Assembly: GCF_001708965.1 (NCBI RefSeq)
Contig: NZ_LVJW01000003.1
Coordinates: forward strand, 1,116,001-1,180,000
Reading direction: 5' to 3'
Length of the DNA: 64,000 nt
DNA from: Candidatus Thiodiazotropha endoloripes
GTDB taxonomy: Bacteria > Pseudomonadota > Gammaproteobacteria > Chromatiales > Chromatiaceae
Shown: positions 1 through 64,000 of the stretch, piece by piece
Position numbering within the stretch: position 1 is the first letter of the stretch
Layout of the letters: every line of letters begins with the position of its first letter
Position numbers and translations under genes: made by a program
The notes under the pieces: generated by a model
The model's input: the letters and a program-made list of their open reading frames with translations, nothing else
What the model was told of the DNA's origin: nothing
Databases searched by the model: none

Positions 1-2
1 GA

Positions 3-557
3 GTGCTCTCATCGATGAAGCAGCAGCGGGTCGCTGCAGCTGATTTGTTGAAGGGACCCGGTACTTCAGCAGGTGTGGATCATAAGGCCATGCTGGCTGA
101 TCTGCATGGGGCGATCTATGCCTCGAGGATCACTGCCTATGCCCAGGGTATGGCATTGATTCGCAGTGCCTCTGATCGCTATCAATGGTCGGTGGACCTG
201 GCGGAAACGGCAAGGATCTGGAAAGGGGGGTGTATTATCAGGGCGCGCCTGCTCGATCCGATCAGAGCTGCCTTTTCCAACGATCCCGAACCGGCTAACC
301 TGATGATTGATTCGGAGATGAGCCATCAACTGCAAGGGCTCCAGGGAGCCTGGCGCCGGGTGACCGGTTTCGCGCTGACAGCCGGTATTCCGCTACCGGT
401 GATGGGAGCCTGCCTCAACTATTTTGACAGTTATCGTACTGAGCGACTGCCGCAAAACCTGATACAGGCACAACGGGATGCCTTTGGTGCGCATACCTAT
501 GAGCGAACCGATCACCCTGATTGGGGATTCGTGCATAGCGAGTGGCTGGATTCGTGA
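3..557 (+). CDS. gnd: 6-phosphogluconate dehydrogenase, C-terminal part (5' end outside window)
   Basis: This is the C-terminal all-helical domain of decarboxylating 6-phosphogluconate dehydrogenase, which oxidises 6-phosphogluconate to ribulose 5-phosphate with NADP in the oxidative pentose phosphate pathway. Visible family signatures are GCIIRA, the run FDSYR..RLPQNLIQAQRD, and the ending FGAHTYER..G-F-H-EW, which align with E. coli Gnd. The frame is open to the left edge, so the gene starts upstream of the window; the 184 residues seen here are roughly the last 40 percent of the enzyme. The cofactor domain is not visible. The next gene converges on it 68 bp away. Confidence 0.93.
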   Translation: MLSSMKQQRVAAADLLKGPGTSAGVDHKAMLADLHGAIYASRITAYAQGMALIRSASDRYQWSVDLAETARIWKGGCIIRARLLDPIRAAFSNDPEPANLMIDSEMSHQLQGLQGAWRRVTGFALTAGIPLPVMGACLNYFDSYRTERLPQNLIQAQRDAFGAHTYERTDHPDWGFVHSEWLDS

Positions 558-624
558 CGGTATTACAATCTGGACATTAGCGGGTTCATTACCACAATTC
601 CGGGTTGTATCGATCAGCAGTGGA

Positions 625-1383
625 TTAGAGATCCTGCCATTCAGTCAGCAGGATACCGGACAAAATGCCGGCGGAACCACCGCCAATAACACCGCCCAAC
701 ATGGCTCCCGGGAGTTCTTCATGAATCGTCTGCAGGACAGCAACCAATGAACCGGCGACCTCATTATCGATCGAACTGATCATGATAAAGAAACTCAGGG
801 TTACAAAGCTGGAGACACCGACTCCAACCATCAGGCCGTCACCTACTGGCGGCAACAAATTGTCATAGAGCTTAATGAACCCCGGCACCAGAAAGACATA
901 CAGTATTCCGGTTAGGGGACACATGATTGATACAATCAGAGCAATCGACACGCCTTCGAAAAAACTTGAAAAGAGCAGGAAACACAAGGAGACAAGCCAA
1001 CCGGCACTGAATCCCGTGAGGGTTTTTGCATCGGCGCGATTGACCCGGGATCCCATTGAGAAAACGCCATACAAGGCCCCCACTATCGCCCCGACCACAG
1101 TTGCAATCATCAAAATGACCGGGAGATTAGCCGGCTTGCCAGCAAGTATGAAATAGAAGATACAGAGTGGTGAGGTGATGATGGTCATTAACACCGCCAG
1201 ACGCATACTGCTATAGATCAATGCACCGAGGGTACCCGAGAGCACCCCGGCAAAAAGGTAAGGATTTATCGGTAGAGACCAGTGTTCGGCAAATGCTGAA
1301 AAGAACACAAACAGCATACCGTACAACAGACCGACAAATGCCCAGATAGCACCTCGAATCAACGCCTCTTTAAATCGTATCAT
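625..1383 (-). CDS. polytopic membrane protein of unknown function
   Basis: A 252-residue protein made almost entirely of hydrophobic helices; about seven or eight membrane segments can be counted, with glycine-rich stretches (GALIGALYG-like and GGVIGGGSAG) in several. I do not recognise the family and see no catalytic motif, so transporter, sensor and structural roles all remain open. The ATG at 1383 has no clear Shine-Dalgarno sequence. It converges with gnd and lies just downstream of another small membrane protein on the same strand (117 bp gap), so the two could be cotranscribed. Confidence 0.6.
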   Translation of the reverse strand: MIRFKEALIRGAIWAFVGLLYGMLFVFFSAFAEHWSLPINPYLFAGVLSGTLGALIYSSMRLAVLMTIITSPLCIFYFILAGKPANLPVILMIATVVGAIVGALYGVFSMGSRVNRADAKTLTGFSAGWLVSLCFLLFSSFFEGVSIALIVSIMCPLTGILYVFLVPGFIKLYDNLLPPVGDGLMVGVGVSSFVTLSFFIMISSIDNEVAGSLVAVLQTIHEELPGAMLGGVIGGGSAGILSGILLTEWQDL

Positions 1384-1500
1384 TGTGAAACTGTCGTGTT
1401 GTGTGACCAGTGGGTTACAAATTGCGGACTATGAATGTGTACACAAATCATGTCGTGTCAGGGAGCCTATCAATAATAAGCGGCCAGGTTTGAAAAACTG

Positions 1501-1872
1501 TTAACGCTCACTGTCGACGCTATTTTCAGGATAGAGCCTTTTTTCATCCTGAAGGCTCAACCAGCCTTTAGCTATACGATAGATCAACCATACAGCATTA
1601 ACAAACAGAATGACGTAACCTATTAAAATCACAGTGGTTATGAATCCGATGATTGACCACAAAAGGACAAACCAGAAGGTTCGGATCTGCCATCGGAAGT
1701 GAGATTCCAGCCAGGTGCCTTTGACATCATCCCGTTTGACATAGTTGATGATGACACCGATCAGGAGGGTAATCACAAACAGGAAGGAGGCGGCTTGCAG
1801 GGCGTATACACCAACGGTCAGTGTTACTTCCCGCTCCAGGTTCTGATGTTGATCTTGAATGGGAGTGTTCAT
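1501..1872 (-). CDS. small membrane protein, DUF4870-like
   Basis: A 123-residue protein with three predicted membrane helices (around residues 20-45, 65-90 and 85-105) and hydrophilic ends. The pattern of a first helix followed by H-x-x-x-Q-I-R-T-F-W and a second long helix resembles DUF4870/Tic20-like small membrane proteins common in gammaproteobacteria. Function is unknown. The start is the ATG at 1872. It is followed on the same strand by the larger membrane protein at 625-1383. Confidence 0.6.
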   Translation of the reverse strand: MNTPIQDQHQNLEREVTLTVGVYALQAASFLFVITLLIGVIINYVKRDDVKGTWLESHFRWQIRTFWFVLLWSIIGFITTVILIGYVILFVNAVWLIYRIAKGWLSLQDEKRLYPENSVDSER

Positions 1873-2071
1873 GTTTGAAGGTTCGCTTCAGTGATCATGA
1901 CTCGTTACCGGCAAGGTTGAGTTTGAAGTCACCATTGTACAACAGATTCATCGGTTGGGATCGAATGGATTGTTGATTTCAGTCCCGAATGGGTTATGTA
2001 GCATTTGCTACTGAAAGCCTGCTCAGGTTTGGGTAATTTCTATCACCGGTAAACAGTAAAGGTGATTAGAA

Positions 2072-2377
2072 ATGAAACCCATGAAATTCTTTATCGATAC
2101 CCACAGTCAGGAAAGCGAAACATTCCCGGCTGCTCTGACTCAGCAGCAGTTCGAGGTTTTTTACACTCGTTATGAGCAGGCCTGCATGGATGAGGATGTG
2201 GTACCACTGCGTATCCATTTGAACTATGAGGATGCCCGGGCCTTCTGTTTCACGATGGCGCCGGATGCCGAGGCTGTTGAAAGGGCTCACGAGAAGGTCG
2301 GATTACCTTTCGACTCCATTACCGAAGTTAAAACGGTGACTCCGGGTGATACCTTTTTTCAACGACGCGAGGCATGA
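2072..2377 (+). CDS. DUF4242 (SCO4226-like, nickel-binding fold) family protein
   Basis: A 101-residue soluble protein whose second half fits the small ferredoxin-like DUF4242 fold: a strand (VPLRIHLNY), then the segment ARAFCFTMAPDAEAVERAH, and the ending PFDSITEVKTV. Members related to Streptomyces SCO4226 bind nickel; whether this one does is not shown. ATG at 2072 follows a weak GGTGATTAG leader. It stands alone, with a roughly 200 bp gap on each side. Confidence 0.65.
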   Translation: MKPMKFFIDTHSQESETFPAALTQQQFEVFYTRYEQACMDEDVVPLRIHLNYEDARAFCFTMAPDAEAVERAHEKVGLPFDSITEVKTVTPGDTFFQRREA

Positions 2378-2571
2378 GTCGGAAACTTGTTGCCGATTCA
2401 CACAGCATCTAGATTGCAGGGCATCCCATTCGAGCGAGCGGCTAGCAGGGATCTGTGGTCTGAGCATTTAGATCGGTAATCACTCGACTCATATCGGGTA
2501 TTGCCTCTATCCCCACTGCCAGGCAGTCGTCTGGTGGTGGGGCAGTAGTTACAGGACAAGGGGGTGAGCTG

Positions 2572-3966
2572 ATGTTGAATCTCACAATAATGAATTTTTT
2601 GAGTGTGGCGCTGATTGCGTTGGTGGTTGGACTGGCGGTGCTGTTCACCATGGTGCGTTACGATCTTGGACCTAAAGGTCGGCTGGCAAAGAGTGGGCAG
2701 TGGTTTCTGGCGACCGCATTGGGTACAGGGATTTTGTCACTGGCTGTCAAATTGATGATAATTCTCACGGTTACCAATTTCCCCGGTACTGTGATCGAGC
2801 CTTTCATTGAACAGCCCGATGTGGAGCCTGTCGTCTCTGAGTATGATCCACTGCTTGGGATTCCGGCCTCAAAACGATTTCTCTGGCAATCACTGGATTC
2901 ACAACCAATAGCAGCTAATCAGGTAGCGAGGAGCTCGTCCCCCTATGTCTGGCAGACCCTGCCGGATCAGGTGCCGGCACCGGAAAACAATCCAATGACC
3001 AGTGAGAAAGTCGTGTTGGGTAAAAGACTCTTCTTCGATAAGAATCTCTCCTGGGACAGGACACTCTCATGCAGCTCCTGTCATGATGTGCTCGGTGGCA
3101 GCGGGGATGACGGACTGCCGACATCGCGGGGCATCAACAATCAACTTGGTGGGCGAAATGCGCCAACTGTCTGGAATGCCGCGTTTCAATCAGTGCTGTT
3201 CTGGGATGGCCGAGCCGCTTCCCTGGAGGAGCAGGCGAAAGGTCCACTGATCAATCCGATCGAGATGGGTATGCCCTCCTGGGAAGAGGTCGTACAACGG
3301 ATACTGGACGACCCAGCCTATGTGCCCCTGTTTGCCGATGCCTTCGGTGCCGATACAGCAATCGATATCGAGCGGATTGCAGAGGCAATCGCCAGCTATG
3401 AAAGGACCTTGATCACTCCGGATGCACCATATGATCGTTTTGTGCGCGGTGATCTGGATGCACTCTCGGCGCAGCAGTTACGGGGTATGGCATCATTCCA
3501 GACCCTGGGTTGCGTCAACTGCCACTTTGGCCCCAACTTCAGTGGCGCCAGTCTGTTTGATTCACGGGCTCCATTGCGAATTTTTCCAATCTATCCGACT
3601 CCATTTGAGCAACAGTATGAGTTGACCCGGGATACCGGCGCCGCCATGGCGGGGAGCGGTCGCGGCAGCTGGCGGGTGCCATCTCTGCGTAACGTTGCCT
3701 TGACCGGCCCGTGGTTGCATAACGGTTCAGTGAGTGAACTCAAAGAGGTGGTGCGGATCATGTCCAGTGTTCAGCTGGGACATACCGGCCGCTATCTGGT
3801 CTGGTCGGACGATCATAAAGTCATGACCAAACTCGATCGCCCGGCCTTGAGTGATGGGGAGATCGAGGATATTGTCGCTTTTCTGCAATCGCTCAGCAGC
3901 GATATGCTTCTCGAACGTATTAAGCTGGCAAAAGGCAGCACCGATCAGGCCATAGTGGCCCATTGA
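2572..3966 (+). CDS. membrane-anchored di-heme cytochrome c peroxidase (MauG/CcpA family)
   Basis: This 464-residue protein carries two CXXCH heme c sites, CSSCH (about residue 166) and CVNCH (about residue 316), in the arrangement of bacterial di-heme peroxidases, with the typical 'GRRNAP'-like GGRNAPT, FWDGR and LRNVALTGPWLHNG blocks. Such enzymes reduce hydrogen peroxide in the periplasm or, in the MauG branch, carry out oxidative protein modification. Unlike classical CcpA it has two N-terminal hydrophobic segments (residues 4-27 and 44-65), so it is probably membrane-anchored. The ATG at 2572 follows GGGGTGAG. A Crp/Fnr-type regulator follows in the same direction, which suggests redox-linked control but does not prove it. 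Confidence 0.85.
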   Translation: MLNLTIMNFLSVALIALVVGLAVLFTMVRYDLGPKGRLAKSGQWFLATALGTGILSLAVKLMIILTVTNFPGTVIEPFIEQPDVEPVVSEYDPLLGIPASKRFLWQSLDSQPIAANQVARSSSPYVWQTLPDQVPAPENNPMTSEKVVLGKRLFFDKNLSWDRTLSCSSCHDVLGGSGDDGLPTSRGINNQLGGRNAPTVWNAAFQSVLFWDGRAASLEEQAKGPLINPIEMGMPSWEEVVQRILDDPAYVPLFADAFGADTAIDIERIAEAIASYERTLITPDAPYDRFVRGDLDALSAQQLRGMASFQTLGCVNCHFGPNFSGASLFDSRAPLRIFPIYPTPFEQQYELTRDTGAAMAGSGRGSWRVPSLRNVALTGPWLHNGSVSELKEVVRIMSSVQLGHTGRYLVWSDDHKVMTKLDRPALSDGEIEDIVAFLQSLSSDMLLERIKLAKGSTDQAIVAH

Positions 3967-4063
3967 GTGTTGTCCGGGGGCTATTCGATCCACTGAACCG
4001 GCTGACCAGCTTCGTGGTATGGCTGCTTTTTGCCCGGTCCCTTTGCATGGGTTAACATTTCCT

Positions 4064-4098
4064 ACCGCTGGTCTGATGATACAGGCCGGCGGTTTTGT
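4064..4098 (+). terminator. possible intrinsic terminator after the di-heme peroxidase gene
   Basis: ACCGCTGG (4064-4071) can pair with CCGGCGGT (4086-4093), with one G-U pair and a 14-nt loop, followed by TTTTGTGTT. It ends about 25 bp before the proposed GTG start of the downstream regulator, so it could also act in that gene's leader. Confidence 0.35.
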
Positions 4099-4122
4099 GT
4101 TCTCAGAAGCAAAGGAGTCGCA

Positions 4123-4770
4123 GTGACTGAAACATTTCTCGACCTCACACCATCCGGTCAGAAGCTGTTTGAAAACGGTGTCGTGCGAAAATGTTTTTCT
4201 AAGCCTACATCGGTGATTCACAAAGGACAGGCCGTATCCGGCGCCTATCTGGTCACCCAGGGCCGTCTGCGGGTCTTCACCTACACCCCCCAGGGGAGTG
4301 AGGCGACACTCTATTTTCTGGACCCTGGAGAGACCTGTGTGTTGGCGCTGAACTGTCTGTTCAATGATCTCCGCTATCCGGCCTGGGTCGAAACCGATGG
4401 GGATACCCAGGTGGATGTGATTCCTGGCGCACTCTATCGCAAACTGTTCGAAGGTGAATCGACGGTTCAGAATCTGACGGTGAAGGCGTTATCCTCCCTG
4501 GTGTTCCGCCTGATGGAGGAGTTGGAGCAGGTGCATGCCTGCAACCTGGATCAGCGTCTGGCCAACTTTATTCTCAGTAATGCTTCGGAAGAGGGCGTGC
4601 TGCGCATGACCCAGCAGTCTCTGGGAGGACATCTGGGTACCACCCGTGAGGTGATTGCCCGTCTGATGCAGGGGTTCGTGGCTGAAGGGGCTGTGGAGAC
4701 CCGGCGAGGCGCCGTGATCGTAACCGATGCCGCCAAGCTGGCGAAGCTGATCGAGCCGACAACACTCTAG
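4123..4770 (+). CDS. Crp/Fnr family transcriptional regulator
   Basis: A 215-residue regulator with an N-terminal cyclic-nucleotide-binding-like beta barrel (residues about 20-130) and a C-terminal winged helix-turn-helix with the recognition helix LGTTREVIARLMQGF. The GTG at 4123 is chosen because AAAGGAG lies directly upstream; an earlier in-frame start would add 31 unlikely residues. Cysteines at NCLF and in the CVLALNC segment are present, but the N-terminal four-cysteine cluster of true FNR is not. It is therefore more like the Crp/CooA/Dnr-type branch sensing an unknown ligand. The adjacent di-heme peroxidase is a plausible target. Confidence 0.85.
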   Translation: MTETFLDLTPSGQKLFENGVVRKCFSKPTSVIHKGQAVSGAYLVTQGRLRVFTYTPQGSEATLYFLDPGETCVLALNCLFNDLRYPAWVETDGDTQVDVIPGALYRKLFEGESTVQNLTVKALSSLVFRLMEELEQVHACNLDQRLANFILSNASEEGVLRMTQQSLGGHLGTTREVIARLMQGFVAEGAVETRRGAVIVTDAAKLAKLIEPTTL

Positions 4771-4924
4771 TGGCCACTCGGGTAGTCAACCAGGAGCACA
4801 TTTATCGCCAACTGGTTTATTATTCACTTATGCGATGAAGCGAAAGCCCACACCCTTAGCTCTGTCGGTTATGAGATCACTCTGGCTGAGCTGCTACATT
4901 CGGAACTAACAGGCCACAATTCCA

Positions 4925-6139
4925 TTGGATGATCCGTTGACCAGCTACACCAAGATTCGGGTGACACGCTCGATTACCATTCCTGATCCGATCAAGATCA
5001 GTCGTTATCGACGGCTACCGGAACTGGGCCCAAGAGTGCTTTTTTTCAGTGGCGGTACCGCGCTGAACAGTGTGAGCCGGGTACTGAAAAACTACACTCA
5101 CAACTCGATCCATCTGGTCACCCCGTTTGATTCCGGGGGAAGTTCGGCAAAGTTGCGTAAAGCCTTCAACATGCCATCGATCGGAGACCTGCGCAGTCGC
5201 TTGATGGCCTTGGCCGATGAGAGCGTGACCGGTCATCCTGAGATCTACAAGCTCTTTACCTACCGGTTTCCAACCGATCTCAAACGGGCTGAGTTGCTCA
5301 AACAACTGGAGATGATGATCCGAGGCCGTCATCCGATGATCGATTCGGTGTCGAATCCCATGCGCCGTATCATCCGTAACCTGCTTGGCTGTTTCTACGA
5401 TGCCATGCCGGTTGATTTCAATCTCAATGGAGCGAGTATCGGCAACCTGATTCTGACCGGGGGTTATCTGAACAATCATGAGCATCTCGATCCGGTTATC
5501 TTTCTGTTTGAGAAGCTGGTTGGCGTACAGGGGACCGTACGCGCCATCGTCAATGCGGACTACCATCTGGCAGCTGAACTGGCGGATGGTCAGCGGGTGA
5601 TCGGACAGCATCTGCTGACCGGCAAAGAGGTGGCTCCGCTGGCGTCGAATGTTACCGATCTGTTCCTGTCGAAATCCCTTGATGACTATCAGCCGGTCAG
5701 GGTCAAGCTGCGTAAAAAGAATCAGCGGTTGATCGAGCAGGCTGAGCTGATCTGCTATCCACCGGGTAGTTTTTATTCGAGTCTGATTGCCAATCTGTTA
5801 CCACAAGGGGTTGGCGCCTCGATTACAGCCAACGACTGTCCAAAAGTGTTCGTACCCAATCAGGGGGATGATCCTGAACAGATCGACATGAGCCTCAATC
5901 AGAGTCTGCAGCAATTGATGCGATACCTGCAGGCCGGTACTTCCCAAACAGCAGAACCCGAGCGACTGCTGAATTTTGTCTTACTCGACAGCAGGCACGG
6001 CACAGTGAGTGCTGATCAAAAGCATGAGTTGTGGAAAGCCTGGGGTATACAGTTGATCGATGTACCTCTGATCACCCCGGAGAGTGCCCCCAACTACGAT
6101 GCCAATCTGCTGGTATCCGCTCTGCTCTCTCTGGCATGA
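4925..6139 (+). CDS. CofD/YvcK-like protein (GAK-system CofD-related branch)
   Basis: A 404-residue protein of the CofD (2-phospho-L-lactate transferase-like)/YvcK superfamily. Seen are the N-terminal nucleotide-binding loop FFSGGTALNSVSRVL, the switch segment VTPFDSGGSSAKLR, GNLILTGGYL, and the C-terminal CYPPGSFYSSLIANLLP. The long form and the sequence 'FDSGGSSAKLRKAFNMPSIGD' region (about residues 69-90) fit the CofD-related proteins described beside an ATP-grasp enzyme in the 'GAK' system. No ATP-grasp partner is visible here. No F420 synthesis genes are nearby, so a role in F420 is unlikely; a YvcK-like role in metabolism or envelope control is possible. The start is a TTG with a poor ribosome site, so it is uncertain. 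Confidence 0.75.
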   Translation: MDDPLTSYTKIRVTRSITIPDPIKISRYRRLPELGPRVLFFSGGTALNSVSRVLKNYTHNSIHLVTPFDSGGSSAKLRKAFNMPSIGDLRSRLMALADESVTGHPEIYKLFTYRFPTDLKRAELLKQLEMMIRGRHPMIDSVSNPMRRIIRNLLGCFYDAMPVDFNLNGASIGNLILTGGYLNNHEHLDPVIFLFEKLVGVQGTVRAIVNADYHLAAELADGQRVIGQHLLTGKEVAPLASNVTDLFLSKSLDDYQPVRVKLRKKNQRLIEQAELICYPPGSFYSSLIANLLPQGVGASITANDCPKVFVPNQGDDPEQIDMSLNQSLQQLMRYLQAGTSQTAEPERLLNFVLLDSRHGTVSADQKHELWKAWGIQLIDVPLITPESAPNYDANLLVSALLSLA

Positions 6140-6457
6140 GGTGGGATATCAGCTTCCCTCTTCACGGAAAACGCAACGAAATCCTCCAATCAGTCTGAGC
6201 CGATTCGAAGCTGTGGCACTCTATTCGTCATCTCCGGTCGATGCGATCTGTTTTGGCTGAGATGTGGCAGATTGTGACTTGTTTTGAGGTTGGTTAAATT
6301 AAAACATAGTCCAGTTTATAAGCTATAAAGTGTAGGAGGGTCGAAGCCGGATATGATCCTCAGGGGGAATTTAAACGACCAGCCAACTGGGTCAACCAAA
6401 GCTTGACAGAGACTTTTCAGGGGCTGGTGTCCGCTCGCATTTGCAGGTACTTATTAA
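6140..6457. other. 318-bp intergenic region, probable desaturase promoter region
   Basis: No coding sequence is supported here. It is AT-rich around 6290-6330 and holds a small palindrome TTTATA-AGC-TATAAA at 6315-6329, which could be an operator for the desaturase gene downstream. An AGGAGG at 6334-6339 is followed only by a 17-codon ORF with poor spacing. Confidence 0.35.
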
Positions 6458-7639
6458 ATGATTTTCAATGGGTTGTTTGATCTATCTCTACTTGAATATA
6501 TTTTCCTGACACTGGGTCTTACCCACATCACAATTGTTTCGGTTACGGTGTTTCTTCATCGTCACCAGGCTCATAAAGCGCTCACTCTGCACCCGGTGAT
6601 CAGCCATTTTTTCCGATTCTGGCTCTGGTTGACCACCGGTATGGTGACCCGGGAGTGGGTGGCCATTCACCGGAAACACCATGCAAAGTGTGAAACCGAG
6701 AGTGATCCTCACAGTCCGCAGACCAGGGGGCTGAGTACGGTGTTGTGGCGGGGGGCTGAACTCTATAAACAGGAAGCATCCAATCAGGAGACATTGGAAC
6801 GTTTTGGCAAAGGAACCCCGGATGACTGGATCGAACGGAAACTCTACCAACCCCATAACTTTTTGGGCATCAGCCTGTTGCTGCTGGTGGAGTTGATTCT
6901 GTTGGGTCCGGCGGGAATCACCGTCTGGGCGTTACAGATGATCTGGATCCCATTCTGGGCAGCGGGGGTGATCAACGGCATAGGCCACTTCTGGGGATAC
7001 CGGAATTTTGAAATCCCCAACACCTCAACCAATATCGTTCCCTGGGGCATTCTGATCGGAGGTGAAGAGCTGCATAACAACCACCATGCGTTTGGCAGTT
7101 CAGCCAAGTTGTCCAATCGCTGGTTCGAGTTCGATCTGGGCTGGTTCTATATCAAACTCTTCGCCTATCTGCGTTTGGCGAAGGTACTCAAGGTGGCCCC
7201 CAAAAGGGCCTTTGTTGCGGAGCGGCCGCAACTTGACCTGGATGCCATCAAAGCCTTGACTGTGAATCGGTTGCAGCTTTTCAGTGACTATCGACGTCGG
7301 GTTCTGAAACCGGTGTTTCGCGCCGAGATTCGCCAGGCGGACAAACCTTTGCGACGGCTCTACCGAAATGCACTGCGTCTGGTTCGACGGGATGCGATGT
7401 TGTTATCTGACAATGATCGCCAGCAACTACGGGATATTCTTGATCACAACAGTGCACTGGACAATGTCTATCAGTTTAAACTGCGACTGCAAAAGATCTG
7501 GGAGCAGCAGGCATCGAGCCATGAGAAGCGTCTCGAAGCGCTCAGTCAATGGTGCGCTCAGGCAGAAGCAAGCGGTGTGGAGGCACTGCAGGAGTTTGCG
7601 GCTTTCCTGCGTCGCTACAGTATGACGCCGGTGCGGTGA
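6458..7639 (+). CDS. acyl-CoA/acyl-lipid delta-9-type fatty acid desaturase
   Basis: An integral membrane di-iron desaturase that introduces a double bond into fatty acyl chains. The three histidine boxes are visible: HRHQAHKAL (near residue 34), HRKHHAKCE (near 71) and HNNHHAFG (near 209), separated by hydrophobic segments as in the DesC/Ole1 family. The desaturase core ends near residue 265. The remaining 125 residues are helical, charged and not part of the usual core, and are of unknown role. ATG at 6458 has no strong Shine-Dalgarno. The gene is monocistronic and converges with valS. Confidence 0.88.
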   Translation: MIFNGLFDLSLLEYIFLTLGLTHITIVSVTVFLHRHQAHKALTLHPVISHFFRFWLWLTTGMVTREWVAIHRKHHAKCETESDPHSPQTRGLSTVLWRGAELYKQEASNQETLERFGKGTPDDWIERKLYQPHNFLGISLLLLVELILLGPAGITVWALQMIWIPFWAAGVINGIGHFWGYRNFEIPNTSTNIVPWGILIGGEELHNNHHAFGSSAKLSNRWFEFDLGWFYIKLFAYLRLAKVLKVAPKRAFVAERPQLDLDAIKALTVNRLQLFSDYRRRVLKPVFRAEIRQADKPLRRLYRNALRLVRRDAMLLSDNDRQQLRDILDHNSALDNVYQFKLRLQKIWEQQASSHEKRLEALSQWCAQAEASGVEALQEFAAFLRRYSMTPVR

Positions 7640-7712
7640 GTGATTGATCAACCGTGCATGGTCGCTGCTCACTTCACCGCTAAAAACTTGCTATTGGAAA
7701 AGACGATTCAGT

Positions 7713-7790
7713 CCGCAAATGAACGCAAATAAGAGTCGCAAACTAAAATAGTGTTTGCGGCCATTAGCGGTGATTTGCGTTCATCCGCGG
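7713..7790. repeat. nested inverted repeat between convergent desaturase and valS genes
   Basis: An outer 18-bp inverted repeat (7713-7730 with 7773-7790, two mismatches; core ATGAACGCAAAT) encloses an inner perfect 7-bp stem CGCAAAC (7737-7743)/GTTTGCG (7753-7759). The element could fold into a long cruciform or RNA hairpin and may serve as a bidirectional terminator. It looks like a REP-type intergenic repeat. Confidence 0.6.
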
Positions 7791-7811
7791 TTATAAAGTG
7801 TTTCTCGTAGA

Positions 7812-10694
7812 CTACAACTGCTGAATCTTCTCCAGCTGAGTCTGCAGGCTCTGCAACGCTTTGCGGCTCTCAGTCAGTTTGTCCCGCTCTTTCTGAACCA
7901 CCGCTTCAGGCGCCTTGTCGACAAAGTTTGGATTGGAGAGCTTTTTGTCTGTCCGCTCCGCATCGGATTGCAGACGACTGATCTCTTTTTCCAGTCGCTT
8001 GATTTCAGCGGCCTTGTCGATCAGGCCGGCGAGGGGGATCAACACTTTCATCTCACCCACCAGGGCGGTGGCGGATTCAGGCTCCTTATCCTCCGGGGCC
8101 AATATCTCGATCGATTCGGTCTTCGCCAGAAAGTCGAGAAACGGACGGTGCCGTTCGGCATACAGTTTGTCACCCTCGTTGGTATTGGCCAGCAGCACAG
8201 GTACCGGCTTGCCGGGAGCGATATTCATTTCACCTTTGATCTTTCGGATGCCAAGGATGAACTGCATCACCCAGGCCATCTCACTTTCAGCATCTTCATC
8301 GATCAGAGAGTGACGTGCTTCGGGGTAAGGTTGATTCATGATCGTTGCGCTGGAATCTGCTGGCGTCTCTCCGACGGTGGCAGGAATCACACCGGCTATG
8401 GGGGCAACCCGCTGCCAGATCTCCTCGGTAATGAACGGCATCACCGGATGGGTGAGTCGCAACAGATTTTCCAGTACCCGCACCAGGGTACGTCGGGTAC
8501 CCCGTTTCGCCTCGTCACTGGCCTGCTCATTGTTGAGCACCGGTTTGCAGAGCTCCAGATACCAGTCGCAATACTCGTTCCAGGTAAACTCATAGATCGC
8601 CTGGGCAGCATGGTCGAACCGGTAGCCGTCGATGGCATCGGCCACCGCCTGTTTGGTCTTCTGCAGGCGCGACAGGATCCAACGGTCTGCCAGGGAGCGT
8701 TGCAGGCTGCCGGCGGCCGCGGAGTGTCCGGTCTTGATTTCGCCGATCGCGCAATCCTGGCCTTCCACGTTCATCATTACGTAACGGGCGGCGTTCCAGA
8801 GCTTGTTACAGAAGTTGCGATAACCCTCGATACGACCCATGTCGAGCTTGATGTCACGGCCGGTTGCGGCCAGTGCGGCGAAGGTGAAACGCATCGCGTC
8901 TGTGCCGAATGCGGGGATACCGTCCGGCAGACTTCGGCGGGTCATCTTTTCGATCTTCTCCGCCAGATGAGGCTGCATCATGCCACTGGTGCGCTTGCTG
9001 ACCAGGGACTCCAGATCGATGCCGTCGATGACATCGATGGGATCGAGCACATTACCCTTCGACTTGGACATTTTGTTGCCTTCGCCGTCCCTCACCAGGC
9101 CATGCACATAGACCTCCTTGAATGGCACATCGCCCATGAACTTCAGACCCATCATGATCATCCGCGCGACCCAGAAGAAGATGATATCGAAACCGGTGAC
9201 CAGTACATTGGTTGGATAGAAATCTTTCAGACGCTCGGTCTGTTCCGGCCATCCCAGGGTGGAGAATGGCCAGAGGGCGGAGCTGAACCAGGTATCGAGT
9301 ACATCCTCGTCCTGTCGAAGCGGATAGTCATCCGCAAGATTGTGTTTGCTTCTGACCTCTGCTTCGGAGCGCCCCACATAGACGTTGCCTTCGTCGTCAT
9401 ACCAGGCGGGTATCCGGTGTCCCCACCAGATCTGACGACTGATGCACCAGTCCTGGATATTGCGCATCCACTCGTAGTAGGTGTTTTTCCAGTTGTCCGG
9501 AACAAAACGGATTTTACCGCTCTCCACCGCCTCGATGGCCGGTTTTGCAAGCGGGGCGATCTTCACATACCACTGGTCGGTGAGAAAGGGTTCGATGACT
9601 GCGCCGGAACGGTCCCCTCTGGGTACCATCAGTTTGTGATCCTCGATCTTTTCCAACAATCCCTGCTCCTGCAGGTCGGCCACCATCAGTTTTCTCGCTT
9701 CGTAGCGGTCCAGACCCACATACTTCTGGGGCAGCAGACTGCCTTCCTCCGCTTCATTGTCGCGAATCGCCGCATCGATGGTGAAGATGTTGATCAGACC
9801 ACCGTGGATCTGTTCGCTGATATTGATCTCATCCCGATGACGCTGCCAGACCGCATAGTCGTTGAAGTCATGGGCCGGAGTGATCTTCACACAGCCGGTG
9901 CCGAATTCAGGATCGACATGCTCTTCGTCGGCGATGATCGGGATCCGGCGGCCGGTCAGCGGCAGCTCCAGCAACTCACCGATCATATGCTTGTAGCGCT
10001 CATCGTTCGGATTCACCGCAACCGCACAGTCGCCCAGCATGGTCTCCGGGCGGGTGGTGGCGACGATCAGATGCCCCTGGCCGTTGGTCAATGGGTAGCG
10101 CATATGCCACATGTAGCCATTCTCCTCTTCGGAGAGCACCTCCAGGTCGGATACTGCGGTATGCAGCTTGGGATCCCAGTTGACCAGCCGCTTACCCCGA
10201 TAGATCAGTCCCTCCTCGTAGAGGCGGACAAATACCTCTTTGACCGCGTCGGAGAGTCCATCGTCCATGGTGAAGCGTTCGTGCTGCCAGTCCAGGGAGG
10301 AGCCGAGCCGGCGCAATTGCCGGGTGATGTTGCCACCGGACTCCTGTTGCCACTCCCAGATCCTTTCGATGAATTTTTCCCGTCCCAGGTCGTGGCGCTT
10401 TTTCTGTTCCGCCTCGAGCTGCCGCTCCACCACCATCTGGGTGGCGATACCGGCATGGTCGGTGCCGGGCTGCCAGAGTGTCTGGTCACCTTTCATCCGG
10501 TGATAGCGGATCAGGGTGTCCATGATGGTGTTATTAAACCCATGTCCCATGTGCAGATTGCCGGTGACATTGGGTGGGGGAATCATGATGCAGTAACTGT
10601 CACCGTCTGTTTTGGTCGGTGCGAAATAGCCGCGCTCCTCCCAGGTCTGATACCAGCTTTGCTCAATGGCGTGTGGATTATAGGTTTTTTCCAT
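7812..10694 (-). CDS. valS: valyl-tRNA synthetase
   Basis: Class I aminoacyl-tRNA synthetase of 960 residues that charges tRNA-Val and edits misactivated threonine. The HIGH motif appears as HMGHG in [14 protein letters not shown] (near residue 48), the KMSKS loop as KMSKSKGN, and the editing domain with [10 protein letters not shown] and [16 protein letters not shown]. The C-terminal 65 residues form the family's coiled-coil tRNA-binding arm. The ATG at 10694 (MEKTYNPH) is chosen over an upstream in-frame extension that would add 52 non-conserved residues. One copy of the TTAACAG repeat family lies just upstream. A long open frame antisense to it is a codon-bias shadow. Confidence 0.97.
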
Positions 10695-10752
10695 GGATCT
10701 ATTAATGGTGTAGCAGCAAAAAAGGAGTATTATAACCTGCTTGAACACGGGT

Positions 10753-10770
10753 CTGTTAACACTAATCCAA
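10753..10770 (-). repeat. copy of the GTGTTAACAG repeat upstream of valS
   Basis: Read on the minus strand this is TTGGATTAGTGTTAACAG, identical over 18 bases to the core of the element at 27496-27528. It lies 59 bp upstream of the valS start codon and lacks the flanking GGCCCTA arm. Confidence 0.6.
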
Positions 10771-10967
10771 ACTGTTTGTGTTGTCCCGGATAAATATTCC
10801 AACAGCACCGATCGGATCAGCGATAACAGACCCCAGGGCAGATGTTGCAATCTTGCAGTGAAAAAAAGGGCCAGGGAGGACGGTCTTTTTTATCGCGCTG
10901 ATCATAGCTTCAAATGAGACCTGAACACTATTGGGCGAATATAAAAAACAAGGGGAGAAGCGACACC

Positions 10968-13748
10968 ATGAGTAATTCACGACATGTCTTTGCATTCGAT
11001 AAGGGCGACGGAAAAAACAAGAAACTGCTCGGAGGCAAGGGTGCAAACCTTTGTGAAATGACCCAGTTCGGCTTGAATGTGCCGCCGGGTTTCGTGATCA
11101 GTACGGAAGCCTGTCTCGACTATCTGGCAACCGAAAACAAAGTTTTGCCCAGCGAATTGATGGAAGATGTGCGTACTCATATGCAGCAGGTCGAGGCCTC
11201 TACCGGCAAGGGTTTCGGTGATCCGGCCAATCCGCTGCTGGTCTCCGTGCGTTCCGGTTCCGCCATGTCGATGCCCGGCATGATGGATACCATCCTCAAT
11301 CTTGGTCTCAACAGTGAAACTCTGCAGGGGGTCATCGAACAGACCGGCGACCCTCGCTTTGGTTACGATGCCTATCGTCGCTTCATTCAGCTGTTCGGCA
11401 AGGTTGCCCTGGGAGTCCCAGATGAAGCCTTCGACGAGGAGTTCGAGGCGGTTAAGCAGGATGCCCATGTGAATGAGGATGTGGGGCTCTCCGCTGAAGA
11501 TCTTCAGGAGATCAGTGAACGCTTCCTGACCGTGTTCGAACAGCAGACCGGGCGTCCCTTTCCGGAAGATCCCTATGAGCAGCTGGAGATCGCCATCAAA
11601 GCGGTCTTCGGCTCCTGGATGGGCAAAAGGGCGGTGGACTATCGCCGTCAGTTCAACATCACCCCCGATATGGCCAATGGCACGGCGGTCAATGTCTGCA
11701 CCATGGTGTTCGGCAACCGGGGTAACGATTCGGCTACCGGTGTCGCCTTCACCCGAAATCCGGGTACCGGTGAGAACAAACTGTTCGGTGAATATCTGGT
11801 CAATGCCCAGGGAGAGGATGTGGTGGCTGGTATCCGCACCCCCAAGCCGATTGCCCGTCTGGCAGATGAGATGCCGGAGATGGCCACGCAATTGGAGACC
11901 TTGCGACAGAAGCTGGAGGAGCACTACAAAGAGGTACAGGATTTCGAATTCACCATAGAACAGGGGACCCTCTACTGTCTGCAGACCCGCAACGGCAAGA
12001 TGAATGCCACCGCCATGGTGCGCACCTCGGTGGAGATGGTGGAAGAGGGGCTGATCAGCCGTGAACAGGCCCTGCTACGCATCGATCCCGCCTATCTGGA
12101 GCAGATGCTCTATCCCCGTTTGAACAATGTGGTGAAGGCTGAGCCGATCGCTCAGGGGCTGCCAGCATCGCCCGGAGCCGCCAGTGGTGTGGCGGTATTC
12201 GACGCGGACCGGGCCGAGATAATGGGTAAGGATCAGGGGCAGCAGGTGATCCTGTTGAGAGAGGAGACCAAGCCGGAAGATATCCATGGCTTTTTTGCCT
12301 CAGAGGGTATTCTCACCAGTCGCGGCGGCAAGACCTCCCACGCCGCGGTGGTTGCCCGGGGTATGGGCAAACCCTGTGTGGCGGGTGCCGAGGGGATCAG
12401 TGTGGATGTTCAACGGCGGGAGGCGGTTGCCAAAGGCACCGTGATTCGGGAAGGTGACATGATCACCATCGACGGCAGCAGCGGTAATGTCTATCTGGGC
12501 AAGCTTCCCATGGTGGAACCCGATTTTACCGAGGAGTTGAATCGCCTGCTGCGTTGGGCCGATGAGGTTGCCTACCTGCGGGTGATGACCAATGCGGATA
12601 CCCCAACCGATGCCAAGCGGGCACTCAAATATGGTGCCATGGGGATCGGGCTCTGTCGTACCGAACGCATGTTCAATGCGGTGGACAGATTGCCGGTGGT
12701 GATCGAGATGATCGTCGCGGAGTCTCCGGAACAGCGCCAGGCGGCTCTGGATAAACTGCTGCCCATGCAGCGGGGCGATTTCAAGTCGATCCTCGAGGTG
12801 ATGTCACCCAGGCCGGTGACCATCCGTCTGTTGGACCCACCCATTCATGAGTTTCTGCCGACTGAACAGCAGTTACTGCTCGATCTGGAGGAGTTGCAGC
12901 ATCTACGAAACTCGGTGCGGGGAATGAATGTCCTGGCCGGCAGCATGATGTTGTTGCAGGATCCGGAAAATGCCAAGCAGGAGGCTGATTCACTGCGTCA
13001 TTTGGTGGATGAAAGTCTGGTTGAACAAGCGATCGAGAAAAAGGAGACCATGCTGCGTAAGGTCAGAGTCCTGACGGAGACCAACCCGATGCTGGGACAT
13101 CGCGGTGTGCGCCTGGGCATCACCTTTCCAGAGATCTATGCCATGCAGATCCGCGCCATCCTGGAAGCGGCCGCCGAGTGTGCCGCCAAGGATCTGGAAG
13201 TGCATCCGCAAATGATGGTGCCCCAGGTGTGTACCGTCGAAGAGTTGAAGAAGGTGCGTGAGATGGTGGATGAGATTCGCGCCGATGTGGAGGAGAAATC
13301 CGGACATAAGATCAACTTCCGTTTCGGTACCATGATCGAGGTGGTGCGGGCCTGCATGCGGGCCGAATCACTGGCGGAAGAGGCGGAGTTTTTCTCATTC
13401 GGCACCAATGACCTGACCCAGGCCACCTTCTCATTCTCCAGAGAGGATGCGGAGAACAAATTCCTGCCCATGTACAATCAGAATGACATCCTGAAGGACA
13501 ACCCTTTTGAGGTGCTGGATGAGAAAGGTGTCGGCAAGCTGATGATGCTGGCCGTGGAGTGGGGGCGTCAGCACAAAAATGGACTCAGTGTGGGCATCTG
13601 CGGTGAACATGGTGGACACCCCAGCTCCATCGAGTTTTGCCATCGTGCCGGTCTGAACTATGTATCCTGTTCGGCACCCCGTGTACCGGTTGCCAGGCTG
13701 GCTGCCGCTCATGCCAGTCTGCTTAATGGTTCAGGTAATACGGAATAA
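10968..13748 (+). CDS. ppdK: pyruvate, phosphate dikinase
   Basis: A 926-residue cytosolic enzyme that interconverts pyruvate, ATP and phosphate with PEP, AMP and pyrophosphate. The N-terminal ATP-grasp domain (NKKLLGGKGANLCEM onward), the swivelling phosphohistidine domain (SRGGKTSHAAVVARGMGKPC, catalytic His near residue 457) and the C-terminal PEP/pyruvate barrel with SVGICGEHGGHPSS (catalytic Cys) are all present and full length. ATG at 10968 follows AGGGGAG and matches the family N-terminus. In sulfur-oxidising bacteria this enzyme may run in a pyrophosphate-linked direction; that is inference. It is divergent from valS. Confidence 0.96.
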   Translation: MSNSRHVFAFDKGDGKNKKLLGGKGANLCEMTQFGLNVPPGFVISTEACLDYLATENKVLPSELMEDVRTHMQQVEASTGKGFGDPANPLLVSVRSGSAMSMPGMMDTILNLGLNSETLQGVIEQTGDPRFGYDAYRRFIQLFGKVALGVPDEAFDEEFEAVKQDAHVNEDVGLSAEDLQEISERFLTVFEQQTGRPFPEDPYEQLEIAIKAVFGSWMGKRAVDYRRQFNITPDMANGTAVNVCTMVFGNRGNDSATGVAFTRNPGTGENKLFGEYLVNAQGEDVVAGIRTPKPIARLADEMPEMATQLETLRQKLEEHYKEVQDFEFTIEQGTLYCLQTRNGKMNATAMVRTSVEMVEEGLISREQALLRIDPAYLEQMLYPRLNNVVKAEPIAQGLPASPGAASGVAVFDADRAEIMGKDQGQQVILLREETKPEDIHGFFASEGILTSRGGKTSHAAVVARGMGKPCVAGAEGISVDVQRREAVAKGTVIREGDMITIDGSSGNVYLGKLPMVEPDFTEELNRLLRWADEVAYLRVMTNADTPTDAKRALKYGAMGIGLCRTERMFNAVDRLPVVIEMIVAESPEQRQAALDKLLPMQRGDFKSILEVMSPRPVTIRLLDPPIHEFLPTEQQLLLDLEELQHLRNSVRGMNVLAGSMMLLQDPENAKQEADSLRHLVDESLVEQAIEKKETMLRKVRVLTETNPMLGHRGVRLGITFPEIYAMQIRAILEAAAECAAKDLEVHPQMMVPQVCTVEELKKVREMVDEIRADVEEKSGHKINFRFGTMIEVVRACMRAESLAEEAEFFSFGTNDLTQATFSFSREDAENKFLPMYNQNDILKDNPFEVLDEKGVGKLMMLAVEWGRQHKNGLSVGICGEHGGHPSSIEFCHRAGLNYVSCSAPRVPVARLAAAHASLLNGSGNTE

Positions 13749-13882
13749 AACTGACGGCGCCAGTAAAATTTCTGTGTTCCGGAAATTGCTTACTGCTGTG
13801 CGGAAAAAATCAGTGCGTTTGTGTTTATTCGATGATCATGGTGATGCTTCACCTGATTACTAGCCTGCCCATCAGCGTATTC

Positions 13883-13943
13883 GGTGGGGCATGGCCCCAC
13901 CCTACATCCTGAAATCGGTGGTAGGGTGGGGCCATGCCCCACC
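13883..13943. repeat. perfect 23-bp inverted repeat with 15-nt loop
   Basis: 13883-13905 and 13921-13943 are exact reverse complements (arm core GGTGGGGCATGGCCCCAC). It lies 134 bp after ppdK. There is no T-run, so it is not a classical terminator; it more likely belongs to a genomic palindromic repeat family. Each arm is itself partly palindromic (TGGGGCATGGCCCCA). Confidence 0.8.
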
Positions 13944-14087
13944 AAATCGGGTTTGAGTAAGCACCATTCAGGTCTGTTTTGTATTGCCTTGTGCAGAATA
14001 TGAATCTTTGATTGTGAGTCACTGCTATGGCTTATACCCATCAAAATCAAGTGCTGCATAGCTTTCAACCAGATGAAACGTATCTAT

Positions 14088-14114
14088 TCCCGACATAGCG
14101 GGCGAATGCCGGGA
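14088..14114. repeat. REP-like 27-bp hairpin repeat, copy 1
   Basis: TCCCGACAT pairs with ATGCCGGGA (8 of 9). The 27-base unit matches a second copy at 32229-32255 in 21 positions (shared TCCCGACATA, GAAT and CCGGG), which marks it as a dispersed repeat and not a unique hairpin. Confidence 0.5.
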
Positions 14115-14355
14115 TCCAGAAAGTGCTGCAGCCCGTTGAGTAATGTACTCCACAAATGAATGCTAAGCACCGCAAGACGTGCGCAACAGATTTTGTGATC
14201 ATGTCCCTGCTAAAATCAGTCTGACCATATAGCAAGCCATCATCCACGGTGGTTCTGAACACTGTGATTGTCTTCTTTCAGTTAGGGTCTGAATCCATCT
14301 GCTAGGATAGAGCGTAGTTCAATAACAAAAACAAATTTGATAAGGAATTTATTCC

Positions 14356-16491
14356 ATGAACTCACGCAAGCTTATTCTTCTGTCGGTTATCGCGGTTGTC
14401 GTGATCCTGTTTTTCGCATTCGATCTTGACCGATACCTGACCCTCGATTACTTAAAATCCCAACGGGATGCGATTATCGCCTGGAAGGATGCACAGCCAC
14501 TTCTGGCCAGTGTCAGCTTCTTTGTCGTCTATGTTGCGGTTACCGCGCTGTCACTGCCGGGTGCTGCGATCATGACCCTGGCCGTCGGTGCGGTGTTCGG
14601 ATTTATCTGGGGACTGATACTGGTCTCCTTTGCCTCCACAATCGGCGCCACTCTGGCATTTCTGATTGCCCGCTTCCTGTTACGGGATATGGTTCAGTCC
14701 AGATATGGCGATCGTCTCAAAGCGATCAATGAAGGGGTCGAGAAGGATGGCGCTTTTTATCTGTTTACATTGCGCCTGGTGCCCATATTTCCATTTTTCG
14801 TGATCAATCTGCTGATGGCTTTGACGCCGCTGGGCACCTGGACATTTTACTGGGTCAGTCAGCTCGGAATGTTGGCCGGTACCATTGTCTATGTGAATGC
14901 GGGTACCCAGTTGGCCACGCTGGAGAGTGCATCCGGCATACTCTCTCCCGCATTGATTGGCTCGTTTGTGCTACTCGGTCTGTTTCCCCTGTTGGCCAAA
15001 AAAGCGGTTGCCATGATTAAACAGAGAAAAGCCCTGAAGGGGTGGCAACGACCCACAGATTTCGATCGTAACCTGGTTGTTATCGGTGGTGGCTCAGCAG
15101 GTCTGGTCTCGGCCTATATCGCAGCCGCGGTGAAGTCCAAGGTTACCCTGATCGAGAAGCATAAGATGGGAGGGGATTGTCTGAATACAGGCTGTGTGCC
15201 CTCGAAGGCGTTGATTCGCAGCTCCCGAATACTCAACCAATCCCGACGTGCACAGGAGTGGGGGTTCGATGCGATTGACGTGAAGTATGATTTCAGTGAG
15301 ATCATGCAGCGGGTGCAGCGGGTGGTCAAACAGGTGGAACCCCACGACTCTGTGGATCGCTATACCGGCCTGGGTGTGGATGTGGTCGAGGGTGAGGCAA
15401 AGATCACCTCACCCTACAGCGTCGAAGTGAACGGTATCGAGTTCAGAACTCCGAACATCATCGTTGCCACAGGAGCCAGGCCCTTTGTGCCGCCGATCAA
15501 AGGAATCGACAGGATTGACTATCTGACTTCCGACAATCTCTGGCAGTTGCGGGAGAAGCCGGAACGCCTGTTGGTGTTGGGCGGAGGTCCGATTGGTTGT
15601 GAACTGTCGCAGGCCTTTGCCAGGTTCGGCAGTCAGGTGACCATTGTCGAGATGATGCCGAGATTGATGATCAGGGAAGATGAGGATGTGGCCGAACTGG
15701 TGGCTGAACGTTTTCGCGAAGAGGGTATTCAGCTGTTGGTCGGTCATAAGGCGGTGGAGTTTTTCAAGGAGGATAGGGAGCAGGTCTTGATCTGTGATCG
15801 TGATGGTGAGCAGGTGGAGGTAGCTTTCGATCAGGTGTTGGTTGCGGTAGGACGAAAACCCAATACAACCGGGTTTGGTCTGGAGGAGCTGGATGTCGCT
15901 CTCAACCCCAATGGAACCCTGGCAACCGATGAGTATCTGCAAACCTCGATTCCCACCATCTACGCCTGTGGTGATGTGGCTGGTCCCTATCAGTTCACCC
16001 ATACCGCAGCGCATCAGGCCTGGTATGCCGCGGTGAACAGCCTGTTCGGCCTGTTTCGGCGCTTTAAAGTGGACTATTCGGTGATCCCGTTTGCCACCTT
16101 TACCGATCCGGAGGTAGCCCGGGTGGGGCTGAATGAGCTGGAGGCCGAGCAACAGGGTATCGAATACGAGGTAACCCGTTTCGATCTTGCTGAACTGGAT
16201 CGTGCGATTGCGGAAGGGGAGGCCCATGGCATGGTCAAGGTACTGACACCACCAGGAAAAGACCGGGTGCTGGGCGCTACAATCGTCGGCGAGAACGCAG
16301 GTGAATTGATCGGTGAATTCACCGCAGCCATGAAGCACGGTTTCGGCCTGAACAAGATACTTGGCACCATACATATCTATCCAACCCTGTTCGAAGCCAA
16401 TAAGTATGTGGCTGGAACATGGAAGCGGGCACATAAACCGGAGGGGGTACTGACCTGGGTGGAGCGTTTCCATAGCTGGCGGAGAGGGTGA
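14356..16491 (+). CDS. TVP38/DedA-like membrane domain fused to MerA-like FAD/NAD disulfide oxidoreductase
   Basis: A 711-residue fusion. Residues 1-225 are a TVP38/TMEM64-type (SNARE-associated/DedA-like) membrane domain with LPGAAIMTLAVGAVFGFIWG and RLVPIFPFFVINLLMAL. Residues 235-711 form a class I pyridine nucleotide-disulfide oxidoreductase with the FAD loop VVIGGGSAGLVSAYIA, the redox pair in GGDCLNTGCVPSKAL, the NAD loop VLGGGPIGCELSQAF, and the dimerisation domain ending HIYPTLFE. This resembles mercuric reductase/dihydrolipoamide dehydrogenase but lacks the MerA C-terminal vicinal cysteines. The substrate is unknown, perhaps a membrane-proximal disulfide or quinone. ATG at 14356 follows AAGGAA. 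Confidence 0.85.
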   Translation: MNSRKLILLSVIAVVVILFFAFDLDRYLTLDYLKSQRDAIIAWKDAQPLLASVSFFVVYVAVTALSLPGAAIMTLAVGAVFGFIWGLILVSFASTIGATLAFLIARFLLRDMVQSRYGDRLKAINEGVEKDGAFYLFTLRLVPIFPFFVINLLMALTPLGTWTFYWVSQLGMLAGTIVYVNAGTQLATLESASGILSPALIGSFVLLGLFPLLAKKAVAMIKQRKALKGWQRPTDFDRNLVVIGGGSAGLVSAYIAAAVKSKVTLIEKHKMGGDCLNTGCVPSKALIRSSRILNQSRRAQEWGFDAIDVKYDFSEIMQRVQRVVKQVEPHDSVDRYTGLGVDVVEGEAKITSPYSVEVNGIEFRTPNIIVATGARPFVPPIKGIDRIDYLTSDNLWQLREKPERLLVLGGGPIGCELSQAFARFGSQVTIVEMMPRLMIREDEDVAELVAERFREEGIQLLVGHKAVEFFKEDREQVLICDRDGEQVEVAFDQVLVAVGRKPNTTGFGLEELDVALNPNGTLATDEYLQTSIPTIYACGDVAGPYQFTHTAAHQAWYAAVNSLFGLFRRFKVDYSVIPFATFTDPEVARVGLNELEAEQQGIEYEVTRFDLAELDRAIAEGEAHGMVKVLTPPGKDRVLGATIVGENAGELIGEFTAAMKHGFGLNKILGTIHIYPTLFEANKYVAGTWKRAHKPEGVLTWVERFHSWRRG

Positions 16492-16575
16492 ACAAGCTAT
16501 TCTCAAGCGGGGTGTGATCTGTGATATTCTGTCGACTCCCAATTCGTCGACAGAGAACCCTGATGAGGTGAAACC

Positions 16576-17370
16576 ATGCTGTTGCGTCGCATGATCAGAA
16601 CACTTCGCTTGATAACACGCCACTCAATAGACAATCAGAGTCAACCTGAAGAGAGATCAATACGAGGCAGCCATGCCCCAACGGTCCTCTTTGCTTTGGT
16701 TGGATTACTCTTTACTGGTGGTATCTATGCGGACAGCCACGCCTGGCAGGGAGCCCTGCAGGATGGCAGTCAAATCTCGATCGATCCCAATACCAATAAG
16801 GTAACCCGTAACGCCGAAGGGGTCAGTTCGCCGCTCTGGGATGGCGTACACAGTCTGGATAACGGCGCGGTGATCATTGTGCGTAATGGGGTTGTCATCA
16901 AGGATGTGGCAATCATCGAAGCGCAGCGTGAACAGGAGCGCGACCGGCTCAATGCGGCCTGTATGCAGCTGGTGAGAAAGGTCTGTGGTGAACATAACGA
17001 GTGTGGTGATCAACCCGCTTGTGATCCTGCCCGCCAACTGTTGGCCATGGAACGGGAAGAGCTGAACGAGAGCTGGGCGGGTATGGTGCTGGAATCCTCC
17101 ACCCACTGCCTGGAGGGGCTCGGCAACGAGGCGTTTTTTAAATCCTGTGAGCGATCCTCCGGGGAAAAGACACCCTGTGAAAAGTTACAACTCAAGGTTT
17201 GCGGGAATCAGAATCAATGCTCAGAGCGAGAGTCATGCGGTGCCGCCAGTCAACTGGTCGTTATGGAAAAACAGGATAAGTTTTCGGTTCCTGGCGGCTT
17301 TACCTATGCGACAGCCCAGTGTCGGGATCTATTGGCGAAGCAGAACGACTTTTTCGAATTGTGTGAATAG
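16576..17370 (+). CDS. secreted protein with two tandem six-cysteine domains, unknown function
   Basis: A 264-residue protein with an N-terminal hydrophobic segment (residues 35-52, probable signal peptide or anchor ending near YADSHA), a beta-rich middle (55-112), then two homologous cysteine domains. Cysteines fall at 129, 137, 143, 149, 178, 191 and again at 201, 209, 215, 221, 249, 263, with near-identical spacing and shared residues (KVCG.xNxC, QLxxME, C..L....FF..C). Six cysteines per unit suggest three disulfides in the periplasm. I do not recognise the family. It lies 84 bp after the disulfide oxidoreductase fusion on the same strand, which may be more than coincidence. Confidence 0.75.
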   Translation: MLLRRMIRTLRLITRHSIDNQSQPEERSIRGSHAPTVLFALVGLLFTGGIYADSHAWQGALQDGSQISIDPNTNKVTRNAEGVSSPLWDGVHSLDNGAVIIVRNGVVIKDVAIIEAQREQERDRLNAACMQLVRKVCGEHNECGDQPACDPARQLLAMEREELNESWAGMVLESSTHCLEGLGNEAFFKSCERSSGEKTPCEKLQLKVCGNQNQCSERESCGAASQLVVMEKQDKFSVPGGFTYATAQCRDLLAKQNDFFELCE

Positions 17371-17543
17371 TTCGCACTAAAGTGTCGGAATTCTTAACAA
17401 TTTGTTCAGGTGGTCTGGCTAAGATTAATCAACCACCTAGACAACTTTTGTTGAATATTACCGAAATGGTGTGGTTTTTTGATGGTATTGGCGTCGAATT
17501 TATTTACACTTGTCGTGAAGTGTGAACTGTTCAATTAGCTTTG
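17371..17543. other. intergenic region with a 7-bp hairpin downstream of the cysteine-rich gene
   Basis: AGGTGGT (17408-17414) can pair with ACCACCT (17432-17438), a possible 3' hairpin of the preceding gene but without a T-run. Otherwise it is AT-rich lead-in to the FNR-type promoter. Confidence 0.3.
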
Positions 17544-17592
17544 TTGATGTAAATCAAACAGTTATTTCCTATGGCACCGATATTGCGAGTAT
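17544..17592 (+). promoter_or_regulatory. FNR/Anr box and class II promoter
   Basis: TTGATGTAAATCAA at 17544-17557 matches the FNR consensus TTGAT-N4-ATCAA in every base. GATATT at 17579-17584 is a fair -10 box. With the FNR dyad centred at 17550.5, a transcript start near 17592 would put it at -41.5, the class II activation position. This predicts oxygen-limited expression of the ORF starting at 17623. Confidence 0.75.
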
Positions 17593-17622
17593 AGAAGTGA
17601 GAAAACCAATCGGAGAGACAAG

Positions 17623-17715
17623 ATGTTAAGCAGTAATCAACAACTTAACCTATGGCCCGAGGACCCGGCATGGCCAGATCCTTTTGGTGATGACCCCTAT
17701 GACATCAGCCGCTAA
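17623..17715 (+). CDS. 30-residue small protein under an FNR-type promoter, unknown function
   Basis: The frame reads MLSSNQQLNLWPEDPAWPDP followed by FGDDPYDISR and TAA. GGAGAG precedes the ATG with good spacing, and the FNR promoter lies about 30 bp upstream of the start codon. The composition (two Trp, five Pro, five Asp, no Cys, strongly acidic) is unlike random sequence and unlike a leader peptide rich in one amino acid. No similarity is recognised; it could be a regulatory or assembly small protein, or a modified-peptide precursor. It converges with the phaB terminator. Confidence 0.55.
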   Translation: MLSSNQQLNLWPEDPAWPDPFGDDPYDISR

Positions 17716-17901
17716 TGGATCAGACCGATATCCCACTACCTGGTAATTAGATAAGCGGCTATCTAGCGACTATCAATCGTCCTCAATACCCGAGTTTTAA
17801 CCCCTCTTGGGCTATCTCCGGGCTTCCTTAAAACCACCAATTCCAGTCTCATATGGAGATCCTCCATGATGATGAGATGGTGTGTTCCAAAAAATCAACG
17901 C

Positions 17902-17930
17902 AAAAAAAACCCGGCAGGGGATGCCGGGCT
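17902..17930 (-). terminator. intrinsic terminator of phaB
   Basis: Read on the minus strand, GCCCGGCA-TCCCC-TGCCGGG is followed by eight T residues (plus-strand A-run 17902-17909). This is a classical rho-independent terminator 32 bp past the phaB stop. Confidence 0.9.
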
Positions 17931-17961
17931 GTAAAAATCACTTTCGAGGGAGAAGTGATGA

Positions 17962-18711
17962 TTAGTGAATAAACAGTCCACCGTTGACTGGCAGATTGGC
18001 GCCGGTCACATAGGTGCTTGCATCGTCTGCAAGAAAGGCAACAGCCTGGGCGATCTCTTCCGGCTGACCCATACGGCGCATTGGAATGCCACCGACGATC
18101 GCTTCACGTACATCGTCACGCATCGCGGCTGTCATCGCAGTTTCGATATAACCGGGTGAAACCGTGTTGACGGTGACGCCCTTGGCAGCACCTTCATAGG
18201 CCAGTGCCATGGAAAAGCCGTGCATACCGGCTTTTGCGGCAGAGTAGTTGGTCTGTCCAAACTGACCACGCTGACCGTTGACCGAGGAGATATTGATAAT
18301 CCGACCGAAACCCTGCTCAACCATGCCGGTCCAGACAGGGCGGGTGACATAGAATACGCTGCTGAGGTTGGTATCGATAACTGCATCCCACTGATCGGAA
18401 GTCATCTTCTTCATCGTGGTGTCGCGGGTGATACCGGCGCAATTCACCAGGATATCGACCTGACCGAATTTTTCGACAATCTCATTCATCAGGCTCTCAC
18501 CGCCCTCAGGTGTAGACACATCACCTGCAACAACTTCGACCTGAGCTCCTTGCTCCTGTTGGGCCTTTTTCCAGGCGTCAACTTGATCGGCTTCGGCAGG
18601 ATGACAAGTAGCAACAACCTTGGCACCTTCTTCGGCGAGACGCAGGCAGACAGCGGTACCGATACCGCCCAGACCACCTGTGACAACTGCGAGTTTGTCT
18701 TTACAGCTCAT
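17962..18711 (-). CDS. phaB: acetoacetyl-CoA reductase (PHA synthesis)
   Basis: A 249-residue short-chain dehydrogenase that reduces acetoacetyl-CoA to (R)-3-hydroxybutyryl-CoA with NADPH. The Rossmann motif VTGGLGGIGTAVC, the NCAGIT segment, catalytic Ser in INISSVNGQRGQFGQ and the YSAAK Tyr-Lys pair are present. The SSVNGQRGQFGQTNYSAAKAG-type block (residues about 140-160) is diagnostic of PhaB versus FabG. It is the last gene of the minus-strand part of the PHA locus and ends at a strong terminator. Confidence 0.95.
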   Translation of the reverse strand: MSCKDKLAVVTGGLGGIGTAVCLRLAEEGAKVVATCHPAEADQVDAWKKAQQEQGAQVEVVAGDVSTPEGGESLMNEIVEKFGQVDILVNCAGITRDTTMKKMTSDQWDAVIDTNLSSVFYVTRPVWTGMVEQGFGRIINISSVNGQRGQFGQTNYSAAKAGMHGFSMALAYEGAAKGVTVNTVSPGYIETAMTAAMRDDVREAIVGGIPMRRMGQPEEIAQAVAFLADDASTYVTGANLPVNGGLFIH

Positions 18712-18875
18712 GATTCTATGTCCTCATCTTTGGAAATTTCAGATTTCATCAAGGTGACGATTTTCGGTAATCCCTACCGCATATTTCTGCAATTACAAGA
18801 CGATTGTTGAGTCGAAACACCGCGTGATGGGTGGGTGCAGAATATCGGGAATCGTCATTCAGCCTGTTTGTATGC

Positions 18876-18904
18876 AAAAACCGGCGCACAAGGCGCCGGT
18901 TTTC
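18876..18904 (-). terminator. intrinsic terminator after the phasin gene
   Basis: On the minus strand AAAACCGGCG pairs with CGCCGGTTTT, with a short loop, ending in a run of T (plus strand AAAAA at 18876-18880). It lies 23 bp past the phasin stop, so the phasin mRNA is probably separate from phaB. Confidence 0.85.
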
Positions 18905-18926
18905 ACGGCAGCTGCTCAGCTTTGAA

Positions 18927-19298
18927 TTAAGCGGCTTTCTCGGCTACTTTGCTGATCTGCTCGTTGGCGGTAGCCAGGTTGCTCTCGTACCAGCTACGGA
19001 CTTCCTCACCGGTCTTCTGGCTCATTTCAACAGCCTCACGGGTTTTGGTCATCAGCTCTTCACCCAGCTTGCGGGTCAGGTCCATCTGGCCACGAACGAC
19101 TTCATGGTAGTCTTTCGCTTCAGAAACCAGTTTCAGCTGTTCCATGCTGGTGTTCATCAGGGAACTGACAGTGTTAATCTGAGCTTCCATCACCTGGTTC
19201 CAGGTTTTCAGACTGATGTCGGTCAGCTGACGGAAACTGTCGTAACCGGTCGTGTTGAACTCATTGATCATCTCGATACTCTCTTTTGCGTTTGCCAT
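18927..19298 (-). CDS. phaP: phasin family protein
   Basis: A 123-residue, helical, amphipathic protein of the phasin_2 type (MANAKESIEMINEF, then SFRQLTDISLKTWNQVMEAQ, ending SKVAEKAA), which coats PHA granules and controls their size and number. The ATG at 19298 is set by AGGAG a few bases upstream. An earlier in-frame start would run through the promoter. It has its own strong promoter (TTGACA-17-TATGCT), several PhaR-like boxes and its own terminator, which fits a highly expressed PhaR-repressed gene. Confidence 0.92.
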   Translation of the reverse strand: MANAKESIEMINEFNTTGYDSFRQLTDISLKTWNQVMEAQINTVSSLMNTSMEQLKLVSEAKDYHEVVRGQMDLTRKLGEELMTKTREAVEMSQKTGEEVRSWYESNLATANEQISKVAEKAA

Positions 19299-19320
19299 GG
19301 TATGTGCTCCTAGTTGGTTG

Positions 19321-19396
19321 TGCGTTGCAGCATTGTTGCGGTGCAGCATAAGGCAGATTCGAGGGCGTGTCAAGAAAAAATTTGTGCGGCGCACAA
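19321..19396 (-). promoter_or_regulatory. phasin promoter with three TGC-N3-GCA boxes (probable PhaR operators)
   Basis: On the minus strand TTGACA (19373-19368) and TATGCT (19350-19345) are separated by 17 bp. TGC-N3-GCA palindromic boxes occur at 19321-19329, 19337-19345 and 19385-19393; the last sits in the longer palindrome TTGTGC-GGC-GCACAA (19382-19396). The first two cover the -10 and transcript start, positions suited to repression. TGC-rich palindromes are the known type of PhaR target in Paracoccus; that PhaR binds here is inference. Confidence 0.65.
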
Positions 19397-19522
19397 ATTT
19401 TTTGCTGTAGTAGCGCACAAGCCGCTGTGCACTCAGATGGATGATCAGAAAAGAAAGAAAATAATCTAATAAAAACAGATGATTATCTGTTTTCGGTTAT
19501 TGCTGGAAATGGAGGGGTATTT

Positions 19523-19978
19523 TTACTTCTCCTCCTTTTTGGGGCTGGAAAAACCGGCCGCGGAAAAAAAATCTTTCTGCATATCGGTCCACAATTTCAT
19601 ATTGTTTTGAGCCAGATTTGTCATCGCGGTAAAGGGGTCTTCACCCATGTTCTTGCGGATCTGCTCCTGTTGGGTGGTGAACATCCCCAGGCTCTGCTCA
19701 AGATAGTTACCAAAGATACCCTGCAGTGTGCCGCCGTAAAAGCGAATGATCTGTGAGAGCATGTTGGCCGTAAACAGAGGGTTACCACCGGACTCGCTCT
19801 CCAGAATGATCTGCAGCAGAATGGTGCGGGTGATGTCTTCTTCCGTGGTTGAGTCGATGACTTTGATGAGTTCACCGCCGACGATCAGCTGGCGCAGCTG
19901 TGAAAGGGTGATGTATTTACTCTGCTCAGTATCGTATAACCGGCGATTGGGATACTTTTTGATAAGACGATCTGACAT
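19523..19978 (-). CDS. phaR: polyhydroxyalkanoate synthesis repressor PhaR
   Basis: A 151-residue DNA- and PHA-binding regulator. The N-terminal signature LIKKYPNRRLYDTEQSKYIT is the hallmark of PhaR/PHB_acc_N, followed by the accumulation-regulatory domain (LLQIILESESGGNPLFT, LSQIIRFYGG). PhaR represses phasin and its own gene and is released when it binds nascent PHA. It lies between the phasin gene and phaA on the same strand, in the order seen in Allochromatium-type loci. Confidence 0.95.
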   Translation of the reverse strand: MSDRLIKKYPNRRLYDTEQSKYITLSQLRQLIVGGELIKVIDSTTEEDITRTILLQIILESESGGNPLFTANMLSQIIRFYGGTLQGIFGNYLEQSLGMFTTQQEQIRKNMGEDPFTAMTNLAQNNMKLWTDMQKDFFSAAGFSSPKKEEK

Positions 19979-20305
19979 ATTCCTGACGCTGTTGCTTAAT
20001 CAATTGCACCAGTTTACAACAATCAGGCCATTGAACCTAGAAACCGTAGGTGAACTGGATTATCTGTCGTAAGAGATCGTTTCGTGAATCTCACCTCCAC
20101 CTTTTGGATGTTCTTATTGGTGCAGCGTGGATTTGTGGTTTTTCCCGGTAAAACCGGCAGGATCGACTGGAGCAGTGTTGAGTGTGAATGATTGCAGAGA
20201 AAATGCTCATGCCGGTCGGCAATGAGCACCCCCAGAGGACAGAGTAGCGCCTCTGGGGGTGGTATTAACCCACAACCCTGGTTGGGGTGGGCTGGTTCAA
20301 CGCTT
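19979..20305. other. 327-bp phaA-phaR intergenic region with a 12-bp hairpin
   Basis: CACCCCCAGAGG (20227-20238) and CCTCTGGGGGTG (20250-20261) form a perfect 12-bp stem with an 11-nt loop, 45 bp past the phaA stop. On the phaA strand no T-run follows, so it may stabilise the phaA 3' end or reduce read-through into phaR. The rest is the likely phaR leader; no coding sequence is supported. Confidence 0.55.
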
Positions 20306-21490
20306 TCAGGCTTTTTCCACTGCCATGGCGACACCCTGTCCACCACCGATACAGAGGGTGGCCAATCCTTTCTGACTGTTGCTTCGCTGCATCTCATGCA
20401 GCAGGGTCACCAACACCCGGCAGCCGGAAGCACCGATCGGATGACCGAGGGCGATCGCACCGCCGTGTACATTGACCTTGTCCGTATCCCAGCCCATCTC
20501 CTTGTTGACGCACATCGCCTGTGCAGCGAATGCTTCATTGGCTTCGATACGGTCCAGATCGTCGGCTTTCCAACCGGCCTTTTCCAGACATTTGGTCGAA
20601 GCTGGGATTGGGCCTGTACCCATGATTGCCGGATCCACGCCAGCCGATGAGAAGGCAACGATTTTGGCCATAGGTGTGAGACCAAGCTCCTTGGCACGAC
20701 TTTCAGACATCACCAGAACAACAGCGGCACCGTCATTCAGGCCCGATGCATTACCCGCGGTTACCGAGCCCTCTTTTGAAAAAGCGGGGCGCAACTTGCC
20801 GAGGGATTCTGCGGTAGTGCCGGCCCGTGGGAATTCATCCCGGTCGAAAACCACTGGATCGCCTCTACGCTGAGGGATTTCGATCGGCACGATTTCGTCA
20901 CTGAATACCTGATCGTTCAGCGCAGCCTCGGTTTTTTGCTGGGAAGCAGCGGCAAACTCATCCTGGGCCTCACGGGTGAAACCAAATTTCTGCGCAATGT
21001 TCTCAGCGGTGGTGCCCATGTGATAGTTGTTGAAGGCATCCCACAAGCCATCCTTGATCATGGTATCGACCATTTTCCAATCGCCCATCTTACTGCCGTT
21101 ACGGGAGTTGGGCAGGACATGGGGCGCCAGGCTCATGTTCTCCTGACCACCGGCGACGACGATTTCCGCGTCACCACAGGCAACGGCCTGCATCGCCAGG
21201 TGTACGGCTTTCAGTCCGCTGCCGCATACCTTGTTGATGGTCAGAGCCGGGGTCTCGACCGGCAGACCCGCTGCCAGACTGGCCTGACGAGCCGGGTTCT
21301 GGCCGGTACCGGCGGTCAGTACCTGACCGAGAATCACTTCATCAACCTGGTCGGGCTTGACGCCAGCACGCTCCAACAGGCCCTTGATGACAGTTGCGCC
21401 TAGCTCATGTCCGGGAATTTTTGCCAGACTGCCGCCAAAGGTGCCGATGGCACTGCGGGCTGCCCCTACGATGACTATGTTTTCGCTCAC
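20306..21490 (-). CDS. phaA: acetyl-CoA C-acetyltransferase (beta-ketothiolase)
   Basis: A 394-residue biosynthetic thiolase that condenses two acetyl-CoA to acetoacetyl-CoA, the first step of PHB synthesis. The acyl-enzyme cysteine is in [14 protein letters not shown] (near residue 89), with NEAFAAQ, the GHPIGASG histidine and the C-terminal [13 protein letters not shown] cysteine block. Length and order fit PhaA. It is transcribed divergently from phaE-phaC and upstream of phaR on the same strand. Confidence 0.96.
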
Positions 21491-21615
21491 GTTGGTTAAT
21501 CCTCACATTATATTGTTTGTAGAGATCTGTCTGCTTGAAAGATCGATATGTGGTGGCTGAAACACTCGAACTGCATGATGAATTGGCCAACCTTGGTGTA
21601 TGTTTTAACAAAAAA

Positions 21616-21635
21616 TGTTGCAGCGCACAAATTTT
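21616..21635. promoter_or_regulatory. PhaR-like box in the phaA/phaE divergent region
   Basis: TGTTGC-AGC-GCACAA (21616-21630) contains TGC-AGC-GCA and shares the 13-base string GCGCACAAATTTT with the phasin promoter site (19389-19401). The shared sequence links both promoters to one regulator, most simply PhaR. Confidence 0.55.
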
Positions 21636-21778
21636 ATTGTTAGCTTATTGGGCATGAGTGTTCTCTGCTGGGTTTTATAGTCTTTTGTCTTCTGTACGAC
21701 AACCTGTCCTGGCTTAATGCAGTCCAACCCTGACGAAACACCTAAAGAACTATTGAGACATAAACAAGAGACCATACC

Positions 21779-22879
21779 ATGAGTGAATCAGCTTTTTGGA
21801 ACGAAGACTGGATGAAAATCCAGCAGAGTTATTGGGAGAACTGGAGCGATATGAGCCGCAAGGCGATGGGCATGGAGCCTCCCAAGTCCCCACTGGAGAA
21901 TGCCATGGACCACTGGTGGCAGGCCGTCTCTCCATCAGCCAGTGATATGTCACGTGATTTCATGGGCAAGATGATGGAGCAGACCAAGAGCTACTTTCGT
22001 CTGGCAGAGGGTTACTACGGTAATGCCTCGGACAGCAATAACTGGCTGGATGCGGCGAACCGCACTGTGAGTGATATGCAGAGCATGTTCAGCAACAGTC
22101 TGGAGAGTGTTTACAACGGCACGGAGACCGCCGGTGACGATGCCATGCACAAGATGATGGCGTTCTGGGAGATGCCCATGGACAACTGGCAGCGCATGGT
22201 CTCCTCCCTGTCGCTGATGCCTGGTGACCTGTTGCGCAATATGCCTCATCAGGATGGGCTGGAACGATTTCTGAGTGCCCCCGGGCTGGGTTACATGCGT
22301 GAGGAAGAGGGACAGTACAAAAAACTGACCCATGCGGTGGTCAACTATCAGCGCAATCTTGGTGAGTACATGAAGTTCTTCTCAAACCTCGGCCTGCTCG
22401 CTGCGAATCGCATGAAAGACAAGGTTCAGGATGTTGCTGAGAGTGGCAAGCAGATCGACAGTGCCCGCGGGCTCTACGACCTTTGGGTCAGCAGCAGCGA
22501 AGAGGTGTACGGTGAGCAGGTTATGACCCCTGAGTACGCCAAGATTCATGGATCACTGGTTAATAGCCTGATGAATCTGAAGCAGCGTCTGGGCCATGTT
22601 GTGGACGAAGCACTGGGTGGTCTGAATATGCCTACCCGACGCGAGCTTCGCACCCTGCAGGATCGTCTGCAGGAGTCCCGTCGTGAGTCTAAAGCGATGA
22701 AAGCCGAGATTGAACTGCTGAAAGAGCAGATGATCGAGATGCGCTCATTGGCCACTAGCCAAGCAAAGCCGGCTGCAGCAGAAACCGCTGCCAAGCCGAA
22801 AGCGACGGCAAAGAAGAAAGCCAGCGCAAAAAAGAAGGCCGCAACCAAGAAAGCACAGCCTAAAGCTGATGCATCCTAA
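21779..22879 (+). CDS. phaE: class III PHA synthase subunit PhaE
   Basis: A 366-residue protein with the PhaE pattern: N-terminal Trp-rich FWNEDWMKIQQSYWENW, a long helical body, and a predicted coiled coil near residues 285-325. It forms the synthase complex with PhaC and has no catalytic triad of its own. Its last 35 residues are a Lys/Ala-rich tail (AKKKASAKKKAATKKAQ) like the DNA-binding tails of PhaF-type granule proteins or histones, unusual for PhaE and perhaps tying granules to the nucleoid. Translation starts at ATG 21779; phaC follows after 46 bp. Confidence 0.92.
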   Translation: MSESAFWNEDWMKIQQSYWENWSDMSRKAMGMEPPKSPLENAMDHWWQAVSPSASDMSRDFMGKMMEQTKSYFRLAEGYYGNASDSNNWLDAANRTVSDMQSMFSNSLESVYNGTETAGDDAMHKMMAFWEMPMDNWQRMVSSLSLMPGDLLRNMPHQDGLERFLSAPGLGYMREEEGQYKKLTHAVVNYQRNLGEYMKFFSNLGLLAANRMKDKVQDVAESGKQIDSARGLYDLWVSSSEEVYGEQVMTPEYAKIHGSLVNSLMNLKQRLGHVVDEALGGLNMPTRRELRTLQDRLQESRRESKAMKAEIELLKEQMIEMRSLATSQAKPAAAETAAKPKATAKKKASAKKKAATKKAQPKADAS

Positions 22880-22925
22880 GGTTATCGCTGTACACATCAA
22901 GTGATAGGAATTGAGGAGAATAGAC

Positions 22926-23996
22926 GTGCAACCATTTAACATGCGGCCCGATCAATTGGCCGAAGAGATGCTCGACTACAGCCGCAAGCTGGGCAAAGGT
23001 GTTGAAAACCTACTGAATGCAGACAAGATTGATGCCGGTGTAACGCCGAAAGTGGAGGTCTACAGTGAAGACAAACTGCGCCTCTATCGGTATGAGTCCC
23101 CGGCGGATGTGGTGCAGAGCTCAGTACCCACGCTGATTGTCTATGCGTTGGTCAACCGCCCATACATGACCGACCTGCAGGAGAATCGCTCGACCGTCAG
23201 GAATCTGCTGGCTGCAGGTCAGGATGTCTATCTGGTGGACTGGGGATATCCGGATGAGGCGGATCGCGCCTTGACCATGGATGATTACATCAACGGCTAT
23301 CTGGATCGTTGTGTCGATGTTATTCGTAAGCGCCACAAGCTGGATAAAATCAACATCCTGGGTATCTGCCAGGGTGGTGCATTCAGCCTATGCTATTCAT
23401 CGATGCACCCTGAAAAGGTGAAAAACCTGGTCACCATGGTGACTCCGGTCGATTTCAAAACCCCCGACAACATGCTCTCTGCCTGGGTGCAGCACATGGA
23501 TGTCGATCTGCTTATCGACACCTTGGGCAATGTGCCAGGCGAGTTGCTCAACTGGACATTTCTCTCGCTGAAACCTTTCAGTCTTACGGGTCAGAAATAC
23601 CTGAGTATGGTCGATGTCCTGGAAGACGAAGACAAACTGAAGAATTTCCTGCGCATGGAAAAATGGATCTTCGACAGCCCGGATCAGGCCGGTGAGACTT
23701 TCCGTCAGTTCACTAAGGATTTCTATCAGCAGAATGGCTTTCTCGAAGGCGGTGTGAAGATCGGTGATCGTCAGGTCGACCTGAAGAACATCACCTGTCC
23801 GGTGCTGAACATCTATGCCGAACAAGATCATCTGGTACCACCGGATGCTTCCAGAGCACTTCGCGGGCTGACCAGCAGTAAGGACTACACCGAGCTCTCT
23901 TTCCCTGGCGGACATATCGGTATCTATGTCAGCGGAAAAGCGCAGAAAGAGGTTCCGCCTTCAATCGGTAAGTGGCTGGACGAGCGCACAAAATAG
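22926..23996 (+). CDS. phaC: class III PHA synthase catalytic subunit PhaC
   Basis: A 356-residue alpha/beta hydrolase-fold synthase that polymerises (R)-3-hydroxyacyl-CoA. The lipase-like box is GICQGG with the catalytic Cys at about residue 148; the Asp lies in YAEQDHLVPP and the His in FPGGHIGIY, matching the A. vinosum enzyme. I take the GTG at 22926 as start because GAGGAG sits seven bases upstream. The next alternative is ATG at 22941. It is cotranscribed with phaE and ends before a strong terminator. Confidence 0.95.
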   Translation: MQPFNMRPDQLAEEMLDYSRKLGKGVENLLNADKIDAGVTPKVEVYSEDKLRLYRYESPADVVQSSVPTLIVYALVNRPYMTDLQENRSTVRNLLAAGQDVYLVDWGYPDEADRALTMDDYINGYLDRCVDVIRKRHKLDKINILGICQGGAFSLCYSSMHPEKVKNLVTMVTPVDFKTPDNMLSAWVQHMDVDLLIDTLGNVPGELLNWTFLSLKPFSLTGQKYLSMVDVLEDEDKLKNFLRMEKWIFDSPDQAGETFRQFTKDFYQQNGFLEGGVKIGDRQVDLKNITCPVLNIYAEQDHLVPPDASRALRGLTSSKDYTELSFPGGHIGIYVSGKAQKEVPPSIGKWLDERTK

Positions 23997-24043
23997 TTTC
24001 AACCAAATGATCCTCCGCCGGTAGTCTCTACCGGTTTCTTTCG

Positions 24044-24070
24044 GGGTGCCGCCAGGCACCCCTTTTTTTT
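24044..24070 (+). terminator. intrinsic terminator of phaE-phaC
   Basis: GGGTGCC (24045-24051) pairs with GGCACCC (24056-24062) across a four-base loop and is followed by eight T residues, 48 bp past the phaC stop. Confidence 0.9.
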
Positions 24071-24225
24071 GCCTCAGTAAAAAGTCAGACAAAACGACTG
24101 GTTGTTCTCAGAAATCTGGCTGTGAAGGTAGTGCCGTTTGGACCTTATTGTCAGAATACGATGTTCCCTGTTTTTTACATGGCATTCTCATCTGGATTAT
24201 TTGTCCTGGAGAGCTAATCTATGAG

Positions 24226-24256
24226 TTGTACATAATGTACAATTTAATAGTATAAA
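24226..24256 (+). promoter_or_regulatory. TTGTACAT-A-ATGTACAA palindrome in a 19-bp-spacer promoter (proposed MerR/LitR operator)
   Basis: 24226-24242 is a perfect 17-bp palindrome. Its first half doubles as a -35 (TTGTAC, 24226-24231), and TATAAA at 24251-24256 is a good -10, leaving a 19-bp spacer typical of MerR-family-controlled promoters. Related palindromes lie in front of the MerR gene (44036) and between its putative target operons (38035). It would drive the rnfG-like and glutathione peroxidase genes after a leader of about 220 nt with no convincing ORF. Confidence 0.65.
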
Positions 24257-24479
24257 AGCTATGCAATTAATGGGGTTGATACCGGCAGATCTATGAGGCC
24301 GGCTCTTGAGATTGTGTTTTTATGACCCTCTGAAGGATGAAATCGAAGAGATTGACCTTAAACAGGCAGTCGACTGGATGAAATTTTCCTTAATTTGGTT
24401 GATGAGGGGATCGACTAGGTTTGATTAGCGTCCCATGCGGGTTGGGTAGAGGCGATACGGGATTAAATGGTGAACTGTC

Positions 24480-25214
24480 ATGAAGCGTGCATTTCAGCGT
24501 TGGTACAAACTGGTTGCTGCTGGGCTGGTCCTGGGTCTATTCACGGCATTCGGAATCTCAATGGTTGCTCTGGTGCATGTAAAAACCGCCAAGCAGATTG
24601 CCGAAAATCAGCTTCAAGAGACCTATCGGGCGTTTGATCGCGTGCTAGGGGGAGAGGCGTACGACAATCGACCACTGGATCATCCTACCCAGCTGGCTGC
24701 GGTGGACTGGCTCAATGGTGGAGAACCGATCACCATCTATACGGCCAAAAGAGATGGACAACCCGTTGCAACTCTCCTCAGTATCGACGCTCAGAAGGGC
24801 TATAACGGTAGTATCACCCTGATGTTGGGGATACTTGCCAACGGAACCCTGTCGGGTGTGGAAGTTGTAAGCCATCGCGAGACGCCTGGTTTAGGAGACA
24901 AAATCGAATCACGACGTTCAGATTGGCTGGAGCAGTTTGAAGGGCGTTCATTGAATTCACCCGCTGAGGATCAGTGGGGTGTCAAGCGGGATGGTGGTTT
25001 GTTTGATCAGATAACTGGCGCCACAGTGACTTCCCGCAGTGTGGTGATGTCACTCAAACAAGCGCTGAGCTACCTGCAACAGTTGCGTCCCGAGTTGTTC
25101 GAAAGGGTAGAGCCTTCCGCGCTGCTCAAGACCAACAAGCCTCTACTAAAGTACCCTGACTGGATCACTCTGCAGCAGGGTTTTGCCCATACCAGGCAGG
25201 GTTTGCTGATATGA
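24480..25214 (+). CDS. orphan RnfG/RsxG-like FMN-binding protein
   Basis: A 244-residue protein with one N-terminal membrane helix (residues 11-33) and a periplasmic FMN-binding domain. The covalent flavin motif is TGATVTS (Thr-linked FMN by phosphoester), and GLGDKIE and GGLFDQITGAT match RnfG of the Na+/H+-pumping ferredoxin:NAD oxidoreductase. No other rnf gene is present in the window, so it is a stand-alone copy or part of another electron path. It overlaps the glutathione peroxidase gene by 4 bp (ATGA), so they are translationally coupled; electron supply to a periplasmic peroxidase is a possible but untested link. Confidence 0.82.
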   Translation: MKRAFQRWYKLVAAGLVLGLFTAFGISMVALVHVKTAKQIAENQLQETYRAFDRVLGGEAYDNRPLDHPTQLAAVDWLNGGEPITIYTAKRDGQPVATLLSIDAQKGYNGSITLMLGILANGTLSGVEVVSHRETPGLGDKIESRRSDWLEQFEGRSLNSPAEDQWGVKRDGGLFDQITGATVTSRSVVMSLKQALSYLQQLRPELFERVEPSALLKTNKPLLKYPDWITLQQGFAHTRQGLLI

Positions 25215-25750
25215 TCAGGATACTTTTTATCGGTCTGATGGTACTTGCTGCACAGGTTTCAGCACAAAGCAACTGCCCGGAGACACTGAATTTCAACAAA
25301 CGGCAGCTCGCTGGTGAAAAGCGGATAAATCTTTGTGAGGCCTATCTTGGTCAGGTGGTTCTGATCGTTAACAGTGCAAGTAAATGCGGATATACGCCCC
25401 AATATGAGGGATTGGAAAAGCTCTACAGGGAGTATCAGGAGCAGGGGCTGGTTGTGTTGGGTTTTCCAAGCAACGATTTCGGTGCACAGGAACCTGGTAG
25501 TGAAAAACAGATTCAATCCTTCTGCCGTAACACCTACAGTATCGAATTTCCCATGTTTGAAAAGACCAGGGTACGTAAGGGCAATGCTGATCCCTTATAT
25601 GAGGTGCTTGCTCGAAAGGCTGGTGAGTATCCTGCCTGGAATTTTCATAAATACCTGCTTAACCGTGAAGGCGAGTTGGTGGGTAGTTTCCCAAGTCGAA
25701 TAAAGCCGCAAAGCCAGGAACTGGTCAACGCAATAAAAGATTTCCTTTGA
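25211..25750 (+). CDS. periplasmic glutathione peroxidase-family protein
   Basis: A 179-residue thiol peroxidase of the GPx family with an N-terminal signal peptide (residues 1-18, LMVLAAQVSA). The active-site segment is VNSASKCGYTPQYEGL, with Cys in place of selenocysteine. The LVVLGFPSNDFGAQEPGS and WNFHKYLLNREGE blocks carry the conserved Gln and Trp. Such enzymes reduce lipid and alkyl hydroperoxides, usually with thioredoxin-like donors. It is coupled to the rnfG-like gene and shares the proposed light/redox-controlled promoter, which would fit repair of photo-oxidised lipids. Confidence 0.88.
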   Translation: MIRILFIGLMVLAAQVSAQSNCPETLNFNKRQLAGEKRINLCEAYLGQVVLIVNSASKCGYTPQYEGLEKLYREYQEQGLVVLGFPSNDFGAQEPGSEKQIQSFCRNTYSIEFPMFEKTRVRKGNADPLYEVLARKAGEYPAWNFHKYLLNREGELVGSFPSRIKPQSQELVNAIKDFL

Positions 25751-25751
25751 G

Positions 25752-25910
25752 GGTTTGATCGGCAAATGCTTCCTAACACGGATTCGGCCACTGGATATTG
25801 CATGCCCGTGGTTCGAAAAAAGCATTGATCCGGAATTTGCTTTTAACCAGATGAGTGCCCTGTTTGATGAAATCGTAGTGGCTTGCAAGGGTATTGAGAC
25901 CGGTGGCTGA
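25752..25910 (+). pseudogene. possible remnant of a ChrB-type chromate resistance protein
   Basis: Directly after gpx an open stretch without a start codon encodes LTRIRPLDIACPWFEKSIDP, which resembles the ChrB C-terminal signature (TRERPKIDRIACPWLIRRFIDP in known members), then about 25 unrelated-looking residues and a stop. No ribosome site or complete domain is present. I read this as a decayed fragment; chance similarity cannot be excluded. Confidence 0.3.
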
Positions 25911-26274
25911 AACTTTAATTGGCTCATTACCAATCACATCAAATTCTCCTACTATTTCATCGTCTAGTTGTATACCGGTTTAATGGATGTCACCAGCCTA
26001 GATTTTGTCCATAATGGGCAGAGTAATTACTTATTCGCGAAGTCAACCGATTCAATACATTAGAGAATCTCAGGTTAAAAAAAGGGTTTCGGGTATTGAA
26101 TGAAATTGGGTATTCCTGACAATCTCCGTGGAGACTGTCTGGGCATTCATGTCTGAGAATAGTATTGAGATCAGCTGTGATGGGGTTTTTGCTATTTGAT
26201 GCTGCTTGGATTTCACTGGAATCGCGGTGAATCCAAGGCTTTGACCACAAGAGATACATTTGAAATACAAAACG
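25911..26274. other. intergenic region upstream of nhaA
   Basis: AT-rich sequence with several short stop-interrupted frames; no coding sequence, clear terminator or operator is supported. It presumably contains the nhaA promoter. Confidence 0.4.
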
Positions 26275-27498
26275 ATGAAAAATAAATATATATACGCGGA
26301 TGATTTTTCCAAGTGGATTCAGGATTTTATGCGTCAGGATTCTGCCAGTGGCATTATTCTGATATTCGCTGCACTACTTGCATTACTGATGGTGAACTCT
26401 CCGCTGAGCTGGGTCTATGACGGACTTCTCAGTACACCTGTAGAGATACGCATTGGTGGGCTGCAACTGGCTAAGCCGTTACTGTTGTGGATCAATGATG
26501 GCTTGATGGCTGTTTTTTTTATGCTGATCGGCTTGGAGGTCAAACGGGAATTCCTTGAAGGGGAGTTGTCCAGAGCTGATCAGATCGTCCTCCCTGGTTT
26601 AGGTGCGATCGGTGGTATGTTGGTACCGGCTGCTATCTACTATGCGTTGAATGCTGATGATCCGCTGGCACTGAATGGTTGGGCTATCCCGGCTGCTACC
26701 GATATCGCCTTTGCGCTAGGCATTCTCAGCCTGGCGGGTAGTCGGGTGCCGGTCTCTTTGCGCGTCTTTTTAATGGCGTTGGCTATTTTTGATGATCTGG
26801 GTGCGATCATCATCATCGCAATCTTTTACACGGCGGATCTCTCTTTTTACAGTCTGGTGTTGGCGTTCACAATGATTGCCACACTTGTAATCCTCAATGT
26901 CATGCATGTAACACGCCTGTCTGCCTACGTGATTGTCGGGATCATACTTTGGATTGCCGTGTTGAAGTCTGGCGTACATGCCACCCTGGCCGGTGTGGTT
27001 CTGGGATTGATGATTCCGATCAGTGATCCGAAAGATGAGACTCGGTCCCCTTTGCGGGATGTGGAGCATGGCTTGCATCAATGGGTCGCATTTCTGATCC
27101 TGCCGATTTTTGCCTTTGCCAATGCAGGCGTATCACTGTCCGGCCTGAGTATCGGAGATCTGATGGATCCAGTCCCCCTGGGCATTGCCGCAGGTCTGTT
27201 TATTGGTAAGCCACTCGGTATTATGCTGTTTTGCGGCGGTGCAATTCTGTTGGGTTTTGCAAAACTGCCTACAAGAGCCAACTGGTTTGGTTTGTTCGCG
27301 ACTTCCGTTCTCTGCGGTATTGGTTTTACCATGAGTCTGTTTATCGCTTCCCTGGCATTTGAACAGACTGGGGAGGATGCCCTGATAATTGGGGACAGGC
27401 TTGGTATTCTGTTGGGATCGGGGTTGTCCGCGGTCGTTGGGCTTTTGCTTCTCAAATGGTTTAACCCATCAACTGATAAGAATATTAAGGCCCACTAG
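26275..27498 (+). CDS. nhaA: Na+/H+ antiporter NhaA
   Basis: A 407-residue inner-membrane antiporter with about 12 helices. Diagnostic are MFFMLIGLEVKREFLEGEL, PAATDIAFALGILSLAGSRVP with the ion-binding Asp pair (ATDIAF and LAIFDDLGAI), and the C-terminal CGIGFTMSLFIASLAF. It uses the proton gradient to expel sodium, as expected for a marine or saline organism. I choose ATG 26275; a TTG at 26260 is an alternative and neither has a good ribosome site. Its TAG stop is the left arm of the palindromic repeat at 27496-27528. Confidence 0.93.
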   Translation: MKNKYIYADDFSKWIQDFMRQDSASGIILIFAALLALLMVNSPLSWVYDGLLSTPVEIRIGGLQLAKPLLLWINDGLMAVFFMLIGLEVKREFLEGELSRADQIVLPGLGAIGGMLVPAAIYYALNADDPLALNGWAIPAATDIAFALGILSLAGSRVPVSLRVFLMALAIFDDLGAIIIIAIFYTADLSFYSLVLAFTMIATLVILNVMHVTRLSAYVIVGIILWIAVLKSGVHATLAGVVLGLMIPISDPKDETRSPLRDVEHGLHQWVAFLILPIFAFANAGVSLSGLSIGDLMDPVPLGIAAGLFIGKPLGIMLFCGGAILLGFAKLPTRANWFGLFATSVLCGIGFTMSLFIASLAFEQTGEDALIIGDRLGILLGSGLSAVVGLLLLKWFNPSTDKNIKAH

Positions 27499-27528
27499 GG
27501 CCTATTGGATTAGTGTTAACAGGCCCTA
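27496..27528. repeat. 33-bp palindromic repeat that supplies the stop codons of two convergent genes
   Basis: TAGGGCCT (27496-27503) and AGGCCCTA (27521-27528) are perfect inverted arms around TTGGATTAGTGTTAA-type sequence. The left TAG ends nhaA; the right CTA, read on the minus strand, is the TAG of the ABC1 kinase gene. A nearly identical element lies at 51671-51703. It may act as a bidirectional hairpin but has no T-run. Confidence 0.8.
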
Positions 27529-28854
27529 GATCGTCAGTTCAACTGCCAGTGCTCTCACATTGAGCTTGGTTTTGAGTCTTACACAGGCAAGGTAGAGGCC
27601 TGCGAGCTTACGATGCAGTAGCAGCACATCATGGGGTGGCAGATGCCAGTATTTTTGATTCAATCGCAGTTCAATGGCCTGTTCGCTCATCCGATTCATC
27701 AAATCCGAGTTGGCGAAATCATACTCACCAGAGATTCTGATAGGCTCGGTAACACACTTCAGTAATTCAATCACCGCGGTTTTGTATCGATCTGGCGCCT
27801 GTTCGTCCAGGTAGCCCACATCCACGGCAGCCAGTTCCATCTGTTTGGTATCTCCTTCAAGTGCTGCCTGTAACAGGTGATTGAAAGCCTGAGTACGATG
27901 TTGTTCATAAAACTGGATTGCACCGAAGTCGAGCAGTCCAAGCAGGTCGCTCTGACTATCATAGCGATAGTTGGCGAAATTCGGATCGGTTTGGACTGTA
28001 CCCCAACAGAATGTCTCGTGTAGTGCCAACCTCACCAATCGTTCAGCAACGCTTCTACGTACCAGTTCAGGGTCAGAAGCCAGCTGATCCAACGGCCTTC
28101 CAGGTAGGTACTCCATTACCAATACTTCGTGAGTGGAACGGTCCAGGTCGGTGGAGGGTATTCGAAAACCTTTTATGGATTTAATCCGTTTTTTAAACTC
28201 AATTGTATTGGCGGCCTCGTTTAAGTAGTCAGCCTCCTTATGCAGTTGAATTTTGGTTTCCGCTAGCAGTGTGCTTAGATCCAGTTCCTTAGGAATCAAT
28301 CTAAACAGTCTCAGCAATGTAGCTACATTGTCAACATCGCTGTCAATGCTGTTTCGAATGCCAGGGTATTGAATCTTGATCGCAAGGTGCTCCCCTTGCT
28401 TGGTTGTTGCTTCATGGACCTGACCTATGGAAGCCGCTGCAATGGGGGTGAAGTGAAAGCGTTTGAATTGTCGTTCCCATAATTTTCCCCAATTGCTATC
28501 CAACACCATTGCTACCTGCCCTAATGGCATATGGTGAGCGTCCTCGCGCAGACGTTCGAGTATTTTACTGAACTCTGCAGGCAGCAGATCGCCGGATTCC
28601 ATGGAGATCATCTGTCCCAGTTTCATGGCTGCACCGCGCAGTTCCGCGAGATGCTCTGCAAGTCGATTGGCATTCTCCGGGATCAGAAGAAGACTTGGTG
28701 CACTCTTATCCCGACCGGATAGAATCCTTTTAAATCCTTCCGTCACTGCGCCGCCAGCAACACTACTCGCAAGTTGACCCAACTTGAGTAGACGGCTGGT
28801 TCGGCTCTCAGGCAGATGACTCTGGGTGGTTTTGTAGTTTGATTCTTGTGCCAT
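27526..28854 (-). CDS. ABC1/UbiB (COQ8-like) atypical kinase family protein
   Basis: A 442-residue ADCK/UbiB-family protein. The N-terminal KxGQ motif is visible in ELRGAAMKLGQMISM, the Ala-rich nucleotide loop in TPIAAASIGQVHEA, the Lys in LAIKIQYPG, and the catalytic/metal segment as QTDPNFANYR followed by LGLLDFGA. The QTDPNF form is like mitochondrial COQ8, whereas UbiB usually has HADPHPGN. Members support ubiquinone synthesis through ATPase activity. It lacks the C-terminal UbiB membrane helices. It probably forms an operon with the NDUFA9-like gene upstream (18 bp gap), which also fits quinone or lipid metabolism. Confidence 0.85.
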   Translation of the reverse strand: MAQESNYKTTQSHLPESRTSRLLKLGQLASSVAGGAVTEGFKRILSGRDKSAPSLLLIPENANRLAEHLAELRGAAMKLGQMISMESGDLLPAEFSKILERLREDAHHMPLGQVAMVLDSNWGKLWERQFKRFHFTPIAAASIGQVHEATTKQGEHLAIKIQYPGIRNSIDSDVDNVATLLRLFRLIPKELDLSTLLAETKIQLHKEADYLNEAANTIEFKKRIKSIKGFRIPSTDLDRSTHEVLVMEYLPGRPLDQLASDPELVRRSVAERLVRLALHETFCWGTVQTDPNFANYRYDSQSDLLGLLDFGAIQFYEQHRTQAFNHLLQAALEGDTKQMELAAVDVGYLDEQAPDRYKTAVIELLKCVTEPIRISGEYDFANSDLMNRMSEQAIELRLNQKYWHLPPHDVLLLHRKLAGLYLACVRLKTKLNVRALAVELTI

Positions 28855-28855
28855 G

Positions 28856-28876
28856 ACTCGTTTTAACAGCCCCTAG
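28856..28876. repeat. degenerate copy of the TTAACAGGCCCTAG repeat at a stop codon
   Basis: CTCGTTTTAACAGCCCCTAG matches TTCGTGTTAACAGGCCCTAG in 17 of 20 positions. It fills the gap between the two minus-strand genes, and its CTA (28873-28875) is the TAG stop of the upstream gene. Confidence 0.5.
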
Positions 28877-29835
28877 TAAGCAGATGCTGTTTTATCCTCT
28901 CCTGTGCTACGTTTATTGAGCAGGTATTGAAGATGGTCCGGACTGAACGATTTGGGCTGGATACCACAAAGATTAAAAATCTCATCGCCACGACAGGTAT
29001 TTCCTTTGGTCAGCATGCGTATCTGATCCCGGCTGATTGGGAACCAGCTATATCGGTCAAACAACATTGCCGCCATGCTTGGAGCAATCACCGGTACCGG
29101 TAGCATGACCTTTGTTTTGCCATTAACCTGAGCAATCCGTTTTAGGATTTCCTGCCAGCTCAAATTCTCCGGACCTCCCAGGGTATAAGTTTTGCCTATT
29201 GTTTCAGGTAGATGCAGGGCCTGAACAAAAGCCTTAGCCACATCCTCTACATGTACAGGTGAAAGCTGAAATTCTCCAGCGTGTTGAGGATTGATGCCTT
29301 CAAAAAACAATGGTGCGGGGAGTGGTGGATCGAGAATGTCTCGCTTCAGCATTGATGCAAATTCATTACGCCCTAGGGGATTACCGAAAATCACGGATGG
29401 TCTGAATATGGTCCAGTCAAGATCGGACTGTTTAATGTGATCTTCTGCCGCCGCTTTGCTCAACTGGTAGGGGGTTAGTTTAAGATCCACCCCATTGGCG
29501 CTCATCAGTATGAAGCGCTTGACTCCCATCTCCTGGGCCAATGCGGCGGTTGTTACAACCCCCTTGTATTGCAGATTTTCAAAAGTGATGCCTTGAGCTG
29601 GGTATGCCCTGAGAATTCCGATGTTGTAGATTACAGCATCCTTACCCTCAAGCATCGCCTTAAGACTGTTTGTATCGTCCAGGCTTCCGGCGTACCAGGT
29701 AATCTTTTCACTGTTTTCATGACGGTTGTCTGAGGTGTTTCTGATCAGAAGACTGGGGCTGTCTGCCTGCTTTAAAAGCTCACTTACCAAATACTGCCCA
29801 ACAAATCCAGTGCCACCCAAAATAGCAATTTTCAT
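28873..29835 (-). CDS. NAD(P)-binding atypical SDR (complex I NDUFA9-like) protein
   Basis: A 320-residue extended/atypical short-chain dehydrogenase-like protein. The dinucleotide loop is ILGGTGFVGQYLVSELL; VIYNIGIL, FILMSANGVD and YQLSKAAAEDHI (degenerate YxxxK) follow. The C-terminal part resembles NDUFA9/YlbB-type proteins, many of which act as lipid- or quinone-linked assembly factors and not as true enzymes. The neighbouring ABC1 kinase fits that picture. ATG at 29835 follows GGAGAG. Activity is unproven. Confidence 0.78.
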   Translation of the reverse strand: MKIAILGGTGFVGQYLVSELLKQADSPSLLIRNTSDNRHENSEKITWYAGSLDDTNSLKAMLEGKDAVIYNIGILRAYPAQGITFENLQYKGVVTTAALAQEMGVKRFILMSANGVDLKLTPYQLSKAAAEDHIKQSDLDWTIFRPSVIFGNPLGRNEFASMLKRDILDPPLPAPLFFEGINPQHAGEFQLSPVHVEDVAKAFVQALHLPETIGKTYTLGGPENLSWQEILKRIAQVNGKTKVMLPVPVIAPSMAAMLFDRYSWFPISRDQIRMLTKGNTCRGDEIFNLCGIQPKSFSPDHLQYLLNKRSTGEDKTASAY

Positions 29836-30033
29836 TGTCCTCTCCGGAGTTGAATGTCGGCCTATTCATAAGACAGTCGATCCGTGTGAAATGTCCCGGT
29901 TTTTATAGCAAAACCGGCTCAAGAGAGCATGGTGAAAATGTGGTAACTATCGGCTCTGTATTTAGCTGGCTTTTGCAAAAAATGGTACACTCCAATCAAT
30001 TAACTTCTTAGCGAATCGAGAAAAATAAGTGTG

Positions 30034-30489
30034 ATGGAAATTGGCAAGTCCGCACCCGCGTTTGAGCTTTACGATCAATCGGATAATTTGTATCGATTGA
30101 GTGATAGTCTGGGTGCCTGGGTGGTTCTGTTTTTTTATCCCAAGGATAATACGCCTGGGTGTACAGCTGAAGTCTGTGATTTCAATAGCGAATATGACCG
30201 CTTACTGGTTTTGGGGGTAAAGCTTTTCGGTATCAGCACGGACAGTCGTCGAAGTCATCAGAGGTTTGCTCAAAAACATCAATTGAAATTTCCTCTTTTA
30301 TCGGATCAGCAGGGAAAGGTTGCATCGGCTTATGAATCACTATTCAGGCTGGGACCTGTCAAAATCGCAAAAAGAGACAGCTTCATCATCAATCCTCAGG
30401 GTGAAATTGCAGCAATCTACAGAGGTGTACAAGCCAAAGGTCATGGACGGTTTATCCATGAAAAGATTCAGCAATTAATGGCAGACTGA
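30034..30489 (+). CDS. bcp: Bcp/PrxQ-type peroxiredoxin
   Basis: A 151-residue atypical 2-Cys peroxiredoxin that reduces hydrogen peroxide and organic peroxides with thioredoxin. The peroxidatic Cys lies in PKDNTPGCTAEVCDF, with the resolving Cys five residues later as in PrxQ, and the conserved FPLLSD and F.I.P.G blocks follow. ATG at 30034 (GTG at 30031 is equally possible). It is monocistronic, convergent with the next gene. Confidence 0.92.
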   Translation: MEIGKSAPAFELYDQSDNLYRLSDSLGAWVVLFFYPKDNTPGCTAEVCDFNSEYDRLLVLGVKLFGISTDSRRSHQRFAQKHQLKFPLLSDQQGKVASAYESLFRLGPVKIAKRDSFIINPQGEIAAIYRGVQAKGHGRFIHEKIQQLMAD

Positions 30490-30496
30490 TAATCTG

Positions 30497-31234
30497 TTAG
30501 GTAGATATTTGAAAGGTTATTTTCTGCTTGGTGAGTTGCTGTTGTAAATGTTCAAAAGCACCATCGATATCCCCATCTCCGCGCAAGCCGAGTTCTACGC
30601 GGCCCTGAGTGCCAAACTTGGGCAGGCTATACATTTTGAGATCCTGATATTCACGGTTGATAAGCTCCATCAGCGGGACTAAAGCACTTTCCGGAGTATT
30701 CAGTACCAACAGTGATCTTTGTTTAAAACGGCTCTCCTGTTGTGGATATTTTTGCCTCAATACCCACTCTGCCATGGGCCACGCCATCTCCGGGAACCCG
30801 GGGAGGAAATGGTGATAATTGATGGAAAAACCAGGAATTTGATTGTACGGATTAGGGATCAGTTCACAGCCCATTGGCAGATCGGCCATTTTGATGCGGG
30901 TAGGGTAGGCCGCCTCGCCAAACTGGGATTCGATCAACAGTTTCGCTTCAGGGTGTCGTTGAAGCGGGGTATCGAATGCCTCAGCAGCACAGCTGCGAGT
31001 TAGGTCATCGGGGGTGGCTCCGATGCCACCGCAGACGAATACGGGTAACTGCTCAGATATAGAGAATTGCAAATGTCTGATCAGACTCTCATGCTGATCA
31101 GGAATGAACCAGCACCTGTGGAGTAATTTGCCATATTTTTTAAGCAATGAGCGAAAATGGTCATGGTGACGATCCGCTCGGTCACCATACAAAATTTCAT
31201 CGCCAATCACTATCAGCCCAAAATATGAATTCAC
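30497..31234 (-). CDS. MoaB/CinA-like molybdopterin-binding domain protein
   Basis: A 245-residue protein with the MoCF_biosynth fold: GLIVIGDEILYGDRADRH, CGGIGATPDDLTRSCAAEAF (the T-P-D-D/L-T phosphate motif) and LPGFPEMAWPMAEWVL. This equals the N-terminal domain of CinA/competence-damage proteins without the amidase domain. Such stand-alone proteins have unclear roles; involvement in molybdenum cofactor or nucleotide pyrophosphate hydrolysis is possible. The 8-bp gap to bcp (convergent) leaves no room for separate terminators. Confidence 0.82.
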   Translation of the reverse strand: MNSYFGLIVIGDEILYGDRADRHHDHFRSLLKKYGKLLHRCWFIPDQHESLIRHLQFSISEQLPVFVCGGIGATPDDLTRSCAAEAFDTPLQRHPEAKLLIESQFGEAAYPTRIKMADLPMGCELIPNPYNQIPGFSINYHHFLPGFPEMAWPMAEWVLRQKYPQQESRFKQRSLLVLNTPESALVPLMELINREYQDLKMYSLPKFGTQGRVELGLRGDGDIDGAFEHLQQQLTKQKITFQIST

Positions 31235-31440
31235 GCGATACCTGCCGGTTGAGAAGTGTTATTTGATTTGGTAAATAGTGTCGGGACAACTGGATGGTTT
31301 TGTCTATGAGAATAGAGTGTCCCAGGAGCTGATCACCCAGCTGTCAGCGATTCCCAAGGGAAGCAAAATTGTGCACCAAACTGTCGCGATACAATAGCTT
31401 GGACTGATGCAGCAGCGTGATCACATATTTTGATCCACTA

Positions 31441-31890
31441 CTATTCTGAGAGTTGATTACGCAGTCTCTGAATCTCTAGTTGGGCTTGCTCAAGCTGAAG
31501 CTCTATTTCAACTTCCCGGGTAACATCCTTTTGTACACCAATATAGTAAGTCAGGCCGTCTTCTTCATTAATGATCGGAGTGATGCTCAGTTCATTCCAA
31601 AAAAGCGAACCATCTTTGTGGTAATTTCGCAACCTTGTTCGTGAAGGCTGATTGCTCTCTATGGCCTCGCGAATCGACTGACGAGCCCGTTGGTCCCGGT
31701 CGTCGCCCTGAAGGAAACGGCAATCCTGGTAGAGAATCTCCTCTTCTGCATAGCCGGTGAGTCTTTCAAAAGCCTCATTGACATAGAGAAGAATGGTATC
31801 ATCACCCTCGCGTTCAGCGATCACCAAGCCATCATTCGCAGTATCTATAGCTTGCTTGAGCAGTTGCAAACTGATTGGTAAATGCTTCAT
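31441..31890 (-). CDS. short LOV blue-light photoreceptor
   Basis: A 149-residue protein made of a single PAS/LOV domain with short N- and C-terminal helices (the C-terminal one, VEIELQLEQAQLEIQRLRNQL, is a coiled coil). The flavin-adduct motif is YQDCRFLQGDDRDQ with the reactive Cys near residue 57, and NYHKDGSLFWNELSITPI carries the FMN-contacting Asn residues. As I recall it, this is extremely close to Pseudomonas putida PpSB1-LOV (PplS), which has no effector domain and acts through a LitR-type regulator. ATG 31890 is preferred over an upstream TTG. A perfect palindrome lies upstream. The coding of a LitR homolog 12 kb away strengthens the functional assignment. Confidence 0.92.
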   Translation of the reverse strand: MKHLPISLQLLKQAIDTANDGLVIAEREGDDTILLYVNEAFERLTGYAEEEILYQDCRFLQGDDRDQRARQSIREAIESNQPSRTRLRNYHKDGSLFWNELSITPIINEEDGLTYYIGVQKDVTREVEIELQLEQAQLEIQRLRNQLSE

Positions 31891-31932
31891 ATTGTTCGAT
31901 CCCAACAGTCTTATGCTTTCTGGTTTTCAAGC

Positions 31933-31951
31933 CTGTATCAGTATGATACAG
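31933..31951. promoter_or_regulatory. perfect palindrome upstream of the LOV gene, probable operator
   Basis: CTGTATCA (31933-31940), GTA, TGATACAG (31944-31951): perfect 8-bp arms with a 3-bp centre, 43-61 bp upstream of the LOV start codon. The half-site TGTATCA differs from the TTGTACA sites of the nearby operons, so it may bind another regulator. Confidence 0.55.
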
Positions 31952-32228
31952 CGCCCTTTACATCTGATTCTACGACAACCATTGGGTTGATTGAAGGGGT
32001 TAATCAGCATGCAAGGGAATAATTTGTCTGAACCAATATGAGTTTGTTGGTCGTATCTGGTTGATGGGGTTGTTTGATTCAAACTCTATTTTCAGGCAAA
32101 CCACTGGAGCCGGCACCAGATGTTGCCAATAGAGGGCAACCGGATCGTTTGATTTAGTCTTACAGAATGTGGGTTTAGTTCAATTTCTGCGATCATTCAT
32201 ATCGGAATCCCTTTGTTCTTACCGGGGA

Positions 32229-32255
32229 TCCCGACATAATCGGTGAATACCGGGT
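32229..32255. repeat. REP-like 27-bp hairpin repeat, copy 2
   Basis: Matches the unit at 14088-14114 in 21 of 27 positions, including TCCCGACATA and GAAT..CCGGG. It lies 7 bp past the stop of the chalcone-isomerase-like gene. Confidence 0.45.
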
Positions 32256-32262
32256 TAATGAA

Positions 32263-32835
32263 TCAAGTTTGTCCTAACAGGCTAATTTTTAAGGATTTAT
32301 CAATGGGGTCCTTACCCAGCCAGATGTTCAGATAGGCCTCAGCGAGCAGTGGGTCATTGAGTGTGATGACTTCTGAATCATTAAACTCCAATACCAGACG
32401 GTTGTTATCCTTCAGGGTCAAAACGTATCGGTCACCCGGTTTAACATCCTGCATTGCATTGTGCAGTTGATCCAGGGCAGGACGCATACGCTCAAGTTTC
32501 TCTGGTCCTTGTTGTCTACGGATGAATGACTCTGCCACCTGCTTGATCTTAGTTGCTTTAATGGGTATTAGGTAGTGAATCACCAATCTCTGATCCTCTC
32601 GTTTCTCCTGTCGAGAGGTATAGAGAGCGGCTGCGTAGAGATCAACCAGGATTCCCCAGGTCAATATACCGGCTCCTGAGAGTTCGAACTGGTGGTTCTC
32701 AAAAGTATGACTCTGTGGAAAGTAGATATCTTTGATCTGGATGCCTTGTTTTGCATTGGCACTACCAGTGAGGATGAATGCCGAGATCAGCAATGTGTAT
32801 ATTGAGATTGATGTTAAAGTGTTGCGTCGATTCAT
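32263..32835 (-). CDS. periplasmic chalcone-isomerase-like protein
   Basis: A 190-residue secreted protein: signal peptide residues 1-28 (ISAFILTGSANA), then a chalcone isomerase-like fold (IKDIYFPQSHTFENHQFELSGAGILTW, VDLYAAALYTS, and the KATKIKQVAESFIRRQ helix). Bacterial members lack the plant active site and are thought to bind fatty acids or other lipids. It is the last gene of the six-gene minus-strand operon with cyclopropane synthase and amine oxidase, a recurring companion in light- or singlet-oxygen-induced loci. Confidence 0.85.
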   Translation of the reverse strand: MNRRNTLTSISIYTLLISAFILTGSANAKQGIQIKDIYFPQSHTFENHQFELSGAGILTWGILVDLYAAALYTSRQEKREDQRLVIHYLIPIKATKIKQVAESFIRRQQGPEKLERMRPALDQLHNAMQDVKPGDRYVLTLKDNNRLVLEFNDSEVITLNDPLLAEAYLNIWLGKDPIDKSLKISLLGQT

Positions 32836-32838
32836 GAT

Positions 32839-33369
32839 CTACTCCTTTCTGAAAAAGAGAATGACTTCACCAAGTTTGAAACCTAATTTTGTTACTACCG
32901 CTTTATTCATCATCGTGTTTCGGTCGAGCAGGAACATCCAGTCATTGAAGTGCACGCGCCAATCACTGCTACCAATTGTCAAGTCCATCTGGTACTGCCA
33001 CTGGAGTGCGCTGCCATAAGCCTCTCCATGTGCCATGCCAATGATGTCATTTGCACTCCCGGTATACTGGTGTTTGTCGATACGTGTTATGATCCAGGTT
33101 CGATGTTCAGTGGTTCCGTCATCATAGTTAAATGACTCCTCAAGTTTTAACTGGTCATTTTCTATTGTACCGATAATCGTGACCTGGAATCGTTTGCGAA
33201 GCTTGCCGAAACGATCGATAAAAACTCCCCAGGCCTGCTGTTCTCCCTCGAAAAAGTCAAATAGATCGAATTCAGGTAGTGTATCTGCGTAATCAACCGG
33301 TTTCATGTTTGAACAACCCAGGGTTATCAGTAACATAAGGCTTGCCAGCCAGACGTTTTTCAGATTCAT
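32839..33369 (-). CDS. DUF3833 family lipoprotein
   Basis: A 176-residue lipoprotein: hydrophobic signal LASLMLLITLGC with the lipobox Cys near residue 19, then the DUF3833 domain (FDLFDFFEGEQQAWGVFIDRFGKL, MHW-like WRVHFNDWMFLLDRNTMMNKA). The beta-rich lipocalin-like pattern suggests lipid binding at the membrane. It is 3 bp upstream of the chalcone-isomerase-like gene. Its start overlaps the end of the MFS gene by 77 bp, an unusually long overlap. Confidence 0.85.
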   Translation of the reverse strand: MNLKNVWLASLMLLITLGCSNMKPVDYADTLPEFDLFDFFEGEQQAWGVFIDRFGKLRKRFQVTIIGTIENDQLKLEESFNYDDGTTEHRTWIITRIDKHQYTGSANDIIGMAHGEAYGSALQWQYQMDLTIGSSDWRVHFNDWMFLLDRNTMMNKAVVTKLGFKLGEVILFFRKE

Positions 33370-34657
33370 TGCCTGCTTCGCTCCTTTGTATGATCGAGAG
33401 TTGGCGACTGTCTAATGGAAAATGCCAAACCAGCCAGGCGGCAGTAAGTTTGAATGGTATCGGTAGAAGACCGTAAGCCAAGGCGAGGACTGTGATGCCC
33501 ATTGTAGAGGGTAGGGCCGGATCAAAACCACTTAACTGAACCAATGGATAGACAAGGCCAATGGCCAAAGCCAAAGAGAGTTTGGTTGCCATTCCCCATA
33601 GACCGAAAAAAAGACCTGCCCGTTCACCGCCTCCACCAGCCCGGTCGATATCGATCACATCGGCCTGGATCGCGGCTGGTATTGACATATCAATGCCCAA
33701 ACTGAGTCCGGTTAACAGGCAGATCAATGCAAAAAGGTAGAAGTCCCCGGGTGTCAGCCAGGGTACCCATATGAAAACTGAACAAGAGAAAAGCATGGCA
33801 ACAGACCAGGCGATATGTTTTTGCACATGCCTGGCAAGTGGTAACCAAATCAATAGCCCTATTACCCCGGAGGCGAAGTAGATACCAAGCAATATCCATC
33901 GGCTTTCATCCACCTGAAGGACATACTCGACATAGAGTAAGAAAAGAGATGCCGGTATCGCATTGGCAATTCCGTTCAACAGGTAGGCAATCAGCAGTTT
34001 TTTTAAGGGTTTGTTTTTAGCTAGTAGATTGTAACCTTCCTTGAATCCGGTTCTTCTCATTGTTGATGTTAAGTCTGGAACCAACATAAGTCCTGGCATG
34101 GAGATTATGAATAAGGTGATGAAAACCAGACCGATCAATGCGAGTATCTCGCTATCCTTCAGGGTATTGAGTAGAAAGGGTAAAGATACAACCGTAATTG
34201 TGCCTGCAAGAACGTATATTTCCCGCACGGATGTGATTTGTGATCTTCGATGGTAGTCCGTTGAGAGTTCTGCGCCCCATGCATTATAAGGTATGACCAC
34301 CCACGACCATCCTGTATAGAGTAGAGCCGACCAAACCAGCAAATAGAGGCCGCCAGGTGTAGCGTTGGGAATGAACAGCATGTAGCATGAAACCAGTAGT
34401 AATGGGGATCCACTGTAGATCATCAATCGCCTGCGTCCCGGCCTGGTCAGAATCCTGTCACCGAGATATCCTGCAATCGGATCCGAAAAAAGATCCCAAA
34501 AGCGGGAGATCATCAACAGAAGACCTACCGCAGTCAGCCCAAGACCGAACTCTTCTGCGTAAATCGGTGGCAGAAATACAACCAGAGGCAATCCGAGAAA
34601 TGCCAACGGCAATCCAGGTAGGCCATACAGGTATATTTGCTTGCCTCTGAACTTCAT
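33293..34657 (-). CDS. MFS transporter of the MFS_2/GPH (MelB-like) type
   Basis: A 454-residue, 12-helix inner-membrane carrier. Family signs are GLGLTAVGLLLMISRFWDLFSDPIAG, GDRILTRPGRRR and YNAWGAELS, as in the melibiose/glucuronide carrier branch and MFSD2-like lipid transporters. Substrate unknown; the operon of lipid-modifying genes suggests a lipid or lysophospholipid. The last about 25 residues overlap the DUF3833 signal sequence in another frame. It starts 4 bp after the synthase gene ends. Confidence 0.88.
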   Translation of the reverse strand: MKFRGKQIYLYGLPGLPLAFLGLPLVVFLPPIYAEEFGLGLTAVGLLLMISRFWDLFSDPIAGYLGDRILTRPGRRRLMIYSGSPLLLVSCYMLFIPNATPGGLYLLVWSALLYTGWSWVVIPYNAWGAELSTDYHRRSQITSVREIYVLAGTITVVSLPFLLNTLKDSEILALIGLVFITLFIISMPGLMLVPDLTSTMRRTGFKEGYNLLAKNKPLKKLLIAYLLNGIANAIPASLFLLYVEYVLQVDESRWILLGIYFASGVIGLLIWLPLARHVQKHIAWSVAMLFSCSVFIWVPWLTPGDFYLFALICLLTGLSLGIDMSIPAAIQADVIDIDRAGGGGERAGLFFGLWGMATKLSLALAIGLVYPLVQLSGFDPALPSTMGITVLALAYGLLPIPFKLTAAWLVWHFPLDSRQLSIIQRSEAGNESEKRLAGKPYVTDNPGLFKHETG

Positions 34658-34661
34658 CGCA

Positions 34662-35876
34662 TTAGAGGAGTTTGCGTAGTAAAATCTGGTGCAGGTTTAG
34701 TCGTTTTATTAAAAAACCCGCTTCACAGTAACTTAGGTAGTATTGCCACATTCTGATGAATTGTGGATCAAAACCTTGAGCGAACACTTTATCTTTAGCC
34801 TGATTGAAGTTGAGCTGCCATTTTTCCAGGGTTTTCGCATAGTCGAGTCCAAAACTGTCATCTTCTACCAATTCGAACCGGTGTTTCTCCGCAAGTGATT
34901 TTAATCGCGAGACCGCTGGTAACATACCGCCTGGAAAGATGTATCGCTGTATGAAGTCAGGTTTCTTTCGGTAACTGGTGTAAGCCTCTTCACTAATGGT
35001 AATGACTTGTAAAGCAGCAGTTCCGTTTGTCTTCAGGAGCGTACTGAGTTTGCCGAAGTACTCGTCCCAGTAAGCTTCGCCAACCGCTTCGAACATTTCG
35101 ATTGATACGACATGGTCATATTGACCGCTGAGGTCACGATAGTCTGTCAGTTTCAATTCAACTGATTCAGCCAGACCCTGACGCTGGATACGACGATTGG
35201 CCCATTCAAGTTGCGCTGGTGAAAGACTGACACCATCCACTTTGATCTGGTTTGCCGCTGCCATTTCGGCAAATCCACCCCAGCCGCAACCGATCTCCAG
35301 CACAGAGGCGCCGACTTTAGGTTGTATAAGATCCAGTATCCTTTGGTATTTATGCTGTTGTGCCTGCTCAAGTGTGTCTTGTTCACTGTGAAACAGACCA
35401 CAGGAGTAGGTCATCCCCGTATCAAGCCAGAGCCGGTAGAACTCATTACCCAGATCATAGTGAGCCTCGATGTTCCTGCTGCTTCCCTGGCGGGTATTAC
35501 GGTTTGACCAGTGATGGATCCGGTTTGCCAGATTGGAGAGTCGTGAGGCTCTGCGCAGCCTGGTGAAACGATGTCTGTTTTCACCCAGTAGCACCAACAG
35601 CGTGGTCAGATCCGGCGTATCCCACTCTTCAGCCATATAGGATTCCGCAAAACCAAGATCCCCTTTGGTGTAGAGTCGTTTGATAAACGCGGTAAAATTC
35701 CGAATATTGATCCGTGCGGTATTGCCTGGCACTTTGCCATTCAGGATAAACAGATGCCCGTTGGTCTCAATTTCCAATGTTCCCTGTTCGAGGCAATCCA
35801 GTCGACTGAGAAAATCATCGAGTACGCCTTTGTAGAGATTTAAGCGCTCTATGCTTTGAGTCTGAAGTGTGCTCAT
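34662..35876 (-). CDS. cfa: cyclopropane-fatty-acyl-phospholipid synthase-like SAM methyltransferase
   Basis: A 404-residue SAM-dependent methyltransferase of the CFA synthase family: YDLGNEFYRLWLD.GMTYSCG, the SAM loop VLEIGCGWGGFAEMAA, SIEMFEAVGE and RYIFPGGMLP. Family enzymes methylate unsaturated acyl chains of phospholipids; close relatives in singlet-oxygen regulons make furan fatty acid precursors instead of cyclopropanes. The ATG at 35876 overlaps the upstream stop (ATGA), so translation is coupled to the DUF1365 gene. Which product it makes here is not decided by sequence. Confidence 0.9.
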   Translation of the reverse strand: MSTLQTQSIERLNLYKGVLDDFLSRLDCLEQGTLEIETNGHLFILNGKVPGNTARINIRNFTAFIKRLYTKGDLGFAESYMAEEWDTPDLTTLLVLLGENRHRFTRLRRASRLSNLANRIHHWSNRNTRQGSSRNIEAHYDLGNEFYRLWLDTGMTYSCGLFHSEQDTLEQAQQHKYQRILDLIQPKVGASVLEIGCGWGGFAEMAAANQIKVDGVSLSPAQLEWANRRIQRQGLAESVELKLTDYRDLSGQYDHVVSIEMFEAVGEAYWDEYFGKLSTLLKTNGTAALQVITISEEAYTSYRKKPDFIQRYIFPGGMLPAVSRLKSLAEKHRFELVEDDSFGLDYAKTLEKWQLNFNQAKDKVFAQGFDPQFIRMWQYYLSYCEAGFLIKRLNLHQILLRKLL

Positions 35877-36655
35877 ATGGATATTTGCTCCTTCGGCGGT
35901 TTGGGCTTTGGAAAAAATTTTGCTCCACGAAGCCAAATCTTCAATGCCTGCCAGTGGATGGCAAGCACGACTTTAAAGGTCATCAGTGGGGTTCTAACCA
36001 ATGCATATAGCAATCGACTGTCTATCAAGGGGTATGAGTAGCCAGCCTGGCTTGCGGTAAGCATCAAGCGATCATTTTGATATTCACGAATTACCACACC
36101 AATACGTTTGCCCGGTTTATGAAAAGAAAAATGGTATTCACCATTCATACTGATCAGAGGGGATACGTGAAACTGCTTCTTTTTGGTGGCATTCACCGGC
36201 CAGCTGAGTTTGTCTCCCTGATTATGAATCAGATAAAAATGGTGCTCCTTAAAGGTATTGTTTACTTCACAAATCAGCGCTTTCAAGCTGCCGTCACTGT
36301 GGTAGCAGTACCATATCGAGATTGGGTTGAATGCATAACCCAATATACGTGGAAAACAGAGCAGCTTAATGGAGCCATTTCCGATATCGATATTCTGGGA
36401 AGCCAGCAGTTGTGTTGCCCAATTCTTTAAACAACTGCCATCCCTCGGTCCATGATCCTTTCGATTAAAGGAGAGAAGATTGAAACGGTCGAGTGAGAGC
36501 AGTGACAAACTCCGGCACTCCTCATCAATCCGGTTGAGGTCGATAAGCAGACTGAATACCGGGTATGAAAAAAGGTAGTTCACAGGAAAAAACCGTTGAT
36601 GCATCACTTGGGTTAAGTAGATTCTACTCTGTCGGTCACACATCAGATCAGACAC
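35873..36655 (-). CDS. DUF1365 domain protein
   Basis: A 260-residue DUF1365 protein (HQRFFPVNYLFSYPVFSLLIDL, LLCFPRILGYAFNPISIWYCY, EVNNTFKEHHFYL, KQFHVSPLISMNGEYHFSF). Function is not established, but it almost always lies between an FAD amine oxidase and a CFA-like synthase, so it is presumably part of the same lipid modification. It overlaps the amine oxidase gene by 8 bp and the synthase gene by 4 bp. Confidence 0.9.
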   Translation of the reverse strand: MSDLMCDRQSRIYLTQVMHQRFFPVNYLFSYPVFSLLIDLNRIDEECRSLSLLSLDRFNLLSFNRKDHGPRDGSCLKNWATQLLASQNIDIGNGSIKLLCFPRILGYAFNPISIWYCYHSDGSLKALICEVNNTFKEHHFYLIHNQGDKLSWPVNATKKKQFHVSPLISMNGEYHFSFHKPGKRIGVVIREYQNDRLMLTASQAGYSYPLIDSRLLYALVRTPLMTFKVVLAIHWQALKIWLRGAKFFPKPKPPKEQISI

Positions 36656-38000
36656 CCACGCTTCTGGCCAACGATGCGAGCTGATCCATGTCGGGTTGCA
36701 GAGTGATTGCCTGAGTCTGCTTCAACCATGGCACCTCAACTCCCAGACTGGCAGCGACTTCAACAGAGGATCTCAAGGCATCTTCATGAAAACCGTAGCC
36801 AAGGTAACTACCGCAATACCAAATTCTCTGTTTTCCTTGAATCTCATTCAGCTGCTGTTGTGCCCACATGGCGCCATGATCGAATACAGGATGTTGATAG
36901 ACCATCTTCTCGATCAGTTGCTCTTCCTGGGGAGGCTGAAGCGGATTCAATGAGACAAAATAGTCTTTTTCAGCTTTCAGGCGTTGCAATCGGTTCATCC
37001 AGTAACTGACAGAGACAGCTCGCTCTTGTGTTTCAAGCTCATCATCAGCGATATAGTTCCAGGAGGACCAGACATCACGTAATCTGGGCATCAGTCCTCT
37101 ATCGGTATGCAGATAGACTGTGTTGTCCTGATATCTGAATTTACCCAAACAATCCGCTTCGAGTGGATTAGGATTCTCGATCAGTGCAACGGCCTGGTCG
37201 GCATGGCTGGCGATAATCAGAGCGTCGTAGCTTTCTTTGTGACCCGATTTCGTAGTGATTTCCACACCACTGGATGTACGTCTTACCGAAGCCACAGATT
37301 GATTGATTTTAATGCGGCTACCCAATGAGTTAGCCATTACCTTTACATACTGCCAGCTACCGCCTACCAATGTTTTCCACTGTGGTCGATTCTTGAGTTT
37401 GACCAAACCATGATTTTTGAAAAACTGAGCGAAGCTGCTGAATGGAAATGAGAGCATCGTACTGGTCGGGCATGACCATATTGCCGCAGCCATTGGCAGC
37501 AGGTAGTTATAGCGAAACTGATGGTTGTAACCATTCAGGTCGAGAAAATCCCCAAGACTGATACTGTAGTCACCTTGGTGAAGGTGGTTCTGACACTGGT
37601 TATTGAAACGTACTATCTCTTTGATCATTGATAAAAACTGAAAATCAAACAGATTTTGTCTCTGGGCAAACAGCTTCTTCAGGTTGTCACCGGCATATTC
37701 CAGAGAGCCGGAATCGATTGAAACGGCAAACGACATATCAGTGTTTTGGGTTTCAACATCGAGGGAATCCAGCAACGCTGTAAGCAGGGGGTAGTTGGGT
37801 TCGTTGTAGACAATGAAGCCTGTGTCAATTGGAATCATGCCACTCCCTTCCAACACCTCGATCGTGTGCGTGTGACCGCCTACATAATCGTTCTGTTCAT
37901 ACAGATCCACCTGATATCTGTTTTTAAGCAGCCAGGCTGCACTCAAGCCTGCTATACCACTACCCACAATCCCGATTCGTTTTATATCGTTTTGTTTCAC
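36648..38000 (-). CDS. FAD-dependent amine oxidase/desaturase-like flavoprotein
   Basis: A 450-residue flavoprotein with the FAD-binding loop IGIVGSGIAGLSAAWLL, YEQNDYVGGHTHTIEV and the C-terminal WYCGSYLGYGFHEDALRSS of the NAD(P)-binding/amine oxidase family. Rhodobacter homologs in the sigma-E/ChrR singlet-oxygen operon act as a desaturase in furan fatty acid synthesis (recalled from the literature). It is the first gene of the six-gene operon; its promoter region (38001-38198) carries four TGTA(C/T)A sites. Confidence 0.9.
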   Translation of the reverse strand: MKQNDIKRIGIVGSGIAGLSAAWLLKNRYQVDLYEQNDYVGGHTHTIEVLEGSGMIPIDTGFIVYNEPNYPLLTALLDSLDVETQNTDMSFAVSIDSGSLEYAGDNLKKLFAQRQNLFDFQFLSMIKEIVRFNNQCQNHLHQGDYSISLGDFLDLNGYNHQFRYNYLLPMAAAIWSCPTSTMLSFPFSSFAQFFKNHGLVKLKNRPQWKTLVGGSWQYVKVMANSLGSRIKINQSVASVRRTSSGVEITTKSGHKESYDALIIASHADQAVALIENPNPLEADCLGKFRYQDNTVYLHTDRGLMPRLRDVWSSWNYIADDELETQERAVSVSYWMNRLQRLKAEKDYFVSLNPLQPPQEEQLIEKMVYQHPVFDHGAMWAQQQLNEIQGKQRIWYCGSYLGYGFHEDALRSSVEVAASLGVEVPWLKQTQAITLQPDMDQLASLARSVGV

Positions 38001-38034
38001 AGTAAATTCCCACAGATCGATTTATCTGTAATAT

Positions 38035-38088
38035 TTGTACAAAGATGTACAAATAACAACTATAATAATTGTACAATGACAATGTATA
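38035..38088. promoter_or_regulatory. divergent promoter region with four TGTA(C/T)A sites (proposed LitR-type operators)
   Basis: TGTACA occurs at 38036-38041, 38046-38051 and 38070-38075, and TGTATA at 38083-38088. The first two form TTGTACA-N4-TGTACAA (38035-38052). For the rightward gene, TTGTAC (38035-38040) and a consensus TATAAT (38061-38066) are 20 bp apart, the long spacer of MerR-regulated promoters. The leftward operon start lies 35 bp from the first site. Confidence 0.7.
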
Positions 38089-38198
38089 TTTTGGGTTTAT
38101 TCATGTGATAAGTAGATAAAGTAATAAAAAACAATACGATAGAACTTAGGTGGGAATTTAAGATGTGGCTGTCAAAACTGATACAAAAGGTATGATTT

Positions 38199-38975
38199 AT
38201 GGTGCATCCCTTAAACGATGAACAGAGTACAGCTCCCGTAGCCTGGATCACCGGGGGTGGTAGCGGTATCGGTAGATCTCTCGCTCACGCTTTGAGTGAC
38301 ATGGATTGGACTGTAGTGATTTCCGGCCGTAATCGGGAGAAGTTGATCAAAACCTTAGAATCCGGAGGTAAACAGCCGATACGGCAGATAGCGCTGGATG
38401 TAACCGATGCTCAATCCGTCAGTGGTGCGATTGGCGAGATCGAGCGAGAGTACGGAAGAATAGATTATGCATTTCTGAATGCGGGTGATTACTCACCAAT
38501 GAGATTGAATGATTTCGACCCACTGCTGTTCCACAGGCTCAACGATGTCAACTATCTCGGTGTGGTCAACTGTCTGGCAGCGCTGTTACCTGGTATGAAA
38601 GAACGTGCTCAGGGACAGATTCTGATAACAGCCAGTCTATCCGGATATTGTGGATTGCCTGGTGCTGCGCCCTACAGCGCCACTAAGGCTGCATTGATCA
38701 ATCTGGCTGAGTCTTTACAGCCGGAGCTGTCACAGTTGGGAATTCGTATCCGCTTGATCAACCCTGGATTTGTGGCTACAGATCTTACGCATAAGAACGA
38801 TTTCAAAATGCCGTTTTTGATTACCCCGGCAATGGCTGCCAATGAGATTAAAGATCAGCTTATGTCAAACCGTTTTGAAATCCGCTTTCCTGCCACATTT
38901 TCATGGATTATGAAAGCACTCAGTTGGATGCCTTACAGAGTCTATTTTGCACTGATGCGGAGATTGCTCAAATGA
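38199..38975 (+). CDS. short-chain dehydrogenase/reductase
   Basis: A 258-residue classical SDR: WITGGGSGIGRSLAHAL cofactor loop, LNAGD, catalytic Ser in ITASLSGYCGLPG, and YSATKAA. Ends in a hydrophobic segment (FSWIMKALSWMPYRVYFALM), possibly membrane-associating. Substrate unknown; the shared operator region with the lipid-modifying operon suggests an acyl-derived carbonyl or alcohol. It is coupled by a 4-bp overlap to the next gene. Confidence 0.88.
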   Translation: MVHPLNDEQSTAPVAWITGGGSGIGRSLAHALSDMDWTVVISGRNREKLIKTLESGGKQPIRQIALDVTDAQSVSGAIGEIEREYGRIDYAFLNAGDYSPMRLNDFDPLLFHRLNDVNYLGVVNCLAALLPGMKERAQGQILITASLSGYCGLPGAAPYSATKAALINLAESLQPELSQLGIRIRLINPGFVATDLTHKNDFKMPFLITPAMAANEIKDQLMSNRFEIRFPATFSWIMKALSWMPYRVYFALMRRLLK

Positions 38976-39409
38976 GTGAGATTGGACAATGGTTGTCTCG
39001 ATACAGCGATCTTTTTGAAACGCTGGACAAAGCCAAGCTTGAACAGTTTGATCAAGTGTTCAATCATCAGGTTCATTTCAAGGATCCGTTTAATGATGTT
39101 ACGGGCATCGAATCAGTAAAGCGGGTATTCCGGCATATGTTCAATGTTTGCGACTCCTGTCAGTTTGAAGTCGGTGACCGTTGCGGCAGTGGATATCAGG
39201 GTTTTATGCACTGGAAGTTTCACTACACCATGAAGGGTAGCAGTAAGAGCCGTATCATCGTTGGTATCAGTCAGGTTAGATTCAATCCTCTGGGTGAGGT
39301 AATTGAACATATCGACTATTGGGATTCAGCTGAATATATCTATGAAAAACTCCCGCTGCTTGGTGGCTTGCTGAGTTGGATTCGTAAGCGCTACCTGCAG
39401 GCCGTTTAA
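38972..39409 (+). CDS. NTF2/SnoaL-like small protein
   Basis: A 145-residue protein of the NTF2-like fold: helix LSRYSDLFETLDKAKLEQFDQVF, then VHFKDPFNDVTGIESVKRVFRHMF and the sheet HWKFHYTMKGSSKSRIIVGISQVRF, HIDYWDSAEYIYEKLP. Homologs next to SDR/CFA-type genes are annotated as nuclear transport factor 2 family and probably form a small-ligand pocket. ATG 38972 overlaps the SDR stop (ATGA), setting the start. Confidence 0.85.
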   Translation: MSEIGQWLSRYSDLFETLDKAKLEQFDQVFNHQVHFKDPFNDVTGIESVKRVFRHMFNVCDSCQFEVGDRCGSGYQGFMHWKFHYTMKGSSKSRIIVGISQVRFNPLGEVIEHIDYWDSAEYIYEKLPLLGGLLSWIRKRYLQAV

Positions 39410-39500
39410 ACGGGAGGGGGATTGGTACTTATAGTTTGATCAATTCCAACTAGAATTAAAACAGTGCCAACAATAATCCTGAAGACCAGTGGGGCGGCCA

Positions 39501-40007
39501 ATGCACCAATCAAGAGTTTCCATGCTACAGGGTATGCCGATCTTTGGTGGTGTCAGTGAGAGCACCTTGGATCTGTTAATCAACAAGGCTTCCATCATAG
39601 AGGTAGAAAAAGAGCAATATTTTTTTCAGGAGGGAGACCTGGATAACTCAATCTATATCCTGGAGCAGGGAAGGGTGGCGGTTTACCGAACCTGGCAGGA
39701 GCGGCTCTATATGCTCAGAACCCTGGAAACAGGTGACTGCTTTGGTGAAATGGCCCTGATGGATTGCAAGCCCCGCAGTGCCGCAGTTCAGGCACTGGAG
39801 AGTTGTCAGGCGATCCAGATCAAGGCGGCGCAACTGGCAGAACTCTACGGTCTCGATCATGAGCAGTATCTGATGATCTATATGAATCTTGGACGCGAGG
39901 TCTGTCGACGGTTAAGTGAGGCGGATCACCGCCTGTTCATAAACCGTTTTTCACTTGATGCGGGTGACCAAGGCCAAGCCGATCAGGCCCAGTGCCATCA
40001 ACAGTAG
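39501..40007 (+). CDS. single cyclic-nucleotide-binding-domain protein
   Basis: A 168-residue protein consisting of a cNMP-binding/Crp-type beta barrel (FFQEGDLDNSIYILEQGRVAVYR, GDCFGEMALMDCKPRSAAVQA) with a C-terminal helix, and no helix-turn-helix. The GEMALMD...RSA phosphate-binding cassette is well conserved, so nucleotide binding is likely. Role unknown. The start could be ATG 39501 or the GTG 12 bp earlier. Its last 57 bp overlap the degraded gene on the other strand. Confidence 0.75.
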   Translation: MHQSRVSMLQGMPIFGGVSESTLDLLINKASIIEVEKEQYFFQEGDLDNSIYILEQGRVAVYRTWQERLYMLRTLETGDCFGEMALMDCKPRSAAVQALESCQAIQIKAAQLAELYGLDHEQYLMIYMNLGREVCRRLSEADHRLFINRFSLDAGDQGQADQAQCHQQ

Positions 40008-40273
40008 AGAGAGTGGCTGGAGCAACTGGTTATTACTCTCGTAACGGAAAAAGGTCATACAACCGTTCTCCATCTGATAGGGGCTTGAACAAGGATTTGT
40101 CACTTCGCTTGTGAGCAAAACTGTGTCAGACGCAGTCAGAGAGAGGCTCTCTTCAAGCAGCAACCTGGAGAGTTGAGATGAACCATCTACAGGCAATAAA
40201 CCAGAATACTCGCATGAATTGCAGTAGAGCTGATAAAAACAATCAATAGCAGTAATTTTATAAAGCGGTTCAT
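39951..40273 (-). pseudogene. frameshifted gene for a small secreted protein with C-terminal membrane anchor
   Basis: The minus-strand ATG at 40273 encodes a good signal peptide, MNRFIKLLLLIVFISSTAIH then AS, but stops at 40187. One reading frame over, the sequence is open from about 40250 to 39951 and encodes PVDGSSQLSRLLLEESLSLT and, at the end, PLSLLLMALGLIGLALVTRI-K, a hydrophobic anchor with a basic tail. A single-base change near 40190-40230 would join them into a protein of about 105 residues. Either it is a pseudogene, or there is a sequencing error. The C-terminus resembles sorting-signal tails but lacks a PEP motif. Confidence 0.5.
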
Positions 40274-40635
40274 CTGAAACTGCTTGGCAACACGAAAGAT
40301 TTTTGATTGGAATGCCCCAGTATCATTGTGCAATTAGAATGCCATTAAAATAATTCTCTTATAATCAATCACCTGAGATTTAAGTGCTTAGATAATACTA
40401 ACGCTGTGTAAAGTATCCCGACGCTTTCGATCCTCAATGGTTACCAGCTCTGATCGTGAAATGGCCCATGAGAAGCAGTGATTCGTTCACTTTTCGTGAT
40501 CCCGTGATGAGCAGAATAGATCGCCTTCTATCGATTAATTTGATTCGTGTTAACAGGCCCTAGCGAGAACTGTGGTGATTGGCTTCCAATTCTGACCTAT
40601 CACTCTCACTTCATGGCAAACCACAAACTGGGATC
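40274..40635. other. 362-bp intergenic region
   Basis: No ORF is supported. It contains a copy of the TTAACAGGCCCTAG repeat at 40541-40563, about 75 bp past the stop of the DUF523/DUF1722 gene. Confidence 0.5.
40541..40563. repeat. copy of the GTGTTAACAGGCCCTAG repeat
   Basis: Identical over 23 bases to 46627-46649. Here it is not used as a stop codon. The left inverted arm seen in the 27496 and 51671 copies is absent. Confidence 0.75.
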
Positions 40636-41598
40636 CTAGATCAAATTACGCAGACCAAGTTTCTCAGGGTGGGGTTGCAGATAGATCTGTCTGGACATGT
40701 AGTTGTCCGGGTGTAATCGAAAATAGTGTTTCAGCAGTGTCATTGGCACCACCAATGGGGTTTCCATGCGTCGATAGGCCTCTATACAGGAGACAAGCTC
40801 ACTCTTGTCATCCGTGTTGATGCGTTTTTTTAAGTAACCCATAATATGTTGCAGCACATTGACATGACGGCTGCGGGTGACCCGACGTTTTAGGGTCTGC
40901 ATCAAGGCTTCAATGTAGGTGGCAGCGATCTGGTCCAGCTCCTCATCGGCAAGATTTGAGAGCAGTCGTCCCAGTCTCTGGTAAGCGGCTTGAGAGTGTG
41001 CCATCACCAGATATTTATGGTTGGTGTGAAAATCGATCAGTTTTGCGGCAGATAAGCCCTGCTGTCGAAGTAGTTGCCAGCGATGGTAGACAAAGATGCG
41101 GTTGATGAAGTTCTCCCGCAGTACCGGATCGTTGAGTCGGCCCTCTTCTTCTACCGGCAAGTAGGGAAGTTTTTCCATTAAAAGCTTGGCGAAGATCCCG
41201 CTGCCTTTACGCTCTGCGTGGGTGCCCTGTTCTGAAAACACCTTAACCCGAGACATGCCGCAGCTCGGGGAGTTCTTTTTCAGAATATAGCCACACAAAT
41301 GGTCCAGCCTTTCGGTTTGCTGCAGGGTGTATCTCTGCATCTGCCGGGTAAAATCCTGACTTGGATCCGCGACTCCAACCAGGCGGGGTTTGTCTGGATC
41401 ACCGATCAGTCTGATCGTCGGGCGGGGTACTCCCAGGCCAATGCCGGTCTCCGGGCAGAGTGGATGATACTCGACATGTTCCTGAAGTATCTCGGCAATA
41501 AATCGATCTCGTTTGTGGCCACCGTCATAGCGCACCTGGTGTCCCAACAGACAGGCACTGAGACCGATGATCGGTTTTGTTGTATCAGATTGGTTCAT
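40636..41598 (-). CDS. DUF523 and DUF1722 domain protein (YbgA-like)
   Basis: A 320-residue protein with DUF523 (residues 8-150: GLSACLLGHQVRYDGGHKRD, CPETGIGLGVPRPTIRL, KKNSPSCGMSRVKVF) and DUF1722/YbgA (155-310: FINRIFVYHRWQLLRQQ, HTNHKYLVMAHSQAAYQRLG, YRRMETPLVVPMTLLKHYF). Conserved Cys residues in SPSCGMSRVK suggest a metal or cluster. In many bacteria it is encoded next to photolyase, as here, but its activity is unknown. The ATG at 41598 overlaps the photolyase stop by one base (TGATG). Confidence 0.88.
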   Translation of the reverse strand: MNQSDTTKPIIGLSACLLGHQVRYDGGHKRDRFIAEILQEHVEYHPLCPETGIGLGVPRPTIRLIGDPDKPRLVGVADPSQDFTRQMQRYTLQQTERLDHLCGYILKKNSPSCGMSRVKVFSEQGTHAERKGSGIFAKLLMEKLPYLPVEEEGRLNDPVLRENFINRIFVYHRWQLLRQQGLSAAKLIDFHTNHKYLVMAHSQAAYQRLGRLLSNLADEELDQIAATYIEALMQTLKRRVTRSRHVNVLQHIMGYLKKRINTDDKSELVSCIEAYRRMETPLVVPMTLLKHYFRLHPDNYMSRQIYLQPHPEKLGLRNLI

Positions 41599-43073
41599 CA
41601 CTTAGTACCAGCTTTGTTGGAGTGACGCTTGACAATCTCCCAGCGTTTCAGTGCCTCTTTTCTCGAACTCTGCAAGTCGACTATGGGAATTGGATAGGTA
41701 TTGCCCAGCTTTATCCCCGCCTTGAACAGCTCGCTCGTTTTTGCCATCCAGGGTGCATACAGACGCTTAGTGGGCAAAGCTGACAATTCCGGCAACCAAT
41801 GTTTGATGTAGTCACCACTGGGATCGAAGCGTTCTGCCTGTCTTACCGGGTTGAAAATGCGGAAGTAGGGTGCTGCGTCTGCACCACAGCCAGCACTCCA
41901 TTGCCATCCCAGGCTGTTATTGGCCAGGTCTGCATCAATCAGCGTATCCCAAAACCAACGTGCACCTTCTAACCAGTGTATGCCCATATTTTTACTCAGT
42001 AGGGAAGCGACAATCATGCGCACCCGGTTGTGCATCCAGCCGGTTTGCCACAGTTCCCGCATACCCGCATCCACAATGGGTATACCGGTTTGTCCCCGCT
42101 GCCATTGTTGAAGCAGGTTTTTGGCTTGCTTGTCTGAGCGCCAAGGGTAGTCAGTAAACCGGGAATCGAAGGGTAATCGGTCGGTGTTGGGGTTGTTTTT
42201 CAATAGATCGATGGCAAATTCACGCCAAGCCAATTGGCGGAGATATTGACTGGCTCCGTCATTGTTGGCATGTACCGGTGTACCGCCAAATCGTGCCGTT
42301 ATGCCGTTGGCTATCTGTACCGGGCTGATCTCGCCGAAATGAAGATGGGCAGATAGACGGGATGTCTCAGATAGGTCAGGCCTGTCCCTGCCGGTATGAT
42401 AACCACTGACCCTCTGTTGCAGAAATCCATGCAGCTTCTTCAATGCCCCCACTTCACCGGGCTGCCAGTGATCGTCAAACCCTCGATGCCAGGGAGTGCT
42501 TGGCAGGAGTTTCAGTCTGTCTATGTCCAGGGAGTCTACCTGATCAGGTTGCGGAGGCAGGGATTTTGGTGCTGGATGGGGAGACCGGTTTAACATGCCC
42601 TGTTTCTGCAGCGCCCGCCAGAAGGGTGTAAAGACCCGGTAACTGCCTCCATCGAGTCGTCGGATCGAGTTACCGTCCGACAGCTGTGAGGCGTGAAACT
42701 GATGACAGCTGACACCGGCTTTGGTTAGCTCGCGGCAGACCCGGGCATCCCGTTCTATCGATGCAGGCTCGGGTATATGGGTGAAAAACAGATGTTGGCA
42801 TCGATGTTTCATTGCCAACTTGCGTATCACCAGACGGCTCGATCCTTTGGCGATGATCAATCCGGATCCCAGCTTGCGTAGATCCCTATCCAGGGCTATC
42901 AGGCTGTTATGCAGCCACCAGTTGGATGCTGCACCAGGACGCCAGGGTTGATCCTCGTCTGGTGCATGGATATAGATCGGCAGTAGATGTTTCGCATCAC
43001 GGATAGCAGCCAGCAGAGCAGGGTGGTCGGTCAACCTCAGATCCCGTCTGAACCAGAGGATGGACCGGGTCAT
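41598..43073 (-). CDS. phr: deoxyribodipyrimidine photolyase
   Basis: A 491-residue cryptochrome/photolyase family enzyme that uses FAD and light to split cyclobutane pyrimidine dimers. The N-terminal antenna domain starts ILWFRRDLRLTDHPALLAA. The FAD-binding C-terminal domain has WREFAIDLL, DAGMRELWQTGWMHNRVRM and WQWSAGCGADAAPYFRIFNP, with the dimer-binding Trp/Asn positions of CPD photolyases. It is the second gene of the merR-phr-DUF523/1722 operon, with 2 bp between the MerR stop and its start codon. Confidence 0.94.
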   Translation of the reverse strand: MTRSILWFRRDLRLTDHPALLAAIRDAKHLLPIYIHAPDEDQPWRPGAASNWWLHNSLIALDRDLRKLGSGLIIAKGSSRLVIRKLAMKHRCQHLFFTHIPEPASIERDARVCRELTKAGVSCHQFHASQLSDGNSIRRLDGGSYRVFTPFWRALQKQGMLNRSPHPAPKSLPPQPDQVDSLDIDRLKLLPSTPWHRGFDDHWQPGEVGALKKLHGFLQQRVSGYHTGRDRPDLSETSRLSAHLHFGEISPVQIANGITARFGGTPVHANNDGASQYLRQLAWREFAIDLLKNNPNTDRLPFDSRFTDYPWRSDKQAKNLLQQWQRGQTGIPIVDAGMRELWQTGWMHNRVRMIVASLLSKNMGIHWLEGARWFWDTLIDADLANNSLGWQWSAGCGADAAPYFRIFNPVRQAERFDPSGDYIKHWLPELSALPTKRLYAPWMAKTSELFKAGIKLGNTYPIPIVDLQSSRKEALKRWEIVKRHSNKAGTK

Positions 43074-43075
43074 GA

Positions 43076-44002
43076 TCAGCGACCTATTGTCAATCTGTCA
43101 TCTATTTGAACCACTGCCGCAGCCAAGTCCACCGCCAGTGGTATTGCGCCCGCTTGTAAAATCTCCGCTTGATGGGTCTGTGTGATGGCACCGCCGACAA
43201 ATACCGGCTCGTTCACCTTCTGCACCAAAGCAGGCAGGTGACTCTGCAACAGAGCCATCGGTGGTTCCAAGCTGCCGAAAAGGAGCAAGGCTTCACTGTG
43301 GGAGCGGTTGATGGTCATTGGCAGAAGTTCCAGACTCAAATCCGGACCCAATAAAACAGGTCTGTATCCCTGGGTCATCGCTTTCAGGCTGAACAGCAGA
43401 AGTTCCACTTCACTGTATTCGTTCGGCAGACAGGCCCCCAGCAGTCGTCTGCCCCGGGTTTGAGTGGACTGGTGATGAAAGCGTGCGCCGAGTTTGTTGC
43501 GCAGGTAGGTATGAAAGAAGCGGCTTTCCACCTCTGCCAAAGGCTGACTGCTACGCCTTTGGTGCAGCTCGTGGAGCATGGGTTGTAACAGCAGACGGGT
43601 TACCAGCTCGATTGGATAGAGAGAGAGCGCCTCATTGTAGTTGCCATCAAGGGCGTTCTCATCGAATTCGGCAATCGCCTGCAGCATCCTGCTGCGATAG
43701 GTTTCCCATACATCACTCTCTTTCACCTGGGTTGAATCCACACCTTGCAGGTGGGCGCCATTGCCTGAGAGCCGGTTCTTGACCTGACCGATCGAGATAC
43801 CCTGATCGATAAAGTCCATGATCCGCCGGATCAGCTGGATATGTTCATCGGTATAGAGACGATGTCCCTTGGGTGTTCTCTCCGGTTTAATCAGACCATA
43901 GCGTCTTTCCCAGGCACGCAGCGTTACTGGATTGATGCCGGTCAGCTCGGAGACCTTACGAATCGGGTAAAAACCGTTTTTATTTGAGGGTTGTTCTTTC
44001 AT
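43076..44002 (-). CDS. LitR/CarH-type MerR regulator lacking the cobalamin-ligand histidine
   Basis: A 308-residue regulator. Residues 10-78 are a MerR winged helix (IRKVSELTGINPVTLRAWER, GHRLYTDEHIQLIRRI). Residues 95-175 are a helical bundle and 185-300 a Rossmann-like B12-binding-type domain (LLFSLKAMTQGYRPVLLGPDL, FVGGAITQTH). The stretch GACLPNEYSEVELLL occupies the place of the CarH/LitR motif E-x-H-E, with Ser where the cobalt-binding His should be (residues 194-200). It therefore probably cannot use adenosylcobalamin as a light sensor, like the class of LitR proteins that work with a LOV partner. It heads the photolyase operon and likely regulates itself through the sites at 44036-44052. 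Confidence 0.88.
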   Translation of the reverse strand: MKEQPSNKNGFYPIRKVSELTGINPVTLRAWERRYGLIKPERTPKGHRLYTDEHIQLIRRIMDFIDQGISIGQVKNRLSGNGAHLQGVDSTQVKESDVWETYRSRMLQAIAEFDENALDGNYNEALSLYPIELVTRLLLQPMLHELHQRRSSQPLAEVESRFFHTYLRNKLGARFHHQSTQTRGRRLLGACLPNEYSEVELLLFSLKAMTQGYRPVLLGPDLSLELLPMTINRSHSEALLLFGSLEPPMALLQSHLPALVQKVNEPVFVGGAITQTHQAEILQAGAIPLAVDLAAAVVQIDDRLTIGR

Positions 44003-44035
44003 GAACCTGCATGAACCTGATCGAAAAGTTAAAAC

Positions 44036-44073
44036 TTATACATAGTGTACAATAATATTCAGAAATTTGTACT
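44036..44073 (-). promoter_or_regulatory. TTATACA-N3-TGTACAA operator-like site upstream of the MerR gene
   Basis: TATACA (44037-44042) and TGTACA (44046-44051) form an imperfect palindrome TTATACAT-A-GTGTACAA; a further TTGTACT lies at 44067-44073. The site is 34-50 bp upstream of the MerR start codon and also upstream of the divergent hemoglobin gene. It resembles the sites at 24226 and 38035. Confidence 0.6.
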
Positions 44074-44330
44074 TTAAGAATTACCCTGTGATTGAGTGGC
44101 TTTTATTACCATTCAGCTCCAGTCAGAGCTCCAGGGCAAGTTCGGTGATAGTGCTGAAAATCGCTGAGTTTTTTTGTGAAATCAGTGTGGTAAAGGTGTT
44201 AAAAGAGGAAATAATATTTTCATCGATTGATTATTCTGCTTGAGGCAGGGTACCAATTCTGTTTTATTTGCCGACTCAATCGATCAGATTGATATTCACT
44301 GTTCGGCTTTATTATCGGGTATCGAAGATC

Positions 44331-44720
44331 ATGCAACCTGCGGCAACACATTATGAAAGACTCGGGGGCGAAAAATCGGTACGTGAACTGGTCGATCGCT
44401 TCTATGACCTGATGGATGATCAGGACGAACTGACTGAATTACGCCAGCTGCATGCAAAAAGTCTCAAGGTCTCTCGGGAGAAGTTGTTTATGTTTCTCTC
44501 AGGCTGGTTGGGTGGACCATCTCTGTATACTGATAAGTATGGTCATCCAAGGCTCAGAGCGCGTCATCTTCCCTTCAGTATCGGCATCGAAGAGCGGGAC
44601 CAATGGATGCAATGTATGAAGAGAGCCATGCAGCAGATGTCACTGGATGAGTCACTGCAGGAGGAGTTGCTTCAGGCTTTTTTTAAAACAGCGGATTTCA
44701 TGCGTAACCGGGAAGATTGA
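44331..44720 (+). CDS. group II truncated hemoglobin
   Basis: A 129-residue 2-on-2 globin (HYERLGGEKSVRELVDRFYDLM, FLSGWLGGPSLY, KYGHPRLRARHLPFSIG with the proximal His, and ERDQWMQCMKRAMQQ with the group II Trp at G8). Such proteins bind oxygen and nitric oxide and are linked to oxidative or nitrosative protection. ATG 44331 gives the usual length; an upstream start would add 21 non-globin residues. Divergent from the MerR regulator with 328 bp between them. Confidence 0.92.
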   Translation: MQPAATHYERLGGEKSVRELVDRFYDLMDDQDELTELRQLHAKSLKVSREKLFMFLSGWLGGPSLYTDKYGHPRLRARHLPFSIGIEERDQWMQCMKRAMQQMSLDESLQEELLQAFFKTADFMRNRED

Positions 44721-44842
44721 GTTTCTTACCAGAGCATGGATATGCCAATGCTCAGCCATCGCGTTGGAAACTGATGGTCTGTTTCAATGGCAAGGGTTGA
44801 AGCTGCACAACGCCATTCAAGATTTCTTCGAAAAAAAGCTCC

Positions 44843-45265
44843 TCAATCGATCAGAACACCTTTCTGGGCATACCAGGCTCTGTCTATACGCCAGCTGACC
44901 CGCTCGATATCTTGCCTGCTGAGGACCAGTTCGCGCACTTTTCCCTGGATTTTTCCCAGCTGTTTCTGTGCCGCAATCACAGCGGGATCCTGTTCGCTTT
45001 TACGACTCAAACGGGGAAAAATCATACTGAGAAATTTCACCGCTGGTACAGCACTGGTTCTGGGGGTGGAGAGTATCGCCGTCGTTCCTTTGATCTCCAA
45101 TGCTTTGAACCTGTAAGGATAGGCTGCAATTTGCTTATCCTGCTTGAGCATCTCATCGATCTCTGCAAGTCTGAAGTCTAGGGTTAGCAGCCAGGCCAAC
45201 AGGCTCAAACCTACCAGACTGCCCAATATGCCGGCATAGATCCTGGTGCCGCGGTCAAGACTCAT
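44843..45265 (-). CDS. membrane-anchored protein of unknown function
   Basis: A 140-residue protein with one N-terminal helix (residues 8-30, IYAGILGSLVGLSLLAWLLTL) and a periplasmic or cytoplasmic domain rich in charged residues, ending RVSWRIDRAWYAQKGVLID. I do not recognise it. ATG 45265 is preferred because AGGAG lies seven bases upstream; an earlier ATG at 45292 has none. It stands alone between the hemoglobin gene and the rhodanese. Confidence 0.6.
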   Translation of the reverse strand: MSLDRGTRIYAGILGSLVGLSLLAWLLTLDFRLAEIDEMLKQDKQIAAYPYRFKALEIKGTTAILSTPRTSAVPAVKFLSMIFPRLSRKSEQDPAVIAAQKQLGKIQGKVRELVLSRQDIERVSWRIDRAWYAQKGVLID

Positions 45266-45447
45266 GGTATTGCTCCTGAAAATCGACAGCATATTGAATC
45301 CTGCTCGTGAGGCTCAATGACAATCCTCATGGGCCGTGACTTATCTCTCCTGGCAATCGTCATGGCCCTGGAATTTAGAGGCAACAGGAACGGTGGTTAA
45401 AAATGAGCTGTGCAGTTGATCGTCAGGCGCTCGGAAATCCCTATCTT

Positions 45448-46359
45448 CTACAGGGCAAAATCACCGCTGTATGGTTCTTCACCTTCAACAACAGGCAAGG
45501 TCAAGCGGTTGCCCCAGTGTGACCATCCGCCATTGTAGAGTCGCACATCGGTATATCCGAGATGTTTGAGTTGCAAATAGGTGAGGCTCATACGAAAGCC
45601 GTCGTGACAGTAGACATAAATTGTCTTGTCTTTGGCGATCTCTTTATAGAGTGAGGCAATGGCTTCATCGTCACGCCACTTTTGTGCACTTGTGCCATCC
45701 AGACTGACGATGTTGATTGCGCCGGGAATATGTCCGGCGGATATCGAGTGTTTGACCACCTTCCCGGTATACATCTCCCGTGGTCTGGCATCGAGCAGGA
45801 CAAAATTCGGGTCACGACTCGATACGATGTTGTCATAGACATCTGTCCATTCGACAAACAGCTTAGGATTGGCCGCTTTCAGGGTGACGCTGCCGGGCTT
45901 TGGTTGTGGCGTGGGGTCTGTTGTCATCTCCTCGAAGGCACTCCAATCCACAGTGCCACCATTGAGAATCTTTACCTGTTCAGTATTGAAGCCGTAGAGT
46001 TCAAGCAGGTAGAAGAGACGTGTTGTCAGAGCGGTGTTTGAGTCGTCATAGAGGATCAGGGTGGAGTCATCATTGACGCCCCATTGACGTAAGGTGGACT
46101 GGAACTGATCTTTAGAGGGAAAACGCATCAATGGATAGCCCTGGTTGTCTCCAAGATCCTTGAATCGCTGTACCTGAATCGCACCAGGAATATGTCCCAC
46201 TGTATGGTAGCGATGTGGATGATAGCGGACTTCGAGAATGACCAGATTGTCATCGTCGATGTGCTCGGATAACCAGTCCGAATCTACCAGAAATTCCGCT
46301 TCGGCAAAAACGCAGGTTGAGATCAGAAATAGGAGAGAGAACAGTAAAGGGTGTTTCAT
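45448..46359 (-). CDS. secreted two-domain rhodanese (sulfurtransferase)
   Basis: A 303-residue periplasmic protein with a signal peptide (LLFSLLFLISTCVFA) and two rhodanese domains. The first (about 25-140) has LVILEVRYHPHRYHTVGHIPGAI but no catalytic Cys. The second (about 165-295) has LLDARPREMYTG, HIPGAIN and the active loop YCHDGFRMS with the catalytic Cys. Such enzymes transfer sulfane sulfur from thiosulfate or polysulfide to thiols or cyanide, in keeping with a sulfur-metabolising organism. Start ATG 46359 places the signal peptide at the N-terminus. Confidence 0.88.
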   Translation of the reverse strand: MKHPLLFSLLFLISTCVFAEAEFLVDSDWLSEHIDDDNLVILEVRYHPHRYHTVGHIPGAIQVQRFKDLGDNQGYPLMRFPSKDQFQSTLRQWGVNDDSTLILYDDSNTALTTRLFYLLELYGFNTEQVKILNGGTVDWSAFEEMTTDPTPQPKPGSVTLKAANPKLFVEWTDVYDNIVSSRDPNFVLLDARPREMYTGKVVKHSISAGHIPGAINIVSLDGTSAQKWRDDEAIASLYKEIAKDKTIYVYCHDGFRMSLTYLQLKHLGYTDVRLYNGGWSHWGNRLTLPVVEGEEPYSGDFAL

Positions 46360-46626
46360 CGTATCACTCAAAGGTATTGATTTTTATGCAGGTTTGTTCA
46401 AGCTGATTATTATGATTGTCGATCACAAATACTTTAGCTGAATCACCGGTTTATTCAATCACATTAAGTGATACTGGGATCCGTTTGCAGAGATTGTCGA
46501 CTGTTTTTACAGCTAGAATAACTGTCCGTTCTGGAAAAAACGTTTTCAACAGGCGGATTGACCGAGTGAGAAGCGGAACTGGAAAGCGGGAAGATGGGCC
46601 CGATATCCGGACCCATCTGTCGTTAA

Positions 46627-46649
46627 TGATTCGTGTTAACAGGCCCTAG
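46627..46649. repeat. copy of the GTGTTAACAGGCCCTAG repeat at a stop codon
   Basis: Identical over 23 bases to 40541-40563. The CTA at 46646-46648, read on the minus strand, is the TAG stop of the SPOR protein gene. Confidence 0.75.
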
Positions 46650-48187
46650 TTGATCAGATAGGACTGAACCTGTTTCATGGTATGCAGAGAGGGTTTTTTC
46701 CGCTCAATGTATCTGGGTAATCCGTTCAATCTGCTTTCAGCCTCCTGACGACTGGCGTAGTTACCATAAATCAGGGCAAACTGCTTGGATTGGTTAACGG
46801 TAACAGGAATGTAGGCAAGCTCATCCTTTAGCTGTTTGCTGTAGCGCTCCGCCAGTTTGTAGAGTTGTTGTTTGTCAGTCACAGTTGCGATGTGAATGGT
46901 GTAGTTTTCAGCGGGTTGTTGTGCGAGCCACTGGCCACTGTGGATGACCCCGCCTTTACCGACGGATCTGTTCGGCCGGATGTTGTTGACTCGGCCATCG
47001 AGGGTATCAACCTGATCGCCAATATGGGATATCTGCTGGTTGAGTGTTTCAATCTCCTGCTGCATGACTTTGTCATTCTGCAGGGATTTATCGCCAAGCT
47101 GGAGTAACAGGTTCTCATTCACTGACAGTTGCTGGCTGTTCTCAGTAACACCACTCTGCAGTTGCAGGTTCTGCTGCTGTTCAGCTGTCCAGTTTGACTG
47201 GTTGTAGAGGTAGTAGCCCAACAGCGCGACCAACAACAAGCCAATGGCACTGCCAAGCAAACGGAAATGCTTTTTCTCAACCATGATCAGACTGTAGAGT
47301 GCCCTGGCCGTCTGTCCTGTACGATCCTGCAGATCGGATATTTGCTCAGTGTGCTGTGCGGTCTGACTTCTGAGCTCTTCGATGGCAGTGGCAAGTTCGG
47401 ATGTTCTGTTGTTCAGAATCGTTGTGGAGCGGGAGAGCTCACGACTTTTGTTTGTCAGTTCTTGCGCCGTGGTATCGAGGTGAGCAATACGTTTCTCCAA
47501 TGCCTGATCCACTTCCTGCATCTTTAACAGGCGGGCCTGACTGGATTTAATCTCCTCTTCAGCCTTAACCAGGTCCTGGCTGATTACATCGGTTTTGTTA
47601 TCGAGCGCATCATCCCGTTGCTGAGTATCAGTTGCCAGGGTATTGATTTCGTTGAGCAGCTCTCCTTCCAGTTCATGCAACAATTTTGCATTGTCTTTAA
47701 TACTTTTATTGAGCGCTTTGGTGGTTAACTTGGATTTTTTTGAGAGCTCATCTGTCCGCTCGATCAGGGTCAGGAGACCTTCATTCAATGTCCCCATTTC
47801 TGATTCGGTTTTTTCACTGACCTGGGTCAGTTGCTTGGTAACCGATCTGATCTCTCTACTGATTTGGGTCGACTTGCCGGAGAGTGATTTGTAGGCGTCA
47901 TCCAGATCACCGAGTTGTTGATAGGCTTCCGAAACTTTGCTCGTCAAATCACTGCCTTTTTCACTCAGATCAAGAAGTTTCGATTTTACGCCTTTATTGG
48001 CACTGCTCAATTCACTTCTCAGATTATCGAGGTCGGCATCGATCATGCCGATTTTTCGATTGAGTTCATTGGGAAGCGAGGCGGTGTTGCTGCCGGATTC
48101 CAGCGATATGAGTTTTTTCTGGGAAGTGCTGTCCGGTGAATCTTCAGCCACGTTAGATGGTTCAATAGCGTGTTTTGAATTGGACAT
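46646..48187 (-). CDS. coiled-coil membrane protein with C-terminal SPOR domain
   Basis: A 513-residue bitopic protein: residues 25-300 are a long coiled coil (heptads rich in Leu, Ser, Gln and Glu), 308-330 a membrane helix (LLGSAIGLLLVALLGYYLY), 340-400 a second short coiled coil, and 430-513 a SPOR-like domain (NYTIHIATVTDKQQLYKLAER, FALIYGNYASRQEAESRL). SPOR domains bind denuded septal peptidoglycan, so a role in division or cell-wall organisation is likely. The long cytoplasmic coil before the helix is unusual for SPOR proteins. No partner genes are recognised nearby. Confidence 0.8.
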   Translation of the reverse strand: MSNSKHAIEPSNVAEDSPDSTSQKKLISLESGSNTASLPNELNRKIGMIDADLDNLRSELSSANKGVKSKLLDLSEKGSDLTSKVSEAYQQLGDLDDAYKSLSGKSTQISREIRSVTKQLTQVSEKTESEMGTLNEGLLTLIERTDELSKKSKLTTKALNKSIKDNAKLLHELEGELLNEINTLATDTQQRDDALDNKTDVISQDLVKAEEEIKSSQARLLKMQEVDQALEKRIAHLDTTAQELTNKSRELSRSTTILNNRTSELATAIEELRSQTAQHTEQISDLQDRTGQTARALYSLIMVEKKHFRLLGSAIGLLLVALLGYYLYNQSNWTAEQQQNLQLQSGVTENSQQLSVNENLLLQLGDKSLQNDKVMQQEIETLNQQISHIGDQVDTLDGRVNNIRPNRSVGKGGVIHSGQWLAQQPAENYTIHIATVTDKQQLYKLAERYSKQLKDELAYIPVTVNQSKQFALIYGNYASRQEAESRLNGLPRYIERKKPSLHTMKQVQSYLIN

Positions 48188-48404
48188 GGTGTAGCCCTCG
48201 AATTGCGATGCGCGTGGGGCGTACTAGCGCATTTTATAAGAATAAGAATCCCCTCGGTCGACTAAATTAGCAAATAGTAATATACAAATATAATTAGTTT
48301 TGTTTATGGCTTTCCGTTTGATCATAAAAACATAGATAACCTACTGTTATTAATAGGAAAAATCTTTTGAAGTTTTGAGCGGTCGAAATAGATTAGGGGG
48401 AGTA

Positions 48405-48605
48405 TTATCCCCGATTGATTCCTAACGCCCGAGATTGAGGCCCAGGATTATGGGTTTGGTTCTGCTTGAAGCCAGGATACTGGTCGATACGCCAGCGCTG
48501 TTCCTGGTGATCTTCCGGGTCGACGAACCTGAGTTTTGACCAAGAGGCAATCCCCACAATGAACAATAATATTAAAATGATCGAGACAGATTTCTGGGTA
48601 AACAT
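48405..48605 (-). CDS. small single-helix membrane protein
   Basis: A possible 66-residue protein with one hydrophobic helix (SVSIILILLFIVGIASW) near the N-terminus and a hydrophilic tail rich in Gln, Arg and Pro. ATG 48605 has a weak ribosome site. It lies between two divergent genes; composition favours a real gene but no homolog is recognised. Confidence 0.4.
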   Translation of the reverse strand: MFTQKSVSIILILLFIVGIASWSKLRFVDPEDHQEQRWRIDQYPGFKQNQTHNPGPQSRALGINRG

Positions 48606-48650
48606 ATGGCGTAGTATAAAGGAACCTCTGATTAATTCAGGATACAACCT

Positions 48651-50771
48651 GTGGGTAAATACCAGTTTCATAAAGTGAGGCTCCGTATCAGCAATCGATC
48701 ATCCCGGCAGACAGGTTTGAATAACTTAAAAAAACTCGCTTACCTGGTGTTTGGGTTGTATCTGCTGTGTATCTCCCGGACAGCTGTTTCGTTGAGTGAC
48801 TTTTCGATACGGACTGATAATTTAAGTTCCGATGAATGGTCTGCAGAGGGGATACATCTTAATCTGCATCAGACTGCAGAGGGGCTTGGTTTACAGTTGA
48901 CTCTCTCTGAATTCAATCATCAGGCACTGGTTGGTTCCGTCAAGGGGATTGATTTTCGTTGTGCAGAAGTGCAGCAGGTTAACCACAGCTATTTCTGCCC
49001 ACAAGGATATTTATCGATTGCAGAATCCCCTTATGGTGGTCAGCAGGCGAATGTGGAATTGAACTATATCGATTCAGAGCATATTGAGATCAAGCTGGAT
49101 GGATTGATTATTGCCCAAGGAGGGGTGAGTTTTGATCTGAAGATGACAAAACCTAACTGGCAGTTGAATCTGAATGGGTCGGAACTGAATTTTGATAAGC
49201 TCAGGGCGCTACTCCCAAGGGAAGTAGTTCCGCAGTCGTGGGATGTTTCAGCCAGTATATCGGTCAAAGCCAAACTATCCGGCTCCACATCGACACTACA
49301 GCAGGCTGATGTCAGCGTTGAAATCAAACAACTCAATTATGCTGATGAGGAAGGCCTTCAAGTGGCGGAGGACGGCTCAGGAAAAGTGCATATTCAAACC
49401 GAGAAGCGAAATAGGGGATGGTTTGGATCCGCCCGATTGCTGCTCGATCAAGGTCAGTACTACTCTGATCCTTATTATATTGACCTAACTGATGCCCCCC
49501 TTCATCTGAAACTCAAAGGGGATTGGATAACAGCGCTGAACCAACTGCAATTGAAGCAAGCTGATTTACAATGGCTGCCTACTGTAGATTTGAAGGGGAG
49601 TGCCCAGATTGATCTGACAGAATTGGCTGTCCAGCGCGCAAACATCCAGTTTGGGACCGACCATTTGGATCAGCTCTATCAAACTGTCATCCAACCGATG
49701 GTGATCGGCAGTATGGCCGATGAGCTGGAGATTACTGGTGGAATAGAAGGAGAGATTGAACTTGTTGATGGTGAGGTTGTGCGGTTCAGGTCTGAGCTTA
49801 AGTCGATCGATGTGGACGATTTGCGGGGTGTGTTCGCGCTGAATGATCTGCATGGTTTATTGGCCTGGTCAAATCGTGAAATTGCACAAACCAGCCAATT
49901 CAATGTAAAAACGGGACATCTCTATCAAATTCCCCATGGCCCACTTAGTGTCAATCTGCAGGCTTTGCCGAATGGTATCAGCTTACTAAAGCCTCTCGAT
50001 ATCCAACTGCTCGGTGGTCATATCACCATAGATCGACTGGAGGCGAAAAATTTGTTTCAAGGTAGCCCCGAATGGGAGACTGGCGCTGAAGTTATCAATC
50101 TCTCTTTAGAGGAGCTCTCTACAGCTTTCGATTGGCCAACCCTGAGTGGTGAGCTGAATGGTAAACTGCCGAGGATGCACTATCTGGATGAATCCCTGGA
50201 TTTTGATGGTGCGTTGCAGGTGGATGTGTTTGGCGGACAGGTCAAGGTTGAAGAATTGAAAATCAAACAGCCTTTGGGCCGGGTTCCGGAGCTTTTTGCA
50301 TCAGCTGATATGAATGGACTGGATCTGGAACAGATAACCCGTACCTTCTCGTTTGGTCATATCGAGGGAGGCCTGGAGGGGTGGATTAACGGGTTACATC
50401 TTTTGAATTGGGAGCCAGTGGCGTTTCAGGCTCAATTCAACTCGCCAGAGGATGATGACCTGCCACATCGGATCAGTCAGCGGGCAGTGGATAATCTTAC
50501 ATCCATCGGGAATGGAATGGGTGGCAGTCTACAGAATACATTCTTGGGTATTTTCAAAGAGTTTCGCTACAATCGAATAGAGTTACAAGCCAATCTTGAT
50601 GGGGATCTTGCCGAGTTGGGTGGTATCGACCATCCTAACGGGGGCTACTATCTGGTGAAAGGGGCCGGTTTACCGAGAATCGATGTGATAGCTCGCAATC
50701 GACGTGTAGCCTGGAAGACATTGGTTGAACGTCTGAAAAATATCCGTGTCGAAGGGATGAAGGTGCAGTAG
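48651..50771 (+). CDS. ydbH: YdbH-like intermembrane AsmA-family protein
   Basis: A 706-residue, beta-rich, envelope-spanning protein with an N-terminal hydrophobic segment (KLAYLVFGLYLLCISRTAVS). The C-terminal part (PHRISQRAVDNLTSIGNG, FKEFRYNRIELQANLDGDL) matches the YdbH family, whose E. coli member bridges inner and outer membranes and moves phospholipids together with TamB and YhdP. The YdbL-type gene follows on the same strand, as in E. coli. The GTG at 48651 or a TTG at 48717 could be the start; the latter would put the hydrophobic segment right at the N-terminus. Confidence 0.8.
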   Translation: MGKYQFHKVRLRISNRSSRQTGLNNLKKLAYLVFGLYLLCISRTAVSLSDFSIRTDNLSSDEWSAEGIHLNLHQTAEGLGLQLTLSEFNHQALVGSVKGIDFRCAEVQQVNHSYFCPQGYLSIAESPYGGQQANVELNYIDSEHIEIKLDGLIIAQGGVSFDLKMTKPNWQLNLNGSELNFDKLRALLPREVVPQSWDVSASISVKAKLSGSTSTLQQADVSVEIKQLNYADEEGLQVAEDGSGKVHIQTEKRNRGWFGSARLLLDQGQYYSDPYYIDLTDAPLHLKLKGDWITALNQLQLKQADLQWLPTVDLKGSAQIDLTELAVQRANIQFGTDHLDQLYQTVIQPMVIGSMADELEITGGIEGEIELVDGEVVRFRSELKSIDVDDLRGVFALNDLHGLLAWSNREIAQTSQFNVKTGHLYQIPHGPLSVNLQALPNGISLLKPLDIQLLGGHITIDRLEAKNLFQGSPEWETGAEVINLSLEELSTAFDWPTLSGELNGKLPRMHYLDESLDFDGALQVDVFGGQVKVEELKIKQPLGRVPELFASADMNGLDLEQITRTFSFGHIEGGLEGWINGLHLLNWEPVAFQAQFNSPEDDDLPHRISQRAVDNLTSIGNGMGGSLQNTFLGIFKEFRYNRIELQANLDGDLAELGGIDHPNGGYYLVKGAGLPRIDVIARNRRVAWKTLVERLKNIRVEGMKVQ

Positions 50772-50921
50772 CCTGCTCTTTGCCACAAGCAATTTCGGAT
50801 TAAGTCACTTTTCGTCGCTCCGTCCAATACCGGAATAGAGGAGCGCCAGCAGACCAGTTTTAACATCTGCCGGAATGCCTGAACGATCAGAATAAACTAT
50901 GTGATGAGGATATACAGACTT

Positions 50922-51572
50922 ATGATAAAGCGAACAGTTATGTTGCGATCTTTTTTTGGCTATCTATTGATCGCATTGAGCCTGGCAGCCTGTGTAACCA
51001 TTAATATCTATTTTCCAGCCGCAGCTGCTGAAGAGGCTGCCAGGGTAATTGTTCGAGATGTGTTGGGTGATGAAGCCAATCCTGATCAACCTCAGGAGAG
51101 CCAACCCGAAACGAAACTGGATGATGACCAATCCTTCTATCAATTCAACACTACAAAATTGACATCCGCGGCTGAAGCGATAGTGAATTTTGTCATACCG
51201 CCTGCTCATGCGGAACAACCCAACATCGATATCTCATCACCCTCGATCCGCAAGTTGCGTGCATCCATGTCTAAACGACAGGCCAGACTGACCGGTTTTT
51301 ATCGATCCGGCGCCTTGGGTTTTACCAATAAAGGTCTGATTAAAATACGTGATTTGAAAAAGATTCCCCTGAAGGATAGAAACCGGGTGAAGAAGCTGGT
51401 GGCCGATGAAAACGGAGACCGGAATTCGCTCTATACAGAGATTGCCCGTGCCAATGGTCACCCGGAGTGGGAGCAGAGTATTCGTGATATTTTTGCTCGT
51501 GTGTGGATTGAAGAGGCTCCTAAGGGATATTGGTATCAGAACAGCAAGGGGAAATGGCAGCGAAGTGAGTGA
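50922..51572 (+). CDS. ydbL: YdbL-family (DUF1318) lipoprotein with YnbE-like N-terminus
   Basis: A 216-residue protein with a lipobox (LSLAACVTINIYFPA, Cys near residue 26) followed by an acidic linker and a DUF1318/YdbL domain (MSKRQARLTGFYRSGALGFTNKGLIKIRD, NRVKKLVADENGDRNSLYTEIARANG, GYWYQNSKGKW). In E. coli, YnbE (lipoprotein) and YdbL (periplasmic) are separate partners of YdbH; here one polypeptide seems to combine both. The gene follows ydbH after 150 bp. Start choice among 50904, 50922 and 50940 is uncertain. Confidence 0.82.
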   Translation: MIKRTVMLRSFFGYLLIALSLAACVTINIYFPAAAAEEAARVIVRDVLGDEANPDQPQESQPETKLDDDQSFYQFNTTKLTSAAEAIVNFVIPPAHAEQPNIDISSPSIRKLRASMSKRQARLTGFYRSGALGFTNKGLIKIRDLKKIPLKDRNRVKKLVADENGDRNSLYTEIARANGHPEWEQSIRDIFARVWIEEAPKGYWYQNSKGKWQRSE

Positions 51573-51670
51573 TACATTTTGCTTCGCATTTACAATCAAT
51601 CAGTGCTGAGCCGGTCCTTAGATCGCTAACCTTTTCGCCCATCTGCCATGATTGAGTGTTGGAGCGAAAC

Positions 51671-51703
51671 TAGGGCCTATTGGGTTAGTGTTAACAGGCC
51701 CTA
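51671..51703. repeat. 33-bp palindromic repeat, second full copy
   Basis: TAGGGCCT and AGGCCCTA arms around TTGGGTTAGTGTTAAC; it differs from the 27496-27528 copy at one base. The right CTA (51701-51703) is the TAG stop of the minus-strand kinase. The left TAG is not a stop here; the plus gene ends 98 bp earlier. Confidence 0.8.
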
Positions 51704-53872
51704 ATTGGCCGCTGGATTTTCAAGATCCTGGATGTAGTCACTCGTTTCACGATTGGTTGCATCGGATGGTGGCGCCAGATACATCTCAACTGTTCTCAAC
51801 AGTTCCAAGGTTTCGAAAGGTTTGGTCATAAACAGATCGGCACCGGCCTCAAGGCATTGCTGTCTTGCTTCATCGGTTGCATTGGCTGTAAGAATCATGA
51901 TGGGAATGGCGTGGTTCTGCCCTTTTTCATTGCGAATATGTTTTATGATGTCCACTCCGGTGACTGATGGCATTTGCATGTCGAGTATTGCCAGATCAAA
52001 GGGGTTTTGACGTAACTGACGCAATGAATATTCGCCGGTTTCACACATCGTCACCTTATATCCGCTACGTACCAAAATTTCTTCGAGCAGATATCTGTTG
52101 ATAGAGGTATCTTCACCAATCAAAATGTGTTTGTTTTTACCCGCATCCTGATAGGGGATGGTTAACGTCCCACCAACATTGATGTAATTTGATCTGGTCA
52201 ACATGTAGTGCAGTGTATTGCGTAATGCATCGGAATCAAAAGGGGTATCGACAACTGCGCCGACAGGGTTCTGCCTGATGATTTCGTCTGCCTGATGTGC
52301 TTGTGTACGAATGACGATGGTATTACTGCAGATTCCCGGGTCAGAGAGTAACTGTTGATAGAAATCCTGACCACGATGTAGGAGGCAGCTCTCGTCCAGA
52401 ATGACCAGCAGCGGTTGATACTTTACCGGTTTGTGGTAAAGCACATGAATGATATCCGGTTTCTCGTCAATCAGGCGATGGGAGACATTCCAATCAAATA
52501 GTACCTCTTCCACCAGCTTTGATATTTCACTGCTTTGTGTGATGGTGATGACCTCACGCTCTTTGAACTGCTGCTGGTCTGTATAGGGCATTACTTCATA
52601 CTGAAGTTTGAAAAAGAACCGACTGCCCTTATCAGGCATGCTGTAAAAGGCGAGCTCGCCTCCCATCAGCTTGACAAGGTCATAGGCAATGGTCGTTCCC
52701 AGGCCGGTCCCGCTGACATTTCTGGCGTCGGAGTTATCGAGTTGTGAGAAGCGGTTGAAGACCTGTTTCTGCTTGTCCGGAGTGATCCCGATTCCGGTAT
52801 CCAATACTTCAAACAGGATGCTGACACTGTTCTGTTTTCGCTTCTCCAGACTTATCTGCAGCGCAATCTCACCCTGATCGGTGAATTTCACCGCATTACT
52901 CAAGAGATTCATCAGAACCTGACGTAACCTGGTTTCATCACCGAGTAGATAGAAGGGAACGCTGGAAGAGAGATCGATACGGAAATCCAGACCTTTTCCC
53001 ATGGCGGAAGGCCGATAGTGGTTACTGACCTGATTGATCAGGGCATGCAGGTCAAAGGCCTTATTATCAATGTTCAAAAAACCAGCTTCAATTTTTGAGA
53101 AATCTAAAACATCATTCACTATCGACAGAAGGTGGTTGGAAGCACTGTGAATGGCATTGATATTCTTGTGCGTGGCTACACTATGCTCCTCTCTCAGCAT
53201 CAGATCGCTCAAGCCAATAATGCCGGTTAATGGCGTACGTATCTCGTGACTCATGTTGGCCAAAAATCTCGATTTGGCCTCATTGGCTGATTGGGCCTCC
53301 AGTTTGGCGGTTGTCAAGTGCTTCAGCAGATAGGATACAAATACCGGTATTAATATGTTGGTGATCAGCAGGCTGTAACTCAACAGGGGAGCGGCCGACC
53401 AGTAGTCGGCAGTCTGGATGGCAAACAGAAATCCAATATTGGAAAGAATCGTCGCGGCATAGAGGTATTTGAGGCCAAACCGAACACCATAGCCAATGGT
53501 TATCAAGAGCATGATGGCAAACAGTGGCGGACTGTACTCTCCCATAGTCAGCAGACCGTAAAAAACGATCCCATTATCTCCGAGCAGCGTTATGCCTCTG
53601 CGGATAGCAGAGGGATTGTTAAGAACCCGAAAGCTCAACAGATGGAGTAGGGAGAAGAGTGTATAACTCAACCCCATGTAGAGGTGGAGTTGAATTACCT
53701 TGTCACTCTCCGGATTGTATAAATTGACCGCAAACATGTAGGAAGTGAAGAGACTGATGAACAACAGCCGAACGAGCCCCTGGTGATATTCATGACGGGT
53801 TAGATCGTCTGATCCCACTTCACGTTGCGGTTTTGGTTGTGTCGGGCGATAGGCCTCAGGCTTTTCACTCAT
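51701..53872 (-). CDS. RpfC-like hybrid sensor histidine kinase
   Basis: A 723-residue kinase. About five to seven membrane helices (residues 33-187) form an RpfC-like sensor. HisKA follows with the phospho-His in [16 protein letters not shown] (His about 209), then the ATPase domain ([31 protein letters not shown]; note GTGLGTT instead of GTGLGLA). Residues about 440-560 look like a degenerate receiver (LLVILDES but poor elsewhere). Residues 575-700 are a full receiver ([16 protein letters not shown], phospho-Asp in [10 protein letters not shown]). There is no Hpt domain and no RpfF or RpfG gene nearby, so the signal and partner are unknown. Confidence 0.88.
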
Positions 53873-54106
53873 TTTCAGATAGGTGTTTTAATCCGTTAAT
53901 AGTCAGGTGGTTGACTGTATAAAATTCCTGAAAGATCGTCATTATTCCAGGTAGAATTATAGATTATGCAGCATTCAGAGTATTATTGTGGAAATCGCCT
54001 GTTAACTTAGAAATTTCATTCGTTATCGATAGTTTAACCTATTGCTTACTGAACGTACCGGGAATTAGGTTCTTGTTTGACAATCTGATGACCAGACAGC
54101 TGCTTT

Positions 54107-55252
54107 TCAGAGCGTGTTCTTAGGAAAGATCTTCACCAATTTACCCTTGCGTTCATCTGTCAGCAGATAGAGCATACCGTCCGGTCCCTGGCGTACATCC
54201 CTTATTCTGCCCAGCTTATCAGTCAACAGACGTTCTTCATGAGTGATTTTGTTGTTGTCGATCTCTAGTCTCACCAGCTGCTGGAATTTCAAAGAGCCAA
54301 CAAACAGATTGCCTTTCCACTGCGGAAACTGTTCGCCTGTGTAGAAGCTCATGCCTGACGGGGCAATGGAGGGAATCCAGGTGTGCACAGGTTGTTCCAT
54401 ACCAACCTTGTGAGTGCCTTCGCCGATTTTTGTGCCGATCACATAGTTGACACCATAGGTGATGATCGGCCATCCATAGTTTCGTCCAGCTTCAGGGATG
54501 TTGATTTCATCCCCGCCCTGGGGGCCATGTTCATGCGTCCACAGCGATCCGCTAGCAGGGTGCAAAGCGGCGCCTTGGATATTCCTGTGACCATAACTGT
54601 AGATCTCGGGTTTAGCCTTACTGTTATCTTTAAATGGATTGTCCTGGGGAATGCGGCCATCATCATGCAGTCTGATCAGGGATCCTGCATGGTCGGTAAG
54701 ATCTTGTGCCCGCGGACCGTCACCTCGGTCTCCTAGTGTGATGAACAGAAATCCCTGGTTGTCGAAGACCAGCCTGGAGCCGAAGTGGTGGCGGGATTTG
54801 GTTTTATTCGATAAACGAAATATTACTTCTGACTCTTCCAAGGTATGATTTTTCAGCTTACCTCGCATCACAGTGGTGCCGTAGCGGTTGCCAGTACGCT
54901 CAGCGTATGAGATGTAGATATAACGATTGCTTTCGAAATCCGGGTGTAGGGTTACATCCAGCAATCCTCCCTGACCATGGGCGCGGATTTCGGGTAGTCC
55001 TTGAATTGGTATGGGATCGAGGTTGCCTGCTGCATCCAGGTAACGCAATTTGCCGTTTTTCTCCGTGATCAGCATGGCACCATCCGGCATGAAAACCATT
55101 GCCCAGGGGTGGGATAGTTGATCTGTCACGATCTCATAACCGATGGTCTGTTTTTCTGTCTCGATGGGCTTGTCTGCCAATAGGGGCTGAGCCGTACAAG
55201 CAAATAACAGCAAAGATATGGAGCCTGCCATTGCGACGTTCATATGATACAT
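54107..55252 (-). CDS. periplasmic PQQ-dependent aldose/sorbosone dehydrogenase-like protein
   Basis: A 381-residue secreted beta-propeller of the soluble glucose/sorbosone dehydrogenase family (YliI/Asd type). The signal peptide (SISLLLFACTAQPLLA) has a Cys that could be a lipobox. Family motifs are SHPWAMVFMPDGAMLITEKNGKL, GGLLDVTLHPDF, RFG.DNQGFLFITLGDRGD, YSYGHRNIQGAALHP, EHGPQGGDEIN and YGWP. It would oxidise aldose sugars with PQQ, if the cell has PQQ; no pqq gene is in the window. Confidence 0.9.
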   Translation of the reverse strand: MYHMNVAMAGSISLLLFACTAQPLLADKPIETEKQTIGYEIVTDQLSHPWAMVFMPDGAMLITEKNGKLRYLDAAGNLDPIPIQGLPEIRAHGQGGLLDVTLHPDFESNRYIYISYAERTGNRYGTTVMRGKLKNHTLEESEVIFRLSNKTKSRHHFGSRLVFDNQGFLFITLGDRGDGPRAQDLTDHAGSLIRLHDDGRIPQDNPFKDNSKAKPEIYSYGHRNIQGAALHPASGSLWTHEHGPQGGDEINIPEAGRNYGWPIITYGVNYVIGTKIGEGTHKVGMEQPVHTWIPSIAPSGMSFYTGEQFPQWKGNLFVGSLKFQQLVRLEIDNNKITHEERLLTDKLGRIRDVRQGPDGMLYLLTDERKGKLVKIFPKNTL

Positions 55253-55593
55253 CTTAGATACCTTTGAATAATTCTGTTTTCATCTGACCAGCAAATACCA
55301 GGGTCCAGAAAACCAGTTTTGGGTTTTGGCGGTATGATCGATAATCAGGCCTTGCCTTGAATGCCATCGTTATCCGGTATTAACTTCGAGTCTGCTTATT
55401 TGAATTAGTTTAGAGCCTGTTTCACATTATTTGTTAAGCAGTGTGGATCGATTGCGAATAAATCCCACCGATTCAATCCAAACATCGGTTCACCGACTGC
55501 CTGTTGTGTCGTCACTACAGCTAAATTGTGGATCCCCTGAAATAGATTTAAGATGGTTGCACGGTATCCATCAACATTTAGCTTGATAATTCA
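55253..55593. other. 341-bp divergent promoter region
   Basis: It separates the sugar dehydrogenase (-) and arfB (+). Apart from a weak hairpin ACCGAT...ATCGGT near 55468-55490 I see no distinct element and no coding sequence. Confidence 0.35.
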
Positions 55594-56010
55594 ATGGCAT
55601 TTTCGGTCAGCGACAAGATAGAAATTCCACACACTGAGATTCAGTGGAGTGCGATACATGCCCAGGGGTCGGGCGGTCAGAATGTCAACAAAGTTGCCTC
55701 TGCAATTCATCTGCGTTTCGATATCAAGGCCTCATCCCTGCCTCTGCCCATAAAGCAACGGCTGCTGGCCCGTGCTGACAGCCGGATCAACCGTGATGGG
55801 GTGGTGGTTATCAAGGCTCAACGTTACCGGGATCAGGAGAAGAACCGTCGGGATGCACTGCAACGGCTGCAGTCTATGATCAGCAGCGCAATGGTTTCAC
55901 CAAAAAAACGCTTCAAGACCCGGCCAACAAAGGCATCAGTACGCCGCCGCCTGGATGCTAAGAACAGGCGTGGCAAGCAGAAGGCGTTGAGGCGGAAGGT
56001 AACGGATTGA
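55594..56010 (+). CDS. arfB: peptidyl-tRNA hydrolase ArfB (ribosome rescue)
   Basis: A 138-residue release-factor-like protein with the GGQ catalytic motif in AQGSGGQNVNKVASAIHLRFDI and a Lys/Arg-rich C-terminal tail (KKRFKTRPTKASVRRRLDAK, KQKALRRK) that enters the empty mRNA channel. It rescues ribosomes stalled on non-stop messages. Its length and tail match E. coli YaeJ/ArfB. It is followed by yaeQ, the same pair as in E. coli. Confidence 0.94.
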   Translation: MAFSVSDKIEIPHTEIQWSAIHAQGSGGQNVNKVASAIHLRFDIKASSLPLPIKQRLLARADSRINRDGVVVIKAQRYRDQEKNRRDALQRLQSMISSAMVSPKKRFKTRPTKASVRRRLDAKNRRGKQKALRRKVTD

Positions 56011-56144
56011 GAGTCAACCTCTAGCCTGTCAACTGAGCAATATCACTGTTTCAACTCAAAATATCGCCTCCAGAGCTGGTAACATTGCATGTTGTTCGGG
56101 CTTCAACAGAATACAACCTCTCCAGAGATAGGACGGCAGTAAAA

Positions 56145-56681
56145 GTGGCACTTAAATCAACAGTCTTCAAAGCGGAACTGCAAGTATCCAATATGGATGA
56201 GCAGCACTACGACACCTATAGCCTGACACTGGCGAGACACCCATCGGAAACCAATCAGCGTATGATGATGCGACTGGCGGTTTTCGCCTTGAATGCCAAT
56301 CCGCAACTCAGCTTCACCAAAGGAATCAGCACCGAAGACGAACCCGATCTTTGGCTGAAGAGTCTGAGTGATGAGATCGAGCTCTGGATTGAGTTGGGTC
56401 AACCGGATGAAAAGCGGTTGAGACGGGCCTGTGGCAGGTCCAAACGTGTGCTGGTCTATCCATATGCGGAGCGTAGTGCCTCAATCTGGTGGGAGCAGAT
56501 GCAGCAAACAGTCAGTCGCTTCGGGAATTTGAGTGTGATCAATCTAACCCTTGAGGATATGGATCAGCTGGAAAATCTCGCTGAGCGGAATATGCGGCTG
56601 CACTCCACCATCCAGGAGGGCCAGCTATGGCTTGGCAACGATCAAACAACCTTGCTGATCGAGCTGCAACCGTGGCAGTAG
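56145..56681 (+). CDS. yaeQ: YaeQ family protein
   Basis: A 178-residue member of the YaeQ family (PD-(D/E)XK nuclease-like fold): MALKSTVFKAELQVSN, TLARHPSETNQRMMMRLAVF, EPDLWLKSL..EIELWIELGQPDEKRLRRAC, IWWEQMQ and NLSVINL follow E. coli YaeQ closely. Function unproven; it was once linked to RfaH suppression. The GTG at 56145 is chosen because it reproduces the family N-terminus; the longer frame upstream adds 20 unrelated residues. Neighbour of arfB. Confidence 0.92.
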   Translation: MALKSTVFKAELQVSNMDEQHYDTYSLTLARHPSETNQRMMMRLAVFALNANPQLSFTKGISTEDEPDLWLKSLSDEIELWIELGQPDEKRLRRACGRSKRVLVYPYAERSASIWWEQMQQTVSRFGNLSVINLTLEDMDQLENLAERNMRLHSTIQEGQLWLGNDQTTLLIELQPWQ

Positions 56682-56712
56682 GCGTCTGCCAGGAGACGAA
56701 GCGGGTCGTTGG

Positions 56713-57408
56713 CTATTTGGGATTTCCAGCAGGCTTCAACAGATAGATCTTTTCCACCATCTGGCTGACCCCGTGGTGTTGGTAGCGATCTGTATTCTGT
56801 AGTAGATCGAGGTGATGCAGCAGGTTGATGGTGAAGTTTTGTCCAAACAGCTCCCGGATCTCTGCTTCGCCCACACTATAGGGTGGACCGCTCATCTCAT
56901 CCTGAGGGTACTCCAGAGTGACCAGAAGAATCTTGGCATGACCGGGTAGCAGATCAATGATCAGGCGGGCAAACTGTTTTCGTTGTTGAGGATTGAGTGC
57001 AATTAATGACGCCCTGTCATAGACAGCATCAACATCCGAATTATCCTGCTGAGCCAGGTCGAAGATATCACCACATAAAAGCTCGAACGGTCCCTGACGC
57101 CACTGCTCAAAATAGTCATGCTGCTCAACAGTAGGCTTGAGATTGTGTTCATCGAAGAATTGGCTTATTGCCAATCGGCTCAGCTCAATCCCACGAATTC
57201 GGTAACCCTGTTCAGCCAGCCAGAACATATCTCTGCTCTTGCCGCAGAGTGGTGCCAGCACCAGCGAGCCAGCCGGGAGATAGAGCGAGTGCCAGTAATT
57301 CAGTAGATGTTGATTGAACTCCACATGATGCCAACCGATATTGTTATCTTTCCAGCGTTGCAGCCAGTTCTCATTGGGAGCTCTGAGTTCAGTGGTGGAT
57401 TTGCTCAT
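56713..57408 (-). CDS. tpm: thiopurine S-methyltransferase family
   Basis: A 231-residue SAM methyltransferase (WLQRWKDNNIGWHHVEFNQHLL, VLAPLCGKSRDMFWLAEQGY, GIELSRLAISQFF, DAVYDRASLIALNP, PPYSV). Bacterial Tpm enzymes methylate thiopurines, tellurite or selenite; the true substrate is uncertain. Monocistronic, divergent from the next methyltransferase gene. Confidence 0.93.
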   Translation of the reverse strand: MSKSTTELRAPNENWLQRWKDNNIGWHHVEFNQHLLNYWHSLYLPAGSLVLAPLCGKSRDMFWLAEQGYRIRGIELSRLAISQFFDEHNLKPTVEQHDYFEQWRQGPFELLCGDIFDLAQQDNSDVDAVYDRASLIALNPQQRKQFARLIIDLLPGHAKILLVTLEYPQDEMSGPPYSVGEAEIRELFGQNFTINLLHHLDLLQNTDRYQHHGVSQMVEKIYLLKPAGNPK

Positions 57409-57681
57409 CTATCGTCCTGCTGATCGTCACCTTGCTTGCCTGGGAGTATGTTTTTGTTTGCACAAGTTGGCAAGCATAATCAATCTGACATATTCTGAAA
57501 AACCGGGTTCAGAGTCACCTAACTTGTTATCTGATTTGCTTTTTTTTGATCAAAAAATAGCAAGGGAAATTGCTTGAAATCGATCCGGGTTGGTATAATA
57601 CTGTCTGTTTTTAGGGTTTTTGGCTCACAAGATGTGCAAGCCACAGGGTTGCGGAGAATAGAGATAGGGAGATCTTTGAAG

Positions 57682-58569
57682 ATGGGCATGAGTGTTGATA
57701 AATCATTTGGTGACTTGGGCCCCGGTGGCAATCAGGATCCAGTAGTTCCGGATTGGCGGAGCATGGAGATACCGGATGCCTGGCCTGATCTATCTAATTT
57801 CAGTAGTTTGAGGGGATTCTGGTCCCTGCTCAGGCTGATAGCCGCTAAAAAGCGCCCCACAGTTGAGCTTCCTGAAGGCATGCCCGGACGGGATATGATA
57901 CCCAAGTATGTGCTTCGGGAATTCCACAATTTTCCCAACGGCAACTACTCGAAGGCGATGACACGGCGTTATATCAATAATTTCGACCGTTTCATGTTGG
58001 GTGAAATCAAAAAACTCAGAAAACGTCTGGCTGCGGAATTCAAAGGTGCCAGTCGGGTTCTCGATATCGGCTGTTCCGGTGGCGGTGTCGCGGCTGAGTT
58101 GGAAGCACTGGGTGTTGAAGATGTCTGGGGCATAGACCCTTCACCCTATCTGCTCAAACATGGTGCTGATGAGTACCCCAATATCAAGTTTGTTCAGGGC
58201 ATAATTGAAGAGACGGGATTTCCTGACCGACGCTTTGAAGGGGCTACTGCGGGTTTTCTGTTCCATGAAATGCCAATCAAGTACTTCGAGCTGAGTCTGA
58301 AGGAGATCAACCGGATACTCGAGCCGGGCAGTCTGCTGGCCATCGGTGAGCCATCTCCGGTCCAGGCCTATAGCGGATATTGGGAGATGACCCGCCGCTT
58401 TGGTCTGAAAGGGCTCTATTTCAGCTGGTTCGCCAAATCGATTCACGAGCCTTTTCTCAACACCTGGCACAATTGTGATTTACAGGGGCTGTTCGATAAG
58501 CATGGTTTTGACCTGGAACTGGATGATGTTGGCATGCCAATTCGCTATATTCTGGCACGCAAACGGTAA
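57682..58569 (+). CDS. class I SAM-dependent methyltransferase
   Basis: A 295-residue protein with the SAM loop RVLDIGCSGGGVAAELEALG (residues about 120-139), then the acidic motif VWGIDPSPYLL and the post-motif EINRILEPGSLLAIGEPSPV, typical of Methyltransf_11/UbiE-like enzymes. The N-terminal 100 residues are unusual (LRGFWSLLRLIAAKKRPTVELPEGMPG) and may bind the substrate. ATG 57682 follows AGGGAGA. Substrate unknown. Confidence 0.8.
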   Translation: MGMSVDKSFGDLGPGGNQDPVVPDWRSMEIPDAWPDLSNFSSLRGFWSLLRLIAAKKRPTVELPEGMPGRDMIPKYVLREFHNFPNGNYSKAMTRRYINNFDRFMLGEIKKLRKRLAAEFKGASRVLDIGCSGGGVAAELEALGVEDVWGIDPSPYLLKHGADEYPNIKFVQGIIEETGFPDRRFEGATAGFLFHEMPIKYFELSLKEINRILEPGSLLAIGEPSPVQAYSGYWEMTRRFGLKGLYFSWFAKSIHEPFLNTWHNCDLQGLFDKHGFDLELDDVGMPIRYILARKR

Positions 58570-58658
58570 CAACTGGGCTGATTGGTCAGTGATAACATGC
58601 TCTAGGGGCAGTTCGCGGTCATTGTCTCTCAGGGCGATCTCCAATTAGAATCGTGTTG

Positions 58659-59654
58659 ATGAGAGAGTCTGAATTTCAACACGCTTTTGCCTCCCTGACG
58701 CCGGATACCATGCTCGATGCCATCGAGTCGACCGGGGTTGTCTGCAGTGGACAGTTTCTGGCGCTGAACAGTTATGAAAACCGGGTTTATCAGGTCGCTA
58801 TGGAAGAGGGGCCTGCAGTGGTTGCGAAGTTCTATCGTCCCAGTCGTTGGAGTGATGATGCCATCCTGGAGGAGCATGAATTCACCCTGGCGCTGGCAGA
58901 TCAGGAGATTCCTGTAATCGCGCCGGCAGCTGATGAAAACGGGGATACACTTCACCACCATCAAGGGCTCAGATTCGCCCTCTATCCCTGTCGAGGTGGT
59001 CGCCCACCGGAACTGGATGATCCGTCACATCTGGAACAGCTGGGGCGATTCATCGGCAGGATTCATATGCTGGGCGCATCTGAAACATTCAACCATCGCC
59101 CCGAGATCGACATCGAGCACTATTTATTGCAACCCAGTCACTATCTGCTGGAGCACGATTTTCTGCCGCAACATCTGCTGAGCGCCTATCAGACGATCGT
59201 CAAAGATCTGCAACTGCGAATCGAATCCTGCTATGACCGTGCGGGCTCCTTCAATACCATCCGACTGCATGGGGATTGCCATCCGGGAAATATTCTCTGG
59301 CGGGATGATGGACCACAGATCGTCGATTTTGATGACGCCAGAACTGGGCCCGCCATGCAGGATCTGTGGATGTTTCTCTCTGGAGATCGACGCTATATGA
59401 CCGAGCGTCTGGCCGATTTACTGGACGGTTACACCCAGTTCTATGATTTCAATCCAACCGAGCTCCATCTGTTGGAGGCGTTACGCAGCCTGAGGCTTGT
59501 CCACTATGCGGGCTGGCTTGCCAAACGCTGGGATGATCCGGCATTTCCAGCGGCCTTTCCCTGGTTTGATTCAGTGAGATTTTGGGAGGACCATATCCTC
59601 ACGCTTCGTGAACAGCTTGCCAAAATGGATGAACCGCCACTCGTCTATAGCTGA
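58659..59654 (+). CDS. srkA: stress response Ser/Thr kinase SrkA (YihE)
   Basis: A 331-residue aminoglycoside-phosphotransferase-fold kinase: LNSYENRVYQVAMEEGPAVV (ATP loop), AKFYRPSRWSDDAILEEHEF, the catalytic loop LHGDCHPGNILWRDD and the metal motif IVDFDDARTGPAMQDLWMFLSGDRR. It is homologous to E. coli SrkA over its whole length, a kinase counteracting MazEF-mediated and oxidative death. In E. coli it precedes dsbA; here a TetR regulator gene lies convergently downstream instead. GTG at 58653 is an alternative start. Confidence 0.93.
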   Translation: MRESEFQHAFASLTPDTMLDAIESTGVVCSGQFLALNSYENRVYQVAMEEGPAVVAKFYRPSRWSDDAILEEHEFTLALADQEIPVIAPAADENGDTLHHHQGLRFALYPCRGGRPPELDDPSHLEQLGRFIGRIHMLGASETFNHRPEIDIEHYLLQPSHYLLEHDFLPQHLLSAYQTIVKDLQLRIESCYDRAGSFNTIRLHGDCHPGNILWRDDGPQIVDFDDARTGPAMQDLWMFLSGDRRYMTERLADLLDGYTQFYDFNPTELHLLEALRSLRLVHYAGWLAKRWDDPAFPAAFPWFDSVRFWEDHILTLREQLAKMDEPPLVYS

Positions 59655-59721
59655 GCAGGCAACAGGGCAGCGTCTTGTGGGTATTTGCAGGATTTGACCC
59701 TGGAGTCGATTGATCGCCTAC

Positions 59722-60339
59722 TCAAGCCACGCTTTCTTGTATGGATATGGGCTCCATGCCATGCCACATACAATCGATCAACTCATCGTAAAGCTCAGGT
59801 AGAGGGACATTCAATACCCCATCCAGTCGCAGATGAATCAAACGTATGGCACCGCCAAAGATACCAGAGGCGACCACCCAGGGATCACCTTCGCGGATCT
59901 CGCCGGATTCCATTCCCCGCTGTACGATATTGCGCATGGTCTTAAATGGGGTGGAGCTGCAGATCGGGGGCTCATCCGGCAGAAACTCCTGGTGTTTGGC
60001 ATGCAGTACATAGGCGACGATATTGCGCTTGCTCTCGGTATACTCGAATAGCAGTGAAATAATTCGATTACAGCTCTCGCGAAAGCTCAGATTTTCGTTG
60101 ATTACATCAGCAACCAGCTCTTCCATCTCTCTGATCAAGTGGTAGTAGAGGGCTTTCGCGACCCCTTCCTTTCCCCCGAAATGGTTGTAGATCGAGCCGA
60201 TACTGACATTCGCCAGCTTCTGAATGTCATGAATCGATACATTGTGATAACCACGTTCGACAAACAGATCGAGGGCAGTACTGAGGATGCGGTCGTAGAC
60301 TGGTAGATCTTGCGTCGCGGCTTTTTTCAAATGGAGCAT
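59722..60339 (-). CDS. TetR/AcrR family transcriptional regulator
   Basis: A 205-residue repressor with an N-terminal TetR helix-turn-helix (ALDLFVERGYHNVSIHDIQKLANVSIGSIYNHFGGKEGVAKALYY region, residues 17-62) and a helical ligand domain with HAKHQEFLPDEPPICSS. The recognition helix VSIGSIYNHFG fits operators of the GAATGAATATTCATTC type, and exactly such a palindrome lies in the promoter of the downstream-facing methanethiol oxidase gene. The inducer is unknown, perhaps a small sulfur compound. Confidence 0.9.
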   Translation of the reverse strand: MLHLKKAATQDLPVYDRILSTALDLFVERGYHNVSIHDIQKLANVSIGSIYNHFGGKEGVAKALYYHLIREMEELVADVINENLSFRESCNRIISLLFEYTESKRNIVAYVLHAKHQEFLPDEPPICSSTPFKTMRNIVQRGMESGEIREGDPWVVASGIFGGAIRLIHLRLDGVLNVPLPELYDELIDCMWHGMEPISIQESVA

Positions 60340-60365
60340 GTGGGTACCTGCAAGGGCCGATTAAC

Positions 60366-60590
60366 GTGAATCCAATCAGCCCTGTTGAAACCGTCGTTTC
60401 CTTCAGCAAGGCGGAGTGAGCGAATGGTAGCGCCGTAGTGGGAAAAAATTACCCCGGCTCCCGAAATTAACGGGGCGTCGTCTGCAAGCCTACCAGACTG
60501 GATTGCTCGTCGTTCATACGGAACAGCCAAACTTATCTCCTCACGCCCTGATTGGCGTTTTTCAGACTCAACAGGCCCAATTGGATTCGC
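60366..60590. repeat. 225-bp segment with imperfect terminal inverted repeats (MITE-like candidate)
   Basis: 60366-60388 and the reverse complement of 60568-60590 agree in 19 of 23 positions (G-GAATCCAAT then CCTGTTGA). The ends also share AATCCAAT and CCTGTT with the dispersed TTAACAG repeats. No transposase is present, and no target-site duplication was identified. Confidence 0.35.
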
Positions 60591-60921
60591 CTTCTCCGGT
60601 CCTGTCAAATTCAATTTGTGATCAATTATATCCAGTGTTGCCCAAGGTATAAAATCACTCCTCGAAGGGTCTCAAACAGATCTCTCCGTGGTGTCCCGTC
60701 GTGCTGCGCCCGCCATTCGCCTCGCCTGATACAGAGGATTGTCTGGATCCGGGCAGTCCTCCGGTTACCATGTGAATGGCTTGAATTTAGTGTTGTGGCG
60801 CTTAAAATGGGAATACCGTTCCTTTCTTGTCAGGCCTTATAACCGGGGTGTATCCCTGGGAAAACGGCCAAGCTGCAAACCGGCATTTCCACCCTTACAC
60901 CACCCTAGCATAGTAAAAAAT

Positions 60922-60950
60922 TTGACAAGAATGAATATTCATTCTATTTT
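60922..60950 (+). promoter_or_regulatory. promoter whose spacer is filled by an 18-bp palindrome (TetR operator)
   Basis: TTGACA (60922-60927) and TATTTT (60945-60950) are 17 bp apart. The perfect palindrome AGAATGAATATTCATTCT (60928-60945) fills the spacer exactly, so a bound dimer would block RNA polymerase. The TetR protein at 59722-60339 is the obvious candidate repressor. Confidence 0.75.
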
Positions 60951-61164
60951 CTTTTTAGCCGCTTACCTCACTGCCAGCTGTATCGCAGCAGGACTACGGA
61001 GGGTCGAACGGCTCCTGTGCCTAGGGATCTTTGGCAATCAAGTTTTATGAGTAGTACCCACCCGGACTGGATTTTCAGTCAATCCGGGTTTGGCCATCTG
61101 CGTTGGCAGGGCTGAGGTAAGGCTGAATAGCAGTAAAAAAGATTACCACTAGGAGGTTTAAATC

Positions 61165-62553
61165 ATGAGGCTGTTCAAAAATAAGCCTGCCAAATCCATT
61201 GCCCTGGCATCCGTCCTGGCGATTGGCACCACCCTGTTCGGTGCCACACTTCCCCTGCAGGCCGATGAGACCTGCCAGTCACCCTACATGGCCAAGATTG
61301 TCGGCCAGGAAGATTTTGTCTATGTCTGGACGCTGGGTATTGAAGGCATGGGAGATGGTCAGGACAAACTGGTAACCGTCGATGTCAATCCCAAATCGGC
61401 AAACTACGGCAAAGTGGTCGATTCACTTTCCGTTGGCGGACGCAATGAAGCGCACCATTCAGGTTTTACCGACGATCGTCACTATCTATGGGCAGGCGGT
61501 CTCGATACCAACAAACTTTTCATCTTCGATGTACACACCGACCCGGCGAAACCCAAGCTGCATAAAGTCGTCACTGACTTTGTCGAGAAGAGTGGTGGTG
61601 TAGTCGGTCCTCACACGACCTATGCATTGCCTGGTCGTATCATGATCACGGGGCTTTCAAACAATAAGGATCACGGTGGTCGTACCGCGTTGGTTGAGTA
61701 CACCAATGAGGGCGAGTATATCGCCACCCATTGGATGCCAACCGATCAGAATCTGCGCGGTGCGGAAAAATCCGGTAAGTATGCCGATGGCTACAACTAC
61801 GATGTTCGGGTATTGCCTCGCCGTAACATCATGCTTACCTCCTCTTTCACCGGCTGGTCCAACTACATGATGGATTTCGGCAAAATGTTGCAGGATAAGG
61901 AGGCGATGAAGCGTTTCGGTAATACCGTGGTGCTTTGGGATCTGCACAGTAAAATACCTAAAAAGGTTTTTGATGTGCCCGGAGCGCCACTGGAGATCCG
62001 CTGTGCCTGGCAGCCCGACCACAACTGGTGTGTAACCACGACGGCTTTGACTTCCAAGATCTGGCTGATCTATGAGGATCAACAGGGTGAATGGCAGGCT
62101 GAAGCGGTTGCCGATGTCGGTGATGCCTCGAAGGTACCTCTGCCGGTGGATATCTCTATCAGCTCGGATGACAGTCGCCTCTGGGTCAACACATTCATGG
62201 ATGGTAAGACCCGGCTGTTCGATATGACCAACCCCCATAAACCGAAACAGGTCTATGAGAAGGTGATCGGCCGACAGGTCAACATGGCCTCATCCAGTTG
62301 GGACAGCACCCGTATCTACTACACCTCTTCATTGCTGGCCAACTGGGACAAGAAGGGTGAGGACAATGAGCAGTACTTCAAGAGCTACGTGTGGAATGGA
62401 GAACAACTGGTTGAGAAGTTCGCCATCGATTTCAAGGCGCTCAAACTCGGTCGGGCACATCAGATGCGATTCGGTGCCTACTCCCTGTATGGTCAGGTCA
62501 GACCAGAGGATAGGCAGATCTCTGTAGCCGGTCTGGATAACACAGGCAAGTAG
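61165..62553 (+). CDS. mtoX: secreted SBP56/selenium-binding family methanethiol oxidase
   Basis: A 462-residue beta-propeller protein of the SBP56 family with an N-terminal signal peptide (SIALASVLAIGTTLFGATLPLQA). Conserved blocks are SVGGRNEAHHSGFTDDRHYLWAGG (metal-type His pair), GPHTTYALPGRIMITGLSN, YDVRVLPRRNIMLTSSFTGW and RAHQMRFG. Periplasmic bacterial members are copper-dependent methanethiol oxidases giving formaldehyde, H2S and H2O2, and are encoded with SCO1- and MauG-like genes, exactly as here. The ATG at 61165 follows a consensus AGGAGG. Control by the TetR-type operator upstream is likely. Confidence 0.9.
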   Translation: MRLFKNKPAKSIALASVLAIGTTLFGATLPLQADETCQSPYMAKIVGQEDFVYVWTLGIEGMGDGQDKLVTVDVNPKSANYGKVVDSLSVGGRNEAHHSGFTDDRHYLWAGGLDTNKLFIFDVHTDPAKPKLHKVVTDFVEKSGGVVGPHTTYALPGRIMITGLSNNKDHGGRTALVEYTNEGEYIATHWMPTDQNLRGAEKSGKYADGYNYDVRVLPRRNIMLTSSFTGWSNYMMDFGKMLQDKEAMKRFGNTVVLWDLHSKIPKKVFDVPGAPLEIRCAWQPDHNWCVTTTALTSKIWLIYEDQQGEWQAEAVADVGDASKVPLPVDISISSDDSRLWVNTFMDGKTRLFDMTNPHKPKQVYEKVIGRQVNMASSSWDSTRIYYTSSLLANWDKKGEDNEQYFKSYVWNGEQLVEKFAIDFKALKLGRAHQMRFGAYSLYGQVRPEDRQISVAGLDNTGK

Positions 62554-62564
62554 TCTCTGTCCGA

Positions 62565-62630
62565 TGCGGATCTCTGACTGGGATCCGCAAATGACAATCC
62601 CGGTTACAAGTCTGTGAGCCGGGATTGTCA
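62565..62630 (+). other. two tandem hairpins between mtoX and the sco-mauG gene
   Basis: TGCGGATC (62565-62572)/GATCCGCA (62582-62589) and the perfect 12-bp stem TGACAATCCCGG (62592-62603)/CCGGGATTGTCA (62619-62630). No T-run follows. They probably protect the mtoX message or lower read-through, giving more oxidase than maturation factor. Confidence 0.6.
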
Positions 62631-62646
62631 GCGCCTGGGAGCATGT

Positions 62647-64000
62647 ATGGTTTTTCGATTTATCAAAACTTTTCTGTTTGCGGCAATCGTCGTATCAACG
62701 GTTGACGCCGATTCAATCAACCCTTCGATCATCTCCGCACCTGGTTATGGTGAATTGACTTACAAGCTGCCTGAGGTAGGCAGTTACCAGCTGCCACCTT
62801 TAGGTGAGGCATCGAATGGTGAGGTTCTGATTGCCGAGGGAGAACGGCGAACACTGTATGAGCTTTTCAATGACAAGTATGTGTTGCTGGCATTTATCTA
62901 CAGCACTTGCAGTGATGTTAACGGCTGCCCACTGACTTCTCACGTCTTTTACAAGGTCAAATCGGCCATGAAACGGGATCAAGAGCTGGCCGGCAGGCTG
63001 AAATTGATGAGTCTCAGTTTTGATCCGGAAGTCGATACTCCATCGGTAATGGAGCTATATGGCAATAACTTTCGCTATGCAGGAAGTGCTGGTGAGTGGC
63101 AGTTTGTCACCACTGCCTCACATCAGAACCTGGAACCGATTCTGAAATCCTATAATCAGGTGATCTTACGTGAGACCGATAGCAGTGGCAGGATGAATGT
63201 GGGATACAGTCATGTGCTCAGAGTATTCCTCATCGACCCAGAAAAGAAAATTCGTAACATTTACAGTGTCGATTTCCTGCATCATGATCTGATCATCAAC
63301 GATTTAAAGACAATACTTCAACAAGAGCAGAGGCGGGGTGAGACCATCAAGCTTGCAATGGTTTCGCAGCAAACTTCCCAGCTCTCGAAGCCGGGAGATA
63401 ACAAACTGGGATATGAACTCAGCAGTTACGTCACCGATTCACAGGATTTGGCGTTGAGAAAGGGTGAAAAGGCGGATCTGCTGGCAATCGCCAACAATCC
63501 CCCATTGGGACTGCCGGCAATCCCGATACCGGCTGACAATCCATTGTCCCGGGAGAAGATCGATTTGGGCCGAAAGCTGTTTTACGATCGCAGGCTTTCG
63601 CTCAACGATACTTTCTCCTGTGCCATGTGTCATGTGCCGGAACAGGGATTTACCAGTAATGAACTGGCCATGGCAGTGGGCATCGAAGGGCGTTCGGTAA
63701 GACGCAACTCTCCCTCGGTCTACAACTCAGCCTACAGCAATCTGCTGTTCCATGATGGTCGGGAGGAGACTCTTGAACAGCAGGCCTGGGGGCCTTTGTT
63801 GGCGAACAATGAAATGGCCAATCCATCGATCGGTTATGTGCTCAACAAAATCCGTCAGATCGATGACTACCATGGTCTGTTCGAAGCGGCTTTCGATGGC
63901 AGAGGTGTATCGATGGAGACACTGGGTATGGCGCTGGCCAGTTACCAGCGTGCTCTGGTTTCCGCTGACTCCCCATTTGATCGTTGGCGTTATGCGGGCG
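62647..64000 (+). CDS. SCO1/SenC-like domain fused to MauG-type di-heme peroxidase (3' end outside window)
   Basis: The frame is open from ATG 62647 (GGGAG six bases upstream) to the window end, 451 codons, without a stop. Residues 1-21 are a signal peptide (FIKTFLFAAIVVSTVDA). Residues 45-220 form a SCO1-like copper-chaperone/thioredoxin fold with the metal cysteines in YSTCSDVNGCPLTS (CX5C, longer than the usual CX3C) and the His in VGYSHVLRVFLID. Residues 295 onward are a MauG/CCP domain with the first heme site FSCAMCHVPEQGFTS, RRNSPSVYNSAY and FHDGR. The second heme site lies beyond the window. It probably supplies copper to, or oxidatively matures, the methanethiol oxidase. Confidence 0.88.
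   Translation, partial: MVFRFIKTFLFAAIVVSTVDADSINPSIISAPGYGELTYKLPEVGSYQLPPLGEASNGEVLIAEGERRTLYELFNDKYVLLAFIYSTCSDVNGCPLTSHVFYKVKSAMKRDQELAGRLKLMSLSFDPEVDTPSVMELYGNNFRYAGSAGEWQFVTTASHQNLEPILKSYNQVILRETDSSGRMNVGYSHVLRVFLIDPEKKIRNIYSVDFLHHDLIINDLKTILQQEQRRGETIKLAMVSQQTSQLSKPGDNKLGYELSSYVTDSQDLALRKGEKADLLAIANNPPLGLPAIPIPADNPLSREKIDLGRKLFYDRRLSLNDTFSCAMCHVPEQGFTSNELAMAVGIEGRSVRRNSPSVYNSAYSNLLFHDGREETLEQQAWGPLLANNEMANPSIGYVLNKIRQIDDYHGLFEAAFDGRGVSMETLGMALASYQRALVSADSPFDRWRYAG

Follow-up and report, generated by a model that had tools for sequence, protein, structure and literature searches.

A predicted blue-light regulon of a short LOV protein and a B12-less LitR in Candidatus Thiodiazotropha endoloripes

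In the genome of the sulfur-oxidising gammaproteobacterium Candidatus Thiodiazotropha endoloripes, a gene for a stand-alone LOV protein and an operon headed by a LitR-type MerR gene frame several enzyme operons, which raises the question of whether sensor and regulator act together as a light switch over these genes. The window, i.e. the whole stretch of DNA analyzed, comprises 64,000 nucleotides. A LOV-LitR light circuit is not a new idea; it is already present in a 2022 paper on Pseudomonas mendocina, which cites a 2020 study of Pseudomonas putida. In P. mendocina the LOV gene is expressed constitutively, and the illuminated LOV protein binds a class II LitR, lifting repression; binding to PmlR2 is light-dependent and takes place through the HTH domain (PMC9758184). 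BIAcore experiments indicated that DNA binding is lost, and phrB and ufaM rise 25-33-fold, whereas a LOV-PmlR2-DNA complex was seen in the light in gel shift assays, in conflict with the BIAcore result (PMC9758184). For light sensing in Thiodiazotropha, no paper joining the genus with a photolyase or a photoreceptor was found in the open library searched. From the analyses described here we conclude that the stretch most likely carries a complete blue-light switch, formed by a flavin sensor and a B12-less repressor, over DNA repair and membrane-lipid protection.

Genes of the locus

The LOV gene (31441..31890, minus strand) encodes a short blue-light receptor of the PpSB1-LOV type with the DCRFLQ motif. 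Its listed reading frame begins at TTG 31905 (31441-31905); the ATG at 31890, which yields 149 residues, is the better start because an in-frame TAG just precedes that ATG in three of four LOV-bearing congeners. Residues 11-141 align with PpSB1-LOV (82 identities in 131 aligned residues), and the stretch YQDCRFLQGDDRDQ, which contains the photoactive cysteine and agrees with the (N/D)CRFLQ pattern, is identical in PpSB1. The protein (149-154 aa) is a single PAS/LOV domain with short caps and without an effector domain, and in the tree it is placed with the DCRFLQ short LOVs in a single clade of 19 rows (95/92). These features point to a PpSB-type short LOV photoreceptor with putative FMN binding and adduct photocycle.

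The ufa operon, on the minus strand, starts with the gene for a UfaD-like FAD protein of the amine-oxidase family (36648..38000), followed by those for a UfaO-like DUF1365 protein, by homology a furan-forming oxygenase (35873..36655), a UfaM-like SAM-dependent fatty-acyl methylase of the CMAS family (34662..35936), an MFS_2 transporter (33293..34657), a DUF3833 protein (32839..33369) and, as its last member, a chalcone-isomerase-like protein (Chalcone_3; 32263..32835). On the plus strand lie the genes for an SDR oxidoreductase (38199..38975), a SnoaL/NTF2-like protein (38903..39409) and a protein with a cyclic-nucleotide-binding (cNMP-binding) domain and no other domain recognised (39489..40007), syntenic in congeners. 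The LitR-family MerR gene (43076..44002, minus strand) is the first member of the operon litR-phrB-rudS, shared with the genes for a PhrB-type DNA photolyase (41598..43073, minus strand) and a RudS-like tRNA 4-thiouridine desulfidase, in which a 2-thiouracil desulfurase/TudS-type domain is joined to DUF1722 (40636..41601, minus strand). The original prediction had named a LOV protein, a LitR-type MerR and photolyase operon, and enzyme operons between them, and all were found in place with the expected families. Neither Rfam (at the gathering threshold) nor a tRNA scan gave a match in the 64-kb window.

Since UfaO is a DUF1365 protein (PMC7380195), homologues of all three furan enzymes (UfaM, UfaD, UfaO) occur in the window. 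This set was assigned by protein family and gene order, not from direct comparison with the Rhodobacter proteins, and on that basis the earlier suggestion that the locus may serve furan fatty acid synthesis is strengthened. The predicted regulon extends past 31441-44073, to the pair rnfG-gpx at 24480-25750, which encodes an RnfG/RsxG-like protein (24480..25214, plus strand) and a glutathione peroxidase family protein (25211..25750, plus strand).

The regulator and its co-occurrence with the LOV gene

The window LitR has a MerR HTH and a LitR/CarH-like C-terminal part, and its best solved relatives in the PDB are CarH/LitR, aligned over residues 8-279. The W, E, H and H columns of CarH read R,S,R,S in this protein, so that all four B12-contact positions are changed, and the class I motifs W-x9-EH and E/DxHxxG are absent. 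Across the six genus members that share this LitR, the B12 columns read R,S,R,S (R,N,R,S in G102), and WEHH is kept in 45 of 45 His-bearing LitR rows of the alignment, Thermus included; this count takes in the partial G069 LitR (L033), which stands outside the tree, and a second G069 fragment (L035) was not added. Judged by these residues, the window LitR is a class II protein whose B12 site has been lost. In a tree that was calculated without the named Pseudomonas PplR/PmlR sequences, with LOV and His labels assigned by hand and with G157 represented by two rows, the 15 LitR rows without His, all LOV-associated ones among them, form one clade (95/92), which is nested within a set of 43 His-bearing rows and Thermus. 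An independent loss of B12 binding in this genus was rejected on account of this single clade. All nine LOV-bearing genomes placed in the tree carry a B12-less LitR.

A search for co-occurrence of short LOV and histidine-less LitR had been proposed as a check, and it found them together in five of 22 genus genomes, the only ones with a PpSB-type LOV; in the genome that contains the window, one such LOV and one such LitR were found. The LitR concerned, at least 91.9% identical, is present in six of the 22 genus members, the sixth and LOV-less one being G063 (Fisher p 2e-4 for co-occurrence, uncorrected for relatedness). Consistent absence of LOV from relatives carrying the rest of the cluster, which would have counted against the prediction, was thus not what we observed within the genus, given its presence in five of the six. 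The LitR of G063 is 99.7% identical and is accompanied by phrB and rudS; the genome yielded neither a LOV nor, at E 1e-20, a match to ufaO. A piece of about 13 kb (roughly 27500-40560 of the window) has no counterpart in the G063 assembly, as judged from 40 of 189 candidates scored in one search together with the LOV and ufaO searches, and both contigs stop at this point, which denotes either a deletion or an assembly gap.

In a class-wide sample, at least 13 of 369 genomes carry the LOV (best 10 candidates per genome scored), and a LitR-like MerR is present in 10 of these 13, detected by genome search or adjoining the LOV gene; in G336, G357 and G452 a LitR was detected neither at E 1e-40 nor in the DNA stretches retrieved. 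A count of eight LOV genomes without LitR among the 13 proved wrong, given that five of the eight carry, beside LOV, a diverged LitR-like MerR that falls short of E 1e-40. In G167, G305 and Guyparkeria a LitR-like MerR gene is the neighbour of the LOV gene or lies no more than about 1 kb away. Of the 10 class-sample genomes that have a B12-less LitR, five showed no PpSB-type LOV among the candidates scored, and 33 genomes with a His-bearing LitR gave no LOV match at E 1e-42 (best 10 candidates per genome); all candidates were scored in a recheck of 13 of the 38 LOV-negative, LitR-bearing genomes. More distant LOV domains also came up in a search at family level (E 1e-25), and G046, which has a His-bearing LitR, showed a 35% LOV match in a 169-aa frame that by score is not of the PpSB type. 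Across this sample, DCRFLQ short LOVs are tied to B12-less LitRs.

Operator-like sites, proposed mechanism and alternatives

Three operator-like regions were identified. P1 (38036..38088), between ufaD and SDR and conserved in congeners, consists of TGTACA-N4-TGTACA at 38036-38051, a pattern with a single exact occurrence in the genome, plus TGTACA at 38070 and TGTATA at 38083. P2 (44037..44073), before litR and also conserved in congeners, consists of TATACA-N3-TGTACA at 44037-44051, a half-site pair identical in six genomes, plus TGTACT at 44068. P3 (24227..24241), upstream of rnfG-gpx, is the sole exact match of TGTACA-N3-TGTACA in the genome; both half-sites are kept in the window, G104 and G114, and the second is altered in G063, contrary to expectation. 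The half-sites of P1-P3 are spaced by 9-10 bp, and also by 13. A scan at 8-21 bp spacing revealed four pairs at three promoters in 64 kb, against a shuffle mean of 0.15 and with none of 500 shuffles reaching four, a test that is partly post hoc given that the range was picked after viewing the promoters. The published operator T(G/A)TACA-N12-TGTA(C/T)A gave five matches at two or fewer mismatches versus 4.06 expected, which is chance level, and none at P1-P3. No half-site pair precedes the LOV gene in the window scan, which fits the constitutive LOV expression of P. mendocina. In the stretches scanned from 14 further genomes with LOV and/or a B12-less LitR, pairs occur before ufa, SDR, rudS or litR genes in seven and were not found in the other seven (G384, G476, G259, G235 and three Guyparkeria-type genomes). 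Congeners and other genera together lend some support, independent of the shuffle test, to these sites as candidate operators.

The proposed LOV-LitR circuit is supported by the homology to the experimentally characterised pair PmSB-LOV/PmlR2, the loss of the B12 site, the gene co-occurrence and the operator-like sites, and we consider it probable that the locus is a self-contained blue-light regulon in which LOV relieves LitR repression of repair, lipid and peroxide genes. From the gene content, clade membership and shared sites we infer that, in the dark, class II LitR would bind paired TTGTACA half-sites and repress litR-phrB-rudS, the divergent ufaDOM and SDR operons, and rnfG-gpx. Blue light would generate a flavin-cysteine adduct in a constitutively made LOV dimer, and the lit LOV would bind the HTH domain of LitR and take it off the DNA. 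Once induced, PhrB would repair UV dimers, RudS would lower the near-UV-sensitive 4-thiouridine in tRNA, UfaM, UfaD and UfaO would turn membrane acyl chains into furan fatty acids, and GPx would reduce peroxides.

Could LitR instead answer another signal, such as a different photoreceptor or a redox cue, with LOV working elsewhere? G063, where LitR is kept and LOV was not detected, and the five of 10 class-sample B12-less LitR genomes lacking a PpSB-type LOV among the candidates scored would suit such an arrangement; however, the B12-less LitR of all nine LOV-bearing genomes in the tree, the proximity of the two genes in G167, G305 and Guyparkeria, and the direct LOV-LitR binding in P. mendocina (PMC9758184) argue against it, and we regard it as unlikely. 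That the window regulator still senses light by adenosylcobalamin, like class I CarH/LitR, is scarcely credible: it belongs to the same fold family, with CarH as best PDB matches, but every one of the four B12-contact residues differs in the six genus genomes that have it, and the PplR response of P. putida does not need B12, as stated in PMC9758184. The lipid operon might also be under sigma-E/ChrR singlet-oxygen control, leaving only photolyase to LOV-LitR; the model is Rhodobacter, where furan fatty acids are up in R. sphaeroides chrR mutants. P1, at ufaD/SDR, is nonetheless the largest half-site cluster of the window and has half-sites in common with P2 before litR, and a scan of the 20 proteins at 28.9-46.4 kb showed no ChrR; we hold this explanation to be quite improbable.

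A second version of the locus, and known systems

In six of the 22 genus members a diverged enzyme set is accompanied by a LitR-like MerR protein whose B12 motif is intact, and there is no LOV; in these six, glutathione peroxidase adjoins ufaD. The module common to both versions includes ufaD-ufaO-ufaM, the chalcone-isomerase-like, MFS, DUF3833, SDR and NTF2 genes, and glutathione peroxidase. None of the 22 genomes examined was found to have both LOV plus B12-less LitR and the B12-motif MerR. The balance tips slightly towards the view that one genus has the same photoprotective output module wired to either of two light sensors, a natural photoreceptor exchange with light sensing retained. If true, a capacity to sense light has persisted in bacteria housed within sediment-dwelling clams or found around seagrass roots, flavin-based and B12-based sensing can be compared on the same outputs, and one may ask at what point a clam symbiont is exposed to light.

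The predicted LOV-LitR regulon extends a mechanism of Pseudomonas to sulfur-oxidising Chromatiales, and its compact locus suits whole-circuit testing. With PmSB-LOV/PmlR2 (and the pmlR1 region) of P. mendocina and PpSB-LOV/PplR1-3 of P. putida it shares a short LOV of the same clade, a LitR without B12 site, TGTACA-type half-sites and the targets phrB, SDR, FAD oxidoreductase and ufaM (PMC9758184). In contrast with Pseudomonas, LOV, LitR and enzymes are gathered in one locus of about 13 kb, half-sites are spaced by 9-10 (also 13) instead of 18, rnfG-gpx is an extra predicted target, and the 20 proteins scanned between 28.9 and 46.4 kb include no fol gene products. The three furan enzyme families are common to the ufaM-ufaD-ufaO genes of Rhodobacter sphaeroides and Rhodopseudomonas palustris, and the order D-O-M is that of RPA2571-2569 in R. 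palustris (PMC7380195); the furan genes of R. sphaeroides are tied to ChrR, whereas the homologues in the window are flanked by LitR-type half-sites. A RudS s4U desulfidase in LitR/photolyase operons is described in PMC11417400, and the window too has a TudS-DUF1722 fusion adjoining phrB and litR. Finally, the class I AdoB12-dependent CarH/LitR proteins of Thermus and Myxococcus share with the window LitR the MerR HTH and a similar overall sequence, and they are light-relieved repressors, as is proposed here; among the His-bearing homologues retrieved, several have a photolyase gene adjoining litR, as in the window, but the B12 contacts intact in class I are all four changed in the window protein.

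Genes of the locus and their homologues

The genes named in the original prediction were all found at 31.4-44.0 kb, with the families stated. The LOV protein is a homologue of PpSB1-LOV (E 1e-53, 82 of 131 aligned residues identical), and in the LOV tree both belong to a single group of 19 short LOVs (95/92), all of which carry the motif DCRFLQ; the nine remaining rows show NCRFL in five cases, DCRYLQ in one, and in three the motif pattern was unmatched. Named loci with a 92-95% identical LOV come from Candidatus Thiodiazotropha (Sedimenticolaceae, Chromatiales in the NCBI taxonomy) and related MAGs, i.e. a Stewartia floridana symbiont, T. sp. 'RUGA', T. taylori and Chromatiales MAG.232. According to excerpts of the UfaO report, this protein contains DUF1365 (PMC7380195); therefore, the window operon holds homologues of ufaD, ufaO and ufaM, in a gene order equal to that of R. 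palustris RPA2571-2569. The desulfurase/DUF1722 protein belongs to the RudS type; RudS is a tRNA 4-thiouridine desulfidase and was assigned, in the available part of the report describing it, to LitR/photolyase light operons (PMC11417400).

Two other genes are present in this region. A lone cyclic-nucleotide-binding-domain protein (39489-40007), in which no output domain was recognised, is 92-97% conserved and syntenic in congeners. A bacterial-like globin (44268-44720) is divergent from litR, with a conserved block upstream of it in the six genomes aligned, and it is possible that globin and litR share P2, the operator-like region before litR.

The B12 site of LitR and its association with LOV

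The CarH match of the window MerR protein spans residues 8-279. The four alignment columns at the B12 positions of CarH hold W, E, H and H in 45 of 60 LitR rows, Thermus included, and the last His is absent in the other 15; of the six rows from the Thiodiazotropha genus, five have RSRS here and one has RNRS. Judged from these residues, the window regulator has lost the B12 site. In a tree of 59 rows, the 15 His-less LitRs group together as a single clade (95/92) that arises from within the His-bearing ones, and this clade includes all the LOV-associated LitRs of the tree (G000, G102, G103, G104, G114, G275, G315, G384 and G476). In the class sample, LitR was detected at E 1e-40 in 43 of 369 genomes; LOV, at E 1e-42, was found in none of the 33 with a His-bearing LitR and in five of the 10 whose LitR has no His (Fisher p 2.6e-4, uncorrected for relatedness).

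LOV and LitR co-occur. Within the genus, LOV is present in five of 22 genomes, all of them among the six with a 92-100% identical LitR; the sixth, G063, has litR-phrB-rudS, with no LOV found. In the class sample, LOV is present in 13 of 369 genomes; ten of these carry LitR (five, by the E 1e-40 search) or a LitR-like MerR adjoining LOV (G167, G305, G271, G381 and G474), and no LitR-like MerR was found within the 19.9, 13.7 and 12.8 kb fetched from the other three, G336, G357 and G452. In Guyparkeria (L009, L142), the short LOV gene directly follows SDR-NTF2 genes and a LitR-like MerR that is strongly diverged. G104 and G114 keep the gene order from rnfG to rhodanese, as do G102 and G103 within the stretches fetched; a close ufaO was found in four of 22 genomes because ufaD, ufaO and ufaM of G103 fall in an inter-contig gap. 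In G063, the window match begins at base 74 of both contigs C24 and C1, and window ~27500-40560 is unmatched except for short or weak pieces (40 of 189 candidates scored). The match on C1 stops at a short dispersed repeat (~27485-27538), which separates nhaA from an ABC1-kinase-like gene and is matched dozens of times in G063.

Six other genus members (G007, G096-G100; L183-L188) carry a diverged enzyme set (38-42% for UfaO; the UfaM match of G099 is in two pieces) with gpx divergent and a MerR gene at the cluster end. All six MerR sequences contain the W...EH and ExHxxG B12 motifs, and no LOV was found in these genomes at E 1e-20; G096 and G099 have an additional, separate His-bearing LitR adjoining a photolyase gene. 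Sensor types may have been exchanged within one genus, LOV plus B12-less LitR versus MerR with a B12 motif, a proposal worth testing. In ten of the 22 genomes, the searches for LOV, LitR and DUF1365 were all negative at their thresholds.

Operator-like sites and a candidate target

Only four pairs of half-sites from the Pseudomonas consensus, at distances of 8-21 bp, are present in the 64 kb, at 24227 (spacing 9), 38036 (10), 38070 (13) and 44037 (9); 500 dinucleotide shuffles of the window gave a mean of 0.15, and none reached four. Exact TGTACA-N3-TGTACA and TGTACA-N4-TGTACA are each found once in the 4.46 Mb genome, at P3 (before rnfG-gpx) and P1 (between ufaD and SDR), respectively; with one mismatch allowed, each pattern appears in six places, about as many as the reversed control (five). 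P1 and P2 are conserved blocks among congeners (four and six genomes aligned), with P1 also in G103. P3 differs in G104 and G114 but still has both half-sites there; in G063, the second half-site is altered. Outside the genus, pairs precede ufaD, SDR, rudS or litR in G315, G167, G305, G207, G327, G434 and G275; the G275 pair has N12 spacing. No pair was detected in G128 and G242, which have a His-bearing LitR, or in the three LOV-only stretches scanned.

P3 lies ~240 bases upstream of rnfG-gpx, where an rnfG-like gene overlaps the glutathione peroxidase gene (site and both genes, 24227-25750). Given that gpx adjoins ufaD in the six diverged clusters and is near LitR in G242 and G040, it is likely a member of the predicted LitR regulon.

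Comparison with the LOV-LitR system of Pseudomonas

In the available part of the P. mendocina report, PmSB-LOV under blue light attaches to the HTH part of PmlR2, stops the binding of PmlR2 to DNA in BIAcore and, in vitro, releases a light-inducible promoter; light raises phrB and ufaM 25-33-fold (PMC9758184). Homologues of the parts of this system are present in the window, and therefore the same circuit is the best explanation of the locus: lit LOV would bind LitR and free the promoters, with the light response and lipid products that this implies. The upstream region of the window LOV, where no half-site pair was found, fits the constitutive LOV gene described in that same part of the report (PMC9758184).

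Several observations count against this reading. No PpSB-type LOV was found in G063 or in five other genomes carrying a B12-less LitR (G207, G259, G327, G235 and G434; in three of these five, ufa, SDR or RudS genes are within the fetched stretch, L176-L180). In addition, half-site spacing is unlike that of Pseudomonas, whose N12-spaced operator consensus is missing from P1-P3, and pairs were not found in the fetched stretches of seven of 14 further genomes (G384, G476, G259, G235 and the Guyparkeria-type G271, G381 and G474). That the window locus belongs to the known LOV-LitR system is well supported overall, and to this system it would bring two additions, both worth testing: gpx as a target, and the exchange of sensor type within a genus.
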